NCBI RefSeq assembly: GCF_051622035.1
Contig: NC_135357.1
Span: 18,845,256 to 18,909,255 of the forward strand
Length of the DNA stretch: 64,000 nt
DNA from: Arctopsyche grandis
Lineage: Eukaryota > Arthropoda > Insecta > Trichoptera > Hydropsychidae
Direction of reading: 5' to 3'
Part shown: one piece after another, positions 1 through 64,000 of the stretch
Position numbering within the stretch: the first letter of the stretch is position 1
Layout of the letters: every line of letters begins with the position of its first letter
Notes under the pieces: generated by a model
Databases searched by the model: none
The model's input: the letters and a program-made list of their open reading frames with translations, nothing else
Told to the model about the DNA's origin: nothing
Program-made: the position numbers and the translations under genes

Positions 1-2154
<2,154 letters not shown>

Positions 2155-5100
2155 TTAAGGCTCCTTTGCTATTTCATGCTCTCCATCACCAGTACTCCTA
2201 CAAAATAAAAGTTGTAAAATAAATTGCAATAATAGAATAAAAACAAATCATATATCAAATAATTATTATGATTAAGATAATATACCTTGTATGTGCACCA
2301 CAATGAGGACAAATTTTTGTCCTGTCTTTTATATCTCCTACCTTACCAGCCTAAGAAAAAAATCAAGTACACATGTATTATAAACGTAATTATAGTAAAT
2401 TTGTAATTATAAAATACAGAGTAAATATGTATACCTGCTGAACAGATGCCATCAATTTTTGTAAACGTATTTTCAGGCTATTCTCCCTAGCTAAAGCTTC
2501 TAATAGTCTCCATTCGCTTTCGCCTTCATCTATGCCGCTAGAACTATTAGTCTGAAAAAAATATTTAACACGTTTAGATAATTTTAATACAAAAGTAAAT
2601 CCTATTAAAATAAAATTTTACTTGTCGTGATACTGGAGGACGTAGTGCCCTTAGCCGAGCACGTAATTCCGCTCTTTCTTCTCGAAGACTCATCACTTCC
2701 TAATGATGAATAAATTGTTGTATTGAGTAAGAATCATAATAAAATTATTAAATAAATAAAAAGGTTGATATAATGCTATTGTACCTGCATAAGAACAGCC
2801 GTTTCCATATCCAGTTTTCTAGCATCAATAGGATCAAGATATTTAAGTCTATCTGGTCCTCCGTTTCCATTTTCTATGCCATCATCTGGACCATCATTTT
2901 CATCTAAAATTATTATGGATTATAAATTCTTAACTTCAGTTGTGAAACTCATTTTATAAATGTTTCCGTTCAAAATGTGAATTTGGCATAACGGTTATCA
3001 TATTTCAAGCAAATAGCTGCTAATCGTTTTTTTTAGTTACAGTGTTATATACATACATACATACATACATCATTCGAAGATTTTTTTGCCTATTGAGCAT
3101 TTTTTTGATTTGACAATTTCACATGATCACCAATTGGGTGTAACAAATACATAGTATACTTACATGTATATATGTATATTATATATCTAACTGATAATTA
3201 TTTAATAAATTATACTAATAACTTAAATGACCTTGTAAAGGCCAAGGTGCGGGTTGAGCTCCACACGCTGTCATTGTTCTTTCTCTTTTAAGTCGAGATA
3301 CGTGGTTTCTTAATCTTTCTTCATCATCTTGAGTCCATGTGGTACTACCCAATCCACTACTGCAAACGTAAAATGTTCAACTTTAAAATTATGTACAATT
3401 AATTTTCGAATTACATATGTATGAGCGAAAAATAATTAGCCCTTAATCCATAATTACCATATTTTATTGTTTAGACTGGTATTCATTGATCAAATTATAT
3501 TAAAATCAAATTATATTATAATTGTAGTTGGCATGAATAAAATAATATTATATTTTTATTCTTACCTGTTGAGATAAAGTAATACAGCAGCAGGATCAGA
3601 CCATGGTCCAGGTCCTGGTGTTGAATCTGGTAGCAGTAGTCCAGCGGCATCATCATCTAGACGGGCTAACAATTGCTTCGCAACTCTCTCAGCAGCAGCT
3701 CGAAGTTTCTGATTATTTCCTTTTCCCTAAAAATAAAAAAGAAAATAAAATAAAAGTATAAAGATAAAAAAAATAAGAAAAAAATTAACCACATGTGCAG
3801 TTTCAGCTAAGGCTAGTAACACATCGTAAGCTTCTACTGCTCTGTCTGCAGCCGCAAGAGCTACTCTAAGCGCACCAGCTTCAGCCGAACATTGGGCACA
3901 TATTAAAGATAATCTAAAAAAGTATTTTATCAATTAATAAACATGTAGCATGGGAAAAATATCAATAAAAATCTAAATTAAGATAATGAAATCTAACCTA
4001 TCAGCATGTTCTTTAGATTCTCTTAAAGTAGCCGATAAAAGAACATTATCAGCTTCTAATCGATCTACCCGGGCACCTAATCTAATTAATTCTTCACTAT
4101 CATGTTCATAAAGTGCTCCCCGTGCAAGATGCTCTGCAACTGCTGTAGTATAAACCTACACAAATAAGACATGAAAACATTATACAAAAAACAACAAATA
4201 ATACAAACAAAGAAATAATACCCCTTCTTGACAAATATCCTTTCCAGTTAATCTACTATCTTCATGGGTTTTTCTTAGTCTTACACGGGATGCAAGTTTT
4301 GTCTGTGGATTTGAAACTGAAACTGGACTACCTCGAAGACAAGGACCTGAATGAGATGATATTTTTTTATTTATTCACATACCACAATCATATCAATAAA
4401 AAAGTAAATAATTTTCTATGATAAATACTTTGACCAAATCTATGATCATTTTTATTTCCTAGTCTAGGCGAGAAATGGTTGATATTTTCTGATAATTTAT
4501 GGGAATCATCAATATCTGCTTCATCTTCAACATCACCATCTGCAATATCTTCACGAGTGATTCCACTTTCGTTCAAAATTTTACCAACACCACAAATGTC
4601 TCGTCTTTGTTGTCTTGGACTCCTTGAGTTTGCTCGTCTGCGTCGTCGGTCACTTGGAAATCGCCTATCTACATCCAAAGTTTCTTCTTCTAATGAGGGC
4701 GAATCAGGAGCAAGATTAACAGGTGTTCTGGAATATTTTACATCCACTGATAAATTGGCACCATTCGTTTCTGATGCATACAGTTCTTTGGACTGAGCTT
4801 CTACATCTAAACACGAAGAAATATGATTTGGAAATGCAGGAATCGGTAAAGCAGCAGGACTGACAGGACTTTGACCTCTCTCCTAAAATGTTAAATAAAC
4901 TAGTTGATTACATACAGTTGATAGTATATTTTAACTAGGTTTAATATGAAATTTTAAATTACATGTTCTTGGGTTATAGAAGCAGTTTCGTCAGCATCAC
5001 CTGGAGACGTTGTACGATCACTGACAGCACCTCCAGTAATAGAACCTTCTCGACATGAAGTTTCCAATTCTACACAATAAAGTACAAAAAATATATATTT

Positions 5101-6149
5101 GTATTATATATAATATTTAAAATACTGTATGCATATAAATTTTAATGTGACCAATGTGAGTTAATTACCAGATTCATCTTCTCTTAGTTCGGGTATAGCA
5201 GCACGCTCCCTTGCAGCACCAGCTCTTCGGAGTTCAGCTATAACTCCATGCAGTTCTGTGAGTCTTTCCTCAGATGCTCTTGCTTGGGCGGCAAGAGCAC
5301 TGCGTAATCGATTACATTCACTCTATGGTGTTAAAAATGTATGTAATCATTATCATTGATTTAAAATTTCATATCAAATTTTCATAATAAAATAGCACTA
5401 AAAGATACCTGAGATGTGCAGAGAGCTTCTCTGGCTGTATCACGATCTCTATGCGCTGCATGTAGTCTTGCAGAAAGTTCCAATACTTCATTTTTAAGAG
5501 ATGATACTGCAGCTAGATGCAGCTGTAAAATGAGAGAAAAATTATAAATTGATCGTTTAAAAAATTATAGTCAGCAAGATTTGCATTGCTGGGCCTGAAA
5601 ACGCTTTTATAGGGAACTGCTAATGTACGACGTAGATTAAAAATAGTACCCACATAAGAACAAAAAAAAAAAAAAAAACAACAACACGTGTATATACAGA
5701 TGCACGTATAATAGTGCACATAGTGCACCTCTTTTCTACGCGATCTATTTTCGGCATGTGGAAGTGGAACGCCACGACCCGTCCAGCACGTGGCTGAGCG
5801 AATCTATCCATTACATATTTAATGGATATTGAACTATTTAATTTAAATCTTGTAGTCCTACCTACATACATGTAATATAAATCGTACAAAGAGAATAATT
5901 ATGAAAGGATGAAAAAAAGATTGAAAATATTAAGGATGATATAAAATTTTACATATGTAAATCTTCTACAAATGTAAAATTCTAAAAATATTTTGACGGC
6001 AAATATCAGGATTAATAGAATAGCTTTACTTACATCCATACATATGTTTGAACTATATACCACAAAGCTTAGTTTTCATGTCGAAACTAAATATATGTAT
6101 ATATGTAATTTATTATAAGATTTGTTTGAATTATAAATACATATGTATC

Positions 6150-6233
<84 letters not shown>

Positions 6234-9200
6234 TAGTTTAATGCCCGTTGAAAATTCAACAGGTGGTTTCGGAAAGAAATTGATATGATTTAAAATAAAG
6301 TTACAATACGAATAGTAATAATTAATCGGAATCTGAACTGAAACAGGAATCGGGATTCGGAACTGAAACAGGAATTGAGAATCGAAACTGAAAAAGGAAT
6401 TGAGAATCGGAAATGAAATAGAATTCTGGATCTGGAGCTGAAAAAGTAATCCGGACCCGGAATACAAAATGCATTCAAAAGTTTAGCTGTTATGTTTAGT
6501 TTCCAAAATGTAATACTTTCCGATTATAAACAAACGGTCATTGACCTCGCAACCTTGTATATTATTATTACACATAACAAATTACATACATACATGATGT
6601 ACATTAAGCATACGTTTTAAGCTTTTAAGTAAGGTGTTTGAAATTTATTTGAAGACAAACAAATGTTTATAACGAATTAAATTATTAAAAAGGTGAACAT
6701 GTTTGAGTACCAACTGTCAAATCTCGGGTCCAAATCAGTCCAAGGACGTGTATACATATATAGATCTTGTAAACAGGTTATATCCCAAATGCGAATCGCT
6801 ACCAGGATAACCGCCGCTACGAAAATCGCGCGCGCGGGTCTCCTGTCACACAAAAATTCATCGCACAGGAAAATTTCCGTACAGAAAACTGTCCAAATAT
6901 TGCTCAGCATGTTTTTTTTGACGAGATTTTTATTATTTTTAATAATAAAAATCTCTGCCCAAATATTGCTGAGCAATATTTGGGCAGTTTTCTGTACGGC
7001 AATCTTCCTGTGCGACGAATTTTCGTGCGCCAAGAAATCCGCGCGCGCGATTTTGTAATCATTTTGTCGTGGACGTTCTGTCGTTAGACGTTTAGTCCGT
7101 AGACGTTTCGTCGTTGAACCATAGAGGTGATACATAAATTATATTCATAGCCACATTTTAGATTTATACAGTGTGTATAAATTTATATGAACATAATGGG
7201 TCATAATGGATTCTGGCTCGTGACGAGCCAGAATGTTAAATTACAGAAAACACAAATATTGGAAGGCAAAGATCGAAAATAGAAAGATCTTAAGTCGAAA
7301 GATCAAAAAAAAGGGTGCATGGTAAACGGTACATACTCACGTACATACTCTCTTAATTTGCGCGAGCAGGGTACAACAGGAACAAGAGGAACAGGCTACG
7401 GGAGACCCTTAACAGGCTTTTCCCTACGGGAAAAGCCTGTTAAGAGAGTATGTACCGTTTACCATGCACCCTTTTTTTTATCTTTCGACTTGAGATCTTT
7501 CGATTTTCGATCTTTGCCTTCCGATATTTGCGTTTTCTGTAATTTAACATTCTGGCTCGTCACGGAGACCGGAACATAATAAAGTGGCGTAACTATGTAC
7601 TATGTAGCGGGGGTAAGCAATGCTTACGGGCCCACGGAGATAGGAGGTCATAAATGCAGGTAGTGAAAAACTATTTCGGTTTTCTTGAACCTAGGAAAAT
7701 TATTAATATGTCGGAAAAATATATTCCAGACCATTGTTTGAATATCCAGAAATTTTCTCAAATGAATTCGAATCTCAATTTACACATGTAGTTTTATTAA
7801 TAAAGAAAGATCTTTCTGAAACAATAACCATAAGGCAATTTTTAGAATTACTTATTACCAAGTACAGTTGTTTGGAGAGTGATTTTTCAGAAGTATATGT
7901 ATACCACATTCATGTTATTTTTTACTCTTCCGGTAACTGTGGTTAATGTAGGAAGAACATTCAATAAATAAAAAATAATTAAAGATTACAAAATAAATTC
8001 GATCGGTCAAACCAGACTCAATTAACTATCTTTGCTTACAATTGAGCACAAAGAAGCAGCCAAAATTGACTTCAAATAATTAATTCATTATTTTGCATTT
8101 CGAACAGCAAGGTTCGAAATAAGAAATTTTTAAATAGGTGAGTTCAATTAAGGAAATTATATTATTTATCTACATATTAACAGTAATTATATATACATTA
8201 ATATTGCGTTGCGAAACCAAAAATTTGGTATTTCGATTTAAAAATTCGACGGGGGGGGGGCCTTGATGATTTTTTGCTTATGGGCCCAAAATTCTTAGTT
8301 ACGCCACTGACATAATACAGTATATGTATGTATGCATATTTGACCGAACTCAATCACAAGTGGCAAGAGCAGTTAAGGAAGATATACATAGGTACTTCAG
8401 AGATTTTTTTTTAAATTTATTTACCTGTAAGGCCTTCCTGGTATATTTGTAAAAATAAAAACAAAAAAAAAATAAAAAAAAAAAATAAATAAAAATTTTG
8501 TGCTTCGTTAAATTGGGTCGGCATGCAAGACGATGGGTGACATTTTTAAAATAGACGACGAGCAAATGGTACAATCGTTATATAAATTGAATAAATGTGA
8601 ACATACATATGTACCTACACACGCACGTGTGTGTGTACATATGTAACATTAATTAAATTCTAAAATGTATTGTTACGATTATACATATTAATACTAAATT
8701 AAGCAAATTTCAAATAACAACGTCTTCTTTTCGCACATAGGAATGAATTATTATTAAATCTTTCACGAAATAATCGAATTGAGATACGTTGATTTGATAT
8801 AGTCAACAGGTTATTTAAAAATTCTTACGTATTGGTTATCTCCAGGGCTGGGTGCGCTTGTCACCGGAATGGGCGTAGTTCTGTGTACATCTTCATGAGC
8901 CACGGCACTTCCTGGGTTCTGTATGGCCCCATTTCCGGCGCCGGGACAGCAGAGATACCAGCTTCTGCTTCGAGTGACACCACTAGCGTTCCAATCATCG
9001 CCATCTCCATCTAATGTCACTTGAGCGCAAGTTTCAGGCTCGTCGTAGTGGCCGCCCCTCTTACCATCAGGCATGGGGAACGTACCGGCATTTGAGTACG
9101 TGATGCTCTTCCTGGCTACATTCGGCTCGTCGTAAGTGAAGCTCACGTCGTCCGCTTCCAAGTCCAAGTTTTTACAGAGATACGCTCTCGATCTGTCGGC

Positions 9201-12200
9201 CAGAGCCACAGGGCAAGGGTTCGATCCGAGCAATGGTAAGTCCTCCCCTGTCTTTCCATCGACTCTCGCATGGCCGAAGGAAAATACGTCCTTGATGCCA
9301 CTGTCAAAGTCCTCGAAGTCATTATCGACATAGTCAGTATCGCCATCGCTGTTTCCATTTCGTTCTACTCTAGTCTTGGAGTGCGGTATTTCACCATCGA
9401 ACGTATTCGTTCTTCTCCTACCGAACTTGTGCTTTTTCTTCCTCCTATTGTCCAGAGTCAGCACTCTGTTTGGTTCGCCGCCTTCTGAGCACCTGTCGGT
9501 TTTTATCGGAGTCGTCCTGGCTGTGCCGAATGGTCTATCTGGATTTTTCGGCGATTTGATCGGCCGGTGAGTTAGTGGGAATTCTTCTAGTGCTTTCTTC
9601 TCTCTGTTGCGGGCCAAATCGCCGTAATAATAAAGGGCCGGCCCCAGGGGCTGCTGGTTTACATCCCCAGGGGCCGCGCAAGCTTGTCCTGCCACTATTA
9701 AATATTTAAAGATCACTTTTTGATCCGGGTTCGGTAATCCAAATACATGAACGACATTTTAAGCAAAACTTTTACACACGTCCACTTCAAACATTTTTTT
9801 TTAATTAAGTTCAAATTAGATCACGACGAACACGACACTTTCATACTGACTTCTAAAATCAAAATCAATACTTAAAAAGAACGGAAATGCATGTATGTTT
9901 CTGTGACAGAGGCGTATTCTCCTTGGTGCGGGGTTGGTGCGACCACAACAGGGCCCAATGCCATAAGGGGCTCTTTTGGGAAGAGAAAAATGTATTTGTT
10001 CACACTGTTGTAATGAATCGATTTTTTTTATATAATCAAATAACGCAATTATATGTAGGTTCACATTGTGCTATACATAATCAGGGCTGTTGAATAGGAT
10101 CAAAATTTACCGACTGCGACTTTATTTTATGATTCGACTCCCGACTCCGATTCCAGCTCGAACGATTTTAGTAAGATCGATTTATTTTGCCAACGTATAA
10201 AATTGTTAGTAATAAAAATAATAGCGATTTTAAACATACGCAAAATAAAGGAATTAGAAAAATCACCAAAAATTGACATATGTACATATAACCAGGCGCG
10301 GCTCGTGCATAGGAACTGCGGCGCTGCAGCACCCCCAGAAAAAATACAAAAAAAATCACATTTGTATACATTTACAACTTGTGAATATAATTTAAATAAG
10401 AATGATTAGATATTTGACATAATCATTATTAATGAGTATGTCAAATATATCTAAATACAAGTTGTAAATGCGATTTTTTGTAATTTTTCTGGGGGTGCTG
10501 CAACGCCGCAGTTCCTATGCACGAGCCGCGCCTGCATATAACCCAATTTATCGAATTATTGGTAATAAAATAGGTATAAATAAAAAGTAAGTACTTTTAT
10601 AGTGTATGTGTATGATTTCATACACAAACGAATCAAATTTAATAAAAAAAATGAGAATAAAAAAGTATGAGACGGAGGAAACAGTCGGTTTTTCGCAGTA
10701 ACACATCAAAATACGTGCAATTCAACGATTCTATTTATAATATCATTCAAATTCATGATTTTTATAAAGAAATCATTAAATTTCAATTTATTAGTAGATT
10801 TACTTCAACGAAATTGCCTATTGACTACAGTTGACACACACCGTAATACTATTAATTAAAGAAAGTAATAAAAAGGAGTCAGGAGTCGGTTGATTTTTTT
10901 ACTAGCCTCTTCTTACTTCTTACGACTCCGACGCCCTGGTTATTATTTCATAGTTGGCACGTAGTGATAAATTGCGTAGTTCTATGATAATTAAAAATCA
11001 ACAAGCGCACAAAAAGAAAATTTGCAGAAATAAAATCGAGAAAAATTAAAATTTGATCTAACTAACATTTCGTTTTATTGTTTTGTTTTTATTTAAGACT
11101 GTTGACCATATTTCATGTTGTACTATTTTGTGAATCAACATGCTTCTCAATGGATAAAATATTCCTAATGGTGAAGTGAAAGTGAATGCACCAATCTTTC
11201 GTTAAATATTATTGAAAGTGAATGCAGAAAATCTTTCGCTAAATATTTCGGTAACCGCAATTTTTGTAAATTAGAGTTTTTGTTACACGAAACTTGCACT
11301 TGTTATTAATATAAGAATTTTCTTATTTTTAAACTGTTTTGAAATTTTCGTATATGTATTTTGAAAGTTACAGCACCCCTATGATTTCAAGTTACGAGCT
11401 GCTAATGATTATTAAACATATTTTAATTAAATAATTCATAAGAACTACATACAAAAGATTTTATAAGTGCAAAATGTATTATGTTTGTAAATAAAAAAAA
11501 TTAAGGGGTGCCCAATTTTCAAGCGTTGCACTATTGATGATACGCCACTGTTATGTGAAGAGCATTTGAACACAATCGGGAGACACTGCAGTGTGCTAGT
11601 GGGTCAGGGACACAACGGCAAATGAGAAAAACGGGAAAAGCGCGCACACACACACTAGTATAAAATATATTATACATAGATACAATATTGCATCTAGACA
11701 AACAAAAACAAGTAAAAATCGTCTTCTACAACGTAACTATCGAGATTGTGTCTACCATAGAAGTTCGTCACTACCAGTTAATACTGCAATGTGTTTCGTA
11801 TGACTCAAAAGCCTCAGTCGAACCACAGTCACGACAGTAAGCAGATGACGGATCAACATATTCAATATTTATTTCAACATGACAAAAGTTTTTACACAGG
11901 GGAAATATTCGCATTTATGGTTTCATGTTTGCAATGTCAAAGTATGTATGTATGTATGTATGTACGTGTGGCATAAAAATAGTTGCATTTCGTATTGTGC
12001 ATTCACGTAAAACGATATCCAAATTGAGTAATGCACAAGCCGTATTCATTCGGATAGTGTTTCCTGTTCTGAAACCATAAATGGATACATGCAAATTACA
12101 AAGCAAAGAAGCACCGCAACGTGTACCATAAACGTAGGTTCGGTAGCTAAAAGGGTAGAATTACAGAACGGACGTAATCCATATATGATGTACCTACTCA

Positions 12201-15200
12201 CTTTAGGTACAACAAATACGAATTTTATGATAAGCAGTACTAAGCCATATCATATTAAATCTTCTAAAGTCCATATGATATGTACATATATACAGTAGCG
12301 TCGCTAGGCCCGTGCGGGCAGTAAGGTCTGCACCGGGTTACACCACATTGTTCAAATTGAAAAACGCTAATTCAACATATTCGTTGTGTGGCGGTCCTCG
12401 AACGGCTACACGCTTCATTGCAATTTCTGAATATATAGTTTTCTGTATTTATACAGCTTTCTGTATTTATACATCTACCCGAAATCTGTTTGGTGCAGTT
12501 ATACATATGTAGCAACAAACATGAGCCATAATTGACATTTGTTCGGATTCCTGAGAAATCAGTGCATGTACCTAAAGGTAAAAAGGTTAACTGATTCAGT
12601 CAGAAGAAGACGCAATCCAGAAACAACGTGTGAACTTGGCTTCTCTTTTGGCGCTTCTCTCTCTTAAGTCGTAATAACAGATATTAATAATTAATAAAAA
12701 ATATTTTTTAGGTGACACCATCCCTAGCAACGCCACTGGATATATAGCCAGCAGTATAGCTCGGTGGCTGCATAATGCTAACCGAGGTTAGCCGAGCAGT
12801 TATCAAGTTCAAGCCCTAGGTTGACCTGGATTGAAAAGAATTTATTCGGAAGTATTTCTGTAGTGCTGTTGTTCAGACTTAGATATTTGTGACTTCGGTT
12901 AGATCGTTTTCTATCAGAGATTGCTAATTTATTTGATTTCATTATTGAAACGGTTCCTCATCAAATTGGCAAAAACATTTATAACCACTATTTGTCACCA
13001 CTATTCGAATATGATTTCAAATTTACAATCTATAAATTTATACATGGTTTAGTAATACCATAGGCAACCCGTAATGTATACCACATACATTACCTTGAAA
13101 GGAAAAACCTGAATTATTCCAGCATCTACAAACATAGAATCGACACAAATTCAAAAATGAACATACAATATCTGTGCACCAAGCCATCGATATGCGCTTC
13201 ATAAATGAAAATGTCTGATAATATATGGTCATATAATCGCCATTAAACTAAATTATCGAATCATTTGGCAACAGTGAATATACATAATTATGTATGTATT
13301 TACATACATTACATACACCACGAAACGTGCTGACGTCTCCGTCGTTTGTGTACTTTAATTAGAGACACAATAATGCCATTAGCTGAAGGCATCCGAGGAA
13401 ATGTACACATTCATCAACATACTAACGATTTGGCGTACATTGATGTGAAATTACCCGTTTTCGTAGAGTCGGTTCTATCTACATACATATTTACATTTCC
13501 CACTTCCCACGTTCATCAATTAATAATGCACGAGGTAGATCAAATCAAGTTCAACTACAAACACACACTGTTGACACGATAAAATGCAAAAATTTTAGTC
13601 ACACATGAACATGGTCAAACAATTTTAAGTTTAACTGGAAATCAGGGACGTGGGCATAAGCAAGTAAGGCAGCGCCCAAGGGCGGAACATTGAGGGGCGG
13701 CAAACAGAAGAAGTAAAAAACACAAAAAAATAATTGAAATTATCATTATCAAGTTTACATTTTATAACAAATACAAAATTTACCATTCACGAATGAGTGC
13801 ATTCTGATTACTTTAATTAAAATATACGACAATATGTATTCAATAATATCTATCATTAATGTTTGTATGGCATTTTAAGAGGGGGCGGCATTTTTAACTT
13901 CGCCTAACGGCGGCACATAATCTCGGGACGTCACTGCTGGATGTAATATATAATTTTGAAAGACACTATGTATGTAAGGTTTAAAGGTTTATTGGGAGCA
14001 TCGAAGACAAATCAAAGTTTCAATGACGACGACATCAATATGGCCGAATTTTTTTTTTTCGATTCAAATAAATTTAATAAAAAAACAAATGAATGTTTAC
14101 TATTAGATTGTTTTGTCATGCTTTAACTGTTTATATTACAAATACCGAGCGAAGCCGGGTAAAACCACTAGTATACTATATACTATAAATAGAGCATACG
14201 TAATAAGTGAAACAATATTTTTTAAGTATCCCTCCTATAAAAAGGTAAAATATATAAGAAGAGAAAAGAAAAACAATGAAATTGTATGAAAACATGATAC
14301 GGAATAAAACGCCCTCATATTTTATTTGATTGAAATTTATATTTTTTCATAATGCAATTACGGGTTGCCCCTGAGCGACACTTATGGTATTAAACTTGTA
14401 CATATGTATATACATTTGAAATCATATTCGAACCGTGGTGAAAAATAGTAGGGAATGGTTTTTGCTCACTTGATGAGGAACCGTTTCAACAATAAAATCA
14501 AATAAATTAGCAATCTCTAATGGGAAACGATCGTCTTGGAGGCATAAACATCCAAGTCTAACCATCAGTACTGCAGATATACTCGGAATAAATTATTTTC
14601 AATTAAGGTCCACCCAGGGCTCAAATTCGGCAGCCTCTCGGTGGATAGCATTAACCTAACCGTTAATGGTATCCACCGCTATATATTTATTTATTTTAAT
14701 TTTCTTACATTTGTTGCGCCATTTTGCCTTTTGCTGCCGATCCAGCACGTTGAAGGAGGGTTGACTAAACTTTGAAAGATACCGATAAGAGTATTTCTAC
14801 GAATTATATTGAAATTAAGAATCTACATATTTATCAACTTTCAACTTAAATAAAAAAATTTTGAATGTATATTTTAGTACACACTCAATTGAACGTGAGA
14901 TTTTGAGTTACGATTATATCGATAAATAAAAATGGCGAAAATGTACGAATCAAATAATACTAAAATATTGAGAACTTTATTAAATAAACAAATTTAAATA
15001 CAATTTATATTACCCGATGACATATCGCATGGGTTTTGGCATATGAAGTTATTAAATAAAATAAATGTGTCGGTTCGATCCGCATGCGGTCGAATTTTTT
15101 CAAATACCTTTTAAATATATTTAATTTAATATTTATATTGAATAGTTTAATATGAAAAAAGGTAAAAACTACCTACCTACCTACATGTAAACAATATAAA

Positions 15201-18200
15201 AACCCAATAGAAAAATTAATCAATGAATTAAATAAATTTTCAATAAATGGCGGTAAATTATCTACAAAGAGGAAAAATTGGTAGCAAATAGTATATGTAG
15301 AAGTTTTTTCTTTTGTTATTGTATTCGTATATACGTTTTGGCAGTGGTTTAGCTGTGACGTACAAACGTATGTCGAATCGAAAAGACTATTATAGTGAGC
15401 GTTATCTCAGACAGACAGACAATAAAAGAAAATTTATTGTTCAATGTATATACAAAATTTAATTGATTGAATACGTAGAAAATATTGTATACATACAACT
15501 TAGTAAATAAACATGTGTCGTGAAAACTGAAAGGAAATATTACGTTTTCCAGACCAATTTATCACCACAACACGTCAGAAGTTCAATGGCGTCAATTTAA
15601 TGTACTCAATCAATGGATTTTTATACACGGTAACACTCCATCAAACTTTTCTTATATAAAATGAAAAGCGAGAAAAATAAATGTATTGATAGCTATTTCA
15701 TTAGAATTCGTTACGTGTACGTGTAAAAGGTACGTATATGTATATATACATACATATGTATTAGATATGTATAGGATGGCGATATTAATATGTCGTCTAC
15801 AGACATCCCCTTCGGTATTATTGGAAAACGCGAGCTTTGAATTCCAACAAACGATATATTCTGGATGGGATTAAATTATTTAAAAATCGGTTCCATTCGA
15901 AAGGGTAAATTTATTTTTTGACACGGAATAGGTATCCGGTGGGGTATACATACGTGTATAAAATATACGTTGGTATATCGGGCCATTGGGTTTGGTTTCA
16001 CGTCCATTCCATCCCTCCATAAATCAATTAGATTAAAAATAAAACGTGAAATTGCTTTCTAATAAAATTACTAGGGAGCGTACCGAATTCGGCGATAAAT
16101 TAATAAAGCATGATTGCATGCGAGATGGATTAAAATATTGGTTCTGCACCACGAGGGTTGTAGGGAATTGTAATTCGCAACGTTTTCCAAGATGTCGATG
16201 CCACCTGATGTATCCATCTGGAGTGCCTCTTTCTTTCCGCACGATTTCAGATTGGACGTGGGTGTGCGAAAAACGGCTAAACGGCAGAATTGTCTGCGAA
16301 AATAAACACGACGAAATTGCGAACATTCAAGGAGAAATTATTTCCGTTGAAATACCTTGGAAGCAATCGAGTGGAATATATAAATACGACTATTTATAAC
16401 TTCGAATGAAAATAGTTTTCCGTTTCCATCAATTTCATTATACATTCACATGTAATATAGTTGCTTTTAGTGACGTTTCAATCAAAATTTTTAGAATTTA
16501 AATCATATCGAATTTGATGGGTAGTTTTTCGTGATACCCGATTTACAGTACGACAATAATATGTATGTAAATATATGTACATACTCTTGAGAAATTGTCG
16601 TTGTGACGATTCATGTGAAAGATTACAGTATGTTTACCTGCACTGTAATCTTATGAAACTACGTTGTTATGTGAAAATACAAAAAAATTAACTAGTTACA
16701 TTATACATACATATGTAGAGTATAAAGTCTAGAAAGTTTCGGAATTGAAAGAAAGTCAATTTATTTCAAGTAAAAGATCTGGTGAACCGATTCGGTAAAT
16801 TTGAAGTAATATTGACTAGCGTCATAATATTTACATATGTATGTGGTTCGGTGAGGATTTTCCGTGCAGAATGTTTCCCGACAGATTTTTCCGTAGGTGC
16901 ATGATATTTTCGCAAACTGACGGATTTTTTCTGACAAAAAATAGTTTTAATAATATTAAAAATTAAAATAAGATTAAACGTTTCGATTGTTCAACATGCG
17001 AGTTAATCAATTATTAACGGAATAATTGGTATCCGCAAAAATCATGTATGAAAAAATCTGTATACGAAAAGATCGCGTCCGTGAAAATCTTTTCGCAAAA
17101 TTCGTACGTAAGAATCCAAGCACATATGTACGTTTAATCATCATCATCATTATTTACAGCCATTGGTTCCATCCACTGCTGGATGAAGGCTTCTCCAACG
17201 CGTCTCCGTTTTGCGCCACTCTCATTCATCTCACTCCATACATTTTCCTGATTTCATCCACCCATATCCCTTGCGGTCTTCCTTTTACCCTTTTAGATTC
17301 TCTCGGGTACCATTCTGGCATTCTTTTTGTCCATCTTTCGTCCATTCTTCTAGCTACGTGACCCGCTTATTGCCATTCCAATATGTTCACTCTTCACTAA
17401 ATCCACTACCCTTGTCATGCTTCTCACCCCCGCTATTCCGCTTCCTTTATTTTCTCATTATGCCAAACATGCAGCGTTCCATAATTCTTTGAGTGCATTG
17501 GAATTTGTATAGCATCTTGGCGTTCAATGTCCAAGTTTCACATTCATACGTCATAACTAAATACAGGTGTGGGATGAATGCTTTTAAAATAACAATAGAT
17601 CGCTCCATTAGTGTCCAAAGCAAGAGAGCAAAAAATATGTTTTTTCTAAGCAATCGACAATAGTGAACTATTTTTTGGTCTTTAATCATCACTGGCAGAA
17701 TACATACATACATATGTACATACAAGATCGATGATCGTTTTCTCGAGACAAAATCGCATTTTTGTTTTAAAAACGGCGTTCATTCGTCCAAATGTACACC
17801 ATCCTAACTTCATACGTCTTTTCAATATGTACAATGTAATTTAATATGACCTATAAATTGGGATCGTTTTCAGCTAGTGAAAATATAATACATTAGTGGT
17901 TTTACCCGGCTTCGCTCGGTATTTGTAATATAAACCGCATAAACATGGCTAATCTAATAGTAAATATTGAATTTAATTTATATGAATAGTTTTATTTTAT
18001 TTAAATGTATTTGAATATTCGTTTGTTTTTATTCGTTATTAAATTTAACGTCACGGATTCTCCCACCAAACCTTACATACAAAGTCTCTTTCGAAATTAT
18101 ATATTAGATTATAATAAAGTGTTACGTACATTTGGGGTATGTTATAAACTAGTATTTAGCCCGTTGATATTTATTAGGTGGTTTTTACAAAAATTGAATT

Positions 18201-21200
18201 TAAAATCATTATTATGATAGATGGGAGACATTAGAAAAGTTCACGTACACTGGAAACTCGACTCATTTAATTCCAGACGTGAGTAATTCAACTCGATTGG
18301 CGAGAATTGAATTAAAAGTGGGCGTGCAATTTGGTGACTTGCAATTGAAACGAAAATTTTAGTGTCGGAAAGTGGTGGAAAAAATAAATTTGAAAATTTC
18401 GGAGCATTTTAGCTAAGAGTTTTCTAAATGTATGTACATATGATGTATTATGTGTGTACATTTTCGTTACAAAAATACAAAGATTATGAACGTTGCGTAA
18501 TAACAGTATTATTTATACAGCTCTTCTGTCTAAGTTTCTCAACATAGCATTCATTGAAGCGCCGCAAGTATATCTTGGTATGCTCCATCTAATATTGATG
18601 TAACTATGTACATTGTATACATATGTACACACATACTGTACAAATGGTTAGTACTCTTAGCATTTTCAACTGGATATGTAGGTAGGTACTACATTATTTT
18701 ATCGTATGATGCCCGAGGCAATTATATACATATATATTCGTATATGGTCAAACGACAATACAGCCCTGGCCTACAATGACGATCGCAAACGAAATGGAAA
18801 TCCGCTATTGCTTGCGAAAGCCGACCAAATCGATCATATTTTATTTCAATTTATAACATCTCGAAATACTGGCATTGGGATTTTCAATAAATCGAATAAA
18901 TGAGCTATTTTTATAAATATCAAAAAAAATGTCGGTTGCCATGGTAGTAAAGATAATACACATATACAAATTTTAAAATTCAAAAAGAAAAGTTTTCATA
19001 TAATTGAAAAAATTATCTGTTCGGTTGTTCGACTTTATTATATACACAATATATAGCATGAAAAATGTCGTACGAAATTTTGAGAACACTAAAGAATAGT
19101 TTCAAAGTGAAATAAACGTGACGCAAGATAATTTTGTATACAAATAGAATTTAAATATGTACACCGGTAGCCTCAAAAAAAGGTAGACCACGTCCTCAAT
19201 TTGAATCAATTTAAATTAACATAATAACAAAAGCTTATCAATGAATGGACCCATCAAAATAATACGTATGTATGTGATATACATACATACAGCTCATACA
19301 TGGTGTATCATTGATTGATATGCAATTGAATGCACGTTAAAATCGGAAGAACACCAAAGCTTAAATATGTAGATGAATAAATTGTAAAACGTACGCACAT
19401 ATGTATATACATATGTACATACATACAATATATCTATTGAATAGCGCGGAAAAATCGCATTTTCCACCAAGCACAGATAATTAGCTAGAATGAGATCATT
19501 TCGAATGCATTCTGTATCACACAGTGATAGCATGAATAATTCTTTTGGGTTAAAAAAAAAATTTATCAACGGATTTCCGGAGTTAAGCTCTCTTTAAATT
19601 GAATTGCTACAGATTGTAGCTAAGGTCTGCAATAACCGAATATGACTCGGATCACAGTTAAGATATAAGATCAGTAGCTACATACATATGTATACGCAAA
19701 GGTAACTCGTCGATTTTTGAAACTAAACCATTCATACCATTAGACACTTTCACTTTTTTACAACAGAGACGAAACCATAAGATTCTGACCCACTGACGTT
19801 AACGTGATGTTAAAATCCGTCCATTTATGCGATTTTATAACTCGTAGATCTAGCGTCAAAATAAGTACATTCAATCTTACAAAATTAGTTCTGCCAGAGA
19901 ACTACATACATGTAATCGTTCATTAAAGGATTTTCCAAAAACCTACTTGCATACTAAAGCTATACAGACTTTACATACGAATACACAAGAAGTGCATCTT
20001 CGCTAATCAAGATAGTGTTTTCTCACTTCACGAAGGCGTATTTTAAAAATTCCATTGGGTATTCTATGGGTTTTAAATGTTTATAAGATGCATGAAAACT
20101 TCATTCATTTTCTTGACAGTCTCAAGCAAGTGAAGTTAATAATGAAATCTTTATAGGGGGCCAAACCTTGCAAAATGGCAAAGTTTTAAAGCGATCGTAA
20201 GTATATAGGAAATATTGCCTGACCGATTAGCGAGGTAAAACTAAGAAAAGCCTTGTAAAAAGCTTGTAAAATGAGTTCACTATCAGCATCCTCCATTTTG
20301 TATTATATTTAAAAATTCTATTGGGTATTCTATGGGTTGCATGATGCATGAAAACTTCATTCGTTTTCTTTACAGTCTCGAACAAGTGAAGTTAATAATG
20401 AAATCTCTATCGGGGGCCAAACTTTGCAAAATGGCAGTTTTAAAGCGATCGGAAAAGTGTAGAAAATATTGCCTGACCGATTAGCGAGATAAAACTAAAC
20501 GAATGAGATAAATTCTCAGTTTAAGGAATATAGCTGTATAACACAGAATATAGAATCATAGCTGATAACACAGAACAACACTGGAACGCAAAATTTTCAG
20601 ACCATCTCCGTCACACGGGAAGGAAAGAACCGTTTGGAGGCAGAGGATTAGGCAGGTAGGTAGTGTACCAAGGGACTTATTAATCTAATGTTTGATAGAG
20701 AAGTGAAACATTTAGTTGCAAGTGCGTGTGTTTGGGGGGGTTGGCGTTGACAGAACAGATGGGCGTTTCTGCGCGTGTCCCTTCGTCGCGGATCGAACCG
20801 GTTCGATACAGAGAGCATCCCCAGATGAGGAGGCGCGTTTCGCGATTCATCGATCAAACGTGCGGTTTCTCTGCGATCGGCGCGGTTGCGTCAGAGAGCG
20901 TTTTCATACCGTGCGATGTTGCGGTTTGTTTTCGCGGTTGCGTCGACTCGCGCGCGTCTGACGCCAATACGCGTTTGAGCGCGAATGACGCAGACGAGTA
21001 GGCCCTCTCCCTTCCCTCTCCCTCCTCTTTAGCCGCCTCCTCCTCCTCCTTCTCCCGTTCTCCCGACGCGGCACGCGATACACCCTGTACCGTAACTAGC
21101 GTACGCAATTATCGATTGTCACTTTTGGGGCACTGTCAAATTTGTCAATAGACGGTCGTTTGGGTATGTACATATGTATGTACTGACCCGATGAAAAATT

Positions 21201-24200
21201 CAACGCGATGTCGTAGAAGAAAATTGGGACAGGAATACAGTACAACGGTGCTCGCCAAGTGAGCTGTTTTTGGGTGTAAACCTTTTTTTCGACTAATAAA
21301 GGACGAATACTAGTCAAGAAATTGATCTTGTTCTCGCATCTTTTCAAAGGAAAGGATGATTACTAACAAAATTAAATTAAAATTATAAAATAGAAAAAGA
21401 TCAGTATATCAGTAGCTATTAAAATATATACAATATATTCATTCATAGTTTTGGACCATTGTGTCATTACAGGAAGAACCTAATGCGCCACAATGGCCTA
21501 CAATATAATATAATATATTTTATATATAACTAGCTGAACCCGGCATGCGTTGCAACGCCACAATAACGCATGCAATTCCCGTTCCCATTTGTCGGAAAAA
21601 CGCAGGTAGCGAACTCGTTGGTCGAGACGCGAAAACATTTGAAATTATAGCGTTGCAATGACACCCATTCCCGTTTTTTCCGTTTCCGTTCCCGTTTTTT
21701 TTCACAGTAATCTTCCCGGACATGCATACAACAAATCCTAAAAGTTCCATCGTAATTGGTTCAGTGGTTTAGGAGCCTATTCGAGACACACACAGACATT
21801 CATTTATATATATATAGATATAATATATTTTATTATATCTAATATATAATTTCGAAAGAAACTTTGTATGTCAGTATGTTTGTAAGTATTTTTGGTTGGG
21901 AACTTCGTAAACAAAACAAAGTTTCTATGACGACGATTCAATTTTTTTTTTCGATTCAAATAAATTTAATAAAAAAACAAATGAATATTTATTATTATAT
22001 TCGCCAGGTTTAAGCTGTTAATATTACAAATACTGAGCGAAGCCGGGTAAAACAACTAGTATAATATATTTTGTGAACATAATTTTGTAACAATAAAAAG
22101 CATTTAAAAAAAATACTTTTTTAATATTTAGCTGCCAGCAGGGATGTTCGTTTTATTTAAAAATAATACTCTCAAAAGAGCCGAATAGGTAAAAACAGGT
22201 AATAATGTTTATTACGGACGGACAGGCCGATATCGTTAAATGTAAGTACAAGCCTAATTATAAAAGTATGTAGGTATAAAGTCCAGTGGTGTGCGGTGAA
22301 ATTCTCCCTGTTTTCGTCGCACAATCTTACTTACATGTGTGCAAGCAAAACACAATAGGATGCGGTATGACGTCACAGCATCCTCTTGTATCCTACTCGC
22401 GCAAATGTTAATAAAGTTGTGCGATAGAAACAGAGAAATTTCCACCGCACGCCACTATAAACCTCCCAGACAGAAAAATAAAAGGCAAACGACAGATCTG
22501 ATCTAAAATGTTTAACACGAAAATATCGACATTGTTATTGATTTATTTTATTCCAATTCTTAGTACTTGTTTATTTATTTTATTAAATCTTGAAAATCAA
22601 TATATTTTATCTTGAAAATCCCTATCAACTGCATCTATAGAATAAAAAAATAGGCCAATAGGATAATACTGGAAAAATGAACTACGTCCAAATATATGTA
22701 TATAGCTCGCGTGGCGACCAATGCAGTATAATGAGCCAGTATTGTATTTGCAGTAGTATTCGCTAAAATGAGGCTGTCTGTTAGTCGAAACCAGTCGTAA
22801 AAAAATATTTTTTAAAAACTATTTTGTTTTATATTCCTTCAATAGTGCGAACTGTAAAATGATCTGTTTCGTTGGTATATTTGTAGAAGGTTTACATATA
22901 TTAGTTTCGCTTGGCCCAATGTTATTACAGTATGTAGTCTTCGACGATTGTACAAGTTAGATTTTCAGTATCAAATGGAGATAATTTCATTATTTTAACA
23001 ATATTTCATTATTTTATTATGATCTTGTTAAGTATTTCTATCTTCTTAATACTTTATGTTTATAATATTTATAGTGTTGTTAAGTAATAAAAAAATTGAA
23101 TAAAATCTGACAACCGGAAATAGAACTTTTGTCTTGTGTAAGTTTCCCTAAATTTGCGCTCAATTTGTATTTAAAACGCTCTCATAGCTGGTATGTGTGA
23201 ACCTGTATGTATTTCTATAATTTATGTATGTATTCCATTATCGAATTTTGTCTTTTATACTTCTTATATTCCTCAAATACATAGAATCAGTCATGGATTG
23301 GTCACATCCAATGTTTTCTTGTTCATAACTACTTGTTGAACAGATTGATTGAAGTGCATTGCTTAAATATAATTTTATTTCTGATGTACATATGTACCTA
23401 TATGTATGTTAGAATGACATTACAATTTCACTGACTCAAGTAATGAGTACGGATGTAACAATAGAATTACAAATTCACTTTTTAATGTTAGTGAAATTAT
23501 AATTTCACTTGTGAAAAGCGTCAGAAGCGTAAAAAAATCAGTTAGGGGTGAATGTAAAAGCATCATTCGGATCGTCGTAATCATACATTTTATTTTCATA
23601 GTACGTACATAATATCAATTAATTATTGAATCATAAAGAATTCTATAAAATAATCTTAAGTTGGTATTTCACTATCATCCAAATGTCAAAAATTATGATT
23701 TCACTAATAGAGGCCAATGAATATGTAATTTCAGTAGTAAAAGATATAACTATACCCAATGAATGTTTAACTGGATATACATTCACTGAAACGTCAGTGT
23801 AATTATGATTTCACTGCTGTTAAAATTCAACTCTAACATATACATTATGAAGTCTTTTAGACCAATCTGTACACGTGAACATCCTTTTTGATACCGATTT
23901 AGTATCACCCCAAGATCTACGTTCATCCTCTCCTACGACTCATATTCTTTTCTATTTATTTCCGCTTAGCGTTTGGCGGTAAGCTATTACGAGTACGTAA
24001 CGTTTATTATATTGAATGAAAAATTCGTTCAAACAAACAAAATTTAAGGAAACTCGCAAATATACATATGTACTTCAAGAAATAAAATATATGTATGTAC
24101 TTCAACATGCGAACTGAAAGGGGGGACTTGTTCCTACGAGCTGAAATGCATTCTCAATTTCGGATAATTTAAAAACGACAACCTTTTCCATACAACTTAT

Positions 24201-27200
24201 GCATATACACATTAAATTAGCAAACCGTTAATATGAAGTTTTATCATCAGGTGTTCTCATTTATTTTTCGTTTGACTGAAAAAGTCGCATTGTATTCTAT
24301 AGGTTTACCAGTATGCAGAATGTGTATGTGTCATTGCTAGAGATCGGCGGTCGAGTTGCCGCCATAAAATAACAATAGACCTCTCCATTGTCCGAGAAAG
24401 CAGAAGAGCAAAAAAATGGTTGACAAAATAAATTGGCAATAGTGAACCACTTTTTTAGCCGTCGATACAGTGGCGTAGCTACCGCGCCCGCAGACCCCGC
24501 AATGCGGGGGGGCGCCGAGACTTGGGGGGCGCCACAAAGCGGCACGCCTTTTTCACTGATTTTTTAATTTGTTCTGTAATTTCTTTGTAATATATTTTTT
24601 TAAAACCTCTCTTATATTTCAATCTATTTGCATCTCGTTTTATTGTATGTCAAAATATAATAATGTACATACATTATTATATTTTTAAGTCATCCTCATT
24701 GTGTTTAATATTTGTTTATTTGTTGAATACACAAGTATACCACAGTGTCTTCACAGGTCACTCCAATATGACACTGTGGCCAGAGAATGTAATTGATCTA
24801 TGCCAATAAGGCTGGAAGACTGCCTTCTTTTTCCATCTTTTGAACATCAGTGCCATTTTTCAACCTATTTGCTAAGAATTCTCTCTTATTCTTGTATATA
24901 TTTTTTCAATGTGTTAAAACAGTAAAACAAAATTGTATGAGATGGAAAAACTAATAAAATTTACAAATTTATAAATTTTTCGCTGTCAACATTAACAGGT
25001 GGGAAGTTTTTAAGAAAGATTCACCATCAGTTACTTTATGTTTAAACAGATTGTGCACTGCTTGTTGATCGTCCAGATAAAACTATTAATGCACTTCGAT
25101 ATATACATAAAAATAATGTATGAATTATTAATTTGAAAAGTATTTTTGCTGTAAGAAAATAGTATGAATATATGGGGGGGGGGGCGCCTTAAAATATTTT
25201 GCGGGTGGGCACCTGTAATTCACGCTACGCCACTGCGTCGATAGATGTAAGAATAAGACTAAACATAAGTTTTCGTCATTTCCAACGAGATGACGTACTT
25301 ACACTGTATCAATGAAGGGTCTAGATTTTTGTAATGAGTATGTTTTCAATTGTGGTTTTTCGTGTGATATAGTAGTTTTTTTGACTACAAAACGTTTAAC
25401 AAAAAATTGAAAGGACGATCAAAATTTATGACATGACGACAAATTTCCAGTTAATGCATGTGTGTGATTGTATGTACGTAGTAAGTAGGTGGTATTTTTA
25501 AATCTCACTGTATTGAGCGTAAAATTCCGAAGGTCAAAATGGAAACCCCTTCCCCGGTATATGGGTGAGTCGAAGAAATACGAGAACAGCCGAAAGATGC
25601 CGAACGATATCTACCGTTATTACGTTCGATGGACGAGACTCGGCCGTCTGAACTTTCTGTCGCATCCGCTCAAAAAAGAAAACTGTAAAATTGTTGAAAG
25701 ACTTTTTTTCGAAGAAATACAGACACTTGTGCAGACATCGTTCCATACATGATATAAATATATAATGCGTATTCGGTGGGGTGATGACCGATTAGTACAC
25801 ATGGACAAGTATAATACATGGTAAAATTTCCTATTCAGTTTATTTGGTGAAACTTTTATCGAAGTGAATATTTTAAATTACCATAGATAAACCGTTACAT
25901 CAAGAAAAATGGTAATCGCCAGAACTAAATATTCCTCTTTCCTCAAACGACTTCTCAACTAAATATAGGCCGTTTGAAGAGGATCAAAAGTAATTCGCAA
26001 GGATAATTTGATATTCCCACAAGTCAACGTTTCTTAATCACTTTATCCAAAATTTTATATTCAGATACCACACATCTAGATGATTTTGATTTTTACAACG
26101 AAAAATTCGTTTTTAACCCATTGAATGCTGACCAACGCAGATCGGCGTTTTGCCAACAGTGATGGGCCTGAAAAACGCTGATAGGCGTCGTATTTTGAGC
26201 ATGTACAAAGTAAACAAGAATACTACCCGCTAAGCCTTTCCAGGAAGCATTGAAAATAGTGTATTGAACATGGGTCGTATAAACCGTGTCATTCATTTGT
26301 CAACGTTTATTAAGACTGGTTTACACCGGAATTTCTGAATTTATAACCATAGCAGAATTTCCCAATGGAAATCCCTAACTGCTGAGTATTTTAGATTGTG
26401 GCTTGGCATTTAGATTGTGAGCATTACATTTTAACAACAATGAAGAAGATGGAACTAGTTTTGGAAAAATACAATTAATCGACTTCTTTTGTTTATTTTA
26501 TATTACTGCAAGATATATTAGAGAGTCTAAGCACACCTTTACAAAACTAGAAATCCTCGGAAATAGTTATCTGTGGTAGTGATCTAGGTTTTGTTTGGAT
26601 TAGTTAAAAAATTTATACCTGCTTTTTATTGGATTTCTAAATAATTATAGTTGGAAATGTTGGCGAAATTTTCAGCGTGGCGGACTTTCAACAGAAAAGA
26701 CGTCAGCACTCAAAGGGTTAAATAACGTTACACTCTGCGTGGGCCTAAAATGTGATGATTTATTACGAAGAGGATAAGGCAAAAAGGGATAGAAAATGTA
26801 ACGTCACTAAATTAACTATCATGATTATAGCCAGCAGCATAACTCAGGGGTTGCGTTAATTCCAACCACCAAGAAGTTCCCAGGGTCAAGCCCTGGGTTG
26901 ACTTCGATTGAAGAAAATTTATTCTGAGTATTTCTGTAGTACTGCTGGTGAGACTTGGATATTTGTGACTCCAAGTTGATCGTTTCCTATCAGAGTTTGT
27001 CAATTTATTTGATTTCATTGCTGAAACTGTTCCTCATCAAATTGGCAAAAACAATCCTACTTTCTATTTTTCACCACTACTATTTGAATAAGATTTCAAA
27101 TTTAAAATCTATAAATATATATGTATGTACTAGTTTAATATCATAGGTGTTGTTCTGGGGTAAAACCCGTAATGGCATCATGGTAAAATATATATTAAAA

Positions 27201-29782
27201 ATAGAAATATCCAACATAAATTTTCAGCAAATGAAAAGATTCAGTACTATGTTCATTCAATGTGGCTATTGCTCATAAACAAACATGAATCTTGGGCCTT
27301 ATTAACGTCATACACTATACCTCGAAGGAAGTATCCTAATGGGATTAAATGATGCATCTCCAAATTCACTACACTTTTCATATTAGAATAATGCTCAGTT
27401 AGACTTAAGCTTGTAAATTTTAATTTTATTTAGATTTAAAAAAAAAACTATCAGAATAATTGCTAAAAAGTGTTGAAAAACAGTGAAAAATCTCCTTGTC
27501 CTCATTTTAATCTCATAACTAGACAGCAGATGATGATTAGGGATGAACATGAATTCAGCGCTGTTGGAACGTGTATTGTTATTTCCCATTGCCCTAATGT
27601 GTATCCGTCCCTTAATCACAACATTGTTTTAGAGCCCGGCCACATCGGGTGACTTGTGGGCAACTCTGTGGGTGACTTTGTTGCAAGTGCAGTTATATGG
27701 AGCATGCCACAACAGACAACTCACAGGTTGCTCAAGTCGTAAGTCACCCAGCTGCCAAGATCCGTTGGCGGCGTTGGGTCTGGTCACGGTGATTTCATTA
27801 TCTTAAGCAACTGTTACAATCAGTCAAAATGTATATCATTGTATTGAATGGGTGCCACACTAGGTGATTATTTGCCGGCGAAAACTCTATATTGAAAAAA
27901 CTATTAGCATGTGTGGCTGCATCGTCACATATTGAGAGGATTTTTGGTCGCTTCTGGTTGCCTGAGTTGGGTGACCAAGAGTGACCACGAGCAACTACGC
28001 TTAGGCTACAAATTCACTCACAGAGTTGCCCTCAAGTTACCTGATGCGGTCAGGCTCTAGGGGTTTCCATTAAGATTCTTAATTGATCCAATTCAGTATG
28101 TACATGCATATGTTCCTCAAATTATTTTTTCCATGGATGGCCCAACAATCAATTTTATTAATACGTATGTATGTATATGTACATGTATGTAATTATTTTG
28201 TTGGGGCAGAGATATGAGGTCTAAAATAAAATTTCTAAAAACAAATCTACAAAATATACAAAGTAACTTACTGTACTTGCTAAGTCAGCTATTGCATCGG
28301 GTGGAGCTGTTGTTGAAGGAGGCACTAAAGGTTCTGGACTGAGATCTCTCGCACCCGAATCCCATTCCCAAAGTTCTTGTTTGCCTATATAATACATAAT
28401 ATATTTATCATATTGTATGTGTGTACATATGTACATACATATAATAAGTGGAATATAAATTTTCGATCCGAATTAAAATAAATATTGTATACTAACTGAA
28501 ACTGTTTCCACTGTTGCTAGCTGATGCTGGTATGTCTTGAGAAGATTCTCCTCCACTATGGGTTGTGTCTGCTATTTTTAATGCTTCGATTTGACACCTA
28601 AATAATTATAATTAATAATTAAAACATATATCAAATTTTAAATATATGAAAGAATTTGAAAATAAACCTAAGAGCTTTGCGGCGACTGAGAAAATCTTTG
28701 TAAGATACCCTTCCACTGCGATCAGCACCAAGCTCAGTAAGAAGTTCTTGTACACATTGACCAAGTTCGAGCTCTTGGCAAACCATTTCCAAATCAGAAC
28801 TAATAAAGAAATTGTCACAGTAAAAATATTTACACTTTTCAGATTCACATTGACAAATAAAAACAACAGTATAATTTTACCCAAAGTATAATATCTATCT
28901 TTACAGAAGTATTATGTATGTATATTTAGTAGGTTTTTGAGTTTTTGTGGTAAAGCTGTTTTCAGAGTAATTGATGCAAGAAAATAAATGCATTTGTAAA
29001 AGTTTTTGAAAATTGAAGAGAATTTTATATCTTATTTTAAATGTGCTGTATCTGCTGTACGAGATCTCCATTTTCATGGAGTATTATATATTAAAAAACT
29101 AAGAAAAACCTTGTAAAAATTACCACTTACACGAAAACCATGTGAAGAGGTATGTAAAAATGACTTATTGTTAAAAATTCGTGTGTGAGTCTGTGTATGT
29201 ATGTATATTAGAGATAATTCGAACACTGTTAATCCTATCACATTGAAACTTGAATCATGTACATATGTATGTTGAAACATGTGTAGAGAACCCTCTATAA
29301 CCATAACTGTTATGTATATAGTATTAAGTGAAATTTGTTTTTAATACTATTTATATTTTTCAAATATATATAATAGATAAAGTGGTAGGTTGAACAAGTA
29401 TGATTTTTAAAATAAAAAGCTCAATAAGAGTTCTGGCATTTTTTTGATAAAGAAGCACTATTATCATTAATAATAGTATTAGTACTAATATTAATTACTA
29501 CTGTATATGTAGGTAAACGTTAAAAATTTTTTTCTAAAATTTTAAACTTTGTATCATTGTAGGTGAAATAAGTTTTATATTAAAAAAAATAATATTATCT
29601 ACTTCGCAAATTTAGATGTTCATTTAATTCCATATTATACAAGAAGATATTAAGTTTCATACAAACCTATCTATATATCCATCGCCATTGTAATCACATG
29701 CTTGAAATAGCTTCCGAACTCGTTCTTCATCTGCTATTGAGCTAGTTTCACTCAAAGAATCATCAAATGGCATTCCTGACAT
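2155..29782 (-). CDS. MCC: MCC homologue (EF-hand and coiled-coil protein)
   Basis: Assembled exons, 5' to 3' on the minus strand: 29782-29667, 28799-28668, 28597-28497, 28384-28272, 5522-5409, 5322-5169, 5069-4963, 4882-4429, 4346-4222, 4155-3998, 3913-3790, 3726-3566, 3359-3232, 2903-2785, 2699-2622, 2551-2435, 2350-2286, 2197-2155. All junctions are GT/AG, phases agree, and the total is 2409 nt (802 aa). The N-terminus carries an EF-hand loop (DYNGDGYID, residues 30-38) and a second degenerate one (DRSGRVSYKDF), as in the long MCC isoform. Family matches follow: LHLAAVSSLKNEVLEL and ERLTELHGVIAEL (first coiled coil), AVEAYDVLLALAE, and LDMETAVLMQ. The middle exon (4429-4882) is rich in Arg, Ser and acidic residues. 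The first exon follows a good acceptor, so a 5' UTR exon lies upstream, probably near 30000. In vertebrates MCC is a cytoplasmic and junction-associated scaffold linked to Wnt/beta-catenin and NF-kB signalling. The C-terminus is short and lacks the vertebrate PDZ ligand. Confidence 0.9.
6151..6232. repeat. (TA)n microsatellite
   Basis: A run of about 80 bp of TA/AT dinucleotides with spurious Tyr-Ile frames on both strands. Confidence 0.95.
6328..6462. repeat. degenerate tandem repeat, unit about 24 bp
   Basis: Five to six degenerate units of the form GGAAT-(T/C)GRGAATCGGAA-CTGAAA follow each other. The frames that cross it are repeat-driven and not a gene. Confidence 0.75.
6823..7056. mobile_element. 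foldback (inverted-repeat) element
   Basis: Two arms of roughly 90-100 bp are near-perfect reverse complements. The left arm runs from AATCGCGCGCGCGG through CAAATATTGCTCAGCA. The right arm runs from TGCTGAGCAATATTTG to CCGCGCGCGCGATT. The centre also holds a smaller AT-rich inverted repeat. I found no clear target duplication. Confidence 0.75.
7197..7571. mobile_element. palindromic foldback MITE, copy 1
   Basis: The element is one long imperfect palindrome with arms of about 180 bp, from GTGACGAGCCAGAATG to CATTCTGGCTCGTCAC. It is flanked by a direct 8-bp duplication, GAACATAA (7189-7196 and 7572-7579). A near-identical copy lies at 49284-49676. The next element (7582) is inserted immediately after it. 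Confidence 0.85.
7582..8309. mobile_element. hAT element relic
   Basis: Ends AAGTGGCGTAAC and GTTACGCCACTG are inverted hAT-type termini (first base decayed from C). The direct 8-bp duplication ACATAATA lies at 7574-7581 and 8310-8317. A frame at 7734-7946 loosely resembles the stretch just before the hAT dimerisation domain, then hits stops, so no transposase is intact. It includes a poly-G run near 8250. Confidence 0.85.
8405..8490 (-). repeat. truncated copy of the ACAGG-loop stem-loop repeat with A/T-rich tract
   Basis: Read on the minus strand it has an A/T-rich leader, then CCAGGAAGGC, then CTTACAGGTAAA, where the match to the locus at 32707 stops. The right arm of the stem is missing. 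Confidence 0.6.
8829..9694 (-). CDS. candidate alternative MCC exon, about 288 codons
   Basis: An open minus-strand frame, clearly GC-richer than its surroundings, ends in a strong donor (GTAAGA, intron from 8828) in phase 0. That is exactly what the next MCC exon (5522-5409) needs. The possible acceptors at 9694 or 9688 leave phase 1, matching the exon ending at 28497. It could therefore replace the exon 28384-28272, or be joined to an unseen 5' exon. With the 9694 acceptor, the A left over from the exon ending at 28497 would make ATG. The frame has an in-frame stop upstream and no early Met, so it is not a free-standing gene. The peptide is acidic and low in complexity (Asp, Gly and Asn rich, with RRKKKHKFGRRR) and has no domain I recognise. 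It may equally be part of an unrelated minus-strand transcript. Confidence 0.5.
10082..10938. mobile_element. hAT element (CAGGGCTG ends) hosting a nested MITE
   Basis: It begins CAGGGCTGTTGAATAGG and ends ACTCCGACGCCCTG. Internal sequence such as CCGACTGCGACT and CGACTCCCGACTCCG belongs to a widespread hAT end type. The flanks (TACATAAT, GTTATTAT) are only a weak duplication. A second MITE is inserted at 10293-10534. Confidence 0.7.
10293..10534. mobile_element. hAT-type MITE nested in another hAT element
   Basis: Terminal inverted repeats (starting CAGGCGCGGCTCGTGCATAG) match at both ends for over 30 bp and extend into an imperfect palindrome. The 8-bp target duplication CATATAAC is perfect (10285-10292 and 10535-10542). 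There is no coding capacity. Confidence 0.93.
12293..12738. mobile_element. hAT-type MITE
   Basis: Ends CAGTAGCGTCGCTAGG and CCTAGCAACGCCACTG are inverted. The flanks CATATATA and GATATATA match at 7 of 8 positions. A SINE starts a few bases downstream. Confidence 0.8.
12747..13075 (+). mobile_element. tRNA-derived SINE, copy 1
   Basis: The head resembles a tRNA promoter: TAGCTCGGTGG (12757-12767) fits box A and GTTCAAGCCC (12807-12816) fits box B, about 40 bp apart. A conserved body of about 250 bp follows, with the segment GGTTCCTCATCAAATTGGCA. Further copies lie at 26830 (plus), 14360 (minus) and 32936 (minus, partial). Confidence 0.8.
13643..13936. mobile_element. hAT-type MITE
   Basis: Ends CAGGGACGTGGGC and CGGGACGTCACTG, G-rich subterminal stretches on both sides, and imperfect flanks CTGGAAAT and CTGGATGT. 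A Helitron copy abuts it on the right. Confidence 0.65.
13944..14171 (+). mobile_element. non-autonomous Helitron, family A, copy 1
   Basis: About 225 bp ending in GAGCGAAGCCGGGTAAAACC and then CTAG, followed by host T. The 5' end reads TAATATATAATTTTGAAAG, lacking the leading TC seen in better copies. Confidence 0.7.
14360..14686 (-). mobile_element. tRNA-derived SINE, copy 3
   Basis: Reverse-complement match to the body and head of the SINE at 12747, including TTGATGAGGAACCGTTTC and the degenerate box B area near 14625. The head is more diverged than in copies 1 and 2. Confidence 0.7.
16046..16399 (+). other. 117-codon open frame with weak FLYWCH-like look
   Basis: The frame contains YWFC, then C about nine residues on, and a late H, as FLYWCH zinc fingers do (YWFCTTRVVGNC and KHDE). 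A Cys-rich insertion separates the halves, the opposite strand is also open, and no neighbouring exon was found. It could be a transposon-related relic or chance. Confidence 0.2.
17140..17725 (-). pseudogene. LINE relic, reverse-transcriptase C-terminal end
   Basis: On the minus strand the frame at 17725-17447 ends with YECETWTLNAKM and TQRIMERCMFG, characteristic of the C-terminal end of insect endonuclease/reverse-transcriptase LINE ORFs. Past it, disrupted frames give RMDERWTKRMPEWYPR and KVKGRPQ-like pieces and finish near GWNQWL, the usual end of this ORF. Frameshifts and stops make it inactive. The first 90 bp share sequence with 24362-24467. Confidence 0.75.
17894..18108 (-). mobile_element. 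non-autonomous Helitron, family A, copy 2
   Basis: Minus orientation. It starts TCTAATATATAATTTCG after host A, and ends CTAA before host T, the A/T insertion pattern of Helitrons. It contains the GAGCGAAGCCGGGT subterminal block. Confidence 0.8.
20041..20495. repeat. two direct copies of a ~200-bp repeat
   Basis: Segments 20041-20245 and 20306-20495 are near-copies, sharing TTGGGTATTCTATGGGTT, GCATGAAAACTTCATTC, TGGCA-TTTTAAAGCGATCG and ATTGCCTGACCGATTAGCGA. A diverged relative of the last part is at about 49830-49935. Confidence 0.8.
20700..21110. promoter_or_regulatory. GC/CpG-rich block, possible promoter or 5' exon
   Basis: About 400 bp of clearly GC- and CpG-rich sequence, with TCGCGG, GCGCGT and GACGCG repeats, sits in otherwise AT-rich intron. 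It ends in a polypyrimidine tract (21003-21063). Both strands have 80-90 codon frames, which is expected from GC richness. It could be a promoter for an internal MCC transcript that uses the exon at 8829-9694. No TATA box or splice donor was convincingly assigned. Confidence 0.35.
21456..21496 (+). repeat. conserved-loop stem-loop, locus B
   Basis: A ten-position stem (CCATTGTGTC with GCCACAATGG, one mismatch) encloses a 21-nt loop containing TTACAGG and AATGC. The same loop with different stems is found at 24740 and 32707. Confidence 0.6.
21530..21818 (-). mobile_element. non-autonomous Helitron, family B
   Basis: Minus orientation: host A, then TCTATATATATATAAATG, AATGTCTGTGTGTG, and a 3' part with GCGTTGCAACGCATGCCGGG ending in CTAG before host T. 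The palindromic GCGTTGCAACGC near the 3' end fits the Helitron subterminal hairpin. Confidence 0.75.
21838..22059 (+). mobile_element. non-autonomous Helitron, family A, copy 3
   Basis: Starts TCTAATATATAATTTCG after host A and ends AAAACAACTAG before host T. It lies head to head with the family B copy, 19 bp away. Confidence 0.82.
22284..22457. mobile_element. hAT-type MITE
   Basis: Ends CAGTGGTGTGCGGTG and CACCGCACGCCACT are inverted, with imperfect 8-bp flanks ATAAAGTC and ATAAACCT. The left end matches the element starting at 41036. Confidence 0.75.
23408..23837. mobile_element. inverted-repeat element with TTTCACTG repeats
   Basis: The ends GTTAGAATGAC and CTCTAAC are inverted. Repeated AATTTCACT and AGTGAAATTATA motifs occur in both orientations inside. 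A comparable structure is at 33918-34191. Superfamily not assigned. Confidence 0.5.
24468..25235. mobile_element. hAT-type element
   Basis: Ends CAGTGGCGTAGCTAC and ATTCACGCTACGCCACTG, with a perfect 8-bp target duplication CGTCGATA (24460-24467 and 25236-25243) and G-rich subterminal blocks. It carries the stem-loop at 24740 inside. No intact transposase. Confidence 0.92.
24740..24779 (+). repeat. conserved-loop stem-loop, locus C
   Basis: A perfect 10-bp stem, CCACAGTGTC with GACACTGTGG, encloses a 20-nt loop with CACAGGT and CCAAT. It is inside the hAT element at 24468-25235. Confidence 0.65.
26117..26717. mobile_element. piggyBac-type MITE, copy 1
   Basis: TTAA lies at both sides (26113-26116 and 26718-26721). 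The ends, CCCATTGAATGCTGACC and GTCAGCACTCAAAGGG, are inverted, as in piggyBac elements. The copy at 58310-58884 is similar along its length. No transposase frame is seen. Confidence 0.85.
26830..27170 (+). mobile_element. tRNA-derived SINE, copy 2
   Basis: Box A-like TAACTCAGGGG and box B-like GGTCAAGCCC, then the same body as at 12747 (TTTATTTGATTTCATTG, CCTCATCAAATTGGCAAAAA). Confidence 0.8.
27631..28058. mobile_element. inverted-repeat DNA transposon, unassigned
   Basis: Ends AGAGCCCGGCCACATCGGGT and ATGCGGTCAGGCTCT are inverted, and both subterminal parts repeat GTGACT and GGCAACTC motifs. No clear target duplication or coding frame. Confidence 0.6.
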
Positions 29783-29789
29783 ATTTAAT

Positions 29790-30060
29790 CTGTCAACAGA
29801 CAATAATAAAGGCTACTTTCAAGAATTTATGTCGGCATGTATTTATAATTTAGTAAATATCGCAAGACTCCAGAAATTCACTAAAAAAAATGCTAAAGTG
29901 AATTCAAAATGTATTATAATACTGTGAGAATAATTATTGTGACTAAGTTAAATCAAAAATTCTATATTAGTTACAATTTTTTGTCAACTACCGCTAGCCT
30001 AGCCCTTTGTTTACAACCGTCATCTTGACAGATCAGCCGCCATCTCACCACATTTTAAAC
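29790..30060 (-). promoter_or_regulatory. probable MCC 5' UTR and promoter region
   Basis: The exon holding the start codon is preceded by an acceptor (TTGACAG ending at 29790), so transcription begins upstream. The short GC-richer block at 30000-30060 carries only tiny upstream ATG frames and a possible donor (GTAGTT) towards 29990. The exact start site cannot be read. Confidence 0.35.
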
Positions 30061-30112
30061 ATAGCACCAAATTTTATAGCCATGCTAAGCTAAGAAATAA
30101 AAACGGTAAACA

Positions 30113-30309
30113 GATTATTTCACACATTGCGATCGGGCACACGACAATCGTTGCCACGATAATCGTGAATACAGAATATCTGGCACTTGAGTTCTCATTA
30201 GTATGATAGTTCGCGTGTTTAACTCTCGATGGATGGGATTTTCGGGTGCCAGATGTTCCGTGATCGAAGTTTTAGTGACGTGTGTGAGATCGCATTGTGC
30301 GGAATAATC
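30113..30309. mobile_element. MITE, twin copy 1
   Basis: About 197 bp with inverted ends GATTATTTCACACATTGCGA and GAGATCGCATTGTGCGGAAT. A close copy lies about 1 kb away at 31151-31347 in the same orientation. Confidence 0.75.
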
Positions 30310-30462
30310 ATGTACCAGCTCTAAGCCACGTTGGTTTACCGCTGTTTCACTTCCGTCCCGCCTGTCGTGTGTACAACGGTAAATGGGCTACGTAAAAAAA
30401 GTGAATCGCTACCAGGATAAACGCGAATCGATCGAATCGGTCGAACCGTTATGTCTTTATTT

Positions 30463-30639
30463 AGGGCCGGGCCGCACCGTGCAACTTTGTCCGCCAACTA
30501 GTTGCACGACACGAAAAAATGTATGGAAATGTGTGCGACAAACAAGTTGACGGGTGTGGCATGTCCCATCTACCTGCATGATTTGGTCTGGTCGCCGTCA
30601 ACCAAGTCGCTCGCAAGTCGCACGGTACGGCCCGGCCCT
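30463..30639. mobile_element. inverted-repeat MITE, unassigned
   Basis: Ends AGGGCCGGGCCGCACCGTGC and GCACGGTACGGCCCGGCCCT are inverted, with TTTA-like flanks. 177 bp, no coding capacity. Confidence 0.75.
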
Positions 30640-31150
30640 TTAGACAAGATATGTTGAGGAAAAGTGAACGAACGACTCATTGAAAATAGTGATTTGCTCA
30701 ACTGTAACTTAATTAGTTAAATATGTTTAACAAACTAATTGAAGAACGACACGACACATTCATAACGTTTTCATTTGAAAATTACCTCGTATTTATTGAC
30801 GTGTTTTAGGCGCTAATTTTTTTGCAACATCTATGTATATATTGCATACTTCGCACACGCTACCCACCGTCATATATGCATATAAATATTTGTACATTAA
30901 GGTGACCATTCATACTGGCTTTGCCAATACAGTACTGGTTTTACCAGTACAGTACTGGTTTTTTGAGTATTTATCCTGACAGAATCTTTGGGATGGGCCT
31001 GTTTATAAATATTGAAATTGATTTTTTTCAAGTATAATAGAATTTAGAAACATATTTTTGATAACAAAATTCCTGGATTTGTATCATAATATGTAAAATA
31101 GTGCCCCAATCAGGCAGATACAATGGATGCATATGTATGTACGGTAAAGG

Positions 31151-31347
31151 TATTATTTCGCACATTGCGATCGCGCACACGACTATCGCTGCTATGAAAA
31201 TGGCGAATACAGAATATCTGGCACTCGAGTTCTTGTAAGTATGATAGTGCACGCGAGAAGCTCTCGATGGATGGAATTTTCGGATGCCAGATGTTCCGTG
31301 ATCGAGATTTTAGTGACGTGTGCGAGATCGCTCTGTGCGTAATAATC
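31151..31347. mobile_element. MITE, twin copy 2
   Basis: Near-identical in layout to 30113-30309, sharing AATACAGAATATCTGGCACT and GCCAGATGTTCCGTGATCGA. Confidence 0.75.
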
Positions 31348-31954
31348 ACCGAACTATTATATTTAAAGATTTAAGTTCGAGGTCTCGACAAAAGCAACTA
31401 GACTAATTTTAATATGTAATATTTGATATTCAAAAATTTTAGGCTAATTATACAGGTTCGTGACTTTTAATTGATATCCGTCTCCGAATATTACACAATA
31501 TTTCTTGTGCATTTTTTTAGTTTTGAAAGGCCATATCAAAACAATTTACGATGTTTACCTACAAGATATGAAAAAATATACATCAATAATTATGTATGCG
31601 ATCTTGAATATGATTGCCTACTCATTTCTTTGAATTTTTGATTATTGTAAATTGAGAAACCGGTTTTAATATCTCAATATGGAATGTAAGAGTTGGACTG
31701 GTTTATAATGTAATATAAATATATTATACCTATTTGGATTAAGCAAGATTTTTAAATATGCACTTCCTAAATTGAAATACATATATTATATTATACGTAT
31801 CCGTATACAACAATTATTAAAAATAAATTTGAATTTTTAAATTTGGAAACGAAATAAATAAATTTAGTTTTTAATTCAAATTTACCGTATTACATTGACA
31901 TATTTTATTTTGTTAACCATAAGAACGTGATAATGCAATGTTATTGGATATACA

Positions 31955-32477
31955 CAGTGGCGGCTCGTGGATATGATAATTGGGGGTGCTGTGGTAGATT
32001 AAAAATCAGTTAAAGTGCATATCAATTATATTTAATTAAAAATAATAACAATAATGAGATAAACCTATTTCAAAACAAAATACATCCGTCTATTTTTGCT
32101 ATTGGCAAATTTGTCTATAACTTTTTCATTAAAATTTTTCTCATCATATCTTTCTCTATTGAAAGCATAAATAAAGTTGTCAATCTCTCTTGACTCATTG
32201 TGTTTCTGAGGTAAGTTTTGATTCTATTTGTAGAAAAACATCGCTCAGGTTTTGCAGTTGTCATCGGAGTGGTAATCAAAATTTTTAAGAGCTTTGTCAA
32301 TTCTTTAAGAACATCGCATAAGTTATTTAGCATGGATAAATTTTAATATTATTGAAGCCATTTTCTATTGAACTGTTTATATTATTGAAGCCATTTTCAG
32401 TCCAGACTGAATCTCCGCCCATTAATAATTTTCTTGGGGGTGCTGCAGCGCCGCAGTGTATATGAACGAGCTGCTAA
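31955..32477 (-). pseudogene. hAT transposase relic (dimerisation domain)
   Basis: Begins CAGTGGCGGCTCGTGG and ends near a decayed AACGAGCTGCTAA. The minus-strand frame 32333-32115 reads TTAKPERCFSTNRIKTYLRN and MSQERLTTLFMLSIE, the hallmark of the hAT C-terminal dimerisation domain. The rest of the transposase is missing. Confidence 0.85.
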
Positions 32478-32706
32478 TTCTTCTCACTAAGTTAATTCTT
32501 CATTTATCGATATTTCGTAAATAAAGTAAAAATAGTAATAGCTTTAATAGTAAATTGTACATATGACTTCGTTTATAGCTTTAATACCAGAGAAATATAA
32601 TATTAATAGAAGTGGCTTTAGGTGTTCGTTTGTTGTCAAGTGACATTCTGTCCACGGACAGATCTAAATATTTTTTTATTTTATTTATTTTATTTTTACA
32701 TATATA

Positions 32707-32747
32707 CCAGGAAGGCCTTACAGGTAAACCCCAATGCGCCTTCCTGG
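32707..32747 (+). repeat. conserved-loop stem-loop, locus A
   Basis: A perfect 10-bp stem, CCAGGAAGGC with GCCTTCCTGG, and a 21-nt loop with TTACAGGTAAA and CCAATGC, preceded by a long T-rich tract. Confidence 0.65.
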
Positions 32748-32935
32748 CCAATTACAAATTTACAAATTACAATTCAGCATTTTTTTTTGTATAAGTCACT
32801 GAATTACGAGACACTAAAACTCGTAAATCAATGGGACATCTATTAATTTGTACACAAACTTATTTATTGTAAATTAATTAAAAACAAATTATAGGTGACA
32901 TATCGTATAGGAGGGATTTTTAGCCAATTTTTTTT

Positions 32936-33065
32936 CCGGGAACCGTTTCAACAATGAAATCAGAGAAAATTGGCAAACTCTGATGGGAAACGATCAACCT
33001 GAAGTCACAAATCCAGGTCTAACCAACAGCATACTCTGAAAAATCCATTTTCATCCGAGGGCCAC
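32936..33065 (-). mobile_element. SINE fragment, copy 4
   Basis: Partial minus-strand match to the SINE body (AACCGTTTCAACAATGAAAT, GATGGGAAACGATC), lacking head and tail. Confidence 0.6.
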
Positions 33066-33531
33066 AATAAACAACATGGGATACATTTTTATAAGTAAAT
33101 TGATCCGATTGTATTCCATGCGATGTAGCGTATTTATAGAGACTTACCGCGTAAAATTGACAACAAGTATTTATTCGTAAGGGCCCCTCTATTCTTATTA
33201 CATCTCTCTGTTTAATACCCAATACAATTCACACTTACTTATACTAGGTCAAATAGAGTGGGCGAGGCCTTATACACAATTTATTGAAATATTTTTGAAA
33301 ATACATATATATACAAGTACATATATACTAGTACTTAAATATATTTGTCCAATTCACCCCTGTTATGCTCTGCGAGATTTTGAGGAAATCCGCGTATAGT
33401 GACAGTGCACACTGTATCACTAGTATGTGTATTTTAGTGCGGATCGTCTCTTCGGTCGGATGTGATCAGACAGATTGAGACGCAAAAATCTTTAAAATAC
33501 GGACATAGTTTAGTTTTGATTGGTTATTGAA

Positions 33532-36500
33532 ATGAGTCTTAAAGTTTACCTTTTGTTGTCTATTAATATTTTATGTCTACGCTTTGCTCATACACAGACA
33601 TGTAAGTTTATAGAGTACCATACCAAAACCTATGTGGTGCCGTTATTTGTCATAGTTTGTATAATGCAATGCAAGAAGTGTGATCTAATTGTTGTATAGG
33701 TTCACGTGTAATTATTTTAAAAGTTAACAAGGTAAATCTCAACTGGTGTTTGCCTGTTTGCGAATAAATATTTTTTTTCTGAGAAAGAAATTTGTGAATA
33801 ATTATTAATTACAAATCAACGTTTTTCACATTTGGTCACCTTGAAATTTGAGGACAACTGACCACAAATGTTGCTGCAAATGTATATACATATTCACATA
33901 TATGTATGTATATATATCACAGTGAAATTATATTTCAAGTGAAAATATATTTTCACTGACATCATAACCAGTTACATTTTCAGGGTTGGTTTTATTCATT
34001 TAAGATTAGATTGTTAGGGCTGTTATTATTTAAGGGTTAGGATAGGCTAGGTTAAGTAAGGGTTGGCGCTATTAATTTAAGATTGGGTTATTAGGGTTAA
34101 ATTTATAGAGTTTTTAAACGTTGTAAATTAATTGTTTGATACATTTTCATTGGTGAAAATATATTTTCACATGAAATATGCTTTCACTATAACATATACA
34201 TATATATACATATATATGTATGTATGTATGTACATATTGTTGCAAATACATTTTATATACTCGCAAATCGATGCAACCTTTTTAAACATTTAAAACAACT
34301 GCTATGACGTGTTATGTTGAATGTGAAAGTTTTCGAAAACTTTTATATTGTCAAGTATATAAAAGTGACATCATTTTTGATTATTTTTCCTTGTTAATAG
34401 TTATATATATAAATAAGTTTTGATTTGTTTTCCTTGTATGTTTAGAAATGGTCTTCTAGAAATATACATACTAAGATTTCATCTTCATGTGATCATAATC
34501 AAAAATAACATTTTAGTGCAAATAATTAATTGCATCAGAATTTTTTTTATGATTTTAGCAAATTTACCAAGAGTTAATTGTGTGGATAGATATAGTGGTA
34601 GAAGGGGTTTGTGTTCATACTACAATAATTGTTTTTATGCTCAAGTTTTATACGAATATCAACGAATCACACCAACAATTTGTGGATATATATGTGGGTA
34701 TATTTTTTAATTTTTTTTTATCTTATTAAAATTAAATATAACCTGTATTTTAAACACTTTTTTAGCATCATATCCTATAGTTTGCTGTCCAAATACTGAC
34801 CAAAATTCTGCACAAAAACCAACAAATAATGGGGATTTCACATTTCCGGAGAATTCAAATGATACTCCAAATAAAAATCCAGGAAATACAATAAGAACAA
34901 GTGAAAGAAGTAATTTTTTTATTATATTATACAATTTACTATTACTTTACTTGAAGTACTATTATTAAATACCCGGCTTCACTCGGTGTTTGTAACATAA
35001 ACAGCTTAAACATGGCAAAACAATCTAATAGTAAACATTCATTTGTATTTTTATTAAATTTATTTGAATCGAAAAAAAATAATATTTGACGATATCTATG
35101 TCGTCGTCATAGAAACTTTGAGTTTTTCGATGCTCCCAACAAACCTTTAAGCCTTACATACATATATGTATATACAAACTCTTTCGAAATTATATATTAT
35201 ATATTACATATATAAGTATAATAAGTGCATGTGGTGACTAGTCACCGGACCCAGAAGGTGCCGCGTATTGTTCAAAGGTTGTAAATGCTTTGTTAAAGGT
35301 TTGCCGAACCTTTTTTACAAAGGATTTACAACAATGGAACAATGGATAGCACTGTGACTATCCGGTGTCTAGTGATGAAATACATATGCACTTTGAGTAT
35401 CAGATCATTCATTCCATAAATTATATACATATATGTATGCAGTGATGTGCTGCTTAAATTCTATCAACCAGCTCGCACCTTGGCAAACACCCCCCTTCCC
35501 CATTTTCATACATTTTTTTTTCAAATTAAACAGAAAAATTACATTACAAAATTATTTATTTTACATTACATAAATTTATGGAGGCGTAGGGGAATGAATC
35601 GACGGAGTGTTGTACACACGACTATTTATTATTTATATTGATAATTAAATAAAAAAAATGTAAGAACTAATTCTCCGAACCAAAATTATTTTTAGCAACC
35701 AGCTTGATAGGGTCGGTGAAAACCCATAGTAGCACATCGTGCATATATGTACATATCATTATAGTTTATCTCCCACTGCTACATGTATACATTATATTTT
35801 TTCCTCGCTATTGTGCATTTTTTCCCTAATAAATATGATATTTTTCCTTGTTCATATTTTAAGAATAAATTTTCTCTTTTGCTGTTATTATGTAAATATA
35901 CATATTGTAAATTAGCTTATCACCAACATTTTTAATTTATTTTTTTAAGTATGTACGTACATGTAAAGTAGGATTTTGTCAGGATTAATTGATGGTATTT
36001 AATAGGATTTAGAGAGTGTCAATAAATTTTTTTATGAAATCAATCGCCAAAAAATATTTTCATTTGTACTTTTTATAAAGTTTTTTATTTTTTACTGGCA
36101 CGATATGAGTATGTACATATGTACATATATATGTATTGTATTATATGTATACACGAACTTTTTTTTTCACAAATTCTTAACATGGTTATTAAAATTCATT
36201 TAAATAATAAAATCCAGCTTTCTTTTCTAACAAAGCTTTTGAAGAGGTTGAAAAATTTCTGCCGCTTTTCTATTTCTTCTATGGTTTTGGGGGAGTGTCA
36301 TAGCCCTCTGCCCCCTCCCTGATTTAGTTCACCATACATACAAGTACTATATTGTAGAATCAGTAAATAGCCCACAACGTATATGTATGTAGATAGAGAG
36401 AAGTTGATACTATGAAAACTACAAATGTTATAAAAATAATAAATTATATATTTACAGAATGTAACCAATACAGTTCCAATATAATTCATAGAGTACAAGC

Positions 36501-38962
36501 AGTGACATTAACTGCAAATCCAGAAACTTTGACGCCAACTCTATCTAATTGTGATTATAAAAATCCACTGATTGTGGGTGGAGAAGAAGCCAGAATTGCT
36601 GAATTCCCTCATATGGTGAACGTGATTTATATAATACACACACATGTGTTTTATTTTGTTAACTTAACTAATTGACATTAATTAATATATCTTTATTTAA
36701 GGCTGCCATTGGCTGGCAAAATGCAGCAAATGATTATGATTGGCTGTGTGGTGGATCTTTAATTAGTGAAAATTTTGTATTGACTGCAGCTCACTGTACT
36801 CATCAAAGAGGCATAGCAAAGTAAATATAATTTTAACTAAAATTGATTACTTCACAATGTATTCGTATTTTAAATATTTATGTGGGTAAAAGAAAAGCGG
36901 GTACATATGTGTGAAATCATCTACCACTTAAGAAATTAACACTCAAAACTTCATATAATGTATTTTAAATAAATAAAAAAAAAATCATTCAAATTCAAAT
37001 TTACATTGAAATGCATTATTTGAAGTTATTTGATATTCAATTACATACATACATATGTATGAAAGTTTTCCTATGGAATTTTTAAAATTTTAGTCCTGAA
37101 CCAAGTATTGTCCGTGTGGGTGATCATAATTTGAAAATGGATAACGAAGGAGCGTATCCTCAAAACATTGAAATTGATGGTATTTCTCAACACCCAAACT
37201 ACCAATATCCATCGAAATACAACGATATTGCATTGTTGCGCTTAGCATCTTCCGCCAGGTGAGGCTATGTAAATAGCATTTATTTTATTTTGCATAATAA
37301 TCAATTAAACACACAATTTTATCGTACAAAAATCGTTTCCGCGTGTTGGAGTATATTTTGATATCATCTTTTCAATTTTGCATACTTGCATGAAGGTATA
37401 TATTGCTATAGAAATTCAAAAATATTGTATATATTTTGAATGATATGTATGTATTCAGTGCCGGTTTTAGGGGGGAGGGGGCTGGGTCGGGCGACGCCCG
37501 AGGGCGCCAAATAAGTTAGGGCGCCATTCATAGCGCCAAAGGCGCTTTAAAATTTAAACTTAGAGCGCCAAAGGCCTTATATAATTTTAGATTAGAGTGC
37601 CAAAGGCACCTTTACTTTCTAAACTCAAACATTTGTACTCGGCAAATTCTATTCATTGAGTGAATGCGCATTTCCTTCGCATTAACGTTACCCTGTGGCA
37701 ACCACAATTTAAATCTTGTGCTATATGACGCTCCGAAATCTTCTGTAACATGGCAAACTTTTTTCGATATTCTCCGAAAATTGTTTACACTATGTATTTT
37801 CAGCTTCAATATATCGCTGGAAGATTCTAGCTGATTACGTACAATTATATTCCTAAAAAAATTATTTTAGATTCGAACAGTTAAACGAAAATTTAAAGAT
37901 GTGGCGTTTTTTGTATTTTGTAAACAATCTACTGGAAAGAGCCGATCTTCAAATTAAGCTCACCGTGAATTCAAAATCTGATATTATTAGCAATGAACTT
38001 ATCAATTTAAAAGCCTTTCTTTCAAATAAAGTTCAAGGTAAAATTAATCCTCATTGTATTAAATTTTATAAAACAGCATACTTTAAAATAACTATATCCA
38101 AACATTTGGGTTGATATGCTTTTGCTGACACTGCCTGAAACTGTAGCAAGGTCCCAAGCCCAGGAGAAGGAGGATGGTAATCTATTATTTTAGAAAAGAA
38201 ATAATTTTTTAAGGATGTTTAGAAAAAATTGCCCAAGGGCGCCAATTGGATGTAAGGCCGGCACTGTATGTAAACGTCTACTTCCTCTATTATGTACATA
38301 CTTCAAAAATAAGCGCCCAAACTGTCTTAATTATTACATAAGCATATATACCAAATTTTTCAATAGATTAAATAAATTCGTGCGTCCGGCATGTCTTTGG
38401 CAAGAAACTCTCACAGATAATCAACCACTGATAGCAACAGGATGGGGCAAACTTGGAAATCGTAAGTTAATTTGAATTATTTGCAATAAAATATAATTGA
38501 ATAAAATGATTTTAGCATATAACATATTTTTATGCAGATGATGAATCTGCAGACGTTTTGAACAAAGTAACTGTAAAAGTAATCAATCATGATTATTGCT
38601 CGGGACTATTTCCCAAGAATAATAGAAAATTGCCAAAAGGTATTGTAGATGAGCAGTTATGTGCAGGGGATTTAGATGGCGGTAAAGATACTTGTCAGGT
38701 AAACATTAAATTTTGAAATCAAATCAAATATTATAGTGAGTAATTAGGACAAAGGTTTTAACACATTTTTTAAACTTTCTTATTTTTTTAGGGTGATTCT
38801 GGTGGGCCACTGCAGTTGACTAAAAAGAATGGATGTATCTTTTATATTGCAGGTATAACATCATTCGGAAAAAGTTGCGCAGCTGTCAATAGTCCCGGTA
38901 TATATACAAAAGTAAGCAAGTATATAACATGGATTGAAAGTATAGTATGGCCTGGTGAATAA
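33532..38962 (+). CDS. CLIP-domain serine protease, copy 1 (CLIP-C-like)
   Basis: Nine exons: 33532-33601, 34559-34693, 34766-34909, 36458-36615, 36702-36820, 37094-37258, 38367-38461, 38538-38698, 38792-38962, giving 405 aa. Residues 1-20 form a signal peptide. A CLIP domain spans Cys31 to Cys75-Cys76 with Cys at 42, 48 and 65. A linker follows, then the activation junction NPL-IVGG (Leu154-Ile155). The triad is His200 (TAAHC), Asp253 (NDIALL) and Ser352 (GDSGGP); Asp346 in the pocket predicts trypsin-like cleavage after Arg or Lys. Leu at P1 of its own activation site is typical of CLIP-C proteases (Snake, Persephone, Manduca HP6/HP21), which are cut by an upstream protease and then activate CLIP-B enzymes. 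It is predicted to be a secreted haemolymph zymogen. AATAAA overlaps the stop codon. Introns 3 and 6 contain transposons. Confidence 0.92.
33918..34191. mobile_element. inverted-repeat element in protease intron 1
   Basis: Both ends carry AGTGAAA..AAATATATTTTCAC blocks in opposite orientation around a GGGTTA-rich centre. No coding sequence. Confidence 0.5.
34969..35205 (-). mobile_element. non-autonomous Helitron, family A, copy 4 (3'-truncated)
   Basis: Reverse-complement match to family A, from AATATATAATTTCGAAAGAG to GAAGCCGGGTA. The CTAG terminus is lost. It lies in intron 3 of protease copy 1. Confidence 0.7.
35238..35374. mobile_element. hairpin MITE, diverged copy
   Basis: Arms CTAGTCACCGG and CCGGTGTCTAG enclose the palindromic TTGTAAATGCTTTGT and GGTTTGCCGAACC core shared with the copies at 51916 and 60605. 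Confidence 0.65.
37456..38266. mobile_element. hAT element relic in protease intron 6
   Basis: Ends CAGTGCCGG and CCGGCACTG; flanks TATGTATT and TATGTAAA match at 6 of 8. Internal frames on both strands (for example FEQLNENLKMWRFLYF) faintly recall hAT transposase but are broken. The G-rich GGGCGCC repeats are subterminal. Confidence 0.7.
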
Positions 38963-39583
38963 AATTTATTTTATCAGTACAAAAAATTACGTTTTTTTAA
39001 TGAATTAAATAGTTTTAATGATGTTAATTTATTTTTTTAATCTATTATGACAAATAAACATATAAATAAACACTACGTATTTTTATTACTATAAAATACT
39101 GCTCGAAATCTTTGTAATGAAATTTTTAAGAAATAAAAATTAATTTTGTTTAAATATTGTGTACTTTTAGTAATTAGAATAAAATTGTCGATAACATGTT
39201 ATTCGTGGAATCCTTAAGGTCATCGATAAGATGGAGTTTATCGAACTTGCAGAGATGGCAAGCTAATTCAGTGCTACGGTACTCAAGCTGCGGGCCCCCA
39301 GGGAACATGGGCCCTTTGCTAAACAGAAAGATTTCACACTCTTCTGCCCAATGTACATAATAATTTCTGCTGTATTCAGTATGCGTCCGTTTGTCAATAA
39401 ATAACAACAATTAATGTATAGATAAAAAATATTTTCTGACAATTGGTTAAAAATAATGGATTCTTTTAAACCTTTTAAAATTATTTTATTCACAAAAGCT
39501 CCCAGAGGTCTAAATTTAGACTTCATATATGATCAAATAAAAGGATAAATACCACTGATTTAATGCATCTCTAACGTGTCAAT

Positions 39584-40144
39584 CAGGGATCCCAATCGAA
39601 TATTCGAGTATTCGAATTATTCGTTTGATTTTTCAGCCATTCGTTATTCGAATATATTTTGCAAAAAAGTTACTTTTTAAAAGATTTCATAAACAAGCTA
39701 TATTTCGCGATCTTACAATATATGTAAATTTATATCTAATTTATAATGCCACGTATTGGGATTGGTGAATATAAAAGGAAAAAGGCGCAGAAAACAGAAA
39801 TTAATTGAATTCAATATATGTAGATGTAAATAATGATGTTATTGCATCAACCAACGATGTTTGTGTAGAAATTTGGAAAGCATTTAAATATAATTAATCA
39901 ACTTATTATATTTTGTAAATTTATTTTTAATTGCAATTTTCTCCATTTTACAAACTATCTTTTATTTTATGTGTGTATTTTAGATTTATGTTTTATTAAT
40001 TTGAATATATTACATATATAAAGATGCTTAGTACGTGTGTAATTACCTTTTTTTAATTTTCGAATATATTCGAATATTCGAATAGCTCTTGATTTACTAT
40101 TCGATATTCGAATAGTTGAAGTCGACGAATATTTCGGACCCCTA
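39584..40144. mobile_element. hAT-type MITE
   Basis: Ends CAGGGATCCCAATCGAATAT and CGAATATTTCGGACCCCTA with a perfect 8-bp duplication GTGTCAAT (39576-39583 and 40145-40152). Subterminal TTCGAATATTCG palindromes recur at both ends. Confidence 0.88.
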
Positions 40145-41035
40145 GTGTCAATGCCTAACATTTGCATCGTTGCGAAAATAAAGTCACACTTTGTATGTCA
40201 ATAGCGTCAGTTACCTGAGCAATACCTGACTCGCATGAAATATTAATGTCAAAGAAACAATAACATTAACGAGCCATCACATTGGCAATGACCTTTAAAA
40301 TTTCCGAGATGTTTGAAACGTCACATACATAATGACAATGTCACAATCGTGAATGTCTATAATAGTTAAAATAATAAGGCAGAGTATTGCTGCATTGAAA
40401 GTAAAATATACATATTTCATTACGTAATTTTATTTCATCCACCAACAAACATTGGTTAATTAGTATGAATTAATTACGCAAAAACATGACATTTTCAATC
40501 AGCCAAATTGGAGAGAAGATGCGCATTCAATATTGAGTACACGCACCACGTTTGTAAATCCACTGCAAGCGATAGTCGTCAGTCGTAGACCGAAGTCGGT
40601 GTGGATCTGAAGTCATTCTCGTTGACTTCGTAAGTATTTTTATTTTGATATATGTAGTATTGTTGATATACGGTTGGACCCATAAAAAGTATTTCCACAA
40701 TGTTAGTTTAAAAATGTTATATATATACAATAATTTAATTTTACAGATTCCTAATTACCTATCAATACATTTGTGGAATATTTTTCCGCCAAGACTTAAG
40801 TGTACATGTCACTTTAGAACAAAATCTATATCTGAAAAACCGGTTTTTAATATCTACTCACTCTAATACTGTGTCACAGAACTATTGTTACATGACACAT
40901 TTTTAAGTATCTATTTGAAAGAATAGTTTCATTATTAACATCTATTTGCAAGGGGTGACCGTGAAAAAGTCGAAAATATTCGTTTATCATGCATACATAT
41001 GAAAAACGGTTATTATATATATATGTACATATATC

Positions 41036-41265
41036 AGTGGCGTGCGGTAAAAGTCTCTCTCCCCCCGTCGTACATCCTCACTTAATTTGCGTGAGCAGGA
41101 TACAACAGGAACAAGAGGAACAGGCTTTTCCTCTTGATATATATTATATATACATAGTACCGTTTACCATGCACCCTTTTTTTTTGATCTTTCGATTTTC
41201 GATCTTTGCCTTTCGATATTTGCTTTTTCGACCTTTTCACTTTCGATCCCGTGAGGTAGACCCGT
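41036..41265. mobile_element. composite MITE fragment
   Basis: The left end (CAGTGGCGTGCGGTAAAAG) matches the MITE at 22284. The interior matches one arm of the foldback family at 7197 and 49284 (GTACCGTTTACCATGCACCC, GATCTTTCGATTTTCGATC). Confidence 0.65.
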
Positions 41266-41280
41266 TTTATATACATGTAT

Positions 41281-41505
41281 CAGTGGCGGCCCGTCTATAT
41301 GGGCTGTGGGGCTGCAGTCTTCCCAATACAGTATAAATGCATGCTATTTTTGTCGTCCACATGGGCTGCGGGGCTGCAGACCTCCCAGTATAGTACATAT
41401 TCAAGCTATTTTTGCTTTCATTCGATCAACGGTTTGGTTAACGAACTACTACAGCCTGAATAATCTCTGCAGCCCCCCCACTATGAAATCTCACGAGCCG
41501 CTACT
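41281..41505. mobile_element. hAT-type MITE
   Basis: Ends CAGTGGCGGCCCGTC and CACGAGCCGCTACTG with a perfect 8-bp duplication ACATGTAT (41273-41280 and 41506-41513). It contains an internal direct repeat (GGGCTG-GGGGCTGCAG, twice). Confidence 0.92.
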
Positions 41506-41744
41506 GACATGTATACACATGTATTTTGTAAATTATTATCAATCGCAAAAAGTAATCAAACTTCGCTTCTTTTTACAGTAAATTACTCAAAAGAATTATT
41601 TTATTTACAAATATACACATATTGATTTGACTAAATACGTAAAATGAAGGTTTAATTATGTATTGGAAACTATTATTTTAATTTAAAACGTTTTTGTTTC
41701 TCAATTTTTTCATCAGAAGCCAATCGCCAAAGCTCTTCGTGAAA

Positions 41745-44522
41745 ATGCTGAATAACGTTAAAAGGATTTGGTTGTATTTGGTTGTATCTATTTCAATATT
41801 GAATGGGGCTTATTCACAATTGGACAGTAAGTATAATATTACATTAACCGACTTCATGGTATGCACTTTATCTTTAAAAAGTTAACATACATAATTATTA
41901 TGTTGTGATTTATTCAACACACGGGTGAAAGGGTCATTTGAAATATTTTTAGCGTCACATATGTACATATCATAACTAAATATACAAAAAAATGCATCGT
42001 TATTGGGGGTAAATTGGGGCTTTTATTTTCCAGGATGCCAACAAATGATGACTTAGTGCTATTTTGAAAACCTTGATGAAAGCTTCGAGACGGTAAAAAA
42101 GTATTAGTGTATCACTGGAAAAAATGCGTTTAAGTTTAGAAAGATTGTGTCGAAAAATAAGTGATTCTAGCCTTTATTATCAAGTTCAAAATATGTCAAA
42201 TGACCCCCATAAAATAATAATGTAATCTTATATATTATACTGAATTGACCTGTTTATTCAGATAAATAAATTTACAATTATTTACAAATTATGGAGGTAT
42301 TAAAATGATGTAAAATGAATTATTGTGTGTCACTAAACTAACAAACTACATATGTACATAAATGAAAAGTATTTTTTACAACATAAGCATAGTGGTAAAA
42401 TAACAATACATGCCACAAATCTACTAGAAATTAAAGTGTATGAAACTTAACTAATAACACATAAAATTTCTCAATAGTTGATAAAATGAATTTTTATCAC
42501 AAATTGGACATGTTTTTAAATTTGTATTCTGTTAGTTGACGACGCATGCGTGATTCCTAGAAATAATGAACAAGGTATCTGCAAAACTATTCGGCAATGT
42601 CCTGAAGTAATTCGACGTTTACAAACAGAAAGAATCAGACCTACAACTTGCGGATTTCAAGGTAAAATATGATTTTTATTTATGCTAATATGTATAATAT
42701 TGGCTTTTAAAAATATGAATTAAACTGTTTGGTACATAATTATTTTGATTTTACATACATATACATACTATAACTAAAGCCCGGACCCTGAGGGGGCCGT
42801 TTATTGTTCAAATGTTGTAATTGAACAATAAACGGCACACTTCCGGTCCTACCTCTAACTAAAACATAACTAATTATATTATAGGTAATTTAAATTATTT
42901 TTCTTTGTGCTGCACTTTAAGGTACACAAACCATTGTTTGCTGTCCAAATAGTAATCCTGCGCCTACATTTCCTCCGGACAGAAATACACGTCCCTCAAA
43001 TCCTAATAATTCAAATAGAGTACAACCTAACCAAGGTTCACAAAAAAGAATTTGCGAACGAAGTAAGTACATATATATATATAATGAAACATTTCAAACA
43101 TGTGTTTTATTATTTTATTTGCCCTATTTTTTTTTTAGAATGCGATGAATATAGTTCAAGAGTAGTGAGAGTAGTTGAGGCATTACCATTACTTCCTGAT
43201 CCAGAACCTTTATCATTTACGATAGCAAAGTGTGAATACAGTAATACACCACTAATTGTTGGTGGAGAAGAAGTAACTCTAGGCGAATTTCCTCATATGG
43301 TACGTATATAATATTTTTAATTATATAACGTGCTATACAATTACTGCTTATCAAATTGATATAAAGCGACATTATGTTATAGGCAGCAGTCGGATGGCCT
43401 TTGCGAGAAAGTAATGATTATTTATGGAGTTGTGGTGGATCATTGATAAGTGAAAACTTTGTATTGACCGCAGGTCATTGCTCAAGTGATGACAGAAATG
43501 CCAATATAGAAAGGTATACTTAAAATTAGTAGTTTTAAATTGAATTACTAGAATAAATCTACTTATCCATTGTTTGAAGTACCACATATTATATTGTATG
43601 GATGATATTATGATAAACTATAATTCTTTAGCACAACACCGACAATGGTACGGTTAGGAGAACATAATATAAAGAGCACAAACGATGGAGCTAATACTCA
43701 AGATATAAGAATTGACAGCATTATCAGACATCCTGATTATAAACCTCCAGCCAAATATAATGATATTGCTTTATTGCGGCTCGCAACGCCTGCCCGGTAA
43801 GTAATATGCAATATTGAACTCTTAATATTTAACAATTAGTAAAGAAATATAAAATCAGATAAATGTGAAATTTATTATACAGGTTAAACAAATTTGTTCG
43901 ACCAGCCTGTCTGTGGACAAAGCCCACCTATAGCCAACAACAAGCAATAGCAACTGGATGGGGTAGAATAGATTACGGTAATTTTAATAATAATAAAAAT
44001 TACACACATAATATATAACACAAGTTAGGAATCAAACCATATAAAGAAATCGAAATATCACGTTAATTAAAAAAAAACTGAATAATTTCCCATTATTAAT
44101 ACAGCTGAAGAAGCATCGGATGTCTTGCGTAGGGTGTCTATTAAGATCATCGATCAAGATGTATGCGTTTCCTTATACACGGATAGAAGTAGGAGGCTAG
44201 CGAGGGGAATTATCGGTGACCAGCTCTGTGCTGGAGATCTTAATGGTGGTAAAGATACTTGCCAGGTATGTACACTAATATTAATTATATCAATTTTTAT
44301 TTCACATATGAAATATTTACATAATATACACGGATAATTTATTTTTAGGGAGACAGTGGTGGTCCTCTGCAAGTGTCTGAGAAAAATAATATGTGCATAT
44401 TCTACATTGTTGGAGTAACATCATTTGGGTCTGGATGCGGAGGAAGAAATACTCCAGGGGTTTATACAAGAGTCAGTTCATACATAGACTGGATAGAGCG
44501 TACCGTTTGGCCAAGAGGATAA
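41745..44522 (+). CDS. CLIP-domain serine protease, copy 2 (CLIP-C-like)
   Basis: Nine exons: 41745-41826, 42536-42661, 42922-43062, 43139-43299, 43383-43513, 43632-43796, 43883-43977, 44105-44265, 44349-44522, giving 411 aa. The layout copies its upstream neighbour, with the same intron phases. Signal peptide 1-24; CLIP domain Cys32, 43, 49, 66, 76, 77; Pro/Asn-rich linker; activation junction TPL-IVGG (Leu155-Ile156). Triad: His202, Asp258 (NDIALL), Ser357 (GDSGGP), with Asp351 in the pocket. The His motif is TAGHC rather than TAAHC, a tolerated change. It is predicted to be a secreted zymogen acting in the same kind of haemolymph cascade as copy 1. Its linker has an additional Cys (ICERKC) not present in copy 1. 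A small MITE sits in intron 2. Confidence 0.92.
42779..42855. mobile_element. hairpin MITE, short copy
   Basis: Ends GCCCGGACCCTGAGGG and CCGGTCCTACCTC around a TTGTTCAA hairpin, with a perfect 8-bp duplication TAACTAAA (42771-42778 and 42856-42863). It is an internally deleted relative of the copies at 51916 and 60605, inside intron 2 of protease copy 2. Confidence 0.85.
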
Positions 44523-46906
44523 AGAACGATTATTTTCATATTTTAATTTAAATATTATATGGGCTAATCATTCGTGAAAAAGTAAACTTCACGCTTCTTA
44601 AAATACATATACATTTTAATTATATAGATAATTTACATACATATGTAAAATGAAGCATGAAATATGCCATACTTTACGCACTGATTAATATTTAAGTGGA
44701 GTATATTTTATATGTTTAGTTCAATATTACTACTTTCACTACTACATAAATTGTAAAACAAGTAAAGCCTTTTGAAATTACAAGATGAATTTGATCGGTT
44801 GTTTACAAATCTTCTCAAGTGAAAATCAATGTAATTTTCGCATAATATGTGTAATATTCAACATCAGTTGGTTTTTCAGTAACAATTGAGCATTTCTCGG
44901 CATTAAAAATTAAATATGTATGTGTGTACATACATATGTAAGTAATATTATAGATTCAAAAATGAGAGTACTTTTCATACATCGTCTTATTTATAAAAAA
45001 TGCTTTCGTTCTAAGCAATCGATATTATTAATTAACAATATATGTTCATAATACATTAACGAAGATTACTTTTATTACAATTCTTTCCATTATATGTATA
45101 CACATATTATCAAAATGTATAGGTATGATTTATTTAAAATATTTTTTCGTCCAAAGTTGTTGTTGTTTTTCATGTATTAAAATTTATCTATATATGTATG
45201 ATGTAACATTATTGAAATTAATAATATTCGAATATGCATATACATATAGTAAATAATAAGCGACATTCCTAATTGACCTAATTATAAGCCCGTAATTTTA
45301 AAATGTCATCAATATTTTTTATATATTAAACAATATATGTATAAATAAAAAAAAATTGTACTAGACCTGTATTATTCAAACATTTTCCATATTATACTTA
45401 CCAAAAAACCTAGAAGTAATTCAAGAGCTTTGTAACAAGAAAAGTTTTAATTTTTCAAAATATTTTTTATAACCGTTCAATGAATTTTATTGAATTTATA
45501 GTAAAAATAATTTTATCTGGTCATCCATTATTAAATCTTGGTTGTAATAATTGCTGAATTTTAAACATTTTCACGAAATTGGTTTGTACAAAATCAATGG
45601 TAGGTATAATGGTATTTATTTATTATAAAATAATGAAAAAATATAAAAAGCCATAATAAATTTACGATTAGCAAGGAATTCACAATATCTCTGCAAATCA
45701 TAAAGCGTAACTAACCTGAAGGTGGATGAGTTTTTCATGTTATTGAGCATGTGAATTTCAAACTGATAATAGAATATTGGAGAATATTAACACCAGCTAA
45801 ACTTTCACTTTTAATACAATTCATCGTGGGCTAGATTTTCATATACAACCAGTTTTAGCGACCTTGCGTTAAACTGGTTGTTAACTTGTCTGAAGTGACA
45901 TTTCCTTTTGTAAAAGCATTTTAGTATAAAGTCAAGAATTTTTCGGCTTTATTTGAATATCTATAGATTTAATGAAAGTATGTAGATATCTAGTTTTTAT
46001 GTACTTTTTTGTATAATATAATATGTATAAGAATTTCGATGAAAATAAACAGAAAATTATTATTTTTGAAAGTATTTATATAATATTTAAGTACATGTAT
46101 TGTAATACAAACATTAAGTACATTTTAATTCATGCATGAGTATAAACAGACACATCATACACACATACATCAGGGGTATTTATATTTTTTAAATCGTAAA
46201 AAATTAAAAAACAAAGTATTGCATAGTTTATATGTAAGTAAAAATGCAAAGGAGGTATGTAAAAATACATGAACACGCAGTATATTGACAATAATAATAA
46301 AATTTGATTTACATGTGTAGCTATCTTTATTGCGAAAATGTACAAATTGGAATGCTGTTTTCAACCAAACATACATACTTTGTAAACTGTTCTAACAATC
46401 ACTGATGTGTTTAAAAAACGGCGATGCACTCTGCAGGCAATTGGATAGGATATCGCTCCACTTATCAATAATTGCAAATTGCACACATCTGCAATTCGAA
46501 ATCTGTATGTAATTTGTAGTGTCAGATTTATAATATAGTATGATATTTTCTCATCAAAATATATTAACACATTATCACCGGTAATCAAAAATATTGATAA
46601 TATACCAAAAACGTTTGAAAATACAATCTATTTAAGAATCAATTTTCTTAAAAATACACTGGAATGCCAGAAACATTTTATGTTACTTTTTAATTTAACA
46701 ATTTTAAATATCAACCTTCATTGGAGTTAAAATAATACCAATAAATTTATTCATATAAATATAAAAATATTCTATACACATTTTAAAAAAAATCTATTTA
46801 AAATTTTACAAACGTATTCTATTTTTACAAGGTTTTTATTAATAAAAGTTCCACTACGTCATATATTTTTTCTTTTAAAATCTGAAAAATATGTATGAAT
46901 ACACTA
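44523..46906. other. intergenic, no gene seen
   Basis: AT-rich sequence with short frames only. It should include the 3' UTR of protease copy 2 and, near 46834 (TTTATT on the plus strand), a possible polyadenylation signal for the minus-strand UAP1 gene. Confidence 0.6.
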
Positions 46907-48385
46907 TTACAATTTTCCATTTACTTCTCCATTTTTATGAATTTCTTCAGAAGGATGCTTCAAAAGTACCGGAGATGTGATGAATGATTTTCCTTTCACA
47001 ATACTCTCAATATCCTCACCGGCGTACGAGAGCAATGGAGATATTTCGCATGTAACATCATCATTTATAATACCTCCTGCGTTTTTGACATAGCTTCGGT
47101 GTAATCTGAATATGTCCTGTTTGGCAGTAGAAGCGCAATCTTTGCCAGCGGAGTCAGCATTTTTCAAAGCGCTGAATTCAACGTCTCTTCGAACTTCAAA
47201 TGTGACGAATCTTTCAGCGAATTGGAACACGTCGAACACAAACTTTTCAATCTTAATACCGTTTGGCTGCTCAGGCTTCTGTCGAATGCCATTTTTGTCC
47301 ATGTACGGTATCTTCTTTTTGGCAACGTGTAATTTTAGCTCCCTTTCATGTTGGTCAGCAATGCGACGCAAAAATCTCGCAGAAAAATAGTGATTGCAGA
47401 TATTACCAGCGTTAAAAGTTAACTTGCCATCATCTGAGTTGCGTAACTCAGCTGTCTTCTGGGTTATTTCCGAGTATTCTACCACTTGGTACTGACCATC
47501 TACTTTGCAGACAACACCGACAGCCTCATTTGGCGATGACTTTTCCACTACTTTGGCAGCACAGTCGGCATCATTGTCAACACAGTATCCTATAAAGATG
47601 GGATCTGCTACTTTTATTAATATGTTGTCGACAGAATGAGCATGCAAGTGCTTGATTCCTCTTCTTTCAACATCATCTAAAATTCCTTTATCTCTCAACG
47701 CTCTGTAGATTCCTCCATTGCCATCTGGTGCTCTAGCTACCCTATGCTTTTCATCCAAAATTATTTTACCTTCAAAAGTATAGCAAGGGAGGCTTCCTTG
47801 TTCAAACAATTTAATGTTGTCTTTGTTCAAACCAAAAAATTTATTCTTTGTTAAATAATCTAAGGTAGGTTGCATGGTATGCTCGCTTGTCATTATATAC
47901 CACGTGATACATCCTTTTTTTCCGTAACTCTTTTCTGCCATACGTTCTAATCTGACGATTCTTTCGGCCTGTATTTGGAAGAGGGACTTCTTTGAAGGTA
48001 AGCCGACGTCATACATGCCCTTTGGGTGGGCGAAACCCAATCTAGTGCCTTGTCCGCCAGCCATCAGCAGCACTCCTACTTGGTTCGAAGCTACAGCCTC
48101 CAAACCCAACGATTGGTATTTTTCGAGCTGCTTCGCCGAACATTCCGCGATGGACATGAACTGTGACCGAGGCACAGGTTTCATTCTGTCGTCTAACTTT
48201 TCGCTCTCGCTGTCCAAACATTCCGTGGCGCGTTTGAAGTAGGTGTTCACTTCTCCCAAATTCAGCTCGGAGATATCTTCGCTGAGCTGCACCTTCTCCT
48301 TGTTGGAAAGATCGTTCCAGAAATCGAGCAGGTGATCCTGTCCGTGTTCGGCTAGTTTTGCGCGCAACGCGGAAAAGTCAGACAT
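46907..48385 (-). CDS. UAP1: UDP-N-acetylhexosamine pyrophosphorylase
   Basis: 492 aa in one uninterrupted frame. The enzyme makes UDP-GlcNAc from UTP and GlcNAc-1-phosphate in the cytosol, feeding chitin, N-glycan and GPI-anchor synthesis (the Drosophila orthologue is mummy). The uridyl-binding loop [11 protein letters not shown] is at 107-117, followed by [70 protein letters not shown] and [12 protein letters not shown] follow in family order, and the length is normal. The start chosen, [11 protein letters not shown], aligns with the family N-terminus; an in-frame ATG 41 codons upstream would add sequence not seen in the family. No introns interrupt it, unlike the fly and human genes. All key motifs are intact. 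Confidence 0.95.
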
Positions 48386-48463
48386 GACGACGGAATGCAG
48401 TTGCACAATATGTACAAAATTGCACCCAAATAGATCGGTGTCTACAATACGACTGCAGTTCGA

Positions 48464-48469
48464 TTTATA
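48464..48469 (-). promoter_or_regulatory. possible TATA box of UAP1
   Basis: TATAAA on the minus strand, 78 bp upstream of the chosen start codon. A start site about 30 bp downstream would give a leader of roughly 50 nt. In AT-rich DNA this may be chance. Confidence 0.35.
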
Positions 48470-48508
48470 GACACTATTGAACACTCCAGACGAGCCTTTC
48501 ACTCGCAA

Positions 48509-49283
48509 TCGATTTAAAGCGCTATGTTGTGGTAACTTTTGCTCGAATATTCAAGGATCTTTGTTGTTACTTTCACCAATGTGCACAAGGTAAATGTCAC
48601 TGGGCGTATGACGATTTCTGCTCACCTCACAGATTGCGTCGCTGAAACAAGATTTACACACAAGTAAATAAACAGATGGAACGATAAAATGCAAGTATAT
48701 AAATATAATATAAGTACAAAACATATCAGTAAATACGATAAATATGGTATACCAGCGCTTCTATAAATCGTTTATATTTCAAGTTACGATACTGTAGGGT
48801 AAATTAAAAACCATAATTTGTAAAGCAGAAAAAATAATCACCTTTATATAAATATATATGTATTTATCAACTAAACAAACAATAATAAAATAAATTAAAA
48901 ATTTATGCTTTTTTGTCCAAGCAGTATACTAGTTACAGAATAAATGTCTTCTTAACTGAGCAATGCTTTGTCTTTCAGGTACTATTCATATGTTAACGGT
49001 TTTTCGTTAAAGTTTCACGTTTTGCCTCGTGAAAAATAAATAAAATTTTAATTGATTGATATTTCCTATTTGAAAGCTTGATACGCAAATTTACTGGTAT
49101 GCCTTGAGGTATACATACATACATAAATGTTGAGTACGCGAAACAAAAAAAAAAACAAAAAAACTTCACAGTTCAAGTTTCAAGGATTAAGATTTCACTG
49201 TCCCGAAGTTGTACATCGGATGAGTAGGTACAAATGGGGTTTTTCTAAACTTTGCTTGGATATTCGATATACTATGTACAAAC
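48509..49283. other. intergenic, no gene seen
   Basis: AT-rich spacer upstream of UAP1, with no frame that looks like a gene and no repeat I could assign. Confidence 0.55.
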
Positions 49284-49676
49284 GGGTCTACGTGACGAGC
49301 CAGAATGTTAAATTACAGAAAACACAAATATCGGAAGGCAAAGATCGAAAATCGAAAGATACATAAGTCGAAAGATCAAAAAAAAGGGTGCATGGTAAAC
49401 GGTACATACTCTCTTAATTTGCGCGAGCAGGGTACAACAGGAACAAGAGGAACAGGCTTTTCCTCCCGTATTCTGCGCGCGCACATTAATACGGGAGGAA
49501 AAGCCTGTTCCTCTTGTTCCTGTTGTATCCTGCTCGCGCAAATTAAGTGAGTATGTACCGTTTACCATGCACCCTTTTTTTTTGATCTTTCGACTTAAGA
49601 TCTTTCGATTTTCGATCTTTGCCTTCCGATATTTGCGTTTTCTGTAATTTAACATTCTGGCTCGTCACGGAGACCG
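49284..49676. mobile_element. palindromic foldback MITE, copy 2
   Basis: A 393-bp near-perfect palindrome: arms of about 185 bp meet near 49482 at a short GCGCGCGC centre. It has a perfect 8-bp duplication GTACAAAC (49276-49283 and 49677-49684). The 115- and 81-codon frames across it mirror each other and are not genes. Confidence 0.92.
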
Positions 49677-49684
49677 GTACAAAC

Positions 49685-52535
49685 ATACATAGATTTTGAG
49701 AATTTCCCGATTAAATTTATAAAAAACCTCAAGATGGTAGAAATTTTAGCATTTTTAAACGTGTCTATTACGATTATTTTTCACCATCTTACTGGCGGAA
49801 TTGATTTAAATATCTATCGTTGAGCAAACCGCGCAAAATGGCAATGTTTCAAAACGATCGGAAGAATATAGGATACGATATAATACGTATGTTGTCAGAC
49901 CAATGAGCAAAGTGGAATGTAGAAGAGCCTTGTAAAAAATAGATATTTCATTTATGTGGTACTTAGAACCAACTAACCACACAAAGGAAAATTACTATAT
50001 TTAAAATTTGTCATACATGTACAAGTACCTTATCAAATACTGCGCATTTTCTGTACTTGTTTTACTTTAATTTTCAAAGATAATTTGCACGTCAATTTTG
50101 ATATAATCTAATGCGACAAAATTAGATCGATTTGGGATGAAAAATAAAAGTTTCCCAACTTCGATGAAAAGTTATCTTTTTACTTTTATCTGCCGCAATC
50201 ATATCTCGCATTGTCATAATAAAACTCTTCAAAATAGAAAAGATGATCTATGTTGATAATATTAACGATTGCAGCAAAACACGATTTTTAATAACTCGAT
50301 TAGAGCAAATCAAAATCGAACTACCAACCTTGAAGCGTTGACAATTTCGACAATACGATTTTGGAATGTATTTAATCATTTTAATGTGTGCAAGCGTTTA
50401 TCATTTCCTGTTTGGAGAAGTGTCGTATAGTATGTACACAAAAAAAGAGATATACACACACGTACCTATAAAAATAAACAGTACAAAGAGATATCGATTT
50501 ATTTTTATAGATATCTGACGACAAATAAATAGTAGAAATGATTTATTTGATTGTGATACCAACGATTAAAAGATTAAATAACTTTTCAGGAAATGAATTA
50601 TGTACGTGTCGAAATAGCGACACGTCAAAACGTTATCGATTGGATTACGTTTAATTACAATAAGAATTTATGTGGACTTAGCTCAATAAAACTAATAGGT
50701 ATGTATGTGCTAATTTTTTGCACGACTTCTTAATCTTATCAACGGTAATCTATCGTTTACTTGGCTTTCGTTTACATATGACAATTCGAAAACATGCAAT
50801 AGAATACATACATATAATAAGAAAAAAAATAAGTGGAATATACAATCGATTTAGCGGTGTTATTACGGTGTAGGAACACAGTACTTTCACTTCACGTTCG
50901 CCATTTCTAATCGGAACTAGTCAGTGGTTACGGACAACTAAGCAGCTTTTATTCAAATTTTTAACAAACTATTTGTCTGGGAAACGAAAGAATGTGTGTA
51001 TAAATTACATGTAGTTTCACTAATAATTAGGTTCAACGATCAATGTTTATCCCGCGCAATTTGAATGAAAAGTCGGGTTACACGCAAATATAATAGAACA
51101 TTTATATGGATAAGTTATTATTAAGCTTACTTTACTAATTCCTTCTTAAAATTTAGAAAATCAGTACTAAAGTTTTCGAGTGCAGTCAACCAATCACCCA
51201 AAGATCTGACGACGAACTGAATAGTGAGTTGTGGTCGTATTCATTTACGAATGCGGTGTTACCATCCGATTCGCGTATATCTTCTGAATGCTAATGCGAA
51301 AAATGGCATCACGAGAATTGGAATTTATTACCAAACAGTATATTCACAATTTCAGAAGCACAGAAAATGTATTTTTAAGAAACATTACGCTCTAATATGT
51401 GTAATTCAACATTAATAAAAGTGATGCGTGTAAAGTGTTATTCATAAAATGGCGCCTATTTGACGGTTCGTTTATGTTAGGACAAAATGGATGTTTTAAA
51501 ATGATTACAAAAATTGAATCAAAAATACATTTTTTTTATAATTCAAATAAACTATAAAACTTAAAAATATGTATAAAATGCATTGTTTTGCATATCATAT
51601 ATCAGAGATTAGTTTCAAAAAACTTTAATTTCGACGTCATCATGGGTACAATACTAAAAGTGAGTTTACAGCCAAATAAGCACACCCACATGTTTCGGCC
51701 ATGTTTTTATTTGAAGTGATACGTGTGCAGAAATTGACAACAAATATTAATACAAAGTGGAGATTGCTACACAGTCAATACGAATCGTGATTCTATTATC
51801 GTCGATTTTAAAACAGCCCTGATACACTACTGGTTATCACGATACTAACCTATTACACAATCAAACTGTTAATAATATTGATAGTGTAGTATGCCCCATT
51901 GAGACCGAATCATTAGTAGAGGTAGGACCGGAAGCGTGCCGTTTATTGTTCAAATGTTGTAAATGCTTTGTAAAAAAGGTTCGGCAAACCTTTAACAATG
52001 CATTTACAATATTTGAACAATAAACGGCCCCCTCAGGGTCCGGGCTTTAATCATTAAACATCAATACAGTTCAAAATCAATGTTTAGTATTGCACTACAG
52101 TGAAAAATCCGCTACGCGTTTGCTACAGTGAGAAATTAATACGGTGATGCATAAGAAAATAAAAGCTTTAAAAAGGTGATATTGAAGCGTACTATCGAGC
52201 CTAATCGTTGAAATTTGTACCGTGATACTTGCAATATGTATCACACATTTCAACGCGCACGTGGTATTATAGCATTATTTTTAGTTTATTTATAGGAAAA
52301 AAAGCGTGAATGAATTCTTTAATGATAATTTTAAAGTGTTCTGTATTAAAAATCGAAAATAGAATGGTTTGTAAAAATAAAATAAATGGTATGGAAGTAA
52401 GCAGTTATGGCCAATTAAAAAAGATTTGTAAAAGCGGGTGAGTAGCGGCATATTAGGTCCAAATTAAAAACATAATTATATACAAGATAGGTAGAACGTT
52501 GAACGTAATGATTGGATAGTAAACTTGGAGTCAAG
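49685..52535. other. intergenic, no gene seen
   Basis: AT-rich sequence. It contains a relic related to the repeat at 20041 (about 49830-49935) and the hairpin MITE at 51916. No supported coding region. Confidence 0.55.
51916..52048. mobile_element. hairpin MITE, full copy
   Basis: 133 bp, with arms running from GGACCGGAAGCGTGCCGTTT and from AAACGGCCCCCTCAGGGTCC and a palindromic centre (AAAGGTTCGGCAAACCTTT). Perfect 8-bp duplication AATCATTA (51908-51915 and 52049-52056). Confidence 0.9.
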
Positions 52536-52660
52536 AGGCGGCCGCCTTGGCCATGAGGCCGCCTCCTCCACCGACACGTCACTTTGACACTTGACGGCCG
52601 GAACATTTTTTATCCGCCGGGTGGTCTTAGCATATCGTTATTCGACCAGGGATCTTCGCA
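52536..52660 (+). promoter_or_regulatory. GC-rich block, probable promoter of the zinc-finger gene
   Basis: A short GC- and CpG-rich stretch (GGCGGCCGCC, GACGGCCGGAAC, ATCCGCCGGG) in AT-rich DNA, 320-440 bp upstream of the start codon. Transcript ends cannot be seen. Confidence 0.4.
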
Positions 52661-52782
52661 ATATATTCTACAAATCAAAAGCATTAAATATACGCATATA
52701 TACATTTAGCTCATGTAATTAAAGTAATGCTATATTGAAAGCCGTTAAAAAATAAATATTTTATTCAAATTTACAGTAGAAT

Positions 52783-52952
52783 ATGGTCGTTAATTTGTTT
52801 GATTTGAGACCAAGCGCCGGAGATTTTGACAGCTGTTTGTTTATGATGCTGTCGAAAGTAAAATCCAGGTATATATTGTAATTTTTTTATATTTTGAGAT
52901 TCGTTACTTTAAAATTATATAGTGTGATTAAATTTTGTTGTTTTATAGATAA
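52783..52952 (+). CDS. possible spliced upstream ORF (29 aa)
   Basis: ATG at 52783, with A at -3 and G at +4, opens a 29-codon frame. It runs to a donor after 52868 and closes with TAA (52950-52952) just after the acceptor at 52948. The main start codon lies 27 nt further on. The peptide begins MVVNLFDLRPSAGDF and is not recognised. It would be expected to reduce translation of the zinc-finger protein. Confidence 0.35.
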
Positions 52953-52979
52953 AAATAAATCTATCTTTCCAATTGAAGG

Positions 52980-54811
52980 ATGGATGATTGTAACAGGTCG
53001 CAGTCAAATGTTGCAATAAAAACCGAGAATAATATCGATTACAGTCAAATATCGGCGCATAAAAATGATGTGGATCGACAAGAAAATACGAACGCCGAAA
53101 AAATTGTGGATCCTTCTTTATCTCTACTTGTCGAAATATTTTCTGAAACTCCCAAAATTGACTCGATTGTGCATTATGAATCCACAACTCATGAATATGT
53201 AAAAAATGATAATTTCTTTCGATGTGAAATTTGTATTATTTGGTTCAATGATATTGATGAACTTTTCTTACACATCATGGAGGAACATCAACATATAGAA
53301 GTAAGATTATTATTTTAACAAATAACTTGTTTTTATTTTCATACTAACAAAAACGTTGTTTTATTTTCCTTATGTGTAATGAATTGTCATTAACATATTT
53401 TCATTTATATAATTTACCTTTAAAATTTTTCCAGTTATCTGACGATATTCAAGATATTTTATATAAACAATGGGGAAAAATTTTGAACATGGAAAGAACT
53501 ATAATAGATTTAGTGTCCAAAACCAGGTTTAAAAGTGCCAAACGGCACTTAAAATCATCATTGATGACTTTAAATGGAATTATTACCAATGTATTTTCAA
53601 TGAATGACAATATATTTAAATATTTTATATTTTCTATGAGACCTCGTATCAAAGCTCTTATTAAAGAAGCTAAACTTCTAAACAGCAATAACTTAAAGGA
53701 AATAGATGATGAAATTGTTTCGAAAACTGAAACTGACAAAATACTGTTTTTAAACAAATCTGAAAAAATAAAAGGAAAAAAAAGGAAGAAAAAGTCTTTT
53801 GAGGAATACAAAAAAAATGAAAATTTATCAGATTTCTCATCCGATGACAACTTATGTTTAAAAGAAGCAGTGAAGCGTATAAAAATAGATGTTTCAGAAA
53901 AATTTGAACCAACAGTTGATATTAAAAAATGTGAGGATTGTCTGGAAAAGGTAACATATTATGTTGTTCCGGAAAAAAACAATGGAGATATGTTGAGTTA
54001 CTCTGAAAAGGAAAAAATCAGAATAGCAATAAGAGATACATTGAAAAAGAAATATCTGGATACTGATCTATTTAAAGAAATTTGTTTTAAAAGATTTGAT
54101 TTAGAAGATGATGAAGTTATTCCACATGATGCTTTCATTATTAATGAATGGATTTTACCAAATAAATATTCGAAACTTTGGGAGAAAATGACATTTCAAG
54201 AGTTTTTATCAAAAAATAGTACTAAAAAGTATAAAAAAAGAAAAAGTGATTGTGAAAATAAATATGAAATTCAGAAATTTTCCGAATCAGAAAAAAAATT
54301 GCATTTAAAAAAAAATAATGAAGATGAAGGTTTGCAAATTTTTTCTGAAAGCAAAGATCTTTTGATTAATGTTAATTGTAATGGAAAAGTCACATGCAAC
54401 ATTTGCTTTACAACTTTTTCTTCAGATAATGAATTGAAAATACATAAAATAAATATTCACCACATTAGTGATTTTCGTTGTGATACTTGTGGAGAGATAT
54501 TTTTACACAAAGGTAAACTTCTACAGCATGAACTGCTGCATCATCCAACAAATACAGATCTTATTTCAACTAGCTTTGTATCCTCAAATGACGGCAGAAA
54601 AAATGCAGTTGAAGTCAATAAAATTACGGGAAAAGTTGTGAAATATGACAAAAATAGTAAAAATGCCCCTGAATGCGACAGATGCTTTAGAAGGTTTACT
54701 AGTTTTGGAAGACTTTCTCAACATGTAGCAATTGCGCATGGGGGGAAAATATTTGTAAGAAAAAAGAATAAAATTAAAATCGACCACTCTGAGATAGAGT
54801 TAGACCCCTAA
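52980..54811 (+). CDS. C2H2 zinc-finger protein
   Basis: Two exons, 52980-53300 and 53435-54811, joined in phase 0, giving 565 aa. Four C2H2-type fingers are visible: one near residue 80 (CEICIIWF...HIMEEH) and three close to the C-terminus (CNICFTTF...HKINIH, CDTCGEIF...HELLH, CDRCFRRF...HVAIAH). The middle is Lys- and Glu-rich and highly charged, with basic runs (KGKKRKKK, KKYKKRK) that look like nuclear localisation signals. A nuclear DNA- or RNA-binding role is likely; family and target are not recognised. AATAAA at 54977 is a probable polyadenylation signal. RBM48 converges on it from the right. Confidence 0.85.
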
Positions 54812-55003
54812 TTTATGAATATGTAGTTAAAAATGAAAGGTAAGCATAAATATATTTATGAATATGTATATAGGTATAAATTTGTTAATTTAATTATGTC
54901 TACATATAATGATTAAGTGTATAAGTGTAAATACTTTGATAGTATATTTTTTGTGTGTAAATTAAAAGAATATATAAATAAAAACAATTTAATTTCTTTT
55001 AAG

Positions 55004-56072
55004 TTATATCAATTTAGAATGAATCTTCATTATAATTTTATTGGTAACTTTCTTAGGAATGTTTATAATAACAGGCTTTTCAATATTTTGAAACACTTCA
55101 ACTTTTCCATCTTCATTTTGGGGTGATATTAGTTTGTTACTAATTTGTTCACCATTTGAACTATTTTCTAGAATTTTAACACTGTTTCCCATTTTTTGTA
55201 CTTTCTTATTTAATTTTTTCTTCTTCTTTCTTTTGAATACGTAATCTTCGTCATCACGAAGCCTTTTTGAGATTGTACACTCATTAGAATTCGATGAAAC
55301 TTCTAAAATATTTTGGTTTTGATGGTCTTGGCAGAAACTCGCAGTGACCGAATTTTCGATTTGAAAATTGGAACTATTATAGTCTTTAGATAACACTGAG
55401 GGGAAAATTACACCATTACTAATACTACTGTTCACCTCAACGTTATTCTTGGATATAGCATTGACATTTTCAATAGCACTGTTATTTATATTAGATATAT
55501 AATTGAGTGGTTTCTTCAATTTATTGTGTTTATTTAATTGTCTTTTAACAGACAACATTCTATACTTCAGTTTTTGACGGGTTTGTTCGATTGTTTCCAA
55601 CTCAGGTGCATAACATATGTGTAAAATCCCCCCATAAAAGCTTCTCATGTCCACAAACTTTTTTGCAATTCTAGCCGATTGAAAATTTTCATAGTTGACG
55701 TGATAGCATTCTGTGAATTGTTCCGTTGGATAGATAGGAGATGCCGAAAGAGATTTAATCTTTCCATATTTTTGTAATAATTGCTTTAGTTCTTGACGTA
55801 GGTTTATTTTTGGGACACCAAATACTAAAATATGTGATGACTCGTTATTTATAGTATAAGCCTGAAAATAATTTATAAACTTTATTAAATATGAATTTGG
55901 CATTATGTGAAAAACAATTTTTTAACAATGAAAGAACTTTTGTACGTTGGTGTGAAATTACCTTTACAGCAGTAAGTCGACGTCCTTGTCTATATGCTGG
56001 TCTGGTTCGACATAATTCAAATTGGTGATGATGTGGTAAATCTATTATATTTGTATCAATTTCCTCAGACAT
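55004..56072 (-). CDS. RBM48: RNA-binding protein 48
   Basis: Two exons, 56072-55962 and 55861-55004, joined in phase 0, giving 322 aa. The N-terminus has the family signature CRTRPAYRQGRRLTAVK. An RRM follows, with LVFGVP, KYGKIKSL, EQFTECYHVNYENFQSARIA, and then SFYGGILHICYAPELET and TRQKLKYR, as in human RBM48. The C-terminal third is a low-complexity Asn/Ser/Lys tail with the basic run KRKKKKKLNKK. RBM48 works in the nucleus with ARMC7 in the minor (U12-type) spliceosome. Its stop lies 192 bp from that of the convergent zinc-finger gene. Confidence 0.93.
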
Positions 56073-56884
56073 ATTAAATAGCCTAAGTTGTAGCAGTATG
56101 AATAAAATTGCATGAATCGAGTTAAAATCTGTGTTTTTTTTTTACGTATGAACGTACAAGATAAAGACTACTCACGTTGTAAATAAACTTTTGACAGTTA
56201 AATTGGTCACAACACAAAAATTATCGACCAAAGAGTTTCTCTTTATTTATTAACTTGACATTTTATTTTATGCTTTCGATAGTGCTCCTGTTCACTACTA
56301 GTTAGATAGCAGTTTATCATTAATTGAAATGATCAATGATTGTTGTATGGCCGGCGAGTATAATGTTTCTCTTTTCAGTAATGACTTATTGACAATAAGA
56401 GGGCTGGACACCAGCGCCTTGTCCATACAAACGTATTACACTTCTCCCTTCCTCAATTATGGCACTAGAGAATTTATTTTTTAATATGCTATGGATATCC
56501 ACCATTGGGATGAATCTATCGTTTTATTTTTTTGATTAGTTGTTTTTTATAGGAGCTAGGAGCTGCCAAACATCTATAAAATCGCCTCTTTTTTACTAAC
56601 CTCTTATACGTTTTTACACCCACGAAAAGAGTCCAGCGTGCTTATTTAACGGCCGATTTTTAAAAAAATACGCGCATAATTGCACAGAAAATATCTTTCT
56701 CATACCGATGATGAAATTTTTTTTTAAATTGGTTCAGTTTTGGAGGAGAAAATAGGAGAATACGAAACCTCGATTTTGACGATTTAAAATACGTATTATC
56801 TGGTCGAAGCGCAACTGTCGCATTCACTCGATATATATATTGATATATATTGTCGCATTCACTCAATATATATGTACATTCACT

Positions 56885-56985
<101 letters not shown>

Positions 56986-57351
56986 AGAAAGGAACGGCAA
57001 CAAAATTAAGATTTCAGGTGTACAGCCCTCTTAAGATCCAAGAGATTAACAACTTAAGCGTAGCCCACAACTGAGGTGTTTCTCTTATTATCTTTCTTTA
57101 GTACAGGATATTCAAATTATATTCGCTGGATAGGTGGTGGTCCTACTTTGAGGGGCCAATTTTTTTTGTAAATGTAAATTTTTTTTAGCTCTCCGAAACG
57201 GCTTAAATACATAAATAAAAGTTTTAATCAAGGCAATGAAACTATAATAATGTGCGTTGAAATCTATAATAATTACAACAGAGGATGCAATGTTGTGTGG
57301 CATTGTATTCAGGTCGCAGTTGTGGCCTGGCGCCTGGTGCTAATGTCAACG

Positions 57352-57371
57352 TGACGTTTAGCTAAACGTCA
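57352..57371. other. 20-bp perfect palindrome
   Basis: TGACGTTTA-GC-TAAACGTCA, with a TGACGT half-site at each end. Meaning unknown. Confidence 0.6.
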
Positions 57372-57937
57372 TTCCATCACTGCATACCTCATGAAGGGCA
57401 AAACACATCAACTACTACAGACTGTACGCTTGTTTGATAAATGAACTCCTTCATTTATCAGCAGCTGCTATTTATTTTGCCCATGAATAATTACCGTCTC
57501 CTTAGGATATTGGGTGAGCGCCACTATACATTTTTTTGAACCATTTCTATTGGATACATTTATGAATCATTTTCACGACTACATACCGTGACAATTTAAG
57601 AAAATTAATATTTCATTAGCAACTCGCACGTCATCGTTTCGACATTTATATTTTCGTATGTGATTTTATTTTATTATTTCAGTATTTCAAAGATTTTTTT
57701 CTGAAAAAAATCGATCTCAATATATGTAAATATAATACGCTTAGCCATTAAATTACACAGTTTTAAATCAACCAGTCACCCCACTGAACACATTTTTTCT
57801 AGGGAATCTATGTATATATGTATGTATGTTCGCTTATTAAATATTCGCCAGTATTAATATACATATTTACTTATATGTATTTGAAAAGGTTACACCATGT
57901 GGTCTTAGTGCTGCTCAGTAAAACCAACCATTATTAC

Positions 57938-58156
57938 TTAATATATAATTTCGAAAGAGACTTTGTATATATGTATGTATGTAAGTATTTTTGGTTGGGA
58001 ATCGAAAACAAGTCAAAGTTTCTATGACAACGATGCGATTTTTTTTTTCGATTCAAATAAATTTAATAAAAAAACAAATTAATATTTACTATTAGATTCG
58101 CCATGTTTACGCTGTTTATATTACAAATACTGAGCGAAGCCGGGTAAAACAACTAG
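57938..58156 (+). mobile_element. non-autonomous Helitron, family A, copy 5
   Basis: TTAATATATAATTTCGAAAG to GCCGGGTAAAACAACTAG, followed by host T. The first bases are diverged from TC. Confidence 0.75.
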
Positions 58157-58309
58157 TATTTAATATATATGAAGTTGCGATTGTTAAAATACTAGGAATT
58201 TGGGTTGGTTCTGTATATAGGCATATCTACATCTATATAAATAAAAGTTTTAAAAACGTAAAGGAGGTTTGTAAAAATAGACTAGCTGAATCGTAATTTC
58301 TTAGCGTAA

Positions 58310-58884
58310 CCCTTTAAATGCTGACCAGCGCCGATCGGGGTTTTGCCAACAAGTCCATGGGCCTGATAAACGCCGATAGGGGTTGTATTTTGAGCATGTA
58401 CAAAGTAAACAAGAATACTACCTGCTAAGCCTTTTCAGGTAGCATTGAACATGGGTCGCGTAATCCGTGTCATTTATTTTCCAAAGTTTATAAAGACTCG
58501 TTTACACCGGAATTTCTGAATTTATAACCACAGCAGAATTACTAGATGTAAATCCCTAACTTCTGAGTATTTTAGATTGTGGCTTGGCATTTAGATTGTG
58601 AGCATTACATTTTAACTACAATGAAGAAGATAGAACTAGTTTTGGAAAAATACATTCATTTATAGACTTCATTTGTTTATTTTATATTGTTGCAAGATAT
58701 ATTAGAGAGTCTAAACACGCCTTTACAAAACTCTAAATCCTCGGCGGTAGTTATCTAGGGTTTGTTTGGATTAGCTACAATTTTTATACCTGCTTTCTAT
58801 TGGATTTCTAAATAATTCTGGTTGGAAATGTTGGCTAAATTTCCAGCGTGGGTTTAAGAGAAATAAAGGGAATCACTCAAAGGG
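58310..58884. mobile_element. piggyBac-type MITE, copy 2
   Basis: Ends CCCTTTAAATGCTGACC and CACTCAAAGGG; right flank TTAA intact, left flank decayed to GTAA. Body shares GAGCATGTACAAAGTAAACA and many other blocks with 26117-26717. Confidence 0.82.
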
Positions 58885-60263
58885 TTAAAGGGAAAACATT
58901 TTTTTTTTACTTTTTAATTTAAGTGGCCAAGTTAAAATTGCAGGCCACTTGGATTTTAAATGTAATAAATACGAACCATGTGACATTATTGAGCATATTT
59001 TGTGTTCTCAATAGGAGAGACGTCATTTTAACTTTTTCCAGAGGGGGGCAAAAGGTAGCTAGTTTGTGGTTTTTTATAAAACCATTTTTTGGAAAAAGCT
59101 TTTGATCGACATGTTATATCTTTTTGCAGTTTCTACTGGCCCAAACTTAAAGTACCGAATAATCGATTTGATTAAGATTCGTTGTATTTCAAATGAGTGC
59201 ATGTTCTTTGGGGGGGGGGGGGGAAATACCCCCCTCTGAGCCTCCAAATTACGTCCCTGCAATGTGCTCTAGTGCTCTTTTTCACTACTAACTGATAACT
59301 GATACTAATTTATCGTCAATTTGCATTCATGTATTTATTATTTAATCAAATGACCAACGACTTTTATGTTTTAAAATTATTTATTATTTCGTAGTTTTCA
59401 TTATATCTTAAACGAACTCCATACATGGGCTGTATAACCAAAATTGTATATGTCAATGGTGACTTATTTTGGCCAAAAGGATAAAAGCCAATGTGGATGA
59501 AATGTAACGTTACAATTCAAATCTATGCGAGAGTAGAAGTTTTGCTTCATAACAAATGTTTTGTTTATTATTATGGTTCGTTTTTGTTTATATACCTTGA
59601 ATATAAAACAGATGATGACTTTTTCATTGTTGTCGACAATGAAAGCTATAATAATTTATATCTTTCACAATAATTCAAGAATGTAGGTAAATATCATCGT
59701 CATCATAATTTTCTCCAATGTTCGTATGGTCTATTTTCATTTTTCTGCATCTTCGTAAATGCATTCGAGCATTACGGTAGATACCTACATTATATATACA
59801 TGCATATGTACATACATATATTCGACGCACTTCATTATTCATGCGTAAATCCATATATGTATGTATGTAAATACACTAGTACCAGTGCATACAGATAGTA
59901 CAAGATTAATACTCTTTTTTTATAATATGAATGAAAATAATGTCCAAAGTCCAGCGAAAACCATTGCAATGATTTTTATAATGGATGTGATTGAATCGCA
60001 AAACGACGGTTACGTTGACACAATTGCAATCTGAAAGTATTCAATCCGGAAAAATACTGATATTTAAAAGACGTTTATGACATATTTATAATAAAAAATT
60101 ACAGAAATAATAAAATTATTTTGTTTCCGCAATTATTTAACTATATTTTGCTTTTTAAAAGGTATATTTTTAACTTTTGAATACTTCGATAGTCGATCGC
60201 CATGAGCATTTCGATGAAAAGTAGCTCCCAACCTCAAAAATATTGGGCACCCTTGCTTTAGAC
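58885..60263. other. intergenic, no gene seen
   Basis: AT-rich; a poly-G run at about 59210-59222 and the ATTACGTCCCTG stretch near 59250 suggest a decayed hAT end. No supported gene. Confidence 0.5.
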
Positions 60264-61310
60264 CAGTGGTCACCAACCTACGGCACACGGGCCGGAACCG
60301 GCCCGCGAGAGATTTTCATCCGGCCGAATTGGCCGGATGAAAATCGGCTGGCATTTTCAATCGATCTTCAAGCGAATGATGGTTTGTAGTCAATATTTAA
60401 AAATGAAATGTTAATTAAATTTCATGCTATATTGAAGGAGTCCAAAAGAGATTATCAAAAGAGATTACCAAAAATAAAAGCATTTGCTAGAAAAATCGTA
60501 TCTAGCAAATTAATTTTTGGAATGAATGAATAACGGGTTTCCGGACACTTTTGATTTTTTAACAACGGGTTTCAGGAAACCCATGGAAACCATTAGGGTG
60601 ACACTAGTAGTAGGACCGGAAGCGTGCCGTTTATTGTTCAATTGTTGTAAATGCTTTGTAAAAAAGGTTCGGCAAACCTTTAACAATGCATTTACAACAT
60701 TTGAACAATAAACGGCCCCCTCAGGGTCCGGGCTTTAGGTGACACCACTGCTAGCACATACATATGCGAACAGACGTTTCCCAAAATGAAATATTTTAAA
60801 TTAAAAAATCGATTACGCTTAACCGATCGGCATCTGGAAAATTTTTTATAAATCGGAACGTCAAATTTGAAACCAGACATTATAAAAATTAGTTCCTCAA
60901 AATAAGCGCAAGCGTCGCACTAATTAAAATCATAACAAATTTTGTTCCATTACTTATCTTGTTTTATATGTTTATATTCACCTGTATATAAAAAGAATAA
61001 AATAAATAAATGTAATGATTTCAATGATTTTTTAATAGTTATCAACCTTTTTATTTTCGAATTTGTACATAGTAACAAAACATATGTACATACAAAAACA
61101 TGTATGCATAATTTAGGTATAAAATCCGTGTTAACATTTTATACAATTATTCCAAAAAAAAATCCTTTTTTATTTTTTAAAAAATTTGTGTATATAAAAA
61201 ATATATGCAAATTTATTTAATTGGATTCCAATAAGATTTATTCCATCCGGCCCTCCATATATTTTAAAATTCTAAACCGGCCCATTTCCCAAAAAGGTTG
61301 GAGACTCCTG
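60264..61310. mobile_element. hAT element with nested MITE
   Basis: Ends CAGTGGTCACCAACC and GGTTGGAGACTCCTG, a familiar hAT (Charlie-like) end type, with a perfect 8-bp duplication CTTTAGAC (60256-60263 and 61311-61318). CCGGCC blocks lie near both ends. Transposase is not intact. The MITE at 60605 is inserted in it. Confidence 0.92.
60605..60737. mobile_element. hairpin MITE nested in hAT element
   Basis: Nearly identical to 51916-52048, 133 bp, with a perfect 8-bp duplication GGTGACAC (60597-60604 and 60738-60745). Confidence 0.92.
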
Positions 61311-61462
61311 CTTTAGACCGTAGATCACAAAATTTTCTAAATACCATTTTCCTCCTTTTCCTTCCGACTTTCACCCGCCCGAGTCACGCCGCGAAAATTG
61401 GCTAGTAAATTGTAAATATAAAGGAAATCAGTTTTTCTATGCATACCTATGTATGTACATAC

Positions 61463-63430
61463 AGGTTTACACTCCATATTCAACATTTTACAAATCAAAT
61501 TGAACATTTTACACTTCAAATTGAACACTTGACAATTCAAATTAAACATTTTAATGTATTTTGTAAAAAAAAAATAATTACGAAATACGTACATAAGATA
61601 CCGGTCAATGTGAAAATTTGCCCGTATCTTATTTTGTTAAGACCAATAGCTGTGTTATTTTGATTTGTAAATTTTTCTGCTCGAAATTTGCTGGGGGATC
61701 CAATAAATTGTCTAAATTTGGAAGACATAATAAATCAGTCTATTGCAACTGTCACTTCTACCGATTGTTATGAATATGTACATGAAACTACCAACAGCTG
61801 CTGTAAAAGAACGTTTATAAATTAAATTAAGTACATACATATGTATTTATGTATCTTTTTTGTACATATGTATATCTGCAGGGAAGTTTTTATTAAATAA
61901 TAAAATTTTAAAAATCACCTTAATTATGTATGTATACATACCAGGGCTGACGAGAAAGGTGGGGGGAGGGTATGCAAATAACCCGGGGCCCGGATTTCGA
62001 AGGGGTAAATAATATGTAAATTTTTAGCAAAAGTATAAAAGCATTATTTGGCCTTTATATTCTTAGGGTTTTTTGGACACTAAGCAAAATGGTATAACTG
62101 TTTTCGAGTAACGGATTTTACCTTCTTATGGCATAATAACATTTAGGGGAAGATCCATTCTGGTGTTCAGAATGGTCAGTTCCCTCATCACAATATCCAA
62201 AACAAATTAGTAAAATAACTCTTGGCCGATTCAAGCAGTTAACAAACGGACCGTTAAAAGTAGGAGATTAGTGCATTTTTACATCGACAATAAAGATAAA
62301 ATCTTTCACATTTACCTATTTGCAAATTTGCTATGAAACTTTTAACTTAAAATTGCAATTATGATGCATGTGCTATTCTTAGAATAATTCAACAGAAATA
62401 TACTAATAATAAATGATTGATTTCAATCGCTAAAAGTATCCGTTTGTCTTTCGACTTTAGGAAAATATCTTATTCAAACATGTTAAAATTTTGTTTATTT
62501 TTTATGATTTAGATTATTTCAAATCAAAGTTAGTTTTTAAATTAATAATATTTGTCGTTTATGAATTCATTTTTATTATTCAACTGTTTTCTATGTTGAT
62601 TAATTTAACCCATAATAAACATGTATTAATCCGAAGTATGTATATGTATATAGAGACATTTTAAAATGCTCTCACAGAAAGAATCATCCCAAATTCAATA
62701 CACTATTACCTATTATTTGCCTGCTTTTCCACAAATAAGTTGATATTTTACGTTTTTTTTATGTTATATGTTTAATTTTTATTTCACGTATGACAGCATT
62801 ATTTTTTTACTAATTAAAATATTTTTTAACGTGTGTATACATACATACATTTGTATGTTTTAATTATTTCATTTTTCATTTTATGTGTTGTTTAAGTTTA
62901 TTGTTGTATTTGATTAATTTCATTTGTTTCAATGTATTGTATTTATGTATATAAATTAATATGAAATATATTTTTATTAATTTAGCAAAGATATCAATTG
63001 AAATACCACATCACTTCCTTTTTTTTTTACATATTTTGAAATTTTTTTTTTTTTACTAAAATGGATCTAGTGGGGGGCCCGGATTTTCAAATTTGCACCG
63101 GGGCCCGAATTTTTTCTCTACAGCCCTGATACATACTACATACATATTATAATTCATCAAGATTTATTTGCAGTATGTATGAAAAGAATACTATTTTTAA
63201 TTATTTTAGTGTGACAAACTTATGTTATATGTATATTTAATTAATTCTTTTTCATTCAGAATGATCCTTAATTATATATGTACATATATATTTATGTATT
63301 AAATTATTATGTAAATAAATAGCCTATGAATAAATTATTTAACTGTTTAATTTGATTTGTAAAATGTTCAATTTGAAGTGTAAAATGTTCAATTTGATTT
63401 GTAAATTGTTCAATTTGGAGTCTAAAACCT
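61463..63430. mobile_element. foldback-like element with minisatellite inverted ends
   Basis: About 90 bp at 61463-61555 aligns with the reverse complement of 63340-63430. Each end is built of tandem units of about 20 bp (AATTGAACATTTTACA with variants). The interior is about 1.8 kb and contains the hAT element at 61942. No coding frame. Confidence 0.65.
61942..63128. mobile_element. hAT-type element
   Basis: Ends CAGGGCTG and CAGCCCTG, perfect 8-bp duplication ATACATAC (61934-61941 and 63129-63136), and GGGGCCCGGATTT blocks near both ends. 1187 bp, AT-rich interior, no intact transposase. Confidence 0.92.
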
Positions 63431-63529
63431 GTTCATGAGGCGAGTATTGTAACAACAATTGAACATTTTTAAATCTGTCGTAAACACAATTGAATAGAGT
63501 TAAGATAAAAAACAAACTAGTAGCACAGT

Positions 63530-63726
63530 AGTTGGAGGTGGAAGCCTCGGGCCTTTGAGGGCATGAAGGGTCCCCAAAATTAGAATAATTTTTGTCTAAG
63601 TCCTTTATTCTGTTACTAATTCAATTTCCTATAAGTTTTTACTGGCTGGCGTGGGGGGGGGGGGGGGGGTGGGGGCTTAAACTCCGATTATGCCTCGGGC
63701 CTCGCACATGCATGATGAGCCACTGA
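63530..63726. repeat. poly-G tract and decayed hAT-like end
   Basis: An approximately 18-bp G run near 63653 lies between two GCCTCGGGCCT copies, ending in GAGCCACTG. It looks like a degraded MITE without a visible target duplication. Confidence 0.4.
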
Positions 63727-64000
63727 AGAAAGCTAATCTAAGCTGGTATTCAAACATGGAGTGTTCGTTGAACTTGTTCGGGTTAGCTTTATTAAATCCG
63801 ACTATTGCTGGATACAAATAGTTATCGTCATTGGGGCAGTTCGCCGCCGCTGGCAGCGCGCGGCGCACGTGTTTTCAATGCTTATCGTTTTCAATTCAAT
63901 TTTTTTTCTGTAAGTTTAGTGCTCAAACAATTTTTTGTTCGTTCCAAGTGTTAGAAAGTGTATAATGAATACTTTATAGTTGTTTTACATTTTACTCATT

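Follow-up and report, generated by a model that had tools for sequence, protein, structure and literature searches.

The window, the whole 64,000-nucleotide stretch of DNA analysed, contains three hairpins, at 21456-21496 (A), 24740-24779 (B) and 32707-32747 (C), where a preliminary description had placed them. Locus A reads CCATTGTGTC / 21-nt loop / GCCACAATGG with 9 of 10 stem positions paired, locus B CCACAGTGTC / 20-nt loop / GACACTGTGG with 10/10, and locus C CCAGGAAGGC / 21-nt loop / GCCTTCCTGG, also with 10/10; the preliminary description had listed the stems out of order, since CCAGGAAGGC is at 32707 and not at 21456. Its statement that the stems differ at most positions was too strong (the left arms differ at 2/10 positions for A/B, 5/10 for A/C and 5/10 for B/C), and the loop that it called the same at all three loci is least alike at B (TTCACAGG...CCAATAT). 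A chance origin of these hairpins is unlikely; their folding z values are -3.4 (A), -2.9 (B) and -5.0 (C; -26.5 kcal/mol, z -4.97), and 0/200, 2/200 and 0/200 shuffles, respectively, fold equally well. It is the complementary strand that is informative: at all three loci the hairpin forms the 3' end of a non-LTR retroelement on the minus strand, and the T-rich tracts reported earlier are indeed present and are the reverse complement of an A-rich tail.

Locus C (32703..32751, minus strand; structural model R1 73.1 bits, E 1.3e-15) is an S1-class 3'-terminal hairpin at the end of a ~440-bp SINE. This SINE copy of the L013/L030 family, recognized by BLASTN and in an 18-copy alignment, occupies 32671..33063 on the minus strand, terminates in the hairpin and A-rich tail, is 85% identical over 398 nt to L030 and 78% over 412 nt to L013, and has a tRNA-like head that is absent or diverged. 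Locus A (21452..21500, minus strand; R1 67.9 bits, E 2.4e-14) is an S2-class hairpin with one arm decayed, and belongs to a LINE copy 5'-truncated to its ~70-nt 3' end (21433..21502, minus strand; 93% identical over 71 nt to the 3' end of the LINE in L015). Locus B (24736..24783, minus strand; R1 48.6 bits, E 1.3e-9) is of class SB and sits within a short DNA transposon at about 24468-25235. A and B are themselves rows of the hairpin alignment A1 used below, and C is represented there by the identical sequence L020. The truncated copy reported at 8405-8490 is real: a SINE copy at 8419..8471 (plus strand; BLASTN 90% over 51 nt to the L030 SINE 3' end) is cut off within the hairpin and retains the right arm and A-rich tail. 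A decayed hairpin of the same group with 7/10 pairs, missed by the preliminary description, lies at 799..844 (minus strand; R1 24.0 bits, E 0.0014); as it was later included in model R2, its score under that model is not independent. Three more SINE copies share the core with L013 by BLASTN: 12806..13041 (plus strand, 78% over 218 nt) and 14407..14643 (minus strand, 73% over 245 nt) have another 3' tail, and an R2 search up to E 5 gave no hairpin at either, while 26891..27130 (plus strand, 76% over 245 nt) is followed by a weak candidate hairpin at 27137-27187 whose R2 match (14.1 bits, E 0.17) is not significant.

Read as RNA, the hairpin has an outer stem 10-11 bp long, then an internal loop reading about G-C-R-U-U on the 5' side and about G-U-A-A on the 3' side, then an inner helix of 3 bp (RGR/YCU) and a variable apical loop of 4-5 nt; an A-rich, TAAA-type tail follows. 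Likeness across classes is 0.64-0.67 for the stems, 0.43 for the apical loop and, within the internal loop, 0.68 on the 5' side and 0.79 on the 3' side. Conservation is thus highest on that 3' side, and the 5' side is hardly above the stems. In a list of 76 copies (drawn from 105 matches by removing antisense matches, duplicates at the same place and matches below 33 bits), a TAAA-type repeat lies within 60 nt downstream in 68 copies and upstream in 23, where the sequence is T-rich.

How common is this structure? The genome (475.7 Mb, AT-rich and insect-like) has 4,231 + 4,250 = 8,481 matches to the loop pattern and 1,352 + 55 = 1,407 matches to the reversed loop pattern, a control that is not low; six hairpins were present in a 60-kb sample of one contig. 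In the fetched sequence, which had largely been chosen for the loop, 51 of 114 CCTGT[AG]A sites lie beside a stem with 8 or more Watson-Crick pairs (42 once identical places are dropped, one of these apparently unrelated), and the same stem test with four other motifs gave 1-3 of 35-90 sites. A sequence-only pattern that excludes S1 and S2 found 402 + 417 copies (control 1 + 0), and a pattern search for SB, a small family, found at least 8 further genome matches (control 0 + 0), a lower bound because the pattern misses the window B hairpin, whose loop is one base shorter. Classes S1, S2, S3 and SB are multi-copy and paired; S4 and S5 are represented by one copy each, and S7, whose copies have 4-8 of 10 positions paired, is a tentative class. 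About 28 of some 100 listed copies outside S1 and S2 carry one uncompensated C-A mismatch (CCACAGCGAC / GTCACTGTGG), found in 5/5 such copies that were read and belonging to an abundant S3 subfamily. Among 80 viral loci from IMG/VR with a loop-pattern match, the best R1 score was 21.0 bits (E 0.082) and the best R2 score 18.3 bits (E 0.14), whereas most hairpin matches in the genome itself score 46-73 bits. Our search of the open-access literature, also by hairpin strings, found no paper on this hairpin.

The preliminary description had proposed that the hairpin might be the terminus of a retrotransposon, and this is supported by ORF2 frames upstream of hairpins, by SINE copies and by 5'-truncated LINE copies. 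Pfam RVT_1 is above cut-off in two of four ORF2 pieces (L045, E 7.2e-8; L046, E 8.3e-13), and a candidate endonuclease piece gives a weak match to Exo_endo_phos_2 (E 0.19; 12 bits against a cut-off of 27.4). ORF2 matches, mostly to the C-terminal part and 39-100% identical, precede 11 distinct S2 hairpins and stop 243-947 nt before them (L046 is the query itself in this comparison), and among the matches listed for contig C1 between 0.54 and 4.28 Mb, 4/4 are followed by a correctly oriented hairpin at a distance of 378-423 nt. This is one LINE with many young copies: among the best 121 of 14,403 first-look candidates for ORF2 in the genome, 119 are stop-free within the match and 84 are equal in score, with open frames up to 1,027 aa. 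Its motifs suggest that it may be Jockey/CR1-like. Short copies close to this LINE (window A, 96%; L021, 98%; L006, 97%; L003, 92%; over 52-93 nt including the hairpin) are 5' truncations in which the 3' end is kept, and at locus A homology to L046 reaches 52 nt only, which is the hairpin. Homology to L046 extends over 44-1,409 nt in 34 other copies, a spread that is partly divergence; in L041 and L043, both of them with ORF2 upstream, homology to L046 ends after only 89 and 44 nt. The LINE of L043 is only 39% identical and still has the S2 stem, so the stem does not simply track LINE divergence. A second LINE, in L005, has an S3 hairpin that begins 140 nt past the stop of its frame, and within the C-terminal part of ORF2 this frame matches the S2 LINE at 38% identity across 68 aa.

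The S1 SINE, of which 18 copies were aligned, is short and non-coding and has defined 5' and 3' ends, with several copies having the start GCCAGCAGC in common. By eye, its head has letters resembling the consensus of A and B boxes (GGTTCGATCCC; GGTTCAAATCC in L050); ARAGORN found a tRNA in 0/12 loci, and there was no Rfam tRNA match. A clear target-site duplication was seen in 0/10 SINE copies (one has a 7-nt match), and the flanks are AT-rich. One SINE core occurs with an S1 tail (L013) or with an S3 tail (L034, L042 and L190). The L005 LINE and the SINEs L034 and L042 have only their last ~80 nt in common (81-82%), all of class S3, and from sequence likeness they appear to be a LINE/SINE pair that shares its 3' end alone. 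The LINEs recognized here have S2 or S3 stems, and none with an S1 stem turned up as a partner of the S1 SINE.

The stem behaves differently within and between classes. Within S1 and within S2 it is fixed, and copies decay: among the 33 S1/S2 hairpins of alignment A1, whose rows were preselected for at least 8/10 pairs, there are 35 departures from the S1/S2 stems (setting aside the window B row, which is of another class, and its three compensated changes), of which 19 are unpaired, 16 are wobbles and none is compensated. Between classes the stems differ and are mostly paired (95.9% of cells). Double-change cells number 57 in A1 (shuffles 23.7 ± 4.5), 39 in the class-balanced alignment A3 (11.0 ± 3.9) and 40 in A5, which includes S7 (16.0 ± 3.2); in all three, 0/500 shuffles match the observed double-change cells, percent paired or covariation score, although kinship alone may beat shuffles, and slid controls have at most 16 double-change cells. 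Further pair types are not above shuffles (reached by 131, 297 and 281 of 500 in A1, A3 and A5), and the number of pairs with a double change is reached by 122/500, 1/500 and 67/500 shuffles in A1, A3 and A5, respectively. The preliminary description suggested selection for a structure. Within the limits just given, this idea has support between families, where double-change cells exceed all shuffles in A3 and A5; the one fixed stem genome-wide that it set against this idea is found inside S1 and inside S2 and not across families.

Could these stems simply share an ancestor? A single ancestral tail hairpin might have diverged with no present-day selection on pairing, the pairing seen now being a left-over plus search bias. 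The uncompensated decay of S1 and S2 copies agrees with this, as do the stems of S2, S3, S4, S5 and SB, which still have much in common, the mismatch in the abundant S3 subfamily, the poor pairing of S7, and the fact that 11 of the 16 A3 rows were found through model R1 (a set that leaves out L008, the same place as L007). Against it, double-change cells are above every shuffle and every slid control; three pairs separate SB, which was spotted by eye, from S2, and each of them is compensated; and S1, S2 and SB, none of them found by the model, are each paired at 10/10 positions. We consider common descent of this kind improbable, but it survives better than the other alternatives.

A mechanism that rewrites the stem of each copy (template switching or gene conversion across the hairpin) and so makes both arms match, also raised in the preliminary description, is very improbable. 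The arms of a hairpin could in principle template each other, and L007:1482 has a small duplication within the stem, but with 0/35 compensated departures the S1/S2 hairpins of A1 speak against rewriting, and in the S3-like copies L210-L218 single-arm changes are, by eye, mostly left unpaired.

A Helitron 3' end is CTRR after a hairpin. Least probable of all is a host structured RNA, a microRNA precursor or a Helitron end: the element is a ~45-nt hairpin near a repeat end and Helitrons do carry 3' hairpins (PMC3630058), but here an A-rich tail and not a Helitron end follows the hairpin, which itself follows SINE bodies and ORF2 frames (the coding frames identified upstream are LINE ORF2), while in the window no Rfam family reaches its gathering score and the E-value mode of Rfam gave, for nine loci, 18 matches to unrelated families; none of these reaches gathering score, most are to microRNAs, and none is to tRNA.

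We therefore favor, with a probability of about 0.82, the reading that these are 3'-terminal recognition hairpins of a group of LINEs, which are non-LTR retrotransposons, and of the SINEs copied by LINE enzymes. The hairpin is the 3' end mark of LINE and SINE copies. The ORF2 protein would bind it, recognizing the internal loop through its sequence and the stem chiefly through its shape, and target-primed reverse transcription would begin in the tail; the stem would then be free to drift between families provided that both arms change together, and retroelement copying would be the probable cause of the selection on pairing.

This arrangement fits "stringent-type" LINE/SINE tails, in which the ORF2 protein binds a 3' stem-loop, as in fish L2 and plant L1; the principle is known, and this genome has a rich set of examples. 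According to PMC4176376, the fish L2 elements UnaL2, ZfL2-1 and ZfL2-2 require a 3'-terminal stem-loop for copying, stringent LINEs have their tail in common with a SINE, and for ZfL2 the loop decides while stems can be swapped as long as they are paired. Changes in the stem of eel UnaL2 strongly cut retrotransposition (same source), and we count this sensitivity against the favored reading. The hairpins here resemble fish L2, as PMC4176376 describes it, in the 3'-terminal stem-loop and the tail common to LINE and SINE; they differ in that their conserved bases belong to an internal loop adjoining the inner helix of 3 bp, the apical loop is variable, the tail is TAAA-type and several stem classes occur within one genome. 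Monocot L1 and ZmSINE2/ZmSINE3 (PMC3747384) have ~50 nt of 3' end in common and a hairpin with compensatory stem changes, and are alike in their variable stem and few conserved loop bases; the likeness is one of description, and they differ in being of the plant L1 clade with conserved CGAG + UCU. Lepidopteran SINEs (PMC8010984) are, again by description, comparable insect elements, tRNA-derived and some with ATTT-type tails, and the words stem-loop and hairpin are absent from the main text of that source.

Beyond this, it is possible, though we hold it with less confidence than its opposite, that the hairpins are interchangeable 3' handles: two or more LINE families, together with several SINE families that have one core, would use at least four co-varying stems (S1, S2, S3 and SB, possibly S5 and S7) around one internal loop, recognition would lie there and not in the apical loop, SINEs would swap tails to change partner, and the stem may steer the choice of enzyme. 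What is known of the choice of RNA by LINE proteins comes from a small number of elements in fish, silkworm and plants. With one inner loop and co-varying stems in several families of LINEs and SINEs, this genome would offer a natural experiment to show which bases the protein reads, and it may also inform how SINEs switch partners through tail swaps.

The hairpins at 21456-21496, 24740-24779 and 32707-32747 (loci A, B and C) are present where the preliminary description placed them, but the stem sequences listed there were assigned to the wrong loci. Their folding z-scores are -3.4, -2.9 and -5.0, and their informative strand is the minus strand, opposite to the one originally read; an A-rich stretch lies 3' of each hairpin on that strand, and the T-rich tract described earlier is its plus-strand appearance. 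The copy at 8405-8490 has the other orientation, and the right arm of its hairpin and its tail are directly visible. Locus B is surrounded by a 768-bp DNA transposon (24468-25235; ends CAGTGGCGTAGC and GCTACGCCACTG, 8-bp flanking repeat TATCGACG), which by the usual criteria is presumably hAT-like. Near locus A another repeat-like sequence starts at 21530-21620 (ACTAGCTGAACCCGGCATGCG...), so that the LINE fragment of locus A seemingly abuts a second element.

The window also holds three mutually related repeats (7341-7576, 41070-41268 and 49402-49681), the last overlapped by an inverted repeat at 49378-49582 with 95-nt arms that are 98% complementary, and a dispersed repeat family around GTGCCGTTTATTGTTCAAATGTTGTAA (35239-35371, 42770-42823, 51917-52049 and 60605-60737; 97% identity between two copies). 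A long minus-strand frame at 46907-48550 may encode a protein resembling a UDP-N-acetylhexosamine pyrophosphorylase.

The early guess that these structures might end a retrotransposon was correct, but on the other strand: hairpins of stem class S1 (locus C) end SINEs and those of class S2 (locus A) end LINEs. Eighteen copies with the S1 stem CCAGGAAGGC align as one non-coding element of ~440 bp, with the hairpin at the end of all 18 and an A-rich tail in most. Full-head copies start GCCAGCAGC, and tRNA-promoter-like letters read by eye in them suggest a tRNA link; ARAGORN found a tRNA in 0 of 12 loci, and Rfam gave no confirmation of one either. The window holds SINE copies at three more places (12806, 14407 and 26891), which have the core of this element but other ends.

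The LINEs terminate in hairpins with the S2 stem CCATTGTGGC. RVT_1 is found in two ORF2 pieces from them, and at 11 distinct S2 hairpins an ORF2 match, mostly to the C-terminal part, ends 243-947 nt upstream. A genome search with one ORF2 piece yielded 14,403 first-look candidates, and scores were computed for the 121 that ranked highest. Of these 121, 119 had no stop within the match (open frames up to 1,027 aa) and 84 had one identical score, at 96% identity to the query copy, by which the family looks young among these best candidates. In the portion of one contig (C1) with listed loop-pattern matches, each of the four ORF2 matches is followed by a listed hairpin, 378-423 nt downstream. The LINE copy L046 has nucleotide homology over 44-1,409 nt with 34 other copies, a spread due in part to divergence; near-identical copies that end at the hairpin (locus A, L021, L006 and L003) indicate 5' truncation. 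A TAAA-type repeat lies within 60 nt downstream in 68 of 76 copies; on the other side, which is rich in T, 23 of the 76 have one.

Searching with a covariance model built from 34 hairpins brought up further stem classes outside the selected sites: several copies of S3 (YCACAGTGAC) and single copies of S4 (CCATAGTGTC, 9/10 paired) and S5 (CTATAGTGAC, 10/10 paired). A sequence-only pattern that omits S1 and S2 has 402 + 417 copies (control 1 + 0). S3 forms the majority of the ~100 of these matches that were listed, ~28 of them belonging to a subfamily with one mismatch, which is present in 5/5 copies read, so the pairing rule is not absolute; six others, with right arm GACGAGTGTA and only 4-8/10 positions paired, form a possible class S7. 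SB, the class of locus B, has eight further matches. Across the assembly (475.7 Mb, 189 contigs) the loop pattern occurs 4,231 + 4,250 times, against a reversed-pattern control that is not low (1,352 + 55). Contig C1, sampled at even intervals in twenty stretches of 3 kb, yielded six sense hairpins (E < 0.001), a density of roughly 1 per 10 kb that is a rough figure because it comes from only six counts.

Are the stems paired beyond chance, and how do they change? In a class-balanced alignment of 16 hairpins, pairing is present in 95.9% of cells, a value that is partly circular because 11 of the 16 rows came from the structural-model search; the S1, S2 and SB rows, which came from the loop pattern or the preliminary description, are 10/10 paired. 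At eight pairs both partners vary (shuffles 4.3 ± 1.2, reached by 1/500), and there are 39 double-change cells (shuffles 11.0 ± 3.9, 0/500; slid controls at most 9). The inner helix also changes on both sides, from GG/CC-type to GA/UC-type (pair 22-28). With six S7 copies added, 85.7% of cells are paired, nine pairs change on both sides (equalled by 67/500 shuffles) and 40 cells are double changes (shuffles 16.0 ± 3.2, 0/500). The number of pair types never exceeded shuffles in these two alignments or in an S1/S2-rich one. The suggestion that a mechanism rewrites the stem finds no support: none of 35 stem departures among S1 and S2 copies is compensated; change within these families is plain decay.

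Cores and tails also occur in different combinations. L005 holds a LINE truncated at its 5' end; the frame of this LINE matches the S2 LINE at 38% identity over 68 aa near the C-terminus of ORF2 and stops 140 nt upstream of an S3 hairpin. The SINEs L034 and L042 have only their last ~80 nt in common with it (81-82%), and their cores match the S1 SINE L013 (76% over 329 nt and 80% over 173 nt), so one SINE core occurs with both S1 and S3 tails; in L034 another repeat sits between core and tail. By eye, L190:2397 is a further SINE core with an S3 tail. LINEs of identity down to 39% (L043) keep the S2 stem, so stems do not simply track LINE divergence.

According to PMC4176376, the zebrafish L2 3' stem-loop is bound by the ORF2 protein; section 13 reports that these elements still retrotranspose with the stem replaced and the loop kept (ZfL2-1 at about half the wild-type rate), and that retrotransposition is lost or falls steeply when the loop is altered or the stem cannot pair. 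Stem changes lower retrotransposition of eel UnaL2 (section 19), so tolerance of stem changes is not general. In the tail hairpin of monocot L1s and their SINEs, a few loop bases are conserved and the stem shows compensatory changes (PMC3747384, section 4.3). The A. grandis elements fit the same principle, and their ORF2 protein may likewise bind the tail hairpin. They differ from those tails in that several stem classes coexist and in that the best-conserved bases are on the 3' side of the internal loop (between-class identity 0.79, versus 0.68 on its 5' side, 0.64-0.67 in the stems and 0.43 in the apical loop). The hairpins are probably stringent-type LINE and SINE tails, a familiar principle at work in a setting that is new and rich.
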